Position numbers and translations under genes: made by a program. DNA of 64,000 bases from Polytrichum commune (lineage: Eukaryota > Streptophyta > Polytrichopsida > Polytrichales > Polytrichaceae), in NCBI GenBank assembly GCA_950295325.1, contig OX485806.1, forward strand, positions 5,828,001-5,892,000. Reading direction: 5' to 3'. Shown piece after piece: positions 1 through 64,000 of the stretch (position 1 is the first letter of the stretch; each line of letters opens with the position of its first letter). Below the pieces are notes generated by a model. It ran no database searches. It was given only the letters and a program-made list of their open reading frames with translations, and was not told the origin of the DNA.

Positions 1-2
1 AG

Positions 3-2560
3 GTTGAGGTTTTTTTTGGTGCATCCAAAGCCATGATCAAATCTTATAGAGTTTGGGAGGTAATCTTGAGTTGTTACAAATTATATTAAAGTCCACTAAT
101 GTTGAGCCATAAAGAAGGCCTCCCAACCTCTCCCCTTTTTCATCCCCCTAGGGCGGGCTGGATGGATGGCACATGGGTGATCCAGAGCTCGTCCCATGCG
201 ACGAGTGCACGTCGCATGTGCAGGTGTGAGGTGGCGGGTATCAGATTCCGGGTATCTGGCAGGGCTGTCATTCTTTCCTCGCCCAACCATTTGTTGTTGT
301 CACACTTTGTGGGGGGGGGTCCTCTGATGTGGCGGGTATCTGAGCTCATGTATTTAGGACGAGTTGCTACACTAGATATTGTATTTAGTGTCACCGAGTT
401 CTGTTTGTCTTGCACAACACTGTTTGCAACCATCCAAGTAGTGTCACCAACACTAAATGTAAACCTAATATTATTTATCATTTTTTGTAAGAAAATGTAC
501 ATTATAGATTTCCGATGTTGCAATTATTGTCACTTATCAAGTGATATATCATCCAAAAGTTCAATCATCCATGATAGTAACTCATTATATAAATGTCAAG
601 ATGCATTATGTACCAAAAGTGGATGAACTGAAAGTAAAAGTGGGATGACATTTGTAAATTTATTCATAAGAAGTATCATTAGAAAAGTTACCACAATGAT
701 AGAAATTACCATTTAACACTTGTTACAATATTTGGTGTAGTCTTTCCTCACCCAACTTGTTGTTGTTGAGGAAAATACTAACTTGTTGTTGATACACCTG
801 CGTAGCAAGTATTGGAGGTGGGGTATCAAGGTGAATTGTGAGTCTTTCCTCACCTAAATGTTTGTTAGTAATGTTCTCATGTAATAAATACCTATCACGA
901 GGTAGGTGGGGCCTAATCTAGTTATGTTTTGTTGTTTGCTACCTTGTTTCTACTTGGTTTCACAAGGTTGAGGTTTTTGTGTGTCTGAAGCTATGATCAA
1001 TCTCATAGAGTTTTGGAGCAAATCTCAATTTTTTATGAATCACGAAAGTCCATTGACATCTAGCCATAAGAAGGCCTCCCAATGTCTCCCCTTCTTCATC
1101 CCACCTCGGGGTTAGACCTTAAGATGTTCCATGGATGATCTACGACTACTCCCACGCTACGGGTGCACGCTGCAAGGGTGCGTGTGTGCGTGTGAGAGGT
1201 GGCAGGTATTGGGCTCCAAGTATCCAAGCAAGTTGTGAATCATCCTCACCCACCTTCTTTGTTGTTGTTGTTGTTGTTGTTGTCGTCGCCATCTTCGTTA
1301 TGTAACTTAACTTAAAGTGGGTGAACTATCATGAAGGTGGATGGACCTAATTTGATTACTTTTTGGTTGTTTGTTACCTTCTTCTACTTGGATTCACTAG
1401 GTTGATGATTTTGTGCATCTATGAATGCATTTAAAGAAGTCATGATCAATTTTGTAAAGTTTTTAAGCTAATCTCAAATTGTTATGCATTATCAAAGGCC
1501 ATTGATAGTGAGTCATGAGAAAGCATGCACGTCCACCTCTCCCTTTTTCATCCCGCCCTCTAGGGTTGGATGAATTTTGCATGGGTGATTCACAACTTCT
1601 CCTTCGCGATGGGAACACACCAAGTGTGTGTGAGGTGGTGGGTATCGGACTCCATGGTCTATTGTGAATCTTTCCCCATCCAATTGTTTGTGGTTGCTAG
1701 TAAGTGCACCTATCATGAAGGTAGTTGGGTGTCATTTGGTTACTTTGGTTATATGTAACCTTATTCTACTTGGATTCACAAAGTTGACATTTTTGTGCAT
1801 CCACAAATCTATTTCAAGAAGTCATAATCAATTCTATTACGCTTTGGAGCTAATTTCAAATTGTTATGACTTATCAAAGTCCATCAATGACAAGATGTAA
1901 GAAGACTTTCATGCCTCTCCGTCTTCATCCCATCTAGAGTTGGATGGATGGCACATGGGTGAACCGGAGCTTCCCCCATGCGAAGGGTGTGTGAGATGAT
2001 GGGTATCAAAGTTCACGTATCCAAGTAGGATGCGAGTCTTTCCCTCCCAATTGTTTGTGGTTGTTGTTGTCATGCAACTTAAGGTGAGTGCACCTATCAT
2101 GAAGGTGGATGGGCCTAATTTGGTCATCTTTGTTGTTTGTTACGTTGTTCTATGTGGATCTGCGAGGTTGAGATTTTGTGCATCAACCTATGTATTCTAA
2201 AAAGCCGTGATCAATTTCATAAAGTTTGAGTTAATCTTGAATTGTTATGCATTTAAATCAAAATATAATAGCAGTGAGTCATAAGAAGGCATAGGGTTGG
2301 AAGAAGGATGGCGCGTGGGAGATATAGAGCCTCCTCCATGTGATGGGTACAGGCGGGATATGTGAAGATGGTGGGTATCGGAGTCCAAATATTTGAGTAT
2401 GGGTGTGGTGGTTTGTCTTTCCCATCCAACTGCTTGTTGTTGGTGGTGGTGGCAGTGCCATTAGTTGCCATGCCTTGTTGCCATGAGCAGGTGAGATGTA
2501 ACAGGTAATGCACAAGGGGGAAAGCATAATGGGGAACAAGGGCATCACATGAGCCGAGCA
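3..2560. repeat. Array of diverged units of about 380-440 bp
   Basis: Units begin with a GGTTGAGGTTTT-like segment at 4, 964, 1400, 1789 and 2166. Each continues with a TCATGATCAATTT segment, TTTGGAGCTAATCTCAAATT, a CATTGATAGTGAGTCATGAG segment, CTCTCCCCTTTTTCATCCC and a GGTGGGTATCGGA segment. The first spacing is longer because a MITE is inserted. A single stray copy lies at about 22867-23010. No protein was recognised. Confidence 0.75.
367..740. mobile_element. Palindrome-ended MITE, copy 1
   Basis: It starts CTACACTAGATATTGTATTT and ends CAATATTTGGTGTAG. It is 374 bp long and collinear with the copies at 29661 and 54663 (CAATTATTGTCACTTATCAAG, CAATCATCCATGATAGTAA). It interrupts the left-end tandem array. 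Confidence 0.8.
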
Positions 2561-3480
2561 TAGGTGTCCATGTTCCTCACAATGTATTCTTTCTCGTGCA
2601 TTCCCAGTTGTAGAGGCCCACGGACAAATTTCAATGGCCGTAATTGGGTGAAGAAGGTATTGTCATGTCCAGAAACGTAATGCACTCCGAAATATGTGCG
2701 GTGCATTACGCAAAATAAGGGTACCTCAAATCACAAAGAGAAATTTGGCATGGGTCTTTATGTACATTAGAATGCCTTGAGTGGAGGGCTTGCATATGTC
2801 CAAGAGCACACTATTCTTTGCAATATGTGCAAGTTTTCTTCGTATCTAGAAGAAGAGTAAACCTTGCACTTAAGGTGGACAGTCAAGCAGCCTAATAATT
2901 AGTAATTAAAGTGTAACAAGAAGTTACGTAACCCAAAAAATGATAAATTTTAAAATTGGCTAGTGATTAAAGAAGTCATTTAAGAAACAAACATACTTTA
3001 CTAGATACATATAATATATGTAACTATATATGTGTAACTATAGTTAACATCCACATTAACTTCGAATGGATAACATCCACATTAAAATGGAATGGACCAA
3101 AAATTGAAAGGACCAAATAGACCAAGACCTAGTAACGTATAACTATAGTTAATATCCACATTAAAATAGAATAGAGCAAAAATAGAAAAGACCAAATAGA
3201 CCAATAACTAGTAACGCATAACTATAGTTAACATGCACATTAACATAGAATGGACCAAAGATAGAACCAAATACACCCAAGAACTAGTAACGTTCAAGTG
3301 TGAACGCAAAGTGGTTAGGAAATTTGCTCTTGAAACAACAAACTTGATGCATAGTCTCTGATAACATCCTCCCTCAACCAACCGAGGAAACATGACTTGG
3401 CAAACACCAACGCCACAAAATCACACCTTATAACACCAACAAAACAACATTAAACGGCTGCCAGTTGCAGCTAGCTTTCT
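2561..3480. repeat. AT-rich stretch with short hairpin and about 80-bp repeats
   Basis: CGTAATGCAC (2676-2685) and GTGCATTACG (2701-2710) form a 10-bp hairpin. TAACTATAGTTAACATCCAC recurs at 3035, 3140 and 3219 with collinear AATGGACCAAA segments. 3298-3370 (CAAGTGTGAACGCAAAGTGG, GATGCATAGTCTCTG) matches 37350-37430 in the outer Harbinger-like element, so part of this stretch is a relic of that family. No gene was seen. Confidence 0.6.
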
Positions 3481-4490
3481 TTATTCGGTTTCTGACTACT
3501 ATAGTGTCCATCCTCGAAAGGGGAGAGTAGTATAGCCCCAATTTCCCTTTGTCATGTGGGCATCGGGTTATTGGCATTACGAACGGACACTTTATTCACG
3601 CCGGCCCCTACCCCAGGGACCGGAGTTTCTATCTATCTATCTGGACAGTCAAGCTTGAGTTTCTTTTGGTGTTTTGACTTTAGGTTTATGTGCTCCAAAT
3701 CTTTAATTTTTGGATTTGTGCTCATGGTGGAAAAACATTTGAACAAATCAAATAATACTTGAAGTTAAGTTTCTAAAAACAAATTTGCTCCACCACTCTA
3801 CGAGAGATGAAGAATGGGAATCATTATTATAATTTTTTGAAGAGGCTCTCTTTTAGGTTTTGATGAGTTGGGAGTATCTCCTACTAATTTTGGGGCCACG
3901 TTGAACCATGTGTTGCTCAACATCACCCACTCCTTGGTTGGACAATCAAGTTGCCATGTCCTCCACACCAAAAGGTCCTTCCCCACAAATTCTTATAAAA
4001 AGGCATCTAGGATCAAATGCAAAATGTACTGGAACGATTGCCATGGTTTGGTGCATGGAAAGTTCACTATGATTTATTTTGCCAAGGTAGATGAGGCTAA
4101 TTCAATTGGCTTTCTTAAATGAACACCTTTTTTTTTTTATTCCTAATCGATGTTAAGTCATTTTGATGGTGGGTGAGTAATAATGATGATTTAGCTGTTG
4201 CCTTCATGATATTTGGGTTGTCACCTTTGCAAAAATCAAACTACACACACCATCCTCCATAATGAGGAGTGTTATTCACCACACTATGACACGCTTGATT
4301 TTTGTGCCCGAGGTGGGCAAATTAAGAGGCAACATGTGGACGTGAGGTGGGGACCAACTTGTATTGTGGGCATTCTATAATGAATAAACAATTCGGCAAC
4401 ATTTTATCTTACATGTGACCACTTTAGAGACATGGCACAACTAAAATTGGCATTACACTTGGTTCTCATTAGCAAATGACCCATGTAGAA
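3481..4490. other. No recognisable gene
   Basis: The stretch includes a slightly GC-richer part (3520-3640) with a TATC microsatellite near 3630. The open frame at 3868-4122 has no recognisable motif. Nothing else was supported. Confidence 0.5.
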
Positions 4491-4494
4491 TATG

Positions 4495-4660
4495 CTAATG
4501 ACACCTATTTGAGTGGTATGGGGTTAAATGTGACTCTAAGAATGGATACCATAAAGACATGTGTATAAAAGAGGTTGGATTACGTCTTAATTTGTCTCCA
4601 AGTGCATGGGTATGACCTTATTTGTGTTATATGGATATCCTGGCAATTGTGCATGAATGT
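4495..4660. repeat. Dispersed repeat family copy
   Basis: GAATGGATACCATAAAGACATG and AAAGAGGTTGGATTACG match the order seen at 32394-32645 and 42170-42310. Confidence 0.45.
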
Positions 4661-4800
4661 CCCACACCCATGCTCTTAGACCCAACCAAAGACAAATTGG
4701 GTATGGTACACTAAGCACCGATTCACACATGGTTCCAAGTCACTTGAGGTCAATATGTCCAATCTCAAATGTTGATAGCATGAAAGATGGGATTTACCAC

Positions 4801-5069
4801 TTCACATGGGATCCCAAGTCCTAAGTCCCAAGTATTACATGTATGCCTACATGTCAAAACTTTTGGGAGGTGAGGCTTGGGACTTGTGTTGAGAGTTGGG
4901 TTGAGCAAATAGTAAGATCCAACTCTCAACACAAGTCATGCAATAATTTTTAACATGAAATAATGAATGAGCGATTTTAATGATTTCTTGAGGCTTAGAG
5001 TTGGGACTTTGCCTCCACATCAAGACTTGCTAACATGAATGGGACATTGGACTTGGGACCCCATGTGAA
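4801..5069. mobile_element. MITE of 269 bp with an internal 19-bp perfect hairpin
   Basis: The left end TTCACATGGGATCCCAAGTC and the reversed right end TTCACATGGGGTCCCAAGTC match over about 30 bases with few differences. Inside, GACTTGTGTTGAGAGTTGG (4881-4899) and its exact complement (4919-4937) form a 19-bp stem with a 19-base loop. The target duplication is unclear. Confidence 0.75.
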
Positions 5070-6309
5070 CTAGCCTTGAGATTGTATGGATGTCCTAGGA
5101 ACATACGTGCCATCAAGTTTGGTGGAGGTTTCAAAGGTGGGCACATGGCCCAATTTGCCACTCTCCATATCAATGAGTCCCAACTCTACACCCTTTTGTT
5201 TGTGCTTTAAGTGTGTACAAAATGAAGGCACAAACAAGAAATATAAGTGGGTGTATTGGTGGGTTTAAACGCAATGTTGTGACCCTTAACGTTTTTAGCA
5301 TGTGCAAATCAAGTGTGTATTAAGTAGAAGATATAAATTATTCATCAAACTCTTTCCAAGTTATTTTGTGTCCAAGGGTCAAGAGGAATCACAAAATAAC
5401 ATGCTATTACTTATCTATCAGAAAGTTACATCACAATCTATACGTGCATTGTACATTTTTAGAGTAAGGTATGCATGAGAGGTCCAAATCGGGTTCCAAA
5501 AGTCTTCAGGGATCAACCATGTTCTAATGGGAATTATGAGGCAAACACTTAAAGAATCACCATCATTTTGCATTATTGGAATATGACTTTAGAATACATG
5601 AGTTTATATGACGTGTACTCTAGACCTGAAATTGCTCGGTTTGAGAATGATAGAAAGTGAATTGGACAATTTGAATAGAGGTCATCATCCACAAATTTTG
5701 CTTAAAAAAAGTGATTATGTAGGTGAAGTGTATTATTAATATTAATATTATTATTTCTTAAAAAACACATCACAAAAGCTTAGAATTGGTTTTTCATGCA
5801 TCTAAGGGTTAAGTTGCGTAAGGCCATTATAGTGTTTTGGTGGGTGACCTTTCTTGCACTTGATTTTCAATGCACCTTACCACCTATGGTCCATCTAGTC
5901 ATAGCGAGGGCATTTTGAGCGAACTATATATTTTTAGCCAACCCCATGGAAATCTAGAGGCTTGTCCTTGGAGGAGATAGGTGTCAGTTGGCTTAGCACC
6001 CATTCAAGGTGTTTTTCTTTGAAAGGAGGCAATATTCTCCGGGAGCCTTCCAGTTCTTGTGATGCTCGTTTCATGATTACATGATAGACCCGAACCAACT
6101 CAAAGATGAGACAACCACTATGACACTATAATTCACGTCAGTGGCAATATAGCACTCATCTCTTCTTATCCTTCATGGGTGTTTGCAGAGGGTAACATGG
6201 AAGGATACCAAATTACCAATAGAGCCATATCTTGCAACATTTTGGGATATATCTCTATTGTAGGAATACAAATATACAAGGAACACATGTGTCCCTAAGT
6301 TTGGGACAT
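5070..6309. other. No recognisable gene
   Basis: AT-rich unique-looking sequence. A short ATTATTAATATTAATATTATT stretch lies near 5735. 5120-5240 resembles the segment starting at 6310 (CCAACTCTACACCC, ACAAAATGAAGGCAC), so it may be another worn copy of that repeat. Confidence 0.45.
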
Positions 6310-7735
6310 CATATCAAGGGCAACACATGCCCCCAATTGCCATTATCCACATCCACCACCAACTCCAAATCTACCCCTAGTTGATTGAAGTTGATGTGTG
6401 GACAAAATGAAGGCACGAGGCACATGTAAGCTATGTTTGCAAAAGGTGTTCATGGAGGATATCTTGCAAACATTTTAGGAGGAAAAGAAAAACAGACATC
6501 AATGATCCACCAATGGAAATATGAGCTCGTCATGTATGGTGAGTCATTACAAGCATACGAGTCTTAGGCAATCATCAAGTGTCACTGGACTATCATTTTG
6601 TGTGTGTGGAAGAAATTTGCAAATCTATAAAAAGAGCGTATTTTCATGATGTGTCCACCAACGCAATACAATTACCTAGGACTCATATGCTGGAAGTGAT
6701 TGTAATTGTCAAGTTCGGGTATTTTAAAGCTTTGCCTCCCAGTTGAGGTGTTCGTGGAGGAAATCTTGCAACATTTTGGGTGAAAAAGTAAAACAAACGT
6801 CAATGATCCACCAATGGAATTACGAGCTCGTCATGAATGGGGAGTCATTACAAGCATACGAGTCTTGGGCAATCATCACGTGTCACTAGAATATCATTCT
6901 ATGTGTGTGGAAGAAAATTGCAAATCTATAATAGGAGCATATTTTCATATTGTGTCCACCGAAGTAAAGACGATTGCCTAGGACTCATATGCTGGAAGTG
7001 ATTCTAGTTGTCAAGTTTGGGGATTTTGAAGCTTTGCCTCCCAGTCGAGGTGTTCATGAAGGATATCTTGCAACATTCCGGGTACAAAAGAAAAACATAC
7101 ATCAATGATCCATCAATGGAAATATGAGCTCGTCATGAATGGGGAGTCACTACAAGCATATGGGTCTTGGGCAATTATCACGTGTCACTGAAAAATCATT
7201 CAATGTGTGGAAGAAATTTACAAATCTATAATAAGAATATATTTCCATATTGTGTCCACCGACGCAAGACAATTGCCTAGGACTCATATGCCGGAAGTGA
7301 CTGTAGTTGTCAAGCCCGGGGATTTTGAAGCTTTTGCCTTCCATTTGATTCGGTTGTCACTTCCTGACTACTTCTGTAGGGACGTCCCAATCTGTACTGG
7401 GGATGTCACGAGTCTGTCATCGAGCTTTATGTTTGTCAAATGACTCAAGTCCGAAGTGGTATCGAAGTGACCATTGCTGCTTCGTTATTGTTATGAGTAC
7501 CATTCACGAAGCATCTGAGTACTAAGAAGATGCTCCCCAAACTCAAATATTCTCTGTGTGCTGTGTCAGTGCGAAGAGACGTCTCTTCAAATTATAAAAA
7601 AGGAAGCATGCAATTATAAGTATGCAAGGTCATCGAATATCGGACGAGAACTCAGATGACAGTTGATTTGTGGTGTCAAATGTTGTAAAAGCATGGTGGG
7701 GTTGAACGGGGTTCAAAACGTATTCAAACAAGAAT
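6310..7735. repeat. Large direct repeat, copy A, with internal 301-bp tandem units
   Basis: It is collinear with 9010-10280: CCACCACCAACTCCAAATCTACCCC, GTCACTTCCTGACTACTTCTG, GTGCGAAGAGACGTCTC, then GGACGAGAACTCA occur in the same order in both. Between 6430 and 7345 a unit of about 300 bp is present three times (GAGTCATTACAAGCATACGA near 6541 and 6842, diverged near 7144); copy B has only one. The pair could be worn long terminal repeats or an old segmental duplication. No coding remnant was recognised between them. Confidence 0.7.
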
Positions 7736-9009
7736 TTTTTTTGATGAAGAGTGACCGAACATAACATTATTCAAAAGCAGGCCATTCAATAATGAAGACC
7801 AAGAATTTTGGGAGCATAATGTTTCTTATATGTTGGGCCATTCTTACAGATTGAACAATGTTCATCCTAAGTATTGTTCATTATGTAAGGGTGATCTGCT
7901 AGTTTCCCACACCCAAGGGTGCATTTGTTTGACATGCCAATAATATAATCATGATTTATTATTAGATTAATAGTTATTGTTGGCATCAAGGGGTAGTTGC
8001 ATGTTGCCAGGGACTTAGTAAAGAGACATGGCGGTTAGCTAGGTAAGTCCTTTGCAAAGCTTTCCCATTTAGGAGGGGTGTACATGAAAATAAGGGCAGT
8101 AAGAATGGCAAAGGCATGACCCTCACTTCCTGCTCCCCTTTTAGAAAGTGGTTACAAGTGAGGGTGGAAAAAAAATTAGGATATATATGATGACTCACGT
8201 CAAATTGAGCTCCTCAACACATGATATGAATTGTTGGCAAATTCAAAGACTTTCCATGAAATTATACACACTTAAGCTAAGTGAGGGTCTTCAACAACGT
8301 TTTGGCCACTTACCCTCCTCTTGGTTAGTTAGTCAAGAAATCTTAGTCTAGGTTTCCTTCCATATTTCAAATTGTGATACTAGGCAGTCTCAAGTCTTTC
8401 TCTCAATAAGACCACCAAATTGATATTAGCTTTCATCTCACGGAGGCCAGTGCACTCTGTTACTCTAGGGGATACCTTAATTGCTAACACGTTAACCTAC
8501 TTGCTTACAACAAAAGGCTAGGTTAACACAATGCCTCTTTAAAGGGCTTGCACACTTTGAGGAAAGGACTTTCTCACTCACTCCCCTTTAATACTACTAT
8601 TGTTTTGACCTTCTTCTTTCTAAGTATATATATGAAGCATTGCAATTCTTAATATTACATCATATAAGATTAAAAATTCTCTTACGTAAAGGAACTTGGA
8701 TTTGTTTCAATATTTTAGACCGATGAACTGTAACATGGTACTAAGGACGATACATGCCCACATGGGGGTCACTCTCACGTAGGTATAATAACCACGTGCA
8801 ATAAATGGATAGTTAAAGGGGGGGGAATTATGACGTATATTCATGGGATATTTTATATCTTTGAAGAATTTTTGGAAATATGCTTATTATGTTCTCAAAT
8901 TGAAGTTTTGGTATTTTAATGTTCTCTAAGACTTCTAAAATCTCGACTTCGGAACTTTAAACAAGATCCTATCTTCTATGACCTCACATTTTCTAATGGA
9001 ACGTGGGTC
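7736..9009. other. Spacer between two large direct repeats, no gene recognised
   Basis: No open frame has a recognisable motif. A G run lies at 8818-8827. If the flanking repeats are LTRs, this internal region is too short and too worn to show gag or pol. Confidence 0.45.
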
Positions 9010-10280
9010 ACCCTCTCCACATGGCATATGCCCAAATTGCCGTTATGCATATCCACCAGTTCCAACTCTACCCCTAATTAATTGTGGTTTTAGTGTGGGC
9101 GAAATGAATTTGGCACAAAGCACATCCGAGCAAGTGTTTGCAGAGGGTGGCCATGAAGGATATCACATAGCTCAACTCAATCTTGCAACATTCTTGGTGG
9201 AAAAATAGAATGAATAATCGTGATCCACAAACGTGAATATGAACGCGTTAATCTCATCATGTTTAGAAGCCCCCTTTGTTGCATGCATGAACAATGATAT
9301 GGGTATTTTTGTATTGTATCCCTAAGATTTCATAGGAGTTGTATCTTTGGGTTGAAGCTTATGATGTTTACATGAAAGGATTCTAGTATAAAAAAGACGC
9401 TTCTAAGTTGGGATCCAAAATATTCCACAACTAGAGGACTCACTACAAACATACGAGTATTGGACGATTATCATATGTCACTAGAAACATGTCCTACGCC
9501 AATGAAAAATCTGCAAATCTACCACAAAAATAGATTTACATATTTCTTCCACCAACGCAAGACAATAACCTAGGACTCAGATGCTGGTAGCGATCGTAAC
9601 CTTCAAGTTCAGTTATTTTTAAAGGTTTGCCTCCATTTATTAGGTCGTCACTTCCTTACTTCTGTAAGGGAAGTTCCATTGTGTACTGAGGACGTGACAA
9701 TCCTGTCATTCAACTTTACGTCGTCAAGTCTGAAGTAGTGAAGTGACCTTTGCTTCGTGATTGTTCACATGATCGAAGCATTTTGAGTACTGAGAAGGTG
9801 ATCACGAAAGTAATCTCTGCTTCAAGTGCGAAGAGCACGTCTCGTCAAATTAGAAAACGAAGAATGCCAGTTTGTAACAGTAGTGTCCAGGGAGATCTGT
9901 GGGCATAATGATCAGCCAAAATCGCAGTGTTTTTTTAAAGTCCCAACTGGTTACATGTTGTGATCTTTCGAAGTTTTTCTTCATGAAAAGTTGGGTATAT
10001 TCCCCATATTCCTATACACGTGATCGATAATCTTCCCGAAGTCTTGAAACTTCGGCCAGTTGTTTCTCAAACTCAACCGGTTAATCCGTAACGAGCAGTT
10101 GGTTCTCTCCGTTCATTTGAATTGTAAGCAAGAGGTCGTTGAATCTGGGACGAGAACTCAAACAACAAGCGATTTGTGCTGTCGAGTTTTGTGGATGCAC
10201 TGTTTCGAATCACGAGATTCGACAGGGTATCCACAAGAATTGAAGTCCCAGAATCCTAGAACATTGCAAGAGGTAAACGA
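9010..10280. repeat. Large direct repeat, copy B
   Basis: It is diverged from copy A at 6310-7735 with the same segment order and no triplicated unit. Shared anchors include CCAACTCTACCCCTAATTAATT, TAGGACTCAGATGCTGG, GTCGTCACTTCCTTACTTCTG and GGGACGAGAACTCA. Confidence 0.65.
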
Positions 10281-11307
10281 TTTTCAACATTGGTATGTGC
10301 CATTCATTACGCTGCCGGGGCTCATTCATCGACATTCCACGATTTCATATACTTATCACCACAATAACAAAATGTAATCTAATCGTTTGTTTACTGTGGT
10401 TGGCATACATACGGATAAATGAAAGTTATAAGTGTATTTGTGATTTGCTTTTGACCCAAGGTGATTTGCATTGTTAAAGAGGCAACCTATTCGCGAAGGT
10501 AACCTAATTGCATGTATCAGTGTAGTGTGGAGCTATGAATTGAGCAAGGTTCTATGTTAACCTACCTTGTCAATATGTTAAGCTTACCACTTGGACTAAA
10601 CAGTTTAAATTGAGGCCAATGTTGGACTTGTCTTGTGTATTATACATATATATATATATGTCCAAATGGCAAGTGCCAAATACAATGTTGTGAGTGGTGA
10701 AGTAATTCTAGGTTTGTTCTCATTTGGGCATGTAAGGAACTTGTGATTTGTAAGTAACAACGTGATGTTTGATGAACAACAAAGAGAGAAGAGACAAAAA
10801 AAAGACAAAAAAAAAGAAAAAAAACACACGATGTGGCCACCAATTGTGAAGTATGGTGTTGTTTCATCTTGGTCTAATTTCTATATCTGTACGGACATCA
10901 CAAGAATTGCATGGATTTTAAAGAACATCGTCTTTTGTCAACTATGAATATCTTGAATGGTTGCTGACAAGTTGGTCCACACTATATTGTTTGCAAGGTT
11001 TAGGTTTTCACATGGTTGGAGTGAAACATCCAATTCACCTAGATACCCCCGCCGTGATTGGGTGGACCATGGTAGCACCGGAGCCTCAGGGAAATGTTAC
11101 CCATTCTAACATTGTTTATCAACTATAAAACAACTTAACTTGGGACTTCCAATTGGACTAGAGTTAAGGCTTAGGCTTTCAGCCCAATTTTCAATATACA
11201 ACAATATTTTAGGTCTTGGCATGGTTGTGTTAATTTCATACTAACAACATTTCCTTTATGTTTACTACATTAACATTCAAGATGATTGCCATCAATACTT
11301 ATTGTAC
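10281..11307. other. No recognisable gene
   Basis: Contains a TATATATATATA run near 10648 and A-rich tracts at 10795-10825. The short open frames here have low-complexity translations. Nothing else was supported. Confidence 0.5.
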
Positions 11308-12303
11308 TACAGTCCTACCTCTTTAATACGACACTCGATAATACGACAACCTCGATATTATGACACAAATTTCGTAAACCAAACTTCCTAGTTCAAATCT
11401 ACCTCTATACTACGACTATGACAATGTTAATACGACACTCCTAGACCCCCCAAATGTCATATTATAGAGGTAATAAATGCATTTATATGGTGTGTCCCAC
11501 ACACTTATATATACATAAATACATAATTTATTTTAAATTCATAAATCTTATACATATGAAGTTTGGATTAAGGAAGTTTAAATGTAAAATGATGAAATAA
11601 ACATGAGAACCATGGGAACTAGGTTTTCTTTCTAAAACCCTACTCATGAGGACCAAAGAGAAAAATCGAGATTGATCAAGGAGTCCGAAGACCTGGCCCT
11701 TCTTATATCAAAACTGCAGCTTGGATCAGATGAGATGCCATTTGAAGAGTATGTGGTAATGGAAGGTGAAGACATCATTGAGGCTGAATATTGCATGTCA
11801 AAGCTGGTTGATATGGCCTTAGGACAAAGAATAGAGCCAGTTAGTTTGGACCTTACTGCTGAGACCGTAAACCCTTTAGATGTTGATGAAAGACCTCCAC
11901 CTATTGTGAAACTGACGGATGCTCAACAACATGCTCAGCTATTAGCTACATTTTTTATGGACAATTCATTAGACTTCACTCCCGCAAATATGATGAAATT
12001 GCAGGGCATAATAGAGAAGCTCAATAAGATATATGTTGCTAACTTGAAGTGGCAACATCAGCGGACTATTGATTCCTTCTTCAAGTCCACATAGGTTTAG
12101 TGAGGAGAATTTGCATATTTGTAATACATTTGAAAGAATACTCATTTTTACATATGGAAAAATATCTCAAGTGTGTTTTTATGAAGTACCTCGTTATTGT
12201 GACAACCAGGTCCAATTTGTCATATTATTGAATATGTGACACCTCGATAATACGACCTTTTTCTCATTTCCCAAACGTGTCATATTAAAGAGGTAGGACT
12301 GTA
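11308..12303. mobile_element. Pogo/Tigger-like element 1 (TSD TA)
   Basis: The left end at 11310 reads CAGTCCTACCTCTTTAATAC. The right end at 12301, reversed, reads CAGTCCTACCTCTTTAATAT. TA flanks both sides. Repeated CTCGATAATACGAC-type motifs lie near both ends, a pattern known in Tigger/pogo elements. The element is 992 bp and carries only the C-terminal part of a transposase. Confidence 0.92.
11672..12094 (+). pseudogene. Pogo/Tigger transposase C-terminal fragment (element 1)
   Basis: This 140-residue frame has no stop. It contains an acidic stretch (MPFEEYVVMEGEDIIEAEY), a helical ATFFMDNSLDFTPANMMKL segment and the ending HQRTIDSFFKST. From family knowledge, pogo/Tigger transposases end in an acidic linker and a TI.SFF tail after the DDE domain. 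The helix-turn-helix and DDE core are missing, so it is a deletion derivative. The frame is uninterrupted, unlike the copy in element 3. Confidence 0.8.
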
Positions 12304-15300
12304 ATGAAAATAACTAGTGTCGTACGGATATTGTTGAATTCATACATTAGTGGCTAAGGGTATTGGAATAATAATAATAATAATAATAACAACAACATGA
12401 TGGATAATAAAATTAAATATATTGACAAAATGTCCAAGGGTATATAGGTGATACCATGAAATTTTGAAGTGGTAAATGCGCATACATCAAATGGGTATCA
12501 ATATTGGTAATGAAGGATTTGGTGTTGGGTATTTTAATTTGTACCCACATGTGTACCCTTATTGATACTCAAGTTGACCATATACCCACACAACTTTGGT
12601 ACATTCAATAAACATACGTGCAATTGATTCAAGCGATGTTCACATCACCAAATTATCACGTTAAGATCACACTAAGTTTCCATAGTCAAAAACACACAAT
12701 AAGTAGTCTGTTTCAACTTCAAGTGTTGGATGTGAATGGTACATATTGGATTGATTGTAACATGAGCAATGTGTTGTGAGGCCCAACAATTGTCCATGGA
12801 AAAAGCGCAAACATGCCACACAAGTCTAGACTCATGCTCTTTGTGCTTCCACGCCGTTTGTTCTTTGTTCCTCTAATTTGTTGTTGTTCATGCATATCAC
12901 TCCACTTAGTCAATTATCTATCACTCAATTACTATGTTGAACGTGTTCTTATTCAATCATGTGTGGAATATCTATGGGTATGGGAATTAGTGAGGTGTAA
13001 TTGCCACATATTTCCCACATAACTCTCGGAAAGCAACTCTAATCACAATTCTAGTGATAATTACTGTCCAAACACTTCTTTTTTATTTTTTATTTTTAAG
13101 AACACTCCTCTCACAGTTAAAAATGTTATGGGTGGACTATGCGTAAGAATGAGATACAAAAAGGTTCATTCATAGTTTTTATCAATTCACCTCAAGATCA
13201 ATGTACCTATCATGGTTCATGATAAAGTCTCATTGTGAGCCATACATGAAATCAAAACATGTTGTATGAAGAGATATTCATAACACACTATGTGAAGTCA
13301 CGTACGTGTGTTAAAGCAATCTTTCGCACATAACACATCAATATCTCATGGTTTTCAAGGTGGTTTACGAAGATATCCAATGAATACAACTATAGTGTTC
13401 ATGTCGGGTGGAATGCACTCGAGCTATAGAGGGTCTAGAGAATCCCACATGTAAGAAATTCCTTCGGCTCCTAGCCTAGCATCACAAACTAGGAGTTATT
13501 TTGTTACATTGATTTGTTTACTACACCTACTAGTGTATAATATAATGATGCTATGATAGTTACACTATTTTGCCTAATTATTGGAAATTAGTGTGACCCA
13601 CATTAGTTTTTGAGTACTTGCCTTGGTTAACATCATTTTGGATGAAATTTGTATTGTCACCCCAAACACTTCATCCATGTGCATTAGGGTTCTTTGTGGT
13701 GCGCCATTGGACCAAATTTGAGCACAAATTGTATTGTCCATCTTGTCTTTGTTGCCAAGCTTAAGAGGAGGAGCTACTCTACACCGACTGAAGTAAGTAG
13801 GCATCTATCTTTAGTGTTGTGCTTTTGATTCTCAATTCATCTTTATTATTAGGTTGCACTTGTAATTTTGATCTTTGATAGAAAAAGTCCAGTTATTGGG
13901 TTGTTTGTTGGATGTTTTTAAGTTATTGGATTTTTGGTTATCAATAATACTCATCTTTGATTTTTCATTGGGTTATGCAGGCATGCATCTAGTTAACTTA
14001 TTAACATGTATGCATAGTAAAGAAGTATGTATTCCCCTTTTTCATATTCCAACATGGAACTTGTTGCCACCCCAACATGTTCCAATTTCGGACTCATCTA
14101 TCGATGGCCCTAAACATTTCTAACATTGAATGTTGCCATTTGGTTTCTTACTTTTAAGGATTATAAGAGTAAAACGAGGCGGGGCTTGGACCATACTACA
14201 AAGCTTGACTATGCATTAACACACAAATATATGATTCTATGATATGATTCTATGATATGATTTTATGATGTATGTTTTTATGTTTTCTTACACAACCACT
14301 TGATCCAACAAAAACATTGGTATTGAGAAGATCATCATATTATGCTCACAAAGGACGAGGACATGCTAGCCGTTCACCAATACACGAGCATGCTCGAGTC
14401 AAATAACTCTTGCCCTATTACCAACTATTGCCGTTGGAGGCACTATCACCAATTCGTATTTCTTCACATGTACAGACATTTCATGGGTGGCACGTGTAAG
14501 CCTGGCACATGCCACACTAAGAACCTAAATTTCACATATGTCAAGCATGGTCATTCCTACAAGATGACTATAAACGAGCAAGAAATGTGCAATCATGTGG
14601 AATTCGTGACAAAGAGGCTAGTGCAACATGCATGAGTTGTTGGTACAAAATTTAGACAAATACTGGAGCACACATCCAAACAAATGTAGGTTTTGAAATA
14701 TCACATGTGATACCCAATAGTTTTCCTTCCACATATATTGTGAATATGGTATTGTGAGAGCGTCACCATATTTGATATCAACCATGACTATGTTATTGAG
14801 ATTTTCTTTTTCTTTTTCTTTTTCTTTTTCTTGATGCAACTTGGATACCATTTTAAAAAAGGAACAATCATTCGAATGTCAACCATGTCTATGTACCATG
14901 CATTAACCTCTATACCCAAAACATATCTATTGACCCCAAGTATCAATATATTCGTACATTGCTCTTCAATCTTATGTTGCCAATTGGGTATTAATCTTTG
15001 CATGGCATTTTAATGTGAGTTACTTGTTCTCATAAACCATTGCACCAAAAATAGGTGAAATCCTACATTATTACACAACAATAGTATGGACCACTTGATT
15101 GACAAGTTTACCAATTAGCAAGGAGTGATTTGCACTTGTTCATTATGATTAGAGTTGTGAGTGCCTACAGGGCTAGTCATTGTTTGTTATAGATACTCAA
15201 TGTCGTGTGTGTCCATAATCCACCACCAACATGTGGCACTAGCCTTTTGGGTGAAGAGACTCTTCATGCATATTTGCCTCCTAAAAGGGAAACATTTCTA

Positions 15301-16840
15301 TTTATATGTGGCATGTGGCTACCATCTACAATGACACATTGAGGATTTAAAAATTCACCAAACAACAATAAATTCCATGTGTTAACAAAGTTTCAATGAC
15401 AAAAATGTGGAAACCCTCCACATGAGAGTGAGCACTAATTTTCCCTAGAAAACAAAGGTCATGGCTAACACAACTATAGGAGATACATTGTTTAAATTTA
15501 AGGAGGGGTACTTGACCTTCGCTATATTACAGAACCTCAAATTTGACTTTCATTTCAAGGGGGGGGAGGGGGGGATTTAGCTAATGCCATCGACTCTATT
15601 TTGCTCCACCGGAACACACACATGAAAATGTGCCCTCACTTACATCCTAAAACACGCCATTCCAACTTGCATACATGCGTGTGTGCATGCACACATGTGT
15701 GTGTTGTGGTTTTGCCAAAGTGCACCAAAAACAATAAGGTGGTTTCATTCTTGAATACCAAAACTTGAATGCAAAAAAACGACAAAAAAAACCAACATGT
15801 CAATTTAGATTGGTAGGTCACAACTAGTCCACATCACGCACCATGTACATGCCCTATGCCATTGCCAACACATTTGACATAGTAGCATGCCCCTTGTGAT
15901 TTAAACTCCACTTTTAGAGAAACTTTGCAGCCTATCGCCAACTTCAAATTTGGATTTTAAGAAACAACAAAAAAAACATATGTCATTCTTCATTGTGCAT
16001 TGTACAACCAATATGCATATATGAGTACGACTATTTTGTTTATATAAATATTAAAGTTAAATCTTATATCTTAGGCCTCTATAGACATGGAATTATGAAC
16101 ATCAATAGAATATTTGCATATTCAATCAATTTTATCAAATAAATCATGTAACAATGGATGTGTGAAATCCAATATATAATATATATACACTAGTCGATGT
16201 ATAAAGTGCATGTGTTGATGGCATTGTCCTAGGAAAAGAAGAAGATGAACTCTTGTCTCGACTAAGGGTCAAAGTGAATAGAGTGTTTGTTCCAATGACA
16301 ACATTGGAGACTTCTCTTTGCAATGGTAATTAATGAAAAAACATCCTCCTTTGTTTGAGTTGTTATTGTTTGTGGTATTTGATCTCAACTCATGTTGTCT
16401 TAAACACATGACTAGAGAGTTGTGAAAAAAAAATTGATCATTTAGGATTTCTCACACTCATGATTGGTTGTCCGAAGACCATGACCAGAAGAAATCCACA
16501 TCACTTTCTTAAAAGCCTTGGTCATATGACATATTGTAAAATGAACTTGGACCTAGGACATTTTATTTCTATGATTTTCTTTTTAAATAAGGTTATGTAC
16601 TCGGGAAAAATATCACTAAAATAGAATTCGACTTTTTTTGGGATCGTGGTTGCCTTCATTTTTGTTGAGACAACATATTTGGATTGCCTTGCTGCAAAAT
16701 CCAGGTTACCACAAGAACATAATCCTTTATAGACATGTAGGATTTCATGTCACTTCTCCATCTATTTTCCAATATTGTCACTTCCATTCCTGATGACCTT
16801 GCGTAAAAGGAAGTGATACTAGGCAACATTGGTCACTAGT
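12304..16840. other. Gene-poor repeat-bearing intergenic region
   Basis: Holds an ATA run at 12368-12388, a run of T5C units at 14802-14832, a G-rich patch near 15560, and a segment at 13570-13640 (GAAATTAGTGTGACCCACATTAG, TACTTGCCTTGGTTAACA) repeated near 17920. Open frames such as 14342-14635 show no known motif. No gene is supported. Confidence 0.5.
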
Positions 16841-17169
16841 CACTACACTAAATAGAATATCTAGTGTTTGACTACATTTAGTGTTGTTAGCACCCTACCC
16901 TGCTCAACACTAATTTTCAATTCCTTGACAATTAATGTCAGACATAAATGTGCCACTACTTTCCCTATTGCCACCTCCTTTATTATATATATTTTTCATA
17001 TCCTTACTAACACTAAATTCAAATATGTAACTTCCACATATTACCATAGTTGATATTTAGTGTTTGAGTTTACACTCAATGTTACTTACTTTCATAGGTT
17101 TATTGATATTTAGTGTATGCATTTGTATTTAGTGTATCAAACACAAAATATCAACTAGTTAGTGCAGTG
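16841..17169. mobile_element. MITE of 329 bp with CACTACACTAA ends
   Basis: The left end is CACTACACTAAATAGAATAT followed by CTAGTGTTTGA. The right end reversed is CACTGCACTAACTAGTTGAT followed by ATTTTGTGTTTGA. Related ATTTAGTGT motifs repeat inside. The ends resemble those of the palindrome-ended MITE family, so the two may be related. A target duplication was not clear. Confidence 0.65.
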
Positions 17170-18360
17170 TGAACATGCCCTTTGACAAGGTCCCATTGTA
17201 TTTCGCATATTATGTTGGCAAATAGTTGTGTAATATCCAAGTGCAAAATTTCCCACATTGAGGTAGGGTGCATGAGGTACGTGGTCCTATCCTAGTCATA
17301 TTACCATAGGTGATAAGCATGTTCGACACTTTGGTCCCGAAATGCTATTTTGAGGTGACACATGGGAAATTGTAGAGGTTTTGACCAATAGAAAAACGGC
17401 ATGTGGTATTTTGCCCAAAACTTGAGTTGATTCGTGTCAAACTTGCTCATCACCTACAGTTAGCATCAACTATATCTATATGGTTCTATTGTGGGAAACT
17501 CCTTCTCCAATTAACAATTGTGAATCACAACGTGTACTTTGGGAATCGAAATTCACAAAGATGCAAGAGTTAGGAGAGCGTAAAGTGAAAATTCTCCTAC
17601 TAATGAATACTACCACATAGAATGATGTCTACATTTTGAGCACAAACCAATCCCGACATGTGTCTTGTGGTGTCTGTTCTTGACTACAAGCCTTGCCATA
17701 TACCACTTAGAGTCAAGTTAGGCATCCAATTAAGAAGCAAGACTACATTAGAGGACCAGACTACTGTAGAGGGCTCTCCGTTCTGACACAAAATAATTAT
17801 TTTCATCTCAAAATTTGCCATGTGTAATGCTCGCATTCGCTGAGCCCACTTGCACCCATACGTGGAAACTGCATTGTTTTTTCTTCTAATAGGGTTGGGT
17901 GGGAAATTCATGTGGGTTGGAATTTAGTCTGGCCCACATTAATTCTACAGTACTTGCCTTGGTTAACACTATTAACTTTATAGTACTTGCCTTGCCTTGA
18001 ATTTTCATCGAAATATGCAGACAAAAAAAATGACATTACTTTTTTACACTGGAAACTAAAGTGGGCCACTTCAAATCATGAATGAAAAAAATAGAGTGGG
18101 TTAATTGGGAATTAGTTTGGCCACACTAATTAGACAAAATATTGTACATTTTGACACATTTCAAAATGAAACAGAGGGCCCTTTACGGTACTGTAGATAT
18201 GGTCAACACTTATATGAAACCTAACACTTTATATGGGAACAGTGAACTAACTCATACATTCATGCATTGTTGGATGACTGCAGCCCTCCTCCAAAGAACC
18301 AATGTACGGGTTGTGCCGCTCTAGCTGGCTTTATATTTGTGTATTATGCTTTTCTAGTAG
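17170..18360. other. Intergenic with palindromic repeat ends
   Basis: GGGAATTAGTTTGGCCACAC at 18108, followed by TAATTAG, is a near palindrome centred on GGCC. A related copy lies near 17920 (GGAATTTAGTCTGGCCCACA) and another near 13575. These may be ends of a small element at 17918-18133. No gene was seen. Confidence 0.4.
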
Positions 18361-18770
18361 GGGGTAAAGCCTATTCCCCCCCGGTTCCCAATGCAGGAAT
18401 ATCGATGAACAGAGCTGATGAATACTCGGCCACAAGCTAGAGATTAGGATGAACGTCGTAGGATTCCATTCTTGTCATCCACTCCAGCACGGGGATTGGA
18501 TGAACGACGTTCCTCCCCTCGCGTGGTGGCCCCTCCTTCTGTTGAATTGGTCTCATCCACTTGCTGGATGAACCTCGTTTCCCTCAAAAGATACCCACTG
18601 TCCTTTTCCCTGCTCTTGCTCCGTTCCCGTGCCCTACCAATGTCATCCATCCACAGTATTTGGTGCCCGGATGTATTTCATCCATTCAACATCAACCAGC
18701 AGTGGGAGGAGGAGTGGCCTTTTATCGAAGTCGAGGATCAACTACATTATTTTGTCTAATTAGGGTGGGT
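18361..18770. other. GC-richer island with open frames on both strands, possible gene relic
   Basis: This stretch is clearly richer in G+C than its surroundings. It has overlapping open frames on both strands (18472-18759 plus, 18444-18650 minus) and a repeated GGATGAAC motif near 18448, 18498 and 18566. No family was recognised. It could be a relic of a coding or retrotransposed segment. Confidence 0.3.
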
Positions 18771-21683
18771 GACCAAAGGCCATCTTCTTTTCCTTTTTTT
18801 ATCTAAAACACATGTTGATAGAGTTGCATGCATACAAGTCCACTATGACCATTGATTCATGCATAAGTCTAGATCTACTTAAGGAATAGTCGTTTGTTTC
18901 CTTTTGTGAACGTCGAATATTCTTGTATTGTTGAGCAATAAGAGATACAATTGCGGGTCCATAACATTAGTTAGCACATACCTTTAGTCGGGTGGGCCAC
19001 AGATCCTAGGAGCATAATCACAACATCTTGCAAAATTTTACACTTCGTGCTATAGTGTTAGCCTGATGATGTAGGAAGACCCTGACTATGTCGAGTATTG
19101 TTATGTCACTCCAAGTGTTTACAAGTGCATTCTTAACTTGATCCTTGTTGGATAAGAATTACACAATGCAAGGTTAGTTGGCGGGTGTAGAATGTGACGA
19201 CTGTGCTTCCAAAATTCAATCTTCCATTATCTCCTTGTTTTAAATTATTGAACGGTCTAAGTCTAGATAGTTGGTGGTGATTGTGTATTGAGATGTACGA
19301 TTTTGTATCAAACAATAGTTCACTTCAATGTGTGTTTTGTTTTTCAAAAAGTTGAAATGATTTTGATGACATAAAGTTTTTAAGTAGCGCGTTTAAAGTT
19401 CTAGAGGTTGGCATCCTTTCTCTCTCTTTTTTAGGTTGTGGTAAAAGCGGAATTTCTCCACTGATATGTGCAATTAAGTTGCCCAACACTAGGTTACTGG
19501 CATTTCATGTTACTTTACATATGTATTACGACAACAACAAAGATACAGTTGATCTAAGGATGAAGAAACAAAATTCTAAGTGCTTTGTGATACAGTTTTG
19601 ACCCAACATAATTTGCATGGGTAAAGATGCAATCTACTTGCATGCCATATCAACATGGGTTTTTAGGTAGTCTACATACCTCAACCTTTGATGTTTTACA
19701 TTTGAGACGCACCTTTGCAATTGAACCTTGGTATGTAGATGGAAGAAGGCTTCACGTCCAAAGACAAGCACACAATGAGGTGTCGACTAATGAGAGCTTG
19801 CCACTTGTCTATGCTCGACATTCATGCATGTACTCAAAGACCTCGATTCTTGAAGTTTTATTCTCGAATCTAAAATAGAAAGAGAATGTCCTTACACAAG
19901 AATGGTATGAAAGCATACACGAAATGTAGCCCATCTATTATGATATTTAATTTGGCCAAGTGTTTTTTTCTTTAGGCATGTGACATCAATAATCCAACTT
20001 AAACATTCTCCTTTGGATAACTTGAGACTTGGAGAAGAAATCCTAACTAAGGTAAAATGTAGATGCATGGAATCATGTGTTCTTGATGTAAAAATAACCA
20101 CAAAAAATAAACTGCATTGTGCAAAATAGATACATGGTTCCTTAGATAGAGATGCCATAGAGGGCTCCCTATTTCGTTCTTACATGTAGTTTCCACCTGG
20201 GGTACAAGAGGGTCGTGGCAAATGTGAGCATGACACATGGCAAATTTCAAGGGGAAATAATCAAGTTGTGCTGGAATATAGGGAGCCTCTACAATATGCA
20301 TGCGTTCCCTTGAGAACAAGCATGAATGAAGAGTATTTTTGTGTGCGAATTGTTTGCCCCGTTTAGGAGATGGGCTCTATTCAAGTTTGCAAATACACCT
20401 TCAATTGGTGCATTAGTATATTTTATCGCTCTCCTTAAAGAAATTAAGCTCATGACTTGACAAAGTTAGTGGTATAAATTTACAGTTACGTGGTGAAGGT
20501 TGACCCATCATAGTTGATTTTTGGAATCGACCGTAAGGTATTTGGCTGTAGTTTGGTTCATTGTTCATGTTCTCCAACTTCTATCCATCATATTTATGCA
20601 AAGAAAAAAGTGTTACATACAGCAAAGACCACATTGAGCTACAGACCCCCCCCCCCTTGATTTTGTTATGACCTATCGAAAGTGCATCAATGTTATTGGA
20701 TTCTTAAATGGAACACATAAGCCCACTGCGATTGTGCTGACTATTGAACCTAGCAGTGGTTGATAAATATCGAGACAACGTAGTCCAATCTCTTAATAAA
20801 TACATGTATGCGTTGAGTTCCGTTTTGAGATCTAACCTAACCAGCACACCACTTCAATGTACATGTCCGACCAAGATAAGTAAAACCGATATGTAAGTAA
20901 ATATTGGACTAAGTCCAAGTCCATCATCATAACATGTACAATTCTATTAGAGGATCTTACGATAGGGTTGTATGGTAGGATCCTCTAATAGACAATGTAA
21001 AACCGATTACGATCAACTTACAACAAATTGTTATGATTAGATCGTCATTATTCATCATTTTAATATACGTATTGATACTAAAAAAACAATATTCCTTTTG
21101 TCCCCTCATATTTTAAGAGCATAACATTCAAGACATCATTAGACAACATTCACATACCTCCCATGAACTTTAGATATACAATAAATGTATCAATGAATCT
21201 GCCCATTGAATTGAAGCAACCTAGAAGTCCAGATTTTGGAACACATGTCCAATTCTACTTAGAATACACGTTGTAACCGAATAAGGCCACCCATGTACAA
21301 TATGAAAGGTGAAAGAGGGGAAAAGGGATGTGGAGGCCATGCACATAGGTTCCGGAAACCGGAATATCATCCAATAATTCTCATTCAATAATTCAAGGAT
21401 AAGGGGTGGGGAGTGGCAAGTTCTCATCCATCCAAAACGGAGCCCTTATCACCATCCCAACCAAAGGCTATAATTCGCCCAGATGCTCCTTATCCCCCAA
21501 TGTACCCCAAGTACCGCTAGCCGCTAGTATAGTAGTAATAATAAGTTAGTTGTACCCACGAAGTCGAAGGAGGGAGGCTATGGCGACCAATTTATTGAGC
21601 TCTTATTAGACCCTAAAAGGGATTTAGTAGCATTCATAAAGTGCACTCGAGGTTCACCGGCGCCGCATCCACTTGAAGGAAAG
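18771..21683. other. Gene-poor intergenic region
   Basis: Contains a C run at 20646-20657, a reverse copy of the dispersed repeat family at about 20690-20900, and a 13-bp perfect hairpin (CTATTAGAGGATC at 20944-20956 with GATCCTCTAATAG at 20979-20991). No gene is supported. Confidence 0.5.
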
Positions 21684-22386
21684 CATGGCACCAGGGCTCA
21701 TTTTTCACAAAGTTTTTGCCCGTCCATGTCCAAAAACCTTGAATTGAAAGGCAAAAAAAATTGCAACCCGTCCCAAAACCGGTAATTTCTAAACCAACCC
21801 GTCCATGGAAAGGTTAAAGAAAATACAACCCGTCCCAAAACCGGTTTGGAAATGAAAAGACCTGTCCCGCAAGAGGTATAAATAAGTCTCTTACAATGTT
21901 GGTAAAAAATTAGTAAAAAAAACAAACAAAAAAAACCCGAAAGATGTCAACATGTGACTGGTTGCACTTGGAAACAATAGGATCTTGACAAATTATGCCT
22001 TCAATGTTCGTGAGTTATCTGTCTTTTGCTGTCGATTCGCATCTTTCCAGTCCACCCCATTCTAAATTTTGTGGTTGATGAATTAATGTATGCAGGTGAA
22101 TCAAGCACTTCAAGATTGATATATTGATTGGGTATTAGTAGTTTGATTGCATTATGCTTATATTCACATGTCATATATGACATAATGTGACTGATATTTG
22201 TACCATTTATTTTTTTTGGAAAAATTTATCAAACAATTTGTTATTTTTAGAACCCGTCCAAAGTGAATTTGACACGTCCAAAAACCGGTTCATTTTCTAA
22301 GAACCCGTCCACTGGAGATGTTTTTTTTAATGAACATGTCCCTGGACATGTTAGGGACCTTGTGAAAAATCACCACTGCATGGCAC
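21684..22386. mobile_element. Non-autonomous hAT element, 687 bp (8-bp TSD CATGGCAC)
   Basis: The left end at 21692 reads CAGGGCTCATTTTTCACAAAG. The right end at 22378, reversed, reads CAGTGGTGATTTTTCACAAGG. CATGGCAC flanks both sides exactly (21684-21691, 22379-22386), the 8-bp duplication and CAG-starting ends expected of hAT elements. CCCGTCC occurs six times, with two variants, clustered near both ends and often beside AAACCGGT. No transposase is present. Confidence 0.93.
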
Positions 22387-22404
22387 CCTCTTTCCTCGTT
22401 TCCG

Positions 22405-22720
22405 GCATAAAGTAGACATGCCTAATTCGGTTACTTATCGTTTTATTAGACACCTATAGTTGGAGTGGGGTGTGGTTCCAAAAACGAACAACGGAAGACA
22501 CGTGGTTGAAAGAGATTGGCCAATGTGCTCAAAATATGATAACCATTCTAGGGTTCAAGAGTCGACACAATTGGAGGGACTCTTGTGGCCGGTTTAATAA
22601 GCACGAGCATCTGTCACTTTGATAATGAATAAGATATCCACATGAGCTTTGAAAATTATGGAGAAAGTGCTATGTTGACCTTGATTTGCATTTGCTAATT
22701 ACCATCTCTTACTAAGTTAA
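22405..22720. repeat. Dispersed repeat family copy
   Basis: The copy is collinear with 57970-58240: CATGCCTAATT, TTAGACACCTATAGTTGGAG, GAAGACACGTGGTTGAAAGA, GATAATGAATAAGATATCCA, CATGAGCTTTGAAAATTATG. Confidence 0.6.
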
Positions 22721-23898
22721 TCATGTGTTTCATATATAGGAGAAGTGTTGGCTAGTTGGGAAAATTAACCATTTAAGAGCCATCTACCTTGAGTTACATT
22801 AGGGCCTTTAAGGTAGATTGGCCTCATTTGCTATTTTATGTTGTTGCTACTTTATGCTACTTAGATTCACAAGGTTGAAAATCTTGCGTGCATCCAAATG
22901 TGTTGAAAAGAAAACAAGATCAATCCCATTAAGTTTTGAAGCTAATCTTGAGTTGCTATGAATCATTAGAGTTCACTGATAGTGAGTCACGAGAAGATCA
23001 TATAGGTCCCCCTCATTTAAGTTCACTTTTGAATCTAGAATGGTTGATAAAGTTTTTGAGCACATAGTCCAATCTATTTGAAACATATGTCTTTTTGGTG
23101 CTCGTTCTTAGACGTGCACCTAACCATTCATCACTCAAGTAGAGGTGTCTGATCAAGATATGTAACCAAATCATGCATATTTACCTTACACTGAGGTCAC
23201 ATGTGGGTGCCAATCAATTAGCCTTCTCATGTTCTCCATCTCCTATCAATCATACTTGCGATTTGAAATTTGTGTTGCAATAGTGAATCTTTGATAAAAC
23301 AACAACAAGAATTGGACTGAATATTGTACCTCCTTTGATTTAGTTATGGTCATGGGAGGTGCAAGTGTTTTTGACTCCTTAAATGGATACATATGTTCCC
23401 CCCCCCCTCCCTTCCCCCTCGACTATGTTGACTATTGATTGTAGAGTAATCAATAACATTTGAATACGGAGTCCAGTCTCTTTAAAACATGTTTCTTTGT
23501 GGTGTTTGTTCTAAGATCCACTTGTTACATCTAACCACATTCCTTTTCAAATATAGGTGTTGATTAGGATAATTCTCCGTCAATTTTAGGATTCCATGCT
23601 CATGGGTTGCACTAGGCTTGTGACCTATAGAGTTTTCGACAAACAACTATAATTTATCATGGTTTTTTTTAAAATAAAAAATAAAAAATTGCAACCACTC
23701 TCTTTGGAAAGAGACCATCATCTAGTTGTTTAGTAATGTTATGAAGGCTTAGAATCATCTTTTAGTTTAGTTTATTTGGGGGTATGAAATGTTACTTAGG
23801 GTAGTAGATTACATTTCCACTAGGATCTAGTGTTCAAGCAACCTACATGGAAACTGACCCTTAGTACACTATCTTATGTCAAGGATAAATGAAACAGA
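22721..23898. other. Stray repeat copies, no gene
   Basis: 22867-23010 is a solitary copy of the unit found at 1-2560. 23030-23190 and 23370-23590 are reverse copies of the dispersed repeat family. A C run lies at 23398-23408. No gene was seen. Confidence 0.55.
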
Positions 23899-24365
23899 GG
23901 ATCAAGATATTATGTATTTGCATCCAAGACACCCATGTTGTGTATTGGAACCAAAAGATTCATGACATTAAGGTATTCAACTGATTCGAAAGGTGCACTC
24001 AAAAAACAAGTTAATGTTAAGGTTGGATCACTTTTGACACAATGAATGAGATATGAAAACATGTAGCTCAAACAAATGTTTGTCGGCATGGAAAACCCAA
24101 AGTGGTACTCATATTTGACATAGACGATCAAGATATCAAGTATCTATCTGCATCCAAGGGCACTCATGTTGTATACTTGAACTTCGATTTTCCATGCTCT
24201 TCGAGATATTCGATTGACTCAAAAAGTGGAGTGGAAAAATGAAGTTACTTTTAGATCATATCGTTTTTGACACAATGAGCAACATTTGAAAGTATGTAGC
24301 TCAAAAACATGTTTTCCCTTGCATGGAGAGGCCCAAAGTGGGCCACTTGGACACTTAGGGGTTTT
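23899..24365. repeat. Tandem duplication of about 226 bp
   Basis: GATCAAGATAT starts both units (23900 and 24125). Collinear TGCATCCAAG, CTCATGTTGTRTA, TTGACACAATGA, ATGTAGCTCAAA and CCCAAAGTGG follow. The minus-strand open frames over the two units are similar only because the DNA is duplicated. Confidence 0.75.
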
Positions 24366-25906
24366 AAAAAATAGGTCATAGTGAAATTTGAGATCCTTTC
24401 CATTTTTTCACCCACTATGTAAATTTGGAGCAATCATCTCCAACAATGACGAAACCCGGTGACAACAACCATGCCCTTATTTAAACCGGTCACATCATAA
24501 TAACTTTGAGTTCCTATCACTGTAAGTAACATGACTATGGGTACCACTATGAGCTGTCATTGATGTAGGCCACACACATACAAAAATGATTGTTTCGTCA
24601 ATTATCGTAGTATACCGGTAGTTGAGATCTTTTTAAATTGCCACAAGCCATTATCAAATCGGGTTGAGAATCTCATGTGGAATTAAATAATAAGGTAGGG
24701 GGTTGCTAAAACCGTCACTTTTGAGCTCTCAACATAGATATTAATATCTTGTCTCCCAAAAGACCACGATCTTTGTTTGCAATTGGAAGAATGGGGATTC
24801 AAACACATCAAAGTAGGTCTTAAGAAGAAGAAGAAGAAGAAGAAATTTGGACTTCAAAAGGGTACTGGAGTGAATAAAATGTAGGTTCGTAAGACATCTG
24901 TGGTCACGTCCTAAAGGACAATGACGTTGGATGTAGAACTGCTTCACCCTTTGTAGGGAGTAGACACTATCTTAGTATCCATACACCAATAACATGTAAA
25001 ATGAAGTTATTGGGTGTTTTCCTGGGGAAATAATATCATTAGAAATGGGGGTATAAGGGTATGTTTTGGTAGTCAGTGGACACCAAGTCATTAACTGCAT
25101 GCTGGTGAGGAGTTCATGTTAATTCCATTTTGTTTGGTCCGAGGTCAATTCATGAGGAACTCATTTGAATGGACGTGGATGTAGATTGACTTGGTGTTGG
25201 GCGCAAGCACGGTAAAGTGGACATCTATTGATCCCTACCCAGGTTCAAGTGAAAGTGATTCCAAACGATACACTCCTTTGAATTTTGTGAAGAAAAACAA
25301 TTCATAGACATTCAAAAAACACATTGATCTACAAAGCCAAGCAATTTATGATGACCCAAAAAAACTCCAATAAGAGTCTACATATTTTAGAAGACGATGC
25401 AAGTGGTGTGTAAGTAGGTGACATTGAACAAGTAGTTGTCTAAATTTTGTTTGAAATATGATAAAATTGCATTAAATTGACGGTTTTCTACATAGTTTTG
25501 TGATGATGACCTCAAGTATATAATGAATTCAAGGAATATGAAAAGAAAAATTCAACTTCAAAATATTTAAGGTCGTGAAATATGTGTTCAAAGCTAGATT
25601 CAACCATGTGCTTTTGAGCATCACTTTAAATGATAAGTTTCGAAGATCTCGACTTTATATTCTACATTTGAGTATTCAGCACAACAAAAGAGGTCATCAC
25701 AAGAAAAAAATTCAGTTTAAACATCACTTTGCTACCAATCTTAGGCCTTTGACCCAAAAAACAATGGTTTAAGTATACCATAGCACTATTTTGGTCCACT
25801 TTACCATGCTTGCACCCTACTGCTATGTTAGTACGTGTAGGAAAAACAATGTTAGCCAACAACCTATCCCTAAGAAATTTTGAAATGAGCTAGAAGCGGT
25901 TTGAGC

Positions 25907-25937
<31 letters not shown>

Positions 25938-26277
25938 CCGTCCTTTGTAAGGCGGGTCTTGGAGGTCTGCAAACAATTTTTGGTTTTGTAGTCTTCATTT
26001 ATGGACTAATATGGAGTTGCATATTGCGTGGCTATTTTGTTGATTTGTTTGAATGTACTCCTAATATTTGTGGCCATGAATTTTAGTTTTGTTTCTAGAC
26101 TTTTCATTGATGGGGTATGTGTATTGGCTATTGCGCCATGAGTGGGGCTACGTTCCCACCTCTTGTTGTGATGTTGTTGACGAGCGGTTGATAATTTGAT
26201 GTTTTCCTATCAAGGGTTTTTGTGGGCAATCTATCATTATAGTATGTAATTTCTATTGTGAGTTATGGTGCAAGCCA
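24366..26277. other. Gene-poor intergenic region with microsatellites
   Basis: An AAG run lies at 24823-24845 and a CA run at 25907-25934. No gene was recognised. The 3' tail of the LINE fragment may extend left into 26100-26277. Confidence 0.5.
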
Positions 26278-27930
26278 TTATGGTGGGGGGTGGTTATATT
26301 GGTGGCCCATGATGCATAGTATGTCTAGTTTAAACCTAGCATTGGGGTGACATCTTTGGGCACCAAAAGTGCACAATAATAGCCATGTTGGTACGGTGTT
26401 ATCTTGAGATATTCCATTGTAGGTACATGCGTTCAAAAGTATGCAATGTCTTGATACTTTGCTTGCTATAAGGAGTTTACGTAGTTCCCATACAACTTTG
26501 TTGTGCCTTTTTGTTATTAAGACATGAATGTGTTGTTGTTTGCATTTAAGTAGTACATGTGGCCATGTATCTACGTCTAGTGAGTTACACACATGGCATG
26601 TTATTGATGGATTGCATTCTCTACCACATAAGAGTTGTTTACGGGGATGGCCCATATATTGTCCCGTTTGGAATTTGATTAGGCTTGTTATTTGTTTATT
26701 TGTAATAATTGGAAATTTTCATAAGTCGTGTGATAATACTATATCTATGTCTTCGTTTTCAAGCCATTTATATAATTGGTGTGTTTGGTTTGCTATAACT
26801 GCTAAGATATATATTTTTTCATATTTAAGGTTGTGTTTATCAAGGTGTCTAAGGGGGCCTTTGTTAGTGTTTCTTGCATTGTATGCCATTGGTCATTTTG
26901 GAGGTATTATGGTGTGGGGTGTGCTTGTTCATAAGGTGCTACAACATTTTTGTGGTCTAATGTGCATCCCTTCTTGGCTAGTGTGTATGCTTGTTCATTA
27001 CCATTGATGTTAGCATGAGCTTTGACTTTGCGGAGTGCGGAAGTTTGTGTGTGGGATCCTAACATTTGGGCTGTAGATTCAAGGATAGTTTTGTTTGGGT
27101 GGATGCTATGGATTGTGGGGTGCTTGATTTGGGTATTTAGTAGATATATGACATCGAGGCAATTTGTGAAAGTAAATCCTATTTTTTCACGTTTCCAATG
27201 TCCATTAGTTATTTCTTTAGGTGGTTTGAATGATTGGGCTGTGTAAAAGCATAATTGTGGCAGGTATTTGGGGAGTAGGCACCATTCTAGATTAGTATTG
27301 GGTGTTTGCAGGTATAGGTGGTGGGGCTTGTGTGAATATTGTGGGGAGTTGTAAGGTGTTGGCCATAGCAAACATTTGATGTGTAAATTCATCATATCCG
27401 ATGGGTGTGTTTTATGGTGTATGCAAAATATATGGATGGCATTATTTTATGGTATGGGTTCAATTTTCAATTATGGTGGGATTGTTGGTTCTTCGTAGGA
27501 GATAGTATTTGCTTTGAAATGGGTTATGACATGCGAGTTTGGAAAGGGACCGTCATGGGGATTGAAGTTGTGATACCAATTATAGTATGGGGTTATTAGT
27601 ATTATAACAATGTTTGGGTCATTTTTGGTTGTGAGATGTGCCTAGTGGAGAGCTTGTTGTGTTTCGTTTTCTGTATGTGGGTGGGCATATCCATTACCCT
27701 ACTGTTTGTATTGGAGGTATTCCTTATGATCGAAATATTATGTCTTTGGGGAATGGAGAGTAGAATTGTTTGAGAGTTGGAGGGCACATGCTACTAGTGA
27801 TGTGAAGTAGGAGTGTGTTCTTTGAAAGGAGTCAATGATGTGGTCAAGGATGACATTTGGAAGTCTATATTGTGAGAGTTTGAGGGGGTTGTTTTCGGGT
27901 ATTCTATATTTACATCTTTGGTACAACCAT
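26278..27930 (-). mobile_element. Decayed LINE fragment with RNase H and CCHC segments
   Basis: On the minus strand, 27395-26907 contains FTFTNCLDVIYLLNTQIKHP and then KVKAHANINGNEQAYTLAKK, which match the conserved D and KxKAHxxxxGNExAD motifs of RNase H; the usual D of QAD is Y here. 26655-26278 contains CHVCNSLDVDTWPHVLLKC (C-x2-C-x11-H-x4-C) followed by ITKRHNKVVWELRKLL, a typical LINE tail. 27926-27602 reads as worn sequence from the reverse transcriptase C-terminal side. Stops and frame changes show it is dead. The 5' part, endonuclease and catalytic reverse transcriptase motifs are absent. Confidence 0.78.
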
Positions 27931-29660
27931 ACTTATCCCATTCAAAATGGTTGGGTAGGAGGCTTAAGGTTATGGGATTGACTTAGTGCTAGGCAATATT
28001 TTTGCTATAGCCATTGTAGTCTTATTTAACTTTTGTATGCAAGAGATATAAGGGTTCAAAGCTTCATTGATAGATAACCCAAACCCAACACAAGGACAAG
28101 TTTGACATTAAGGTGGTAGACATTCTCATAATCAATAAGTAATTTTTTATCTGCAAGATATTTATCGTTAGTGTTCATAACACTACCAAGCAACTACATG
28201 CTGGTGTGATTTCAAAGAAAGAGGCTCCGATTAAAATGCTCTAATAATTTACACCATCGCTTGTCGAAATGGTCATAATATTCAACTTGAGTGCTCCCCA
28301 TAATTGGAAGATCTTGGAAAGAAAAATAAAATATGCTCATGTAAGACATGATCCCACAAAACGCAACCAAGGAACTGTGTAATGTTATGTCGGGTGAATG
28401 TTACTTTTATCATATTGATAATAAGAATGTCCACCATCTTAACGTCATATTCCCGCATTGGTTTTAAGTCATCTACCAATAAAGCTTTTAGGCCTAAAAG
28501 TTACAAGGCCTTCCAATAAACCCCTTGTCAATTGCCAACAAACATTCAACTAAATATTCCAAATTGAATGATGCGATTCATGTTTAGAGCTTGTAAATGC
28601 CAGTTTTGGCACCATCTAACTTAGCCTTCCCTTGTGACATTTGTAGGCACGTTGACCTTGAATCCATCCACGAAGAAAGGCTTTGCAAGATAAGCTATGT
28701 TTGGGTGATGATATCTTTTGAGTACCTTTTTGCCCTTTATCCAAGAGATTGAGCTGACTTAGCAACAAGTTAACAATCACCATGCAAGTTTGATGATTCT
28801 TGACCTAAAAAACAAAGAAAAAAACGAGCGAGAATAACCCTTTACAAAGCCTTCGGCTAGAGGTCACATGTGACACATGGCACGTGGAGGAAGACCGGGG
28901 AGTGGCCCATTGTGGAGTAATTGTGGGCGGGGGAGTGTGTAGGAGGCACGCCATTGCACTTTTCGGAAATTACGAAGGCAATGTGTAAGCACATTCTAAA
29001 CTCCGTAATATCAACCCTCTTATTAATGCCACTCTTTCTCTTGTATCTTGAAACCCTAGGGAACGGATGTCCTCAGTTTAAATTTCGTTCCTTGTTGTCA
29101 TGTTTCCCTCCCATATATCACAAGGGTTTTTGACATTACAATAAAACACCAAAGGATTCATACTATATGTTCCCATGCATCGCTTTGTCATTTGATTCAT
29201 TGTAATTGTTGTCATTACGCAATGTTGATTTTGTGTTATTCCATAATGTCACATGCTACACTAATCCTCTTTTATCACACATCCATGTTAACACTACGTA
29301 ACGCCTTGATACCACGTGCACTTTGGTTGCCACGAGCGTGATATTATGGAGTTGAGAGTGTTAACTTTGTTTCTTGCACATTAAAGATCGTTAATGTTGT
29401 TGGTCTAACGATGGTTTTATAGTGAGGGCTTGGGTCCAAGAAACTTGGGGTCCAAAACACCCCTTAATCCCTAAATGCTTGGGCCTCTTTTTCAGAATTT
29501 TGGATCTCATAATTTTGGACCTCTGAAAAGAGTGTGGGTTACTAGTTACTCAAAAACTAGTGTGAGTTATTAGTCGAAGTTACGTGTTGCTATAACATTT
29601 TACCAACATCATCATTTTTTACCAACCAAGTTAATTAATATTCTTTGGTGTGCTTACTAA
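27931..29660. other. Intergenic, no recognisable gene
   Basis: 28860-29130 is slightly GC-richer and has a 70-residue open frame (28921-29133) with a hydrophobic middle but no recognisable family. Nothing else was supported. Confidence 0.45.
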
Positions 29661-30036
29661 CTACACTAAATATGACGTTCAGTGTCTCCAATTCTAATCG
29701 TCTTGCTCGATACTAGTTGTAAACCATGGTGTAGTGTCACCAACACTAAATGTTTACCCAACATTATTTGTCATTCCTTGTAACTTTATTTTTGGGACTA
29801 TAAATTTACAGTGATGCAATTATTGTCATTTACCAAGTGATTCTCATCCAAATTTCAATCATCCATGACAATATCTCATCACAAGTTGACAAGAGAAAGT
29901 AGGGTTTTGGCCAATGGATGAACTCATTCATCATCCATGACAATATTTATTCACTTTTTTCATAAGAAGTTTCATCCAAAAAGTTACCACAGTGACATAA
30001 AATACGAAATGACACTAAATACCATATTTAGTGTAC
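29661..30036. mobile_element. Palindrome-ended MITE, copy 2
   Basis: It starts CTACACTAAATATGACGTTC and ends ACCATATTTAGTGTAC. It is 376 bp and collinear with copies at 367 and 54663. Confidence 0.85.
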
Positions 30037-30465
30037 TTATATTATTTGAGTATGATAATCTTAGTAAAAGTTTATAGCAATGTGTAACTCCAAATGGTAA
30101 CGCACACTAATTAGAGAAAACTCTTTGGAGTCCATTGTTGTGATCTCGACCAATAGGATCGCATGGTTTTCTAGTTTCTTTAGTCCTACACCCTAGTGTA
30201 AGCCCACCCTAAGAAATATGGGTGGAGAAGAAGAATAATTCGGATCTTTGAGGAAAATGTTGGTATCATTCTTCTTTGATGAGATTGTTTCCATTTGTTG
30301 GTCCTACTTGTTGAGTAAATTGCATTATGTTAGAGAGGTGAACATCATCCATCATGTTCTCCCATGTTCCTCCATGTTCTCACATGGTTAATTAGGCATG
30401 GATAGCTGACCTAAAAATCCTCACCGTGTAATGTATGTGTGTTTTTCTAGTCAATAGTCTTGTGT

Positions 30466-30628
30466 TGGCTTATCATAACATTATTCAGGTCCATAACATT
30501 GTTATGTGGGATTGACAATATTCCACAAAATATTCCCCATATTCAAGTTGAATGTAGGAAGTATTTTGTGGAATACTGCCAGTCCCACAAAACACTGTTA
30601 CGGATCTCAATGATGTTATGATTGGAGG
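30466..30628. mobile_element. Foldback MITE of about 163 bp
   Basis: Arms of about 70 bp pair across a short loop. TATTCCACAAAATATTCC on the left pairs with GGAAGTATTTTGTGGAATA on the right. The outer CATAACATTATTCAGGTCC pairs with GGATCTCAATGATGTTATG. A few mismatches are scattered. Nothing is encoded. Confidence 0.8.
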
Positions 30629-31994
30629 TGTAACACAAATTAAGTTGTTCAAATTTTGACTATATCACATGTTACAATTGATTCTAGGCATACAAAACAT
30701 AAACTGTCTTCAAATAATCGCCTATCCCAAACGAGACCCTGGGAACAAATTCCTTGGTCAACAAATTTTTAAATTAGAGTAAATGAAAGCACTGTTATAA
30801 CAAAGGGAGAACATAAGAAGCTAATAAATAACTAGATTGCATGTTTTAATTCATGTAGGTGGAACGAAGTAGGTGAAGAAACAAGGGCTCCCAACTTGTA
30901 GGTAGGGCCAGTAACACGCTCCACTACTCTTATTTTGTAACCAAGTTAGGACCAATTCCATGTAGATATTACAAGTACCTCACAAACAAAGTTGCAAATA
31001 TAACCCTTGCTTGTTTGAATATGGCAAAGTTTTTCAAATAAAAATTCAAAGGGTAGTAACATTTTCATTAAGATAAATTTAGTTTGATAATAATAGTAAT
31101 AATAATGACCATATTACACCCAAATAAGCACCCAAAATGCCATTTTAAACAGAAGTGAGCCTTGAAGTGACCTTCCCTACAAGAGCACTTAATGAATCAT
31201 GGAATTTGCATTTTGACTGGAGATTCTAGGAGCATACAAATTCTAATCACAAATTTCTCGTGACATTCTTCCTCCCTTAACCCACTGATCCAACAACCAA
31301 ATAAATATGTGAATCGGAAGTGCCCACAATAGGTACACACTTGACCTGAATATCCTCAACATGTCTTGTATTTTGTGGTGGAGAAGAGTTGGTGGCACCC
31401 ACAAGCCTCAAACACCACACCATTCACTTGATGCTTGGGGAAGACTACACAGGTGGTCATAATATAAAGGCCTCACATTGATGGTGTTCCATCAAAATAG
31501 AAAACTTCAGCATCAAAGTGTCCAACAACAATTGGACAAATTTGGAGTCTCTCATGCTAAATCCAATGTCATAAGGCTTACCTTTCTCTTTTCTTTTCCC
31601 CTCCCTCCCTCCCCCCTCCCAAATGTGGATGATTTACCATGGTTTTATTTATGTATCATTCACTTTGATTATCTGGGATGCTCAGTCGTGGACTTTTGAG
31701 ATTCTCATGGCGAAGAACCTCTTCTTTAAGTGAATTTGAGTCCTTTGATGTAAAGCTTAACATATAATAGTATAGCTACAAGAACACAGAAATCTGCTTG
31801 TCAAATTTTTGCACGTTTTAAATACAAGGACATGCTCAAGCCGTATATATATTTCTATGAGAGAGTCATTCTCTAACTTGAAGGCCTTGACAACTTAAAC
31901 AAATCAAGGGCTTGCTATTTGACCTCATTCATGATATATGAAAATTTGATTTCTGAAAGAGTGGAAGAAGTAGAAGGAACACAAAGTGGTCAAA
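30629..31994. other. 3' flank of PTAC6
   Basis: No second gene was recognised. The 3' untranslated region of PTAC6 must lie at the right side of this stretch. The open frame at 31478-31699 is probably chance. Confidence 0.45.
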
Positions 31995-34900
31995 TCAGAA
32001 CCAGTTCGAGGTTTCATAATCTCTGAAACCTCGCAAATAATTCTCCATGTTTTCTCTAGTGCGGTTCCACTGAAGATCACCAATCACCTCGTCCGGAGTA
32101 TGTCTCAGTTCCTGAAAAAGAAAAGAAACAATGACTCATGCCACAAATATTTCTCAGTAATTGAAATGTAAGCTCAAATGTTGAAACCCATGCATGCTGC
32201 AAAAGTAGGCGTGTGTAATGTACGAACCGAAGGTATAAGTTTAAAAGAAGTTCCGTCGTCGCGCACAATCAAAGTCTCCTCACTGCGATTCCGATACTTT
32301 CCAGTTTTAACCTCCACCTGGAAAATCCCATATCATAGTTAACTCTGGAATTCCAACATGGGTATAAGAAACTTTGAGCACCTTTTCATTTATTAAACAT
32401 ACACCTGTATGTGAGTGGTATATGGTTAGGTGTAGACCTAAGAATGAAACAACAAAAAGACATGTATTTACAAGAGATTGGACTATGTGCTAAAAAATTA
32501 TTAACCATTCTAGGCTCAACAGTCAACATAATTAGGGGACCTATATGATCATTTGATAAGAAATCCATATGAGCTCTGAAAATTGTGAGGAAAATGGCTA
32601 CTGTCTACTGGCATGATTTGGATTTGTTAACCATCTCGCACTTGTCCTACAAGAAGTCGGTGCAGAACGAAAAGTGTCTGATGAAGGCCCACTTACCCAA
32701 TGTCAAATTGTTTTTATCAGTTTCATAAGATAGAGCAAAAAGATGCCTAATGAAGAACTCCATATTTAAAAAGCTGATCTGATATTGGGTATATGGTGAT
32801 TTGAAGAATACCTTGACATCAGCTCTTCTGATTGACCTTGTGGTGGAGTCAATAACGTAAATCTCTTCAAAATCCAGAACAAAATTTTCATCATCTTCCC
32901 GGAGATTGCGATAGTGCTTGATTAAAAATACCTGTTAACCAATGTCGTCAAAAATTGAGATCAGATCAATTTAAGTAGAAAGGGAGAAAAGGTGTTTCAC
33001 AACCAACCAACATCCTGCACTTGCCAAATCCATCCACCAACAATCCCCTGATTAGATCGTCCCACTTCACTTTGCATTAGAGCTTGGGGCCTAAGGGAAC
33101 AAGGGAACAAGGAAGTTTGAAGGCATGGAAATATCTATATGGAGTCCTACACGACATGCAAATGGCTAACTTTTCATGGTCTACCAGATTTTGCATCAAG
33201 CCCACCTCAAACAGCGGGTCTAGGACAAAACAGACACTTCAAAATCTCACAAACCTTGATTTACTATAACTTATTGTGTAGAAGGGCCCAATGAAGAGAA
33301 TGGCAATGAGATAAGATTTGGTTGAAAGCCCAGTTGTGTATTTCGTTACATTACACTTAAAGTCCTGTGACCACACAAACTTGGACTTCAATTTTCAGAT
33401 GAGTTTCAGGGGCCCTCACAAAATTCAGTCACGGCCATTGGCTGTAATGTAGAGTGGCCCTTAGAGGTGATGAAGAAAAGCAAAGATGAAAGAAAAGTGC
33501 AACCATCTAGACCTTCAAGCACTGGCTTCAAGTGAATTTCCTAGGTGACTTATTTGAGCAAAAAATGCACACCTACCTTCATGGCTTGGTATTCAGTCTT
33601 GTAAAGAGGTGCACGTGGAGTATCAACTGGGGGCTCTGTGACTGAGATATATTCGTAATTGCTCTTCATGCACCGTAGTGGCTGCATAGATTCACAAAAC
33701 ATCTTTTACTTGAAGAAAGCAAACTTTCACAAATTGCAGAGTTTGCTAACAAGAAAATGCAACAGGTGCCAATCCCATGTATGGGAGGCTGACTGCTAGA
33801 CCTACCTGTGAATGGAACCTCAATTTGCAACTTTGAAGTTTTTATTACTTGGAAGCATAAAAAGCAGAACTAATCCCAATTTGGGTTGCTAAAATTTTGG
33901 TGGTTGCAATATGCCTATGCATGAATCAAGCCAGAAAAGAAACTATCATGGCTGTGCCATCTTAGATGTGCACATGTCAAACTTGTAATAGCAAAATTGG
34001 TAATTCACATCTTTCTACTCTTGACCTTTGATACAATGGATTTATGATCAAATACTCAGGAAAATCATAAAAGAGCACTCAAATTTGAGCCACAAAGGGT
34101 GTAATGAAATGGGCAACAAACGTACCTTCTTGGGCATGTTGCCAACTACTTTTGGGATTGCATAGGTGTCTGTATCAGGATTAGTTACATACATCTGTAC
34201 ACTCACAACACACAGGTGTTTCTTTCAGCATGACCTGGAAACGTTCTCTTACAAAATTTAGGTGTGCAAATAAAGACGTTAGGAACATTCCAGGACTGGT
34301 CGTTACTTGACCTTGGCCTTGACCTTGATGTTAATGTTTCTCAGCAATGAAGAAAAATCACAAGTTTGACAACATCTATGATTTCACAAGAATGACTTGA
34401 AAGTCAGTTGATTACAGACCAATGTCACTGAACTACACATTATTGCGGACATACATCACCCACAAATATGGAAATTAAGATATACCATCTGCAAAATTGA
34501 TCTTGCAGTAGGTTCTTCACCCTTGCCAAAAATGTCTAACCAGTATTTTTGTTGTTGTAAGTTCTTATTTACAAAATGGTTTTGGAGGCACACTGTTGCA
34601 TGATTGAGTAATTTACTGCAGCTTGAATGCCATATTTCCCTACTCCTACAAATTGGAGCCAGGGAACAGGCGGTCCCACATAGTAGGTACTGAAAAAGGA
34701 CACAAAAAACATGCTAGTATTTTTTATTCTCCAGAGACTGGTTGAATGGGTAGAATTAGAAGGGCAAAAGCAATAGTTAGACTTAGCAATAGTCAATCAA
34801 GAGGGCAATGTCAATCAAGAGTGTATTTTTTAGGAAAGAAATGCTCTCAAAAGACAATGAGTCCCCAGATGTTTGGACAAGAACCGTGCATAGAATACAT

Positions 34901-36738
34901 ACGGCTGGACATTGATGCATATATTTTGGAAATTGGAGCAGGGCCACATGCACAAAGCAATCACAAGTTACAAGAAAGGGACAGAAAAAATTTACCTCTC
35001 TAAAATCGAAGACATCATCATCTTGATCGGGGACTCTTCTGATGAAGAAATCACAGTCATACAAAGTGAGTTTATGGAACTCGTCTTCGTCAATTTTGTA
35101 GTCCACAATCCTTTCCTCCTCTACACCTTCAGTAGATATGAAGGATTCACTTTCTTGAACACCATACTCCCCCATGGGCATATCATATTCGGTTTCATAG
35201 TCGCGTAGGTCACCTTCATCATCATCCTCCTCATTTTCTCGATCCATCTCATAGTCCACGGCGTCTTCCACCTCAAAATCATCCTCGGCTCCTTGTATTT
35301 CTCTCCCTCGCCTTTGTTTTCGAGGTTTTAACCAACTTGGACTTTGAGTTAATGATCTAGGGAACGAAATCCTTGATGACGTAGCCGCCTGCTCTGACAT
35401 CAAATAAATAAGAAACAACCTAATAATAAAATGATATAGTACCACTGACATGCGGTGCTGTGTCTACAAAACCACTCTGCATTTCCCTGTGACCTTTGAA
35501 CCTATCCCTGGGTCCAAAACCCAGAACCTAAACCCTAAACCCTTTTTTGCATCTAGTCTCCACTATGACGCACGCAAGTTAAACCGTCAACCTCCCTCAA
35601 ATAGCATAAAAGACAACCAACAAAACCCTTCGAACTGTTTGTACCAACCAAATGCTCGCCACAGAATAAATTCAGAAGAATCTTAACCTTGGAAGAGGAT
35701 TGAGGCTTCACAAGCAGAATTTCCTTTACCAAAACCCAGAACCCTAAGCCCTAAACCCTTCTTTGATCTAGTCTTCGCTATGACACAAGCAAATTAAACC
35801 CTTACCCTCCCTCAAATAGCATAAAATGTGAACAACAAAATCTTCCATGATGCTTGTACCAACCATAAGCTCACCACAATAAAGATTCAGAAGAAGCCAA
35901 AAACCTTCAAAGAGAATTGAGGCTTTACAAGAATTGGCCAGAATTTCATTTGCCAAAACCCTAAACCCTTCTTTGAATCTAGTCTCTACTATGCCACAAG
36001 CAAGTTAAACCCTCACCCTCCCCGAAACAAATATAAAGCGCGACCAACGAAATCTTCCTAGCTGCTTGCACCAACAAAATGCTCGCCACAATAGTAATTC
36101 AGAAGAATCCTAACCCTGGAAGAGGATTGAGGCCTCACAAAAATTGACCAGAATTTCCTTTGCCAAAACCATAAACCCTTCTTTGCATTTACTCTCCACT
36201 ATGACACAAGCAAAGTTAAGCCTCACCCTCCCTCAAACAGGATAAAGTACGACCAACAAAATCTTCCTAACCACTTGTACTAACCAAATGCTCGCCACAA
36301 TAAAAATTCAGAAATAACCAAACCCTGGAAGAGGGTTCAGGGTTCACAAGAATTGACCAAATTTTCTTTTGCCAAAAAACTTAACCCTCCTTCAAATCTA
36401 CTCTTCTGGTCAAATAGAGTTCACCACACCTTATCTGGAAGTAGCGTGAGTTAATGGGATGCAAGAATGCAGACCTCACTTTACAATTGCCAAAAAATGC
36501 CAAATATTCAAAAAAATTCGCAACATTTCAGAACCTGTGCGAAGAGGCGCATGCCGCGGCGAGTTGCTAGAATGGCAGCTGCTCGGCCATGCTCTGGCCC
36601 CGGAGCTGACAACTTAGAAACAATTTTTACTTTGGCTGCAATTGGGCCCGCGCTCCTTCTCCTGCCGCTGAAGCTGCTGGAGGCTGCGAATTGACAGCTG
36701 CTAGTGTGAGCGCAGGAGGCGATGCTCGCCATAGCCAT
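31995..36738 (-). CDS. PTAC6: PTAC6/PAP8, plastid RNA polymerase-associated acidic protein (7 exons)
   Basis: Exons read 36738-36535, 35388-34996, 34194-34126, 33681-33577, 32931-32812, 32317-32228 and 32111-31995. All six introns are GT-AG and fall between codons (phase 0), giving 365 aa. Residues 1 to about 60 are Ser/Ala/Arg-rich and nearly free of acid, as in a chloroplast transit peptide. Residues 102-137 are strongly acidic (ENEEDDDEGD). The conserved part follows: YDCDFFIRRV (178-187), DFREMYVTNPDTDTYAIP across exons 2/3, VTEPPVDTPRAPLYK in exon 4, LDFEEIYVID in exon 5, and the terminal SNWF. From family knowledge these match PTAC6 (PAP8), a component of the plastid-encoded RNA polymerase complex needed for chloroplast gene expression; Arabidopsis PTAC6 is similar in length and also ends SNWF. 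The start is the first ATG after a GA-rich leader. Intron 1 carries a tandem repeat array, intron 5 a dispersed repeat, and a transposon nest begins 65 bp upstream. The identification is from memory of the family, without a search. Confidence 0.88.
32394..32645. repeat. Dispersed about 250-bp repeat in PTAC6 intron 5
   Basis: The stretch shares a diagnostic order of segments with other copies: an ACACCT-type start, a TTAGGTGTAGACCTAAGAAT-like block, AAAAAGACATGTATTT, GAGATTGGACTATGTGCT, then GAGCTCTGAAAATTGTGAGG. Related copies lie near 4495, 22405, 42170, 57960, 62560 and 62900, and in reverse near 20690, 23030 and 23370. No coding capacity or clear terminal repeat was seen. Confidence 0.6.
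35510..36400. repeat. Tandem array of about 210-bp units with telomere-like CCCTAAACCC, in PTAC6 intron 1
   Basis: The motif CCCTAAACCC or a one-base variant recurs at 35533, 35749, 35959 and 36169, with a weaker copy near 36379. Spacings are 216, 210, 210 and about 210. Each unit then repeats a segment reading TCTAGTCTCCACTATGAC, a CTCCCTCAAATAGCATAAA segment, a CCAACCAAATGCTCGCCACA segment and a GAAGAGGATTGAGGC segment. About four and a half units fill most of intron 1. The CCCTAAACCC core matches the plant telomere repeat, but only one or two repeats occur per unit, so this is an interstitial satellite and not a telomere. Confidence 0.85.
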
Positions 36739-36802
36739 GGCTCCCCAGCCTTCTCGTCAGTCTCTCTTCTCTTCTCTGTTCTTCTCTCTCCCTCTCCCTC
36801 AC
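36739..36802 (-). promoter_or_regulatory. Short GA-rich leader of PTAC6, truncated by a transposon
   Basis: On the minus strand the 64 bases before the PTAC6 ATG are GA-rich, typical of a plant 5' untranslated region. No TATA box is visible between the ATG and the transposon edge. The native promoter therefore either lies beyond the 5.3-kb insertion or the element now supplies it. This is inference. Confidence 0.45.
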
Positions 36803-37859
36803 TAAGGCCCACTTCACACACGAGCCAAGAGCCGTGACCATGAAAGTGTGAGAGCCCAAAAGAAAGTGTCCAGAGGCCGTCCCAAATCACTTCCAAAAAC
36901 ATGTAGTGTGGTCACGGGCCCTCAAGTGTAGTGTGAAGTTATATGTGAACGGCCCTCAACTATATGCTATTTCAATGAATTTTTATTTAAGCTGGGTCTT
37001 CACACATTATAAAATAAAACAAGAAAATAGTAGAACCGTGAGGCTCTGTCCTCTTATGAAAGAATACAATTGTAGTTGTACACTTTGCTCATGCCAGTCC
37101 ATGGCTATTTGTTGCACCTATAATCAACTATAGTCAATTAGATTTTTTTCAATACATTCTAGGAAATAATTATAGTTAACTAGATATATATAACTATAAT
37201 TAACTACATTCTTTGGCAGGTTCAATCACGATCAACTATAGTTACGAAAGGCAACTAGTTAACTACTAGTTGAATTAGTTGGTTAGTTGCCCAAGGTATG
37301 CAAGCTTGCATCATCCATGTTAGATCAACTTGACTAAAAATAGCAGGGACAAGTAACGTGCAAGTGTGAACATAAAGTAGTTAGGAATTTTGCTCTTAGA
37401 ACATAGAAGTTGATGCATAGTCTCTGTCCTACAGACAACGCCAATAAATTAACAGTTGTGAGATTTCGATGTGCTATGGTCTATCAAATTTGTATTAGGT
37501 CTACCTCCAAGAGATGGTTTTTGGAAACAATCTAAGTGACCATGAATATGATCCATTTGATGCCATGTAGCAATCCATGCAGACTTTACATTCATCTTGT
37601 GTTCACTTACTCCGTTGGTCCCTCAAGCATAGTGTGAAGCGAACTTGGATTGGCTCTGCCTTCCCAACCAATAAGGGCCGGTTTACACTACGGTGGAGAA
37701 GTCAACCGGTCATGAAAAAAAGGGCGTTTCTCAATTGTGATTGGTCGAAAATGCAACTCTTGACCGGTGGGTGTTTACATTAGGTGAAGAAAACAATGGT
37801 GGTGAACTTTTCTCATGGATGATAAAATGACATGGCCGCCTACATGGCGGCACTTTTTG

Positions 37860-37943
37860 GAGTTGGGCTTCTCCGGAGGAGGAGTTTCTTGTCCAGCCTC
37901 AAGAGGCCGGACAAGAAACTCCTCCTCCGGAGAAGCCCAACTC
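37860..37943. repeat. Perfect 35-bp inverted repeat (hairpin)
   Basis: The left arm 37860-37894 and right arm 37909-37943 are exact reverse complements over 35 bases, starting GAGTTGGGCTTCTCC and ending TTTCTTGTCC. The 14-base loop contains GCCTC/GAGGC, which extends the pairing after one mismatch. The arms are richer in G+C than the surroundings. It lies about 185 bp inside the left terminal repeat of the Harbinger-like element. Confidence 0.95.
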
Positions 37944-38224
37944 AATAAAAATTTAATTTTCAAAAACAGACCTTGACCGTAGATTTCAGATCTGATTTTT
38001 TTCAAAACCTAAGGTGTTGGCAAGCTTCTCTCTCTCTCTCTCTCTCTACTTCTTGAAAATCTGGTACTCTGATACACCAAATATGCTATTCCGGGCAGCC
38101 CGGTTAAAAATAAAAAAGAAAAATTACAATACAAAAGGCCGAAGGGTTCGGGGAAAGCAAGTATGTTCCTCTCCCACAGTGCTAGTCTGACAGCAGTTCC
38201 TCTACCACAGAGTTAGCAGTCCAG

Positions 38225-39428
38225 TACAGTCTAACCTTGATAATATCACACCATCCGTTTCACCATAAAGTGTGATATAAACAAGGTGTGACATGTTTGA
38301 TAATGTCACATTTTGAAGATTTGTGCATAATGTGATATTATCAAAAAAAAAAAGGTAGAAAATCAAAATGAAATTACAATGTAAAAAAACAAAAAAAACA
38401 AACACAAGACTTCAATGTTTTTGAATGTAAAATATAATTCAAAATTGTGAATAACAACATGAGCACATCACAATGTGTCATTGAGATCAGCCAATCACTA
38501 GCTTCCAATGTAGCAACAACAACAAAAACAACAACACAACGAAGAACACCTGCACTGCATGAAGAAACACAAGCCTATGATAGAAAGTGTGCATTTAAAT
38601 TCCAAATGAACAATGGTTCATTATATACAAGTGAGCTCGACCATGAGCTTGACTAACCTACCTAGGAGACTGTTTCTACTTATGAGCTTGACTAACCTAC
38701 CTAGAAGATTGTTTCTACTTATGAGCTTGACTAACCTACCTAGAAGATTGTTTCTACTTATGAGCTTGACTAACTAATCTAGAAGATTGTTCCTAATTGA
38801 ATGCCCACTTAGGATGAGCGGCTAACACTTATGATCTTACTAGATTCTCCTATGCGACTATTGACTATAGAAACAGTGAAGACCGTGCCACATATCTTGA
38901 GATTTCTACATTGCAAACCAATTGAACTAATTTAGCTTAAGTCGACACTACTCTGTACCAGCTCAGCTAAACCGTAGAACTTAACATCCTAAATTACTTC
39001 ACACAAGCTGAAACCCTCAAAGACACATAGGTGAACACATGTGACGGAAGGTGGGGTGCATAGAGGCCAAGAAGTCTTGGCAGCGCCGTCAAAGACAACA
39101 CCTTTGAGTGCCGTGTATAGACAGCACCGTTCAGGGTTGGTGCACAGAGGCGGCTCATGACCCTTTGAATAACATTGCATTTATCACAGGGGTGGCTCAT
39201 GACCCTTTTGGCTACTACAATATGTCCATCCAACCATCACATACAATCCATCCATATTTGATATTATCACATTTACACTACGGATTTTGGAAAAAAATAG
39301 TGACATTAACAAGGGTGATAGGGATAATAACGAGGGAGTTTTACACTAAGAAAATCGGTTTCAAACTTTTAGGTGACAATATCAAGGTGTCCCATTAACA
39401 AGGGTGACATTATCAAGGTTAGACTGTA
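38225..39428. mobile_element. Pogo/Tigger-like element 2, nested at the third level (TSD TA)
   Basis: The left end at 38227 reads CAGTCTAACCTTGATAATAT. The right end at 39426, reversed, reads CAGTCTAACCTTGATAATGT. TA flanks both sides. The element is exactly 1200 bp. TA duplications and CAGT-starting ends followed by repeated GATAATNTCAC motifs are typical of the pogo branch of Tc1/mariner elements. No transposase remnant was recognised inside. It carries a four-copy 39-bp tandem repeat. Confidence 0.85.
38645..38800. repeat. Four tandem 39-bp repeats inside pogo-like element 2
   Basis: GAGCTTGACTAACCTACCTA starts at 38645, 38684 and 38723, with a diverged copy at 38762, so the period is exactly 39. 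Each copy ends in GTTTCTACTTAT or a near variant. There are no unique spacers between copies, so this is a plain minisatellite. Confidence 0.93.
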
Positions 39429-39429
39429 A

Positions 39430-41090
39430 ACAGAGACAGGATATGGGGACTTCCCGTCTGTAGCTGCTTATCGAAGTACTGAGATTGTTCGAGTGAAGGA
39501 TAGCTTGATTTCTGATCAGACTTAGCAGGAGTACTGAAGTGAAGCTACTGTATCATCCACAGTAAGCACAGTATCGGTAGCAACTACTGATTTACTCCGA
39601 GGGAACAGCAGAAGACAGGAATTCGTGAGAAGTGGTTGAGTAACGGATTGAATTGTCCATTCTGATCATTAAAAGAACCTCATAGGTTCAAGAATTCACA
39701 GCAAGATGAGCACACCCAACTCATCCAAGGACGAGCTCAAGGTGGCAATTATGTTTTGTTTTTTCTAAAAACAAATCATGGTCAAAATGGTTCGGTCACA
39801 TATGAATGCTTGATATATATTTGAGATTTTACATATGTGAAATAATTCATATGGATATTTTAATATTTCCATGCTATATAAGTAGATAAAAAAGATATTT
39901 ACCTATTCCAAGGATGAAGTATAGCCTTGTTGACATCGATAACAAGTAAGAGGTCTTGTGACACCTGTTGTACGCTCTACTAACACTTCTTGTAATTGTG
40001 GGGAGCATGGGCACAGGTGAGGACCTCTTCTACAAGTGCTATGCACCATTCGAAGAATTGTCTACTCATGAATAATTCCCCAAGAAAATTGTTCTTGAAA
40101 TATGGAATACTTACTACGAGTATATCTTTCTTGGAAAAAACAGTATCTACTATATACATTTTGACTGATAAAATACCCGATATAAGGGGATCTGAATTCT
40201 TTGTTATAGCTCAAAAACGCTACGCAGATATTGTGGATAATTCTCTGCTGAAATGCAATTTCCAATAAAACAGACAGGACAATATATGATCTGCTATTTT
40301 TCTTTTATAGTATACGGTTGATGGACGTCTGAGACAAGTCCTCACCGATAAAGCAAATAACCAGATGAGAGTAAGGATGGGGGGTAGAGGAAAAAGGTAC
40401 TTAGGATTTCCCCTAAGTCCTCATATGGTGACCACCTGACTGACTGAAGTCAGAAGTTATGACTACTAATAAATTGGTCAAGTCTTTCTCATACTTTCAA
40501 ATGACTGTATTCAGTAGGCACAAAGTGACAATAACAAATGTCTATTAAAGTGTGCAGACATGCTAATCAATGTGTAGCAAGTCTGAGAGGAAACTAAAGA
40601 TGCAAAGGATAACACATAGATCTGTGCAACTATTGCCGATCTACAAATAGTTCAGAAAAATATCTGTGATAGAATTTTTACACACATACTTGGTACAAGA
40701 ATGTGGTAACAAGCTGCTATAGTCAGGAACGAAATTACGGATTTAATGCTTTTATAAAAGCTTCTTACGACAAATGGCTGGATTCTGACACTTGAAAATG
40801 AAGTAACTACCATTTGAGTCTAGGGGTCACCTGTGCTCGCAGAACAACTTCTGTTGATCAAGGTACAGATTAAAACATCACAAACCTCGGTAGTGACCAA
40901 GAGTGTTACCAAGGAAGGACAGAATGACGTCCGGCTCTAAAAGAATGTAAGAAATGAAGACATAAAGTACCAAGGGATTATCAGGACCCTATTCAAAATG
41001 GGATGTATGTTGTCATTACATAACCTGACTCTACAAGAGGGATGAAAGATCCTACTCTAACAAAGAGAATAATCATGACAAGATTGGTCA
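39430..41090. other. Harbinger-like element interior, no recognisable gene
   Basis: AT-rich interior. The longest open frame (39996-40268) has no recognisable motif and is best treated as chance. A CT run at 41093-41108 borders the candidate exon that follows. Confidence 0.5.
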
Positions 41091-41155
41091 GCTCTCTCTC
41101 TCTCTCTGCTGTAGTAGCTCCTTAGCGATTTTTTTTTGTGCAATTTTTTTTCGCA

Positions 41156-41515
41156 ATGGCTGGTTACTCACAATTTCAGTTTGGTAGTAGCCAAGATGAG
41201 GACGACCTCATTGGTAGTGAGAATTATTTTGAGCCCTCAAGGCAATTTCCAGGAAGTGCTCTTAGGGCTTATGTTCAACACCCTTCTCCACTTGCAAGGA
41301 ATTTGAGGGAAGAGTTTGAAGGAGGAAGAGAGATAGAGGAAGAGAATGATGTAGAAATTGTGGAACGGCCGATTGAGACCACAAGGAAGAGAGGTCCAAT
41401 AGCAAAGAAGAAAGCTCCGGCCAAGAGGAGAGCCAAGAGGAGAAACGATAAAATACTTCAAAACCATAAAGATCATAAGAGAGCACAAAATCTCTCTTCT
41501 TCGATTATCCATGAT
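41156..41515 (+). CDS. Unrecognised basic open exon within the Harbinger-like element
   Basis: This 120-residue open frame starts MAGYSQFQFGSSQDEDDL. It has an acidic middle (REIEEENDVEIVE) and a Lys/Arg-rich segment (KKKAPAKRRAKRR) that could be a nuclear localisation signal. A CT microsatellite and a short T-rich stretch precede the ATG. Its position in the element and its acidic-then-basic layout would fit the first exon of a Harbinger accessory DNA-binding protein, but I do not recognise the family and no Myb/SANT helix is visible. The start could also be 18 bases upstream at 41138 (MQFFFAMAG). Confidence 0.35.
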
Positions 41516-42092
41516 TGAAGATCAAAGATAAGAAGAGAGAAATTGATGAGGATGATTAAGAGGAGAGCATGTCTTAAATAATACCAAAGAGTAGTGCTTG
41601 TCCAATGTGTATGGGTTTTCCCCTCTTCATTCTTAAACACCCAAGGAGACATTTATTTCCTACATGGGCCAAACTTGACAATTGGCAATTTGGCAATTTT
41701 CATTATCTTTTGAATAAAATTGAACATTATATTACACAATTCTTATGAACACAATTCTTGTTGAAATCTTTTGATACAATGTGAATGTAGAGAATTATGG
41801 TTTTTTATCACAAAAAATCTTCACCATTAGGTGAACTTCTCTTCACCGGTGGACTTCTCTAGTGGACTTCTCCTCTAGGTGTTTAGACTTCAACCGGTCA
41901 AGACTCCTTAAGAAATATTTTATTGCCTTTAATTCTTCTCCGGCACATCCACCATTTGCCTCATATAACCATGTCTTGGCCAAGCATTCTTGACCGACCG
42001 GAGGCCTTCTCCACCGTAGTGTAAACCGACCCTAAGAGTGCTTGAAGTGCAATGGTCACATGCCCTCAATGTCGTGTGTGGAGTGGCCCTAA

Positions 42093-42935
42093 GACTCACT
42101 CCATGCAAGTTTTCTTTCTTGCTAGTGTGTGGTGTTACGAATATAAAAGGTATGCAAGTGTTATTTTGGTTACTTTTCTTAGTTGAACACCTTTATTTGA
42201 TTGGTGTGTCGTTAGGTGAGGATCCAAAAACGAACACCATAAAGACACATGTTTAAAAGAGATTGGACTACGTTTTTAATGTTTATTCATTGCTCCACTC
42301 AATTGCGAGGACATATGTATTCATTTGAGGAATAAATAATAAACATGCACTTATGATAATCGTAACCAAAGTAGGGGAGCTCTGATTTACAATATGTTTT
42401 TTGTTGATACTTCACAGTAGATTTGCTAATGCAACATGAAGTTTGACATGTAGATCTAGTGAATGGGTAAAAGATATAGAAAAACGAACATACCGTATGG
42501 GTGAACTAGACTTTTTTTTAGGTTTCTACTTATGTAGAGGGTTGATTACAAAATGAAAATTACATGGCATATTAGCAAATTCGAATGAGGACATGAGAAT
42601 TGATCTAGCTTTTTGGGAATCGGTGTGAAAAGATGGATTCTTGATCTAATGAATGTCATAGATGATTTACACTAGTTTCCTTTTGGATATATACATGGTG
42701 GTATGAATTTCTAGAGGCCGGGCCAATTTGTTGTACGTGTAAGAGGCTTGAAATCCTCACTTGTGATTAGTCAAAATGTTGAAATCGGCCCCAATCCCTT
42801 TACACTCAGAGGGTGGGCCAATTTGGTGGTATGAAATTTTTAATCAAAATATGCATGGTCTGAAACAGCCTGAGCTCATTGAATTGGGTGCACCCAAAAT
42901 GGAAGGCCAATTCTTGGCCTCACAGCCAATGTCAG

Positions 42936-42974
<39 letters not shown>

Positions 42975-43092
42975 GTTTTTTTAGCGAACCATATCCATTG
43001 GATTATGTGGAAATATGAACGGCTCTATGCTAGATTATGCTAAATCTGTTGGATTATGCTAGATTTATTGAATCAGCCTAGCTTCTTGGCCC
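42093..43092. other. Intergenic: dispersed repeat copy and microsatellite
   Basis: 42170-42310 matches the dispersed repeat family (AACACCATAAAGACACATGT, GAGATTGGACTACG). A CT run at 42936-42964 passes into TATATATA. 42690-42850 has GGGCCAATTTG-type motifs that may be worn Harbinger MITE ends. No gene was seen. Confidence 0.5.
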
Positions 43093-43241
43093 TAAGGCCT
43101 TTACATATGGGAAAATTGACCCCCATTATAATTTCATTATAATATGTAGTTGAGGCCAGCCTCCAACGCAAAGGAGCTGAAATTTCATGCAATCGACCTC
43201 AAGGGGAATTGGCCTAGCCTCTAGGTGTAAAGCGGCCCTAA
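43093..43241. mobile_element. Tourist-like MITE of 143 bp (TSD TAA)
   Basis: The left end at 43096 reads GGCCTTTACATATGGG. The right end at 43238, reversed, reads GGGCCGCTTTACACCTAGAG. TAA flanks both sides. It has the same GGGCC-TTTACAC end style as the Harbinger-like elements nearby. Confidence 0.65.
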
Positions 43242-43435
43242 GTGTTGCAAATCTCCTATCGGTCACAATTCATGATAGGTGCACTCCCCTTATATTGTGA
43301 TTGTTCAAGTTTGATGTCCAGACTAGAGGGAGAAAAGAAGATGCGATTATGATAGGTGTATAAACATTATTTGCACCTTTATGTGTACCACATCATACAA
43401 TCAATGCAACTATCAAGTAAAGTAGATGAGCTTAC

Positions 43436-44268
43436 TACAATCCACCCTCTATAAATGTTACACCTATAAGTGTTCACCCTCTCTAAATGTTAACTTTCTT
43501 CTACTCCCCACATATTGCACACTATAAATGTTAAACATGTTAACTGTTAACAAAATGATACTTCCTTCTTTGTAAATTTTACTCTATAAATGTCAACGAA
43601 TGAAATACAACCATAATATGAATGATAAAAACTACACATCCAGTTACATTCCTCTCTCTCTCATCATGCGTTAGACTAAGTTTGGCTACTAATAGTTCTA
43701 GTGATGGAAGTTTAAGAATGGAGGCACAAGAGTATGTGCAATACGAATTAAACTTTGATTTGAACAATCCATATGAGGTCACCGAAGAGGATGTATGGGA
43801 TGTTTTAGGCTCTATTGGTGGGACTTCTAATGTCTAAGATGATGATTGTGAGGGAGAGGAGTGAAAGGTGGAACCCATTCCATCTTATAGTGACTTGCAA
43901 TCTAGTTTTGGTACCATTAGAAGGTACATGGAATCACGTTCATGTGATGTGTCCAAGTAAGTGGGTTTGTTGGTGCAGATTGAGAAATATTTGCAAGTTG
44001 TGCATGCAGATGAATCTCACCAAAGAACCATTGATTCATACTTCACCCGTGATTTGTAAACTTGATATTGAATAAAGTTTTGATTGGGTTTGCAATTTTA
44101 TGAATGGTATTCTCTCACAAGGACTCTTCACAATTGCTTATATTTATAAATGTTAAGATTTGTATATTGCTCAAAATAGTAATTTTATAATTGTTAATTG
44201 TTAACACCTCTATAAATGTTAACTTTGATCCACTCCCGAGGGTTAACATTTATAGAGGGTAGACTGTA
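43436..44268. mobile_element. Pogo/Tigger-like element 3 (TSD TA)
   Basis: The left end at 43438 reads CAATCCACCCTCTATAAATG. The right end at 44266, reversed, reads CAGTCTACCCTCTATAAATG. TA flanks both sides; length 829 bp. CTCTATAAATGTTAAC-type motifs repeat near both ends. It encloses a stop-riddled transposase C-terminus. Confidence 0.82.
43622..44059 (+). pseudogene. Pogo/Tigger transposase C-terminal remnant (element 3)
   Basis: One frame runs through the element with three in-frame stops (43835, 43862, 43958) and no frameshift. It has an acidic stretch (EVTEEDVWDVL, then DDDCEGEE) and ends HQRTIDSYFTRDL. The ending QRTIDSYF closely resembles that of element 1 (QRTIDSFF), and a TI(D/T)SFF-type tail is characteristic of pogo/Tigger transposases from family knowledge. 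The catalytic DDE core and DNA-binding N-terminus are absent, so it cannot be an active transposase. Confidence 0.7.
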
Positions 44269-44422
44269 CAGATTGGCCTCTTCTCCCATGGAAAAAAATC
44301 GTGAAAAAATCATCCTTGTCGCACAAAGAATCTTGTATGAAATTAATATAACAACAACAGTGTCAAGGTGCCAAAAATGGCAGTGTATGACAAACTTCCA
44401 AAAAGCATACCCTACCCTACCC

Positions 44423-44927
44423 TTAGGGCCACTTCACACATGAGACTGAGAGCCCATGTCCAGTACACTTCAAGCACTCTCATTGGTGGGAAAGGCAGAG
44501 CCCGTCCAAGTTCACTTTGCACTATGCTTGAGGGACCAACGGAGTATGTGAATGAAAGATGGATGTAAAGTCTACATGGATTCCAACATGGCATCGAATG
44601 GATAGTGTTTCATGGTCACTTGGATTATTTTCAAAAACCACCTTTTGGAGGTAGGTCTAACACAAAACTGGGAGACCAAGGCACTCCAAACACTCAAAAC
44701 CGTTGATTTATTCTATTTTATCGTGGGTGAGGACCCACATGAATTAAAATTCATCGAAATAGCATTTGATTGAGGACCCGGTCACATATGACTTCACACT
44801 ACACTTGAGGATCCGTGACCACACTACATGATTTCGGAGGTGTGTTGGGATGGCCTTTGGACACTTTCTTTTGGGCTCTCACCATTTCATGGTCACAGCT
44901 CTTGGCTCGTGTGTGAAGCGGCCCTTA
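44423..44927. mobile_element. Short Harbinger-like element, 499 bp (TSD TTA)
   Basis: The left end at 44426 reads GGGCCACTTCACACATGAG. The right end at 44924, reversed, reads GGGCCGCTTCACACACGAG. TTA flanks both sides. It is the intact relative, in opposite orientation, of the outer element upstream of PTAC6. They share the GGGACCAACGGAGTA segment and the AAGAAAGTGTCC segment near the end. Confidence 0.85.
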
Positions 44928-46770
44928 GTTCCAACATTTGCTGGTCGGATAATTTTTGTTTTGGAACATGGATATCCAACACCTCATTTTTAGGGTTTTA
45001 GGACGTCATCACTTAAAGCTCCAGGTTGTTCACCTCTTCCTATTCTCAAGCTTCTTATCCAATTACGGGGGACGCTAAGTACCCCCCCACGAACTAATAG
45101 GGATTCCATATTCGGGCGGGGGCAGCCCTCCCACGAAATTTCTGGCCCCGCCCGGATTTTTTCCAAACCCGCCCGAAAATAGCTGCCCGCCCCGCCCGAA
45201 AACGAAAAAAACATTGCTCTTCCATTCTTCAAGGCCGCTTGACTACAAATCCCATATTGAGTGCACTTCACCTTCAAGGTCTCAAATCCAATATATATGT
45301 GCACTTCCACCTAGTAAATAAGGCATTAAATGGGATTTCATTCCGGAAGTGAAACCATCAACCAAGAATGCAATTAACTTGGAAGTCAAAAAATTAGAAA
45401 ATCCTCATCAACATTGAGGTTATAATTTTTATGACTTACCATTTGAAATTGTCTTCGTCATTCTTAAATGACACTTAAATTTAGTGTGCTGATGTGGTAT
45501 GTATATTTTATAATATTTTAGATAATTCTGGCTACTTTCAAGAATATTCATACGCACTTATTTATAAAATATACTTAATGGAACTAATTAATAAATTATT
45601 TTAATTACCGGATTTAATTGGAGTTAATTCCATTAATTAAATTGTCATCCAATGCATAAAACATTGCTTCTATAAATTCATCAATAATTGGTGGAAGTGT
45701 CCTACAATAATACCAATTCAATGGTGCTCGATCTTTGATTCAAAATAATTTTCCTTCTAAGGATATGTAGGAAGAAAAATGAATAGGGCTTGCATTTGAC
45801 ATTAGTAAGCATTGACCTTCAATGAGTACTGCATGCACATTTACATGTTCAACTCCTTAATGCGCTTCCCACATTGGTGGATAGGATTGTCAAGAGATGT
45901 GCAACACATGTGAGAGGGAGAAGACTAGGGTTTCATGATTAGGGTTTAGGGTTTAGAACAAATCCTCACATGGGAAATCTACAGTATCATAACACATACA
46001 CAATCCATCTTCACATGTCAACCTCCCACTTGCCTTCCCAGCCAATGTGACAAATTCATGCACCAACAATTCAACAAGTGACAGAAGAAGAAGAAGAAGA
46101 AGACACTCCACATATTGACATGTGGCATAATGCGAGGGTGTGGGTTAGCTTCTTTAGTGGTTTGCATTAATGTCAAAATCCGTGAAGGGAGATGAATGCG
46201 ACAATAAGGAGTGGGATTTGAACAAAGAACATCCATTCCCTAGGGTTTTGGGATATTAGAGAGTGAATGACATTACAAAGGTCGATGTTATGGAGTTTAG
46301 GGTGTGTTTGTTCACTTATTCACGCATCCGAGAAGTTGCCATAGTGACATAAACTAACATTTGACACTAACCCTTATATTTAAACTGATAGACACTTGCC
46401 TGTTTATGCAATTCAGTCATTACTTGAAAAGATTCTTCCAGGTGACCAAAAAACTCAAAATTACATGGGAGGTCTTTCGGGCCGACCCTCACCTGTGTGA
46501 ATGCCTGAACCAAAAGGGCTCCCACTAATAATGCTTAAGAATGTCTTCTGTCCACGTGGCACTGTGCCGCCAGATAGGCACTTTAGGGTAATGATGTGGC
46601 GGAGTAAAAGTGTGAGGTGGCAGAGCCCAGCACAAGAAACCTCTTCTCTCTCATACAAGTGATCATCTCATCTGATCTCATCAAGTGGCTCCCTTGAGCA
46701 ATGATTCAAGTATGTTAGCTCAGTTCAGTGCTTGAATTTGTTGTTGTTGCATCACAATTGCTTGCTGCTC
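44928..46770. other. Intergenic, with a GC-rich patch and telomere-like motif
   Basis: 45060-45190 is a GC-rich patch with repeated GCCCGAAAA/CCCGCCCG motifs in an AT-rich setting. At 45930-45955 there are two TTTAGGG-type repeats after a third nearby. A GAA run lies at 46085-46100. No gene was recognised. The upstream region of the oxidoreductase gene begins near the right end. Confidence 0.5.
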
Positions 46771-46773
46771 GTG

Positions 46774-46782
46774 TATATAAGG
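46774..46782 (+). promoter_or_regulatory. TATA box of the saccharopine dehydrogenase-like gene
   Basis: TATATAAGG lies 117-125 bases before the ATG at 46899. This would place transcription start near 46805 and leave a leader of roughly 90 bases, ordinary for a plant gene. Confidence 0.55.
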
Positions 46783-46898
46783 CAAGTTGTGGTGTTTTTT
46801 AGTGGTAAGTTATAAACTTGTAGAACACAATCTTGTAGTGGTAAGCTAGTCTTTTTTCGCATCAACCAGGCTGTGATTTGCTCAAGGGGAGCTAAGCT

Positions 46899-49800
46899 AT
46901 GGCGGAGGAAGTAGTAGACATTGTGATCCTGGGAGCCTCAGGGTTTACAGGAAAGTATGTCCTGCGCGAGCTTCTCAAGTTTGTCAACCCTCCCAATGCC
47001 CCTCCTCGCCGAATCGCCATAGCCGGCCGCTCCAAGAAAAAATTGGCCGCTGCCTTGACATGGGCATCATCATCATCCGGGGACCAAAACTTGTCTATGA
47101 ATACTAATAATAATATTAACATCCCTATTTATGAAGCCGATGTGAACAGCGTGCAATCCCTCATCTCTCTGTGCAAGAAGACCAAGGTGCTGGTGAGCTG
47201 TGTGGGCCCTTATAGAAAATATGGGGAGCCTGTTGTCCAAGCTTGTGTGGAGGCTGGGGTGGATTACCTTGACATCACTGGGGAACCCGAGTTCATGGAG
47301 AAGATGGAGCATCTCTACCACGAGAAAGCTAAGCAATCAGGTTGGTTTGTATGTAATCAATACATTTACCTTATTTTTTTCCCATATATGCATCAGATCC
47401 AAAGAGTGCACAAGGCGGATTGAGTTGAAGAGGGTTTGATCTTTTTTTCTTAATCTTTTTTTAATTTATTTAAAATATTTAACGTATGTGTGTGAGAATG
47501 TTGTGAACAAGCCATGCAACCATGTGTTGGAGCGTGTGAGGATGTCGTGAACAAGCCATGCAACCATGTGCTGGACCGTGTGAGGATGTTGTGAACAAAC
47601 ACAAGGGTGATGGGTTTCATAACCAAATTTCGCTTTAAACTGGAGATGGCATGCACATCTGCCGTCTTTTGCTTTAATTGATGTTTCGGCATGGAAATGT
47701 CATGGCTTCAGAGATTGAACATATAAGCCTGTTTTGTTTCCATCAGAGCATAATTGTGCCTTTTTATGTGTGGGAAAAGCGATCATGTGTTGGACCGTGT
47801 GAGAATGTTGCCATCAAAAACAAGGATGATGGGTTTTATACCCGAATTTCAATGTAAACTGGAGATGACATCTACATCTGCCATCTCTTGCTTAGTTGAT
47901 GGTACATTGTAATGTGGCTTCGGAGACTGAACATAGATGGGTTTCTTTCCATTAGTGCAGAAGTCTGCCTAATGATGAAGAAGGTGCTCTGCTTTTTATG
48001 TGTGGGAAAAGCAACCATATGTGCCGTGTGAGAATGTTGCAAACAAAAGCAAGGGTGGGTTTCATACCCGAATTTAACTGTCAACTGGAAATGGCATCTA
48101 CATCTGCTATCTCTTGCTTAGTTGATGGTTTGGCATTGAACTATGGCTTCAGAGATTGAACATATAGCTTATTTCGTTTCCATTATTGCAGAAGTTTGCC
48201 TAATGACCAAGAGAGTGCTCTGCTTTTGGGCCATGTGGGAATGTTGTGAACAAAAACAAGGTTACTGGGTTATATACCCGAAATTCACTGTAAACTGGTG
48301 CTGACACTTACAACTGCCATCTCTTGCTTTAGATGATGGTTTGGCTTCAGATATTGAAAATGTAGCTCGTTGTGTTTCCGTTAGTGCATAAATCTGCTTA
48401 TTGAAGAAGCAGGAGAAGAAGGTGCTCTGTTTATATGTCCTGTTAGACTTGTTAAGCCCTTCATGGCTGATGGACGTCACATGTGGTAGATTTGTATCTA
48501 GTAATTTATGCCACACAACATCTGATCAGAGTTTCAGATTTATGTCAATGTTTTGACATCCAACTAAGAGGGGAGCTTGTCGAAGATTGCCCTCCTAGCA
48601 AAAATAGGATGCTTTCTTGTATAAATATACTTCTGGCTTTTGTTTTCCTACCTCAGATTTTTGTCTTGTCTCTCCTGATTTCCTTGTGTCAAAGAAAATT
48701 GAGATCTATTTCATTCTAGTTTTTATCGATTCCTTTTGATTGGTTTGAATTGGGTATGTCACTCTGAAAGCTCTAGATAAACTCTCTCTGTCTTATTTTG
48801 TGATTTACTGGTTACGCATATATGTAAGCATTTTTTGAACCTTGAGACTTACAAGGGTTTTTTTGTTCACTGATGAGTGTCCAGTATTATTAAGCTCCAA
48901 TTTTTTTGGGTAGCAGTCCTGAACATCGTCTATTCTGCCCAAACTTGAGTATTGAGGAGATTGCCGAAGTTATTTGGCAGCAAGCAATTAGATTACTCCT
49001 ACACACACACACACACACAGACTTGGCTGTGGTATCAACAGTCAGTGGTTGAAATGAAGTTATTTTAAAGCCTTGTGCAGATATAGCCTTGATTTTTATG
49101 AGCCTATATGTTTTTAACAGCAGATTTATGCACTAATGGAAGCAAGACAACCTATATGCTCAATAAGTGAAGCCAGATTTCAATGAACCATCAACTAAGC
49201 AAGAGATGGCAGATGTGGATGCCTTCTCCAGTTTAAAGTGAACTTCAGATACAAAACATATCACCCTTGTTTTCGTTTGCAATGTTCTCACTCAGTCCAG
49301 ACTCCAAACGGTTGTGAACAAGAACAATATATATAGCCCTGTGCACATATAGCCTTGATTTTAATCCTCTCTAGTGGGACTATATCATCAATCACTTGTT
49401 CTCTTGGACTATTTTAGATTAGATTTGAGTAAAAATGATGACATGTTTTTCCATACAGGGTCTCTGGTGGTTAGTGCGTGCGGATACGACTCGATCCCAG
49501 CGGAATTTGGTGTCATTCACAACACCCAGCAATGGGATCCTCCCTCTGTCCCTAACAGTGTAGACTCTTACCTTGTCCTTGAAACTTCTGGTAAGAGCAT
49601 CAAAGGCAATTTAGGGACTTGGGAATCTGCAGTTCTTGGTGTTGCGAACCAGGCGGACCTTCAGAAATTGCGCAAATCAAGGCCTCGCCGGGCGCGTGCT
49701 CAGGTTTGTATTTCCATCAATGCCTGTACATCATTTCACTCAACCTTTCTTGAAACTAGAGCACATATAATGAAGATTTTACAGTTTTTAAAATATTTTT

Positions 49801-51949
49801 TAATGTTGTGAGGGTATGGGTATTTGAGGATACTTTTGATTTTGATACCATTCGGGTCAATATACCATGCAAAAACCTTCATACCTACGTAAAGTTACCC
49901 TAGTATTAATATGGTATTGACCCAAATAGAAACCTGGGTATACAAGGATCTGTCATCTTGTGATACCCACCAAGTATCAGTATCTTACTACTCATTATCA
50001 CAATTCCGATACCAGTTGGGTAGGTTCTTGGATACTAATATTGATATTGTGTATTGATACCATGCATTCACTTATATACTGGTCCAACATTGGTGCAAAC
50101 ATATAGGTCAAGGATACTTCAAGATAAAATTAAGGTGCACATTGTAGTCCTACCCATAGTATATACCATCGGAGGCCTACATTGCAGGTCACAATTTTTC
50201 AATTGGATGAAAAATAGTGTGCATTTGGGAGACTTCCAACAAATTGAGATTCAATTCATACCCATCATACCTGGATGGTTTCAAATTTAAATTAGAATAA
50301 GCTATCTATGTACAAAAATGTATTTCAACCAATTGAAAAAAATCATTATCCCAAATTTTCCTTGTTAGTTGGTACTAGAATTTCTGTGAATTTTGGTTAT
50401 GTGGAGAGATTGATGCAAAAACCATTCCCTGAAGTATAAGGTTCCACACTAGTTGAATGCGGGATTGCACATACTGTGGGCCATACTCTAGTACATCAAA
50501 GGGTAAATCACACTAAAAGTATGCCCACAATATTAATTATAAAAAATGTAGACTTTTGGATTCTTGACTGCTATATAGGATTTTGTGCTTTAGATGTTTG
50601 AGCATGTATTTCATTATTATCATTGTTAATTCAATTCTTCTGAAAATAATTCCCAGTGTGAGTCAGATATTGATGCGCTTCCTCAGGTAACATTTTCAAT
50701 TGGACTATCCTCTTGAAACTGATGAAATTTTGGAGCAAGCCACAACTTTGAACCTTAATCCCAGAATAATCATATCGACACTTGGAATTTTTTCAGGTAC
50801 CTGGAGGCACTACAAAGAAGCCTGGGTTAATCCATTGGGAAGAGAGTGCTGGTGGATGGGCTATACGGTTCCCAACAGCAGATGCAACAGTGGTACGTCG
50901 GACACTTGCGACTGTGGTTGAAAATCCTAATGGGTTGGTAAAACCAGGAGAGGAAGCGCCCTCAGGTGACAATCCATGGGCATCTATCAAGCCAGTTAAC
51001 TATGGGTGCTATGTAATACAGAAATCAATTGTTGGGGTGATTGGTGTGTTCATTATTGGCTTCCTTCTTGTTGCACTGGGGATGTTTAAGTTCGGCCAAA
51101 AGCTCTTGATACAGTACCCGGAGATTTTCTCCCTGGGAGCTTTCCACAAAGAGGGTCCCAGTGAAGAGGAAATACGACAGGCTTCGTTCAAGATGTGGTT
51201 TGTCGGCCGGGGTTACAGCAATGGAGCACAGGTGACTACTGCTGAATTCAACATCTTGACATGACAAAAACCCATGTATAAGATTTTGGTTCCAAAATAA
51301 TTTATAAGCAATTTTTAGCAAGGTATTATTACATGAGATTGTGTTGCAAGTCTCCAAAATAACTTGTACAACCTATGTGGAAAAAAAGAAACAAATACAA
51401 TCATGTGTAGAAACGTTTGCTTAAACTACTAGATTTTGCATAGAACTCTACTTTGTTTTCCTTTGCGTATTTGACAGTATTTGCACCCTATTTGAACTTA
51501 TTGTTCTGTTTGTTGAACAGTATTGCATCTGTTGTTGGAGAATCTCTTCAGAAGATTAAAGCTGTTTCAACAAGGGTTACTTTTCTAAGAAATGACTAAA
51601 GATCAACGATAAAAATTCTCTTTTCGTGTCTCCAATGCCCTGTTTAGGCTTTATAGACGTTAGAGGGTTAAGCCTGGACTAATCTTATTAATACTTGATA
51701 TTCTTCCAGGTGCATGCTGGTAAGAAGCCAGATAAGGAGATTGTCACGCGGATTTCGGGCCCAGAAATTGGGTATTTGACTACTCCAATTGTGTTGATTC
51801 AAGCGGCTCTTATTATGTCAGATGAACGGAAGAGGTTGCCCAAAGGAGGGGTACTCACACCTGGGGTTGTGTTTGGTGGAACTGATTACTTGCAGCGTTT
51901 GCAGAAGAATGGGATCAGTTTTGATGTAATTAGTACCAAGAAAATATAG
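46899..51949 (+). CDS. Saccharopine dehydrogenase-like oxidoreductase (4 exons)
   Basis: Exons are 46899-47340, 49459-49703, 50797-51231 and 51710-51949. They join in phases 1, 0 and 0 with GT-AG introns and give 453 aa, about the length of Arabidopsis At5g39410. The N-terminus has a Rossmann dinucleotide-binding loop GASGFTG (12-18). Conserved VSCVGPYRKYGEPVV (99-113) and YLDITGE (123-129) follow, and exon 2 adds VVSACGYDSIPAE. A hydrophobic stretch at about 308-326 could be a membrane segment, as in animal SCCPDH relatives. Exon 4 has TRISGPEIGYLTTP and ends in NGISFDVIS. The true substrate of this family is uncertain; the saccharopine dehydrogenase name comes from fold similarity and no lysine-pathway role is shown. 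Intron 1 (2.1 kb) holds tandem repeats of about 220 bp and an inverted copy of them. Confidence 0.9.
47490..48490. repeat. Tandem array of about 220-bp units in intron 1 of the oxidoreductase gene
   Basis: AAACTGGAGATGG or a variant recurs near 47638, 47858, 48080 and 48293. Each is preceded by a GTGTGAGAATGTTG-type segment and followed by CATCTGCCATCTCTTGCTT and TTTCCATTAGTGCA. Four copies are present, with periods of 220, 222 and 213. Near the start a segment of about 46 bases (AACAAGCCATGCAACCATGT) is itself duplicated at 47508 and 47550. Confidence 0.85.
49100..49310. repeat. Inverted copy of the intron 1 repeat unit
   Basis: Read in reverse, this stretch has the unit's order: GAGAACATTGCAAACGAAAA, AACAAGGGTGAT, TTTAAACTGGAGAAGGC, CATCTGCCATCTCTTGCTTA, then CTTCCATTAGTGCATAAATC. 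It is antiparallel to the four direct copies 600 or more bases upstream, so the intron RNA could fold into a long imperfect stem. Confidence 0.8.
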
Positions 51950-53102
51950 AGAGGAGAGGACAACCAGTAAGCCCCTGCATTGAACGAGAATTTCACATAC
52001 TTTCAGGTCACTTTGGTGTAATGTATGTGAGTTGATGTATATGCCAACCTGTTGTCTGGTGTCTCAGGGACAGAGCAGATATGTAAGTAAAATGTACTTT
52101 CTTATGTTGGCAAAAAAAAATGTCTCTTAGATTGCAACACTTATATGGGATATAAAACTACAGCTCTTAGCAAATAGAGTGTCATTGATGTCATACATAT
52201 CTTATTTTATTTTACTTCACTTTTTCATCAGTTATGTTTAGTGTTCTCCCTCTATTCTGACGATTACACTACATTTCTGGGTTTCTCTAATGAACAACAT
52301 TTATGAATAATAAATTCTTTGTGTAGGTAGTTGAGATCTTTGTGTAGGTTGACAACATTGTCTTCTCTCCTGCTCATAAGCAACGCCTGGCTGGACTAGT
52401 ATGTTTTTACTTGCTGCAAAGTGACCATGTTTTCCTCAGAAACACATCATTGAAGAGTAATTATGTATAAAGTTCTGCACTACATTCTTCCTGTCCTATC
52501 TGTTGTAGAAAATAAGTTTTTTTCCCAAGAAATATCGACTAAACCGTCATTCCAATGAAGAGTTTGCACTGACATTTTTCACTATGTCTGTATTCCTAAT
52601 TGGTCAAAAATGACCCAAAACCCTGGATGAGAACTGCAGCAATATGTTCTGAGATTTCCTAGCCACGTAACTTCTGATTGATGAGGTCGTCCTTTTGTGT
52701 TTAATCAATGCACATGTTTGTGGTACAAAAGCCAGGCGGCCTTGCAAATTCCTAATATTAACATCTAAGGCTGCCTGCCTTCTTCCCTTGTTTGGGAAGA
52801 AAGTAGACCAGTATTGGGTGGATCATAGTGGGATCACAATTTGAAAGCTGTCAGTATGATCTTTGTTGGCGCACTTGCTTTGCTGATCACTGTGTTGTAA
52901 ATGACTCTATGACCTTAGATTGTGGGGATTCAAAATTGCTTTTGCTACTGTTACAGTAACCATAGACAGGAATCATTGTTGAGAAACCCACCTAGGTTTA
53001 TGGCGCCCATTTTGTTGCTTTTGTCCTGGGATTAAAGACTACTGTTAAATTATGACCATGAAAATTCTTTCTCACCTATCAGTGGTGATTCTACCTATTT
53101 CC
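51950..53102. other. Region between two convergent genes
   Basis: No coding signal was seen. The 3' untranslated parts of the plus-strand oxidoreductase gene and the minus-strand glycosyltransferase-like gene must both lie here. I could not choose polyadenylation sites with confidence. Confidence 0.5.
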
Positions 53103-56100
53103 TTAAAACTTCCCAAGGAATTTTTTGTGAGGATCCCGGTAACATGTCGTAGGGTCCACTCCTACCAGAGTTTCATCGTGATTATCCATGTGCTGACCAA
53201 CCTCGGGGGGGATACCTTCACACTTGTTTTTCGTCAAAGCTGCGAGTACGGTGAGAGCCGCTTGGTCTTGTCTATGGTTACTTCTGTCGGACCCATCTGG
53301 TGCTATACATTGCCTTGTAAGAGAGCACAGGTACCACGGGCGAACCAGTTCTTTGTACCTGCAAGAACATGGCTTCAAAATATGTAATTTGATTGTTCTT
53401 ATTTTAGGGTTATAAGGGCAGTTCAAGGCTTGGAACCTATACATCATGTAAATTATATATATCTGCAATTCAATTAGTGCAGAATACCATTTTGGAATTA
53501 TGTAGTCCCTATAAGTTAATGTAAGTTTTAACCACAAAGTTTTGTTAGGTTTCTAAAGTAAATAACATCTATTTCTGTTGTAGTTGCGAATGATTCCATC
53601 CTCAGTAAACCGGTTCTTTGTACCTGTGAGCACCTTTGTTTCAAAATGTGGGACTTGATTGTTATTCAAATTCTGTAAAGTTCAGATATGTAGATATATT
53701 TCAACATGTGGATTATCAAATGAAATTATGTGGTGCTATAACCTTTTATAAAGAATACCACTTTCAAGTATTAAAGTTATGCTACATTCTCTGAGGTGCA
53801 CAATATATATTCGTGTTGTAGTTGTAAAAAATTGTTTCTCAGTAATAAATCACAACACTTTGTAATTGCAAATGGTAATCTGCACTGATTGAAAGACAAG
53901 GTGTAGCTAGGTACTACAAGCATGACAGATTATTTTGCCAACACATTATTGTTCTGATGAGCAAGGATGGATTTTGGACCTTTTCAATGTGAAGCCTATC
54001 GAGGAGCCATCACAATTGCTCTGCGACAAGTCAATGGTTGATGCCCGGAGGAATTGAAGCTGAGCTGGAAATGTCCAATCCTTAATTGAACCGCTGGTTG
54101 CTCTGGAAGCAAATCCATGCTGGGAAGTATAATCCAAAGATTGTACGAGGGATTGGGTGGTCATGTACCTGCATCCAGCATCTTGCCAAAGCACAAAACC
54201 CCTCTCCACTAGAACTCTGTGTATCATGATGGCCTTCCATGCGTATTCCCCTGCACCCATGGATCCATCCACACCATCATCAATTATTAGATTGATCCAA
54301 CACATTGAATTCGAATCGGAGGGTTTCGTTGACAGTTACACTAATAATGCCCAAACCACACAGCCATAAAGCAAGGGATTTCTTCTTCCTCTAGGATGGC
54401 AACCTTGTTGGCATCATAAAGGAAAATGTCCGATGAAAATGTATCTCTTTTCCAATTCTTAGCTTTTTTTCGTCATTTCTTCATAAGATTTTTGGGCACT
54501 ACTTTGCCATGTAATCATTCTAACACAAAAGATTCTCAAACCTGAAACCCAAAAAAACAAAAGTATTGATGCGTCATCGAGGCCACAGCATCGCCCTTCC
54601 TGTCTCATGTGGTAGCTACTACTTGCCCCTCTTAACCAATGAATGCTCTCATGTTTACAAATCTACACTAAATATGATATTTAGTGTCACCAATTCTCAT
54701 TGTCTTGCTCAATACTAATTGTAAATCGCAGTATAGTGCCACCAAAAGTAGATGTGAACCCAACAATATTTTTCATTCCTTGTAATTTTTGGGGGGATTA
54801 TGGATTTACAGTGTTGCAATTATTGTCACTTACCAAGTGCTTTTCCATCCAAACCCCAATCATCCATGACAATATATTATCACAAGTTGCTGACAAGAGA
54901 AGGTTTGGTTTTGGCCAATGGTTGAACTCATCCATCATCCATGATAGCATTTGTTCACTTATTCATAAGAAGCGTCATCTGAAACATTACCATGGTGGCA
55001 TAAAATACCATATGGCACTAAACATCATATTTAGTGTAGTCATGTGGTTTGCTTTTCTCAACTGCAGCGGTAATCTGAAACCTGTGCTCATTGCAAAGGG
55101 AATCACAATGGCCCACACCTATTGTAGCATGCAACATTACATTACTTACAATCTAGACAAAAGTGGTCGCATGGGCTGCCATGATAGGTAGGCGGAGGTG
55201 AGAACAACGTTATGGTTGACTGTAATTTTGGTCTTTTTTGTTGTTTTTTATATTGAACTCTTCATTTTTGAAGGCCCATGTTTACCATTATTAGCCCATA
55301 CAAGTTGTTGGGGCTCTAGCTTTGTGCCTTCAGCTCAATGCATGCATTGTAGGCAGCATGTGTAGTAAGCGTGGGCAACATACCCGGGCCTCATGTGCCT
55401 TGGCCTTCTGTACAGCTTGGGTTTTGGTGACCTTGCATGATTTTTTTCACGATCATTACAAGTACAATTGTTTCGTTTTGACATCTCCCTGCCCTTCCAA
55501 AATAGACAATGGATTTAACGAGGGAATGAAATCAATAGATGGAGCAGATTCTGAGGACAGAAACTTGAGAGCATGTGTCTCCTAGTCACCCAAGAGTTTC
55601 AGTGTCCTGCATTCAACCGGGAACGCAAAGATATCGAACTTGTGTACCTCGGTTTGCATGTCTACTGTTGGCAAATCAATTATCTTGTTACCCTTCTTGG
55701 GCTTGTATGGTTCCATTGCGCGTGCCCTCAGAGTTTCCCCTTTCCTTCTTAATCTCTATTTCAGGCTCCGGTGATCATGTATGATTTTTTGGCAATGAAA
55801 TAAAACTGTTTGATTTCATAACATTATTCAACGTTATGGGTTTGTTGTGTGGGTCCTAGGAATTGAATCATGGGATGTGAAAGCCTCCGCACGGTGACTC
55901 AAGATTCAGATTGAGCTCCCAGCATCCCATGGTTATATTTCCATGACCCCCAACGCTGAAGAATATTATGTTCTCACCTCCACAACAACAAAAATAAGAA
56001 TATTGGATTGAGTGCGGGGATGAAATAAAACTGATGGAAAGAATTATTGTGAGGAAAGGATTTATGAACCTGTGCCTCCCATCCACCCGAGAGCTTGATT

Positions 56101-59100
56101 GATCCGCATCCAGTCGGGGAGCGCGGAGAAATCGAATTCGCGAACCTCGGCCTGCACGTTCCACTTGAGGTTGAGCTCCCTCACCACGCACCGCAAATCG
56201 TCCGCGTCTGCGCCCCTAAACTTTTCCATCGCCCACACCACGACCGATGGCACGCGGAAACCACTATTACTTCTTCTTCCAGGGCTAGATTGATTCAAGC
56301 TGCTCATCGTCCGGGCTTCTTGGACCGCTTTTCCGATCGAGCGAAGGAAGAGCAGCCCGCTCGGGAGATGGTTGCTGCTGAACCCTGTCACTATGGTGGG
56401 CCGAACTTTGCTTGCCCGTAGTTTCGGCGGCTCGTCTCTCGGATCCGGAGTGTCCAGGTCCACAATGTGAGTGTTCTCCAAATCCGTGGCCAAATTGTTC
56501 TCTGTTTGTGTGAGGTACCGCCTCGTCCTCCCTACCACCGTGTCTTTGCAACGCACCTAAGGTTCCACAACTACCAATGTTAGAGAATGTTTTGTAGAGA
56601 GTGAGAGAGTGAGAGAGAGCATTGACGTCAACTTGCATGTGGTTGAGGTAAATGAGAGATGCTTTACCCATTAGTATAGACTTTGTTTGTGGGTACATAT
56701 GTAAACCCGGGATGGGTAAATTCACGGAGCTAAACTTTAAGCGGAGTCCTACTCCTGCTACCTCGTGTTGGAGGTGGTGTCTTTTTTGAAAGCATTTTAA
56801 AGTTTGTTCAGTCGCTTGGTTCATTGCTACTAGTTGTATCGGCCCCTCGACCATGTCAAAGCAGTTTTGCAAAAGGCAACAACAACGAGGGAATGCATGG
56901 ACACATCATGATCAGAGTGAAGTAAGTTTTCCTTGACTCGGGCCATGTGCCAGAAGTGCAAACTTGCGATGATCGCACTCTTGAAGAGGAGAAGTCCTCT
57001 TGAAGAAGGTTGTTGCTCTCTTATGTGTATGTGCATAACTGCATGCTACCATTTCTCAAGCATTGAAGTCATGCTGCGATGATCGACCTACATGGATGAC
57101 TGGCCTACCTGTGTACTCAATTGCCTTCCATTCTTGAGCATTTAAGTGATGCGGCAAGTGGCCAACTTTTGAGTCATTTTTAGCTACTCGCTAAATTACA
57201 TTATCCTCATACAATAGGTTCCAAGTTCACCCGCAAGTGATGCTTCCTCAAATGAACTGATCACCAATGGGAGATGATAGAGTTATACTTTGATTCAACC
57301 GGAGTTTTGGTTGGGAGTTGGTTGTTTTGCAGAGGTCAAAACTTTTCATGTTCAGTGAGTTCCGGTGCATGTTTTGAGTCGGTGTGGAGGTTTGAACGAA
57401 AAACAATCCATATAGGTTCACTGCCAACCAAACACATTGAACACCTCTTGAAATGCCAAAATGAGTTTGGCCCTCAATGAACCGACATAGATTGTTCTTT
57501 GTTCAACCCTCCACACCGACTCCAAACATACACCAAAAACCTCCCAAACATGACAAGTTATTGTATCCAAAAAAACCAACACCCAATCAAAACTCCAGTT
57601 GAATTAAAGGATTATTCTTATATGTCCCATGTGTTTCTTTACTTCACCTCTACTTCTTGTGCCCCCATTTCAAAAAGCCCCAGCTCAAAGAAAGAGAGAG
57701 ATCAATCCCACATGTACTAAAGAAAAGCTATGAAAGCACGGAAAAGGGATAAGCATGCTAGCAAAAGGTCATCCATTCCAAAATCAATATGACTCCCAGC
57801 TTGTTGTTTGCAGTGAAGCGATCAAATACACTATACTAAAAACTATAGTGTCCAAACAACCAATTTGAGATATTGCATGAGATATATATAGTAAATAAAT
57901 ATAGCATTGTGTGTAATTATAATAGTGAGTGACACTAAATATGATATTTAGTGTACTAATAAGATTGACATGCCTAATTTGATTACTTGCTCAATCAGAC
58001 ACCTATGTTTGAGTTGTTAGGTGTGGATGCAAAATTGGACACCAAAAAGATGTGTGTTAAAAAAGACGAGACTGTCTTCTCAAACTCCATAGTCATCAGA
58101 ATTGGGGGGCCCAAAATGACCACTTAATGAGTACGGAAATATCCACTTTGATAGTGAATAAGATATTCATATGAGCTCCAAAAGTTGTGAGGAAAGTGGG
58201 TACGGCCTAGATTTGGATTTGCTAGCCATCGCGTATCCATTGCATGCACTTTACAAAGTGCATGGAATACTTACAAAGTTTGGTATATTCTGCATCATAA
58301 CATTTGTGTACTAAAACATTGTCATGGACAATTGAAATTTGGATGAAAAATCACTCAGTAAGTGATGGCGATTGCACCATTGTAAATCTATAGTGCCCAA
58401 ATCGTTTTACAAATGACAAACAATGTTAGGTTTACATGTAGTGTTGGTGACACTACATGGGCAGTTTACAATTAGTATCGAGCAAGACAAACATAAGATC
58501 ATTCAAACATAGAAGCTTGTCCATAATCCTGAGCACTTTTCGCGAATCTCTCCCAGGATCCACACCTGGGGGACTAACTCAGGCTGAATCTGAGAGCTTT
58601 TTCTGGTGACAGGGTGTGTTGTTTGAACAGAGTGCACCATCTGAATAATGTTATGATTACAATTTGTGACACTAAATACAACATTTGGTGTGATTTTCAA
58701 GGAGGAGGAGAAGAAATTAGGAGGAAATCATGTGTGAAGATTGTACCTGGGACGTGTTGATGAGCATCTTCTGTTGGATCTGGGTGGTGTTCCAACACTT
58801 GGCCTCTGATCCCAGTGAGTCCCGAACCATCTTGCAAGCAATATCGGAGTAATCCACCGAGACGCAAACTGTGGCCCCAGCCCTCAACCTTCTCTTCAAC
58901 CTCTGAACCTCCTGGAAAAGCCTGGGGAGCAGAGTGAAAGGCAGATTCTCCTTACTGGGTGCTTGAAATTTAGTTGAATCTCCGACTCTCATCACAAGGC
59001 ACACGTCAAACTCCATAATTTCTACCGGAGCCAGAGATAGACCTGTGATCTGTGCTATTTTGATGCCTACAGGATAAGCTGTGAGGGCGTAGAGAGCGGC

Positions 59101-59235
59101 CATTGTTGAAAAAATGAGGAGGAGGATGCATCCCAGAGGCATTTTTCGAGTAAGTAGTGATGGCGGTGAGGATGAGGGTGAGAAGGGCGACCTCCATGCT
59201 TTCGATTGCTTGAATACAGAATTGTGTTCCAACAT
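53103..59235 (-). CDS. Type II membrane glycosyltransferase-like protein, DUF1647-like (4 exons)
   Basis: Exons are 59235-58747, 56556-56070, 54250-53980 and 53358-53103. They join in phases 0, 1 and 2 and give 500 aa. A hydrophobic segment at 34-53 (GCILLLIFSTMAALYALTAY) follows a basic start, suggesting a type II anchor in the Golgi or ER. Exon 2 has PTIVTGFSSNHLPSGLLFL (216-234) and a later VREFDFSALPDW. Exon 3 has GEYAWKAIMI and FVLWQDAG (344-351), a DxD-like position. Exon 4 has PWYLCSLTRQCIAPDGS and NHRQDQAAL (443-451). This order matches what I recall of DUF1647-type glycosyltransferase-like proteins; the family call is tentative but the exon model is well supported. Met32 (59142) is an alternative start. 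The intron 3 donor GTCCAA is weak. Introns contain MITEs, a foldback element and decayed exon copies. Activity and substrate are unknown. Confidence 0.75.
53348..53860. repeat. Tandem duplication across the exon 4 acceptor, in intron 3
   Basis: GTTCTTTGTACCT at 53348 recurs at 53613, and TGTTGTAGTTG at 53576 recurs at 53814. The flanking TTTCAAAATATG.AATTTGATTGTT is also shared, so two diverged units of about 240-265 bp lie side by side. The second unit holds a copy of the intron 3 acceptor and the first codons of exon 4. Confidence 0.75.
54663..55039. mobile_element. Palindrome-ended MITE, copy in intron 2 of the glycosyltransferase-like gene
   Basis: It starts CTACACTAAATATGATATTT and ends in ACATCATATTTAGTGTAG. 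Each end is itself a near-perfect palindrome (ACACTAAATAT/ATATTTAGTGT). The length of 377 bp matches copies at 367-740 and 29661-30036, with collinear internal sequence (CAATTATTGTCACTTACCAAG, CAATCATCCATGACAATAT). Confidence 0.85.
55570..55735 (-). pseudogene. Decayed duplicate of the 3' part of exon 2, in intron 2
   Basis: Read on the minus strand it tracks the exon 2 end. MQTEVHKFDIFAFP stands where the gene has VQAEVREFDFSALP, and CTCTTGGGTGACTAGGAGACACA stands where the exon ends CTCGGGTGGATGGGAGGCACA. An in-frame stop interrupts its 5' part and another closes it. It is a worn partial gene duplication lying 335 bases downstream of the real exon. Confidence 0.65.
57292..57607. mobile_element. 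Foldback element of about 316 bp with arms of about 130 bp, in intron 1
   Basis: The two halves are reverse complements with scattered mismatches. The left GATTCAACCGGAGTTTTGGT pairs with the right ACTCCAGTTGAAT end. GAGTCGGTGTGGAGG near 57378 pairs with CCTCCACACCGACTC near 57511. The inner ends GGTTCACTG and CAATGAACC also pair. Nearly the whole element is inverted repeat. No coding capacity was seen. Confidence 0.85.
57929..58693. mobile_element. Disrupted reverse copy of the palindrome-ended MITE, intron 1
   Basis: The palindromic ends GACACTAAATATGATATTTAGTG (57930) and GTGACACTAAATACAACATTTGG (58668) enclose reversed MITE sequence at 58310-58490. It appears split by a dispersed-repeat copy (57960-58240) and by an unrelated segment of about 170 bp (58500-58660). 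The assignment of both ends to one element is inferred. Confidence 0.55.
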
Positions 59236-59260
59236 GGTGGGTTAACTTGCTGCAAATTAA

Positions 59261-60340
59261 ACTTCTACCGAGATGTCCAGGGTGATGAATTCATAAGCTG
59301 CCGACGAGCATGTGATCACATGACCACAATTAAGGTGTTCCTGCTTGAATGCTCTTTGCAGATACCTTCCAGAACCCAATTCTGAGGGAAGAAGTTACTA
59401 TACTAAGAATTTCCTGCTCGGCCGAATTGCTTCCTAATGATGGCCTGCAAAGTTCTACCGACAAATCCAGGGTGATGAATTCATAAGCTGCCGATGAGCG
59501 ATTGATCACATGACCATAATTAATGTTTTCCTGCTTGAATGCTCTCTGCAGATAGCTGCCAGAACCCAATTCTTAGAGAAGAAATTACTATGCTAAGAAT
59601 TTCCTGCTCGGCCGAATTGCTTCCTAATGATGGCCTGCAAAGTTCTACCGACAAATCCAGGGTGATGAATTCATAAGCTGCCGATGAGCGATTGATCACA
59701 TGACCATAATTAATGTTTTCCTGCTTGAATGCTCTCTGCAGATAGCTGCCAGAACCAAATTCTGAGAGAAGAAACTACTATGCTAAGAATTTCCTGCTTC
59801 GCCGAATCACTTCCTGACTTTGACCAGTAAAGTTCTGTCGAGATATCCAGGGGGGATGAATTAGCCGATGTCAGATGAGTATGTGATCACATGCCCATAA
59901 TTGATGTTTTCCTGCTTGAGAGCTCTCTGCAGCTAGCAACCACGCCAAAATTCTAAGGGAAGAAACTAAAATAAGCAAAGAATCTTCCCGATTGGCCGAA
60001 TTGCGCCCTAAGTTTGACCTTCAAAGTTCTGTCGAGATATCCAGGGTGATAACTTCATAAGCTGCGAGAATAAGCCGATGACGAGCACGTGATCACATGA
60101 ATAACCATAAGTTTGCTGCTTCAAGCCGGCACTCATGGAAGCAGGAAAATTAGCAGCACTGCAGCCGAAGAAAGTAATTTGACCCAAACGCCCTGGTTTT
60201 GAGCTCCACCTGTGCCGAGACATCCAGGGTGACAAAGATTCAAGGAATAAGGTGCAAGAAGCCAGTGATGAGAATGTCATCACAGGGGCGTCATCTTTTT
60301 CCTGCTTCAGGACTGGCATGACCCTGATTCTTAGGAGAAG
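59261..60340. repeat. Satellite array of about 190-bp units upstream of the glycosyltransferase-like gene
   Basis: TTCTACCGA or TTCTGTCGA starts units near 59263, 59453, 59643, 59833 and 60027, with a weaker sixth near 60202. Spacing is 190, 190, 190, 194 and about 175. Each has ATCCAGGGTGATGAATTCAT, AAGCTGCCGA, GATCACATGACCATAAT, TTTTCCTGCTTGAATGCTCT and AAGAATTTCCTGCTCGGCC. Units 2 and 3 are almost identical. The array starts 26 bases upstream of the first possible start codon at 59235, so it forms the leader or promoter. Confidence 0.93.
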
Positions 60341-60343
60341 AGA

Positions 60344-60526
60344 CTAAGAATTCCTGGTTGCCCAGAGATTTTTGACTTGGGAGACAGCGATGGCGTGTTT
60401 TCCATAGCCCGATGCCATGAAGCTTGCGAACATTTCTAAGAATGTTCTGATCGAGCAGACGAAGAGTGGGAGAATCTGATTAACTTCAACACGTGCGACG
60501 ACTCCTCCCAATTCTTCTGACTCCAA
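60344..60526 (-). CDS. Short unrecognised open frame upstream of the satellite
   Basis: This 60-residue frame starts MESEELGGVVARVEVNQILP. It has a hydrophobic centre and a Gly/Ala-rich end. It abuts the satellite array on the 5' side of the minus-strand gene. I recognise no family and see no promoter signal. It may be chance or an exon of a gene since broken by the array. Confidence 0.2.
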   Translation of the reverse strand: MESEELGGVVARVEVNQILPLFVCSIRTFLEMFASFMASGYGKHAIAVSQVKNLWATRNS

Positions 60527-60539
60527 TTCACTTAACCCC

Positions 60540-61690
60540 TCAAAGTCAATGCACTTGCTGACTGTGGAAAGGGGCTAATTAACTCGATGACTTCGGCTTA
60601 ACGCATGTTTAGTGGAATTTAATTGTGTGGATGTGAGGATTTTCTGTTAGTATATAAAAGTCACAATGTTTTTGTGGTCATCCATGTGTCATAGTTACTT
60701 AGTACATAGATTGTAAGAGTTTTATAGGTGGTGGTAAATAAAATAGGCAACACTCACAACTTTGTTTGGGAGTGGGAACCAGAGTTTGGGAAGTTTTTGA
60801 AGCCTTAGTGGCTAATTGCCGGTAGTTTCTATGAAGGGTCGGATTTTCTCCAATTTACATCGGCAAGAGCCGGTCTTTTGTAAAATCAATCGGCCAATTG
60901 CCTATATTTTCATATTTTCATTGGCCAATATCCAATTAAATGGAATTCATATTGGCACTAATTGTTTAAAAAATGTGTGAAAACTTGTTAGAAATCATTT
61001 CTTAGTACAAAATCTTGAATAAGTGAAAAGAAAGGCATGTTCAAAACTTTAAATTTGAAGTGTTAATATCCTTGGAAGGAATTGAACCTAGCAATGCCTT
61101 CACCGCTTGAAGGCCAAGGGTCCCCCAATTCTTCATAGAAGCAATTGGATTTGGTCATGGAAAGGTTGCATAATTCAAAAAGTTTAGGGTACTTCCTCAA
61201 GTGCATCATCAAATGCCCCAGACAAATAGCGCTATGGATTGCTATACAAATAGCAAAACTAAGCAGCATCCTTCCAAAGATCTAGAGCACTTGTTAGAAT
61301 GTCATCAAAATCATTGTCTGGGTATTCTATAGCAACACACATCATACTTTCTAAGTTAGATGTAGACACGGGTATCGGCCAGTATTTGAAATTTGAATAC
61401 TTCTTCCGGCTGAAATCCAGTAACTCACAAGAAGAATCGGCTACATTTCCGGGACATTTTATGGTCCATCGGCTAATTGCCGGAGGATTGAAATTACAAT
61501 CGGATTGCCATCCGATGGTTGGAAATTTGGACTGGCCATGAGGGGAAATCCATCGGCTAATAATGAACTAGCCGTCAGTTCTCCCCGATCATAGGTGGGA
61601 ACAAGTGATGGATTCCCTGTGATGGATACCCTGTGGAATCCATGATTTCTACAAAACATTGTCAACAATCTTTTCATTATTTCAATACCA
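60540..61690. repeat. Cluster of TCGGCYAATTGCC motifs, no gene
   Basis: Variants of ATCGGCTAATTGCCGG recur near 60811, 60889, 60918, 61374, 61436, 61468, 61490 and 61553, far above background. Such dense short motifs resemble the subterminal transposase-binding repeats of hAT or CACTA elements. I could not find matching terminal repeats or a target duplication. Short open frames here (61063-61269 minus, 61299-61541 plus) show no known motif. Confidence 0.45.
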
Positions 61691-64000
61691 ATAAATTACA
61701 AAAATAAAAGCCAACTTAAATGTTGTTGTTGTTGTTGTTTTCCAAACATAAAAAAAAATTAAAAAAAAATTAAAAAAATCTAAATGCTTGCAATGCCCTT
61801 TACCCTGAATATTGCCTTGGAGGAGCCTAGAACTTCAACTAAATGGATGGAGATTGAAAAAAAAAATGGAAAATTCTAGAAAGGTGGGTGTTCTTCAAAC
61901 GCCAATCAATACTATCGTATGAAATTACAGCCCAATTGCCCAAGATTTGTTACGTGAAATCAAGTTCAAAGAGGTGAAACCTCGAAAAGTTGTATGCCTA
62001 TGTGTTGCCATGGGTTTAGTGAGGTGAGGTGTCATTGCATGATTTGTTGACATGTAGACCAATGCGAGTTTGAGCACATGACCTGACCAAACAATGCAAC
62101 TCCCTTCCCACATTCAAAATAATATTTAAATAATAATAAAATCACTCTCATGCTAATTAAATATACTACTTAATTAATACTCAAATACTCCAAAAAAAAT
62201 GACGGGGGAAGATAACTGGGATTTAAGTATATTTGGATTCCAACCGCCGATATGATATACACTAGATCGCAAAACTACACAAATATGATGGTTGGAAAAC
62301 ATGAAATACAAACATTTGAAGTTGTGGTTGTTGTGTTGTTGCTTTTGTTGTTGTCGTTTGATGTTTGATGTTTTTGTGCCCACAAGTGCACATCCCCTAT
62401 TATTTATAGACAAGTGACTTCTCCAAATATACTTAAATATCAATTAGATGCTTCATTATCATTTGTAACTTTTGACCAAAATTCATACAATTTTGGATAG
62501 ATCAACTATATGACACAAAATTCATAAGAAACTTGGAGTCATATCTAACCCCAAATGCATTTAGGGCTTAAGAATAGACACCAAAAAGACATGTGTTATG
62601 CCTATACATGTGTTATGTGCACATGTATAGGCACCATCATGATTTCCAAAGGTGAAGGCAATTGGGAGCGACAATTCTAAAGAGCAAGAGAATCTTCACT
62701 TTGGACTTTTCTAACATTTGCATCTCCATTCCGATTATAAAAGTTTCAAAATGACAATCTCCATGATTCAAAATTGTTGAATGGATGACACAAAACATGA
62801 CCTAATCCAATGGTCATAATATATGTGGAGTTGGAAGTGCCCACAATTAGATTCACAAACCATGATATAAGGGTATATGAGTCTTATGTGGTCACTCTTC
62901 TTAATTCAACACCTATGTTTTAAGTAGTACACGGCCAGGCTTGTAGTCAAGAATGTACACCGAAAAGACATGTGTTAGGATGAGGTTGGACTTTGCGCTT
63001 AGGAAATAGACATTGTTCTAGGTGCAATAAAGAACACAAAGGGGAGGGCCAATGTGATCATTAAAGGGAAGGAGAATTTTCCACTTTGGCCATTTATTAC
63101 TTGTGCATCTTAACTCCAATAAAATGTCCATGTTACACTCATTTTAACACTTGAAATTTGTGAGGCTTCTAGTTAAAGATGGACAATTTCCCATCTAATT
63201 CCAAAGGGTGAAGTGTTTCTCATTCAAGCCATCCCCAAGTTGGTGCAATTTGTTATCTTTCTAGAATGCATTTTGACATTGATGATCTAAAATTTGGGAA
63301 CAAAGTGATCTCTCTCTCTCTCTCTTAAACTATATAAATAGCAAATTGTGAGACTCCTAACAAATTGATTAAAGGTCCTACAAAGTTTGAAATATTTAGT
63401 AGACCAAATTTGTTAGACACTACATTGTACTTAATCATGAGTATACTAACCATGATCAAAGAAGTTACCAAGCTCCATGATTTAGGGTTTTCATGACGTA
63501 AAGCAACCATTGCACCTTACTAAACTAATACTTCAACCCTAAACACCTTCATGTGAAGACTCTTTTACATGCTTGGGGGGAGAGATTACTTGGCTTAATT
63601 TATTCATTGAGGCTCAATAGATATGCGCTAAGTGTGGAAGCGCATGGTGTTTGGTGTACACAAGGTTTTTACTTACTACTCAAGAAAGTTACACAATATG
63701 GCAAAAGAGCATATTTGTATACTCAATATTATTTATTGAAGGTAAATGTTTGCAACCTCTCAGTGAATTTGATAGGTGATATAAATGTGTGATATGATAT
63801 ATAATTGATCCTAGTTGAAGACAACTAACACATGCCTTTTTAATGTACAAATGTATGTTTGGGTTGGCACGGGTACAAGTGATGCTAGCTCTTCACCTTT
63901 TGAACACCATCAATAGTGCATTGCTCATGTTTGAATGATATTTTAGTCTTGAAACATTACACTAGTGAAAGTTATTCTTTTGCTTTGACTAGTGATTTGA
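61691..64000. other. Intergenic: A-rich and dispersed repeats
   Basis: A TTG run lies at 61721-61739 and A-tracts at 61749-61785. Copies of the dispersed repeat family occur at about 62560-62770 and 62900-63125 (ACACCRAAAAGACATGTGTTA, CACTTTGG). A CT run lies at 63310-63326. No gene was recognised. Confidence 0.55.

What the first reader, a model, noticed from the sequence alone, without database searches (positions are those of the whole stretch)
36739..42092. Three-level transposon nest in the PTAC6 promoter
A Harbinger-like element inserted at TAA 65 bp upstream of the PTAC6 start codon, was then split by a second Harbinger-like element (TAA duplication), which was split by a 1200-bp pogo-like element (TA duplication). 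All three duplications are readable, so the order of insertion is fixed. The gene's native promoter has been displaced by 5.3 kb or replaced, yet all seven exons remain intact, suggesting the gene is still expressed.
Basis: partly seen in the sequence, partly recalled or inferred. Interest (0 to 1): 0.75.

Follow-up and report, generated by a model that had tools for sequence, protein, structure and literature searches.

The report
Five nested transposons upstream of PTAC6
Just upstream of a plant chloroplast gene, five mobile elements have landed inside one another in a readable order; this kind of nesting is ordinary in plants, though one of the five appears to home in on CT-repeat DNA.

Summary
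Genome copies show it was under-counted: five elements, four deep. A, an old ~0.5-kb Harbinger MITE 64 bp upstream of the PTAC6 ATG, holds R (432 bp, unclassified, no TIR) and B (Harbinger, ~1.0-1.4 kb). B holds X (1.84 kb, in B's CT repeat); X holds P (pogo-like, 1,200 bp). Uninterrupted relatives were found for each inner junction. PTAC6/PAP8 is intact: seven phase-0 exons, 333 aa. A and R are old; B, X and P recent. Promoter takeover is unproven. A start upstream of 36841 puts an out-of-frame ATG ahead of, and overlapping, the PTAC6 start, so transcription probably begins in the native 64 bp or the last ~35 bp of A (inference). 'Native promoter displaced by 5.3 kb' is doubtful: the DNA next to the nest resembles old repeat. 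Nested DNA transposons beside plant genes are a known kind of thing. Least ordinary is X: all four known copies lie in (CT)n, without TIRs. Only three genome searches were answered, so X's copy number and the source transposases stay untested.

The parts
31995..36738 (-). PTAC6/PAP8 gene, 7 exons (36738-36631, 35388-34996, 34194-34126, 33681-33577, 32931-32812, 32317-32228, 32111-31995), 333 aa
   Evidence: all exons a multiple of 3, GT-AG, phmmer E=7.4e-87 to PAP8 8qma_K
36739..36802 (-). 64-bp GA-rich segment between the ATG and the outer TAA; probable native 5' leader
   Evidence: in the 0.31 Mb compared, 36601-36768 had no match; 36769-36829 (CT-rich outer part plus the start of A) did, in up to 9 sources, and those rows were not inspected
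36803..36805 (.). TAA target duplication of A, left
36806..42089 (.). Element A: outer PIF/Harbinger-type MITE (about 0.5 kb without insertions), TIR 16/18
   Evidence: uninterrupted copies including window 44426-44924
37017..37448 (.). Element R: ~432-bp repeat inside A, no TIR, hairpin near one end (boundaries +/- 4 bp)
   Evidence: site empty in 6 of 6 other A copies aligned
37672..37674 (.). TAA target duplication of B, left
37675..42032 (.). Element B: PIF/Harbinger-type, 996-1,374 bp in 20 two-ended copies, inserted in A
38027..38049 (.). (CT)n of B, left of X
38050..41091 (.). Element X: 1,838 bp without P, inserted in the (CT)n of B (edges +/- 10 bp because of the repeat)
38225..38226 (.). 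TA target duplication of P, left
38227..39426 (.). Element P: pogo-like non-autonomous element, 1,200 bp, TIR CAGTCTAACCTTGATAATATCAC
39427..39428 (.). TA target duplication of P, right
   Evidence: empty site GTCCAGTAAACAG in L042-L044
41092..41110 (.). (CT)n of B, right of X
41153..41518 (+). 121-aa open frame in B, no Pfam match; possibly a remnant of a Harbinger ORF1 (guess)
42033..42035 (.). TAA target duplication of B, right
42090..42092 (.). TAA target duplication of A, right

Best explanation
A nest of five elements with no transposase found in them grew in the upstream region of an intact PTAC6/PAP8 gene. Shown: Harbinger MITE A lies at a TAA 64 bp from the ATG; R and B entered A; X entered the CT repeat of B; P entered X at a TA. 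Shown by private substitutions: A and R are old, while B, X and P are recent. Inferred: PTAC6 has long used a promoter whose proximal part, beyond the last 64 bp, is MITE A (later A plus R). Transcription starts in the native 64 bp or the terminal ~35 bp of A. The later B-X-P block begins 936 bp upstream of the ATG and mainly pushes distal sequence away.
For: TSDs and TIRs read directly. Related empty sites: R absent in 6 of 6 other A copies aligned; B site uninterrupted in the window copy and L044; both arms of B adjacent or nearly so at the X site in 10 of the 15 B loci compared (15 of 26 fetched; the other 5 lack one or both sides), seven of them read through the (CT)n; P site empty in 3 of 3 X copies. 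TSDs: B 20 of 21, P 25 of 25, A 4 of 6. Private substitutions: A 11.6%, R 3.5%, B 0.55% (right arm only), X 0.8%, P 0.33%. Upstream ATGs at 36902 and 36841 overlap the PTAC6 ATG out of frame. Gene intact.
Against: There are no transcript, chromatin or allele data. The empty site for A itself was not seen, because no relative species was available. Upstream ATGs lower translation but do not forbid upstream starts, and a leader intron could remove them. B and X private rates (0.55% and 0.8%) are not ordered with nesting depth, and rest on few copies (8 and 4). Two of six A copies and one of 21 B pairings do not show matching duplications. Most genome searches did not complete.
Confidence: 0.6

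Rival explanations
1. Promoter takeover: MITE A, possibly with R, supplies the PTAC6 core promoter, with starts inside the element.
For: Beyond 64 bp upstream everything as far as 42092 is TE. A TATA-like TATAAC at about 36943 on the gene's strand lies in A; the 6 other A copies aligned read GTCATATGTG, GCCATATGTG or GTCATGTGTG there instead of GTTATATGTG. MITEs creating new starts are known: OsPT1 in rice (PMC12902297, abstract and one section read).
Against: A start about 30 bp from that TATA-like site is followed by the ATG at 36902, which opens a 91-aa out-of-frame ORF across the PTAC6 ATG; 36841 opens another of 46 aa.
Confidence: 0.2
2. Transcripts start beyond 42092 and splice across the nest in a long leader intron.
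For: Leader introns are common in plants (recalled).
Against: Of the AGs in the 350 nt before the ATG, those with at least 9 pyrimidines in the preceding 15 nt lie at 37053, 37051, 36921 and 36890; none lies downstream of both overlapping upstream ATGs. This is a crude filter. The DNA at 42098-42489 is itself repeat-like.
Confidence: 0.08
3. The allele is weakly expressed or silenced by the nest, and the coding exons simply have not decayed because B, X and P are recent.
For: B, X and P are recent. The intact exons cannot separate recent silencing from expression.
Against: PAP loss is albino and sterile in Arabidopsis (PMC8954402, passages read), so a null allele would need a second copy. A paralogue search was not run.
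Confidence: 0.1
4. Assembly artefact.
For: Repeats are hard to assemble (general knowledge).
Against: The A-B and X-P junctions carry precise duplications, and each inner junction has matching uninterrupted copies elsewhere in the genome.
Confidence: 0.02

Closest known systems
PIF/Harbinger (Tourist-type) MITEs
   Same: A and B: 3-bp duplications, mostly TTA/TAA; GG(G/C)C TIRs; short; repeated; no transposase seen. mPing is described with TAA and TTA duplications (PMC2836001, passages read)
   Different: The transposase source was not found (search not answered); A and B TIRs differ from each other
pogo superfamily (Lemi/Tigger-like) non-autonomous elements
   Same: P: TA duplication 25 of 25, short TIR beginning CAGT; 1,633-bp relatives carry an extra ORF related to one in another CAGT-ended element
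   Different: No DDE domain seen here; PMC7386202 (passages read) reports land-plant pogo only as Lemi in 23 eudicots, and the host here is not identified
SaTar / Micron / TAFTA microsatellite-targeted elements
   Same: X: 4 of 4 known copies flanked on both sides by (CT)n; X (1,838 bp) is near the upper end of their size range (PMC5907723, abstract and passages read)
   Different: X shows no TIR and sits in CT, whereas SaTars are predominantly TA-flanked MULEs, mostly with TIRs (the passages name TIRs for only three of the five rice families), and no SaTar was seen interrupting another
Single MITE insertions in plant 5' regions (rice OsPT1)
   Same: TE within or next to the 5' leader of an intact gene (PMC12902297)
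   Different: Here five elements are stacked; no expression data

Membership tests
PIF/Harbinger (A and B) | 3-bp target duplication, mostly TTA/TAA | tested here: met
   B 20 of 21 two-ended copies, 18 of them TTA/TAA, one TCA, one TGA; A 4 of 6; both window copies
PIF/Harbinger (A and B) | terminal inverted repeats starting GG(G/C)C | tested here: met
PIF/Harbinger (A and B) | mobilised by a DDE_Tnp_4 transposase plus Myb-type ORF1 | not tested
   PF13359 genome search did not complete; B's 121-aa frame has no Pfam match
pogo superfamily (P) | TA target duplication | tested here: met
   25 of 25 full-length loci, own copy included
pogo superfamily (P) | short TIRs (40 bp or less) | tested here: met
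   22 of 23
pogo superfamily (P) | DDE_1/CENP-B type transposase in an autonomous partner | tested here: inconclusive
   a 1,633-bp relative carries a 129-aa ORF, no Pfam hit, 32% identical over 106 columns to an ORF in another CAGT-ended element of the window, E=4e-9 for the single comparison; genome protein search not answered
SaTar / microsatellite-targeted MULE (X) | flanked on both sides by a microsatellite | tested here: met
   window, L042, L043 (short left run of about four CT units), L044
SaTar / microsatellite-targeted MULE (X) | terminal inverted repeats (most, not all, SaTar families) | tested here: not met
   self-comparison finds no end-to-end inverted repeat
SaTar / microsatellite-targeted MULE (X) | some copies with 8-11 bp target duplications | not tested
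   only 4 copies known; further search not answered
PTAC6/PAP8 | full-length similarity to solved PAP8 | tested here: met
   residues 35-333, E=7.4e-87

The most novel reading that the evidence does not exclude
X is a recently mobile, TIR-less element that inserts into (CT)n/(GA)n microsatellites, a class apart from the mostly TA-seeking MULE-derived SaTars. One possible route: a PBS-like stretch near one end (close to TGGTATCAGAG, motif recalled) suggests that linear or circular retroelement DNA was pasted in through GA-repeat homology.
Probability: 0.25. Interest if true: 0.5.

Novelty: new member of a known kind. Interest (0 to 1): 0.3.

Why it matters
The locus gives an ordered insertion history, with uninterrupted relatives for each inner step, beside a chloroplast gene whose loss is albino in Arabidopsis (PMC8954402, passages). 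It is a natural test of how much native upstream DNA such a gene needs, possibly as little as 64 bp. It also turns up a candidate CT-repeat-targeted element and a very recent burst of a pogo-like family (mean pairwise difference 0.54% in 25 copies chosen as best matches).

Tried and rejected
Considered and rejected: that the 432-bp stretch present in longer P relatives is R (it does not match R; it carries an ORF); that the middle element is one 3.2-kb Harbinger (split it into B and X); that R is a TIR element or SINE (no TIR; no duplication beyond what A-rich flanks allow); that X is a full LTR retrotransposon (no direct terminal repeats). Led nowhere: Rfam (0 matches); Pfam on B's open frame and on the P-relative ORF; a literature search for the PAP8 promoter (one paper); dating in years (no rate known, host unnamed). 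The host may be a moss with about 7 large chromosomes; that is recalled inference from contig sizes and 58% PAP8 core identity to Sinapis (126 of 217 columns), not tested.

Full report
WHAT WAS CHECKED. The sequence at 36739-42092 was read directly and scanned for repeats. The TIRs match in 16 of 18 (16 of 22 over a longer stretch), 33 of 38 and 22 of 23 positions. Eight random sequences with the window's neighbour frequencies gave no such pair at any of the three thresholds; in the real window the TA test also matched at 11308/12302, 54664/57954 and, between A copies, 37608/44545.

THE GENE. PTAC6/PAP8 lies on the minus strand from 36738. A seven-exon model, with every exon a multiple of three and GT-AG borders, gives 333 aa and matches solved PAP8 chains over residues 35-333 (E=7.4e-87). 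A saccharopine-dehydrogenase-like gene starts divergently at 46899 (read; PF03435, E=1.6e-17 for its first 149 aa), so the two genes share about 10 kb between them.

THE NEST IS DEEPER THAN REPORTED. The window belongs to a 408-Mb plant genome that could be searched. Only three genome searches were answered. They show five elements. The outer element A has an uninterrupted 499-bp relative in the same window at 44426-44924 (minus strand, TTA duplication). A-family matches occur in 10 of 68 sources held (67 loci plus the rest of the window; loci chosen for other repeats). A 432-bp repeat R interrupts A at about 37017-37448. Seven other R copies share its ends but not its flanks, and the site is empty in all six other A copies aligned. 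B entered A: the same place reads CCAATGAGAGTGC, without an insert, in the window copy of A and in L044.

Of 26 B loci fetched, 15 were compared: in 10 the left arm (to 38041-38053) and the right arm (from 41092) lie adjacent or a few tens of bases apart; in the other five one or both sides of the site are missing. Nine B copies were printed at the site; seven could be read, all through an uninterrupted or slightly varied CT repeat, and two gave no output. Three copies of X without P exist (98.1-99.5% identical by segment), and their P site reads GTCCAGTAAACAG. In all four X copies known, window included, both edges are (CT)n, although (CT)4+/(AG)4+ runs number only 51 in 313 kb of the sequence held. 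X has no terminal inverted repeat and no direct terminal repeats. P has 24 other full-length copies among those returned as loci, all with TA, mean pairwise difference 0.54%; the search scored only 40 of 898 candidates, chosen as best matches, so the true spread may be larger.

AGES. Private substitutions against relatives: A 55 of 475 (six relatives; 49 of 476 with two), R 15 of 428 (seven), B 5 of 902 (seven, right arm only), X 15 of 1827 (three), P 4 of 1200 (24). A and R are old, and B, X and P are recent. B being lower than X goes against a strict rate-with-depth order. With 5 and 15 differences, and only three relatives for X, it is not a contradiction, but it is not support either.

HOW IT PROBABLY WORKS. 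Only 64 bp separate the ATG from the outer TAA. Twenty ATGs lie in the leader strand between 37700 and 36739. Two, at 36902 and 36841, open frames that run out of frame across the PTAC6 ATG. Productive transcription therefore most likely starts at or below about 36841, in the native leader or the end of A, with A as the proximal upstream DNA. A TATA-like TATAAC at 36943 was noticed in the window copy, while the six other A copies aligned read differently there, but a start from it would run into the 36902 ATG. The DNA beyond the nest (42098-42489) matches repeats at 62-77% in 8 sources, under permissive scoring, most matches lying in 42143-42303, so a clean 'native promoter' pushed 5.3 kb away is not visible. 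The outer, CT-rich part of the 64 bp (from 36769) also fell under matches that run into A, which were not inspected. None of this is transcript evidence.

COMPARISON. A and B meet the DNA-level tests of PIF/Harbinger, and P those of pogo; the transposases were not found because the searches did not complete. X behaves like microsatellite-targeted SaTar elements but shows no TIR, which most though apparently not all SaTar families have (PMC5907723, abstract and passages). PMC7386202 (passages) found land-plant pogo only in 23 eudicots. If this host is not a eudicot, the three CAGT- or CAAT-ended families in the window (38227-39426, 43438-44266, 11310-12301) would extend that range, but host identity and their transposases are untested. 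One literature search pairing pogo with Physcomitrella, DNA transposons and Harbinger gave four papers, seen as a listing only. [quoted passage not shown] One search for nested insertions in promoters gave 254 papers with three of five terms, eight listed, none opened for it.

VERDICT.

Noticed in passing
44426-44924 (-), TTA 44423-44425/44925-44927: Second, uninterrupted 499-bp copy of element A, between the nest and the divergent gene.
   Followed up: yes
43438-44266, TA 43436-43437/44267-44268: Another pogo-like element, 829 bp, TIR 22 of 26 (CARTCYACCCTCTATAAATGTTA), with a frame ending ...HQRTIDSYFTRDL read by eye.
   Followed up: partly
11310-12301, TA 11308-11309/12302-12303: Another CAGT-ended TA-flanked element (CAGTCCTACCTCTTTAATA); its ORF 11636-12094 is 32% identical to the ORF in a longer P relative.
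   Followed up: partly
54666-57953, TA 54664-54665/57954-57955: TA-flanked inverted termini CACTAAATATGATATTTAGTGTCAC, each end itself palindromic, 3.3 kb apart.
   Followed up: no
35514-36392: Tandem array of about four 209-bp units inside PTAC6 intron 1; similar arrays at 6444-7343 (302 bp) and 59259-60065 (190 bp).
   Followed up: no
L002-L008 and window 37017-37448: R copies end in a hairpin whose stem differs on both sides among copies (CTTTGTC/GACAAAG in L002, L007, L008; CTCTGTC/GACAGAG in L005, L006); it is imperfect in the window copy, L003 and L004. Flanks are A-rich with no clear duplication.
   Followed up: partly
L055: Pieces of A lie on both sides of a B copy with its own TAA duplication, but about 0.4 kb of other sequence separates them on one side; possibly another, different nest.
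   Followed up: partly
26907-27446 (-): Weak RNase H match (E=0.0046, below the Pfam cut-off), perhaps a LINE remnant.
   Followed up: no
37854-37949: 47-bp inverted repeat, 94% complementary with a 2-nt loop, inside B's left arm; only partly matched in some B copies.
   Followed up: no
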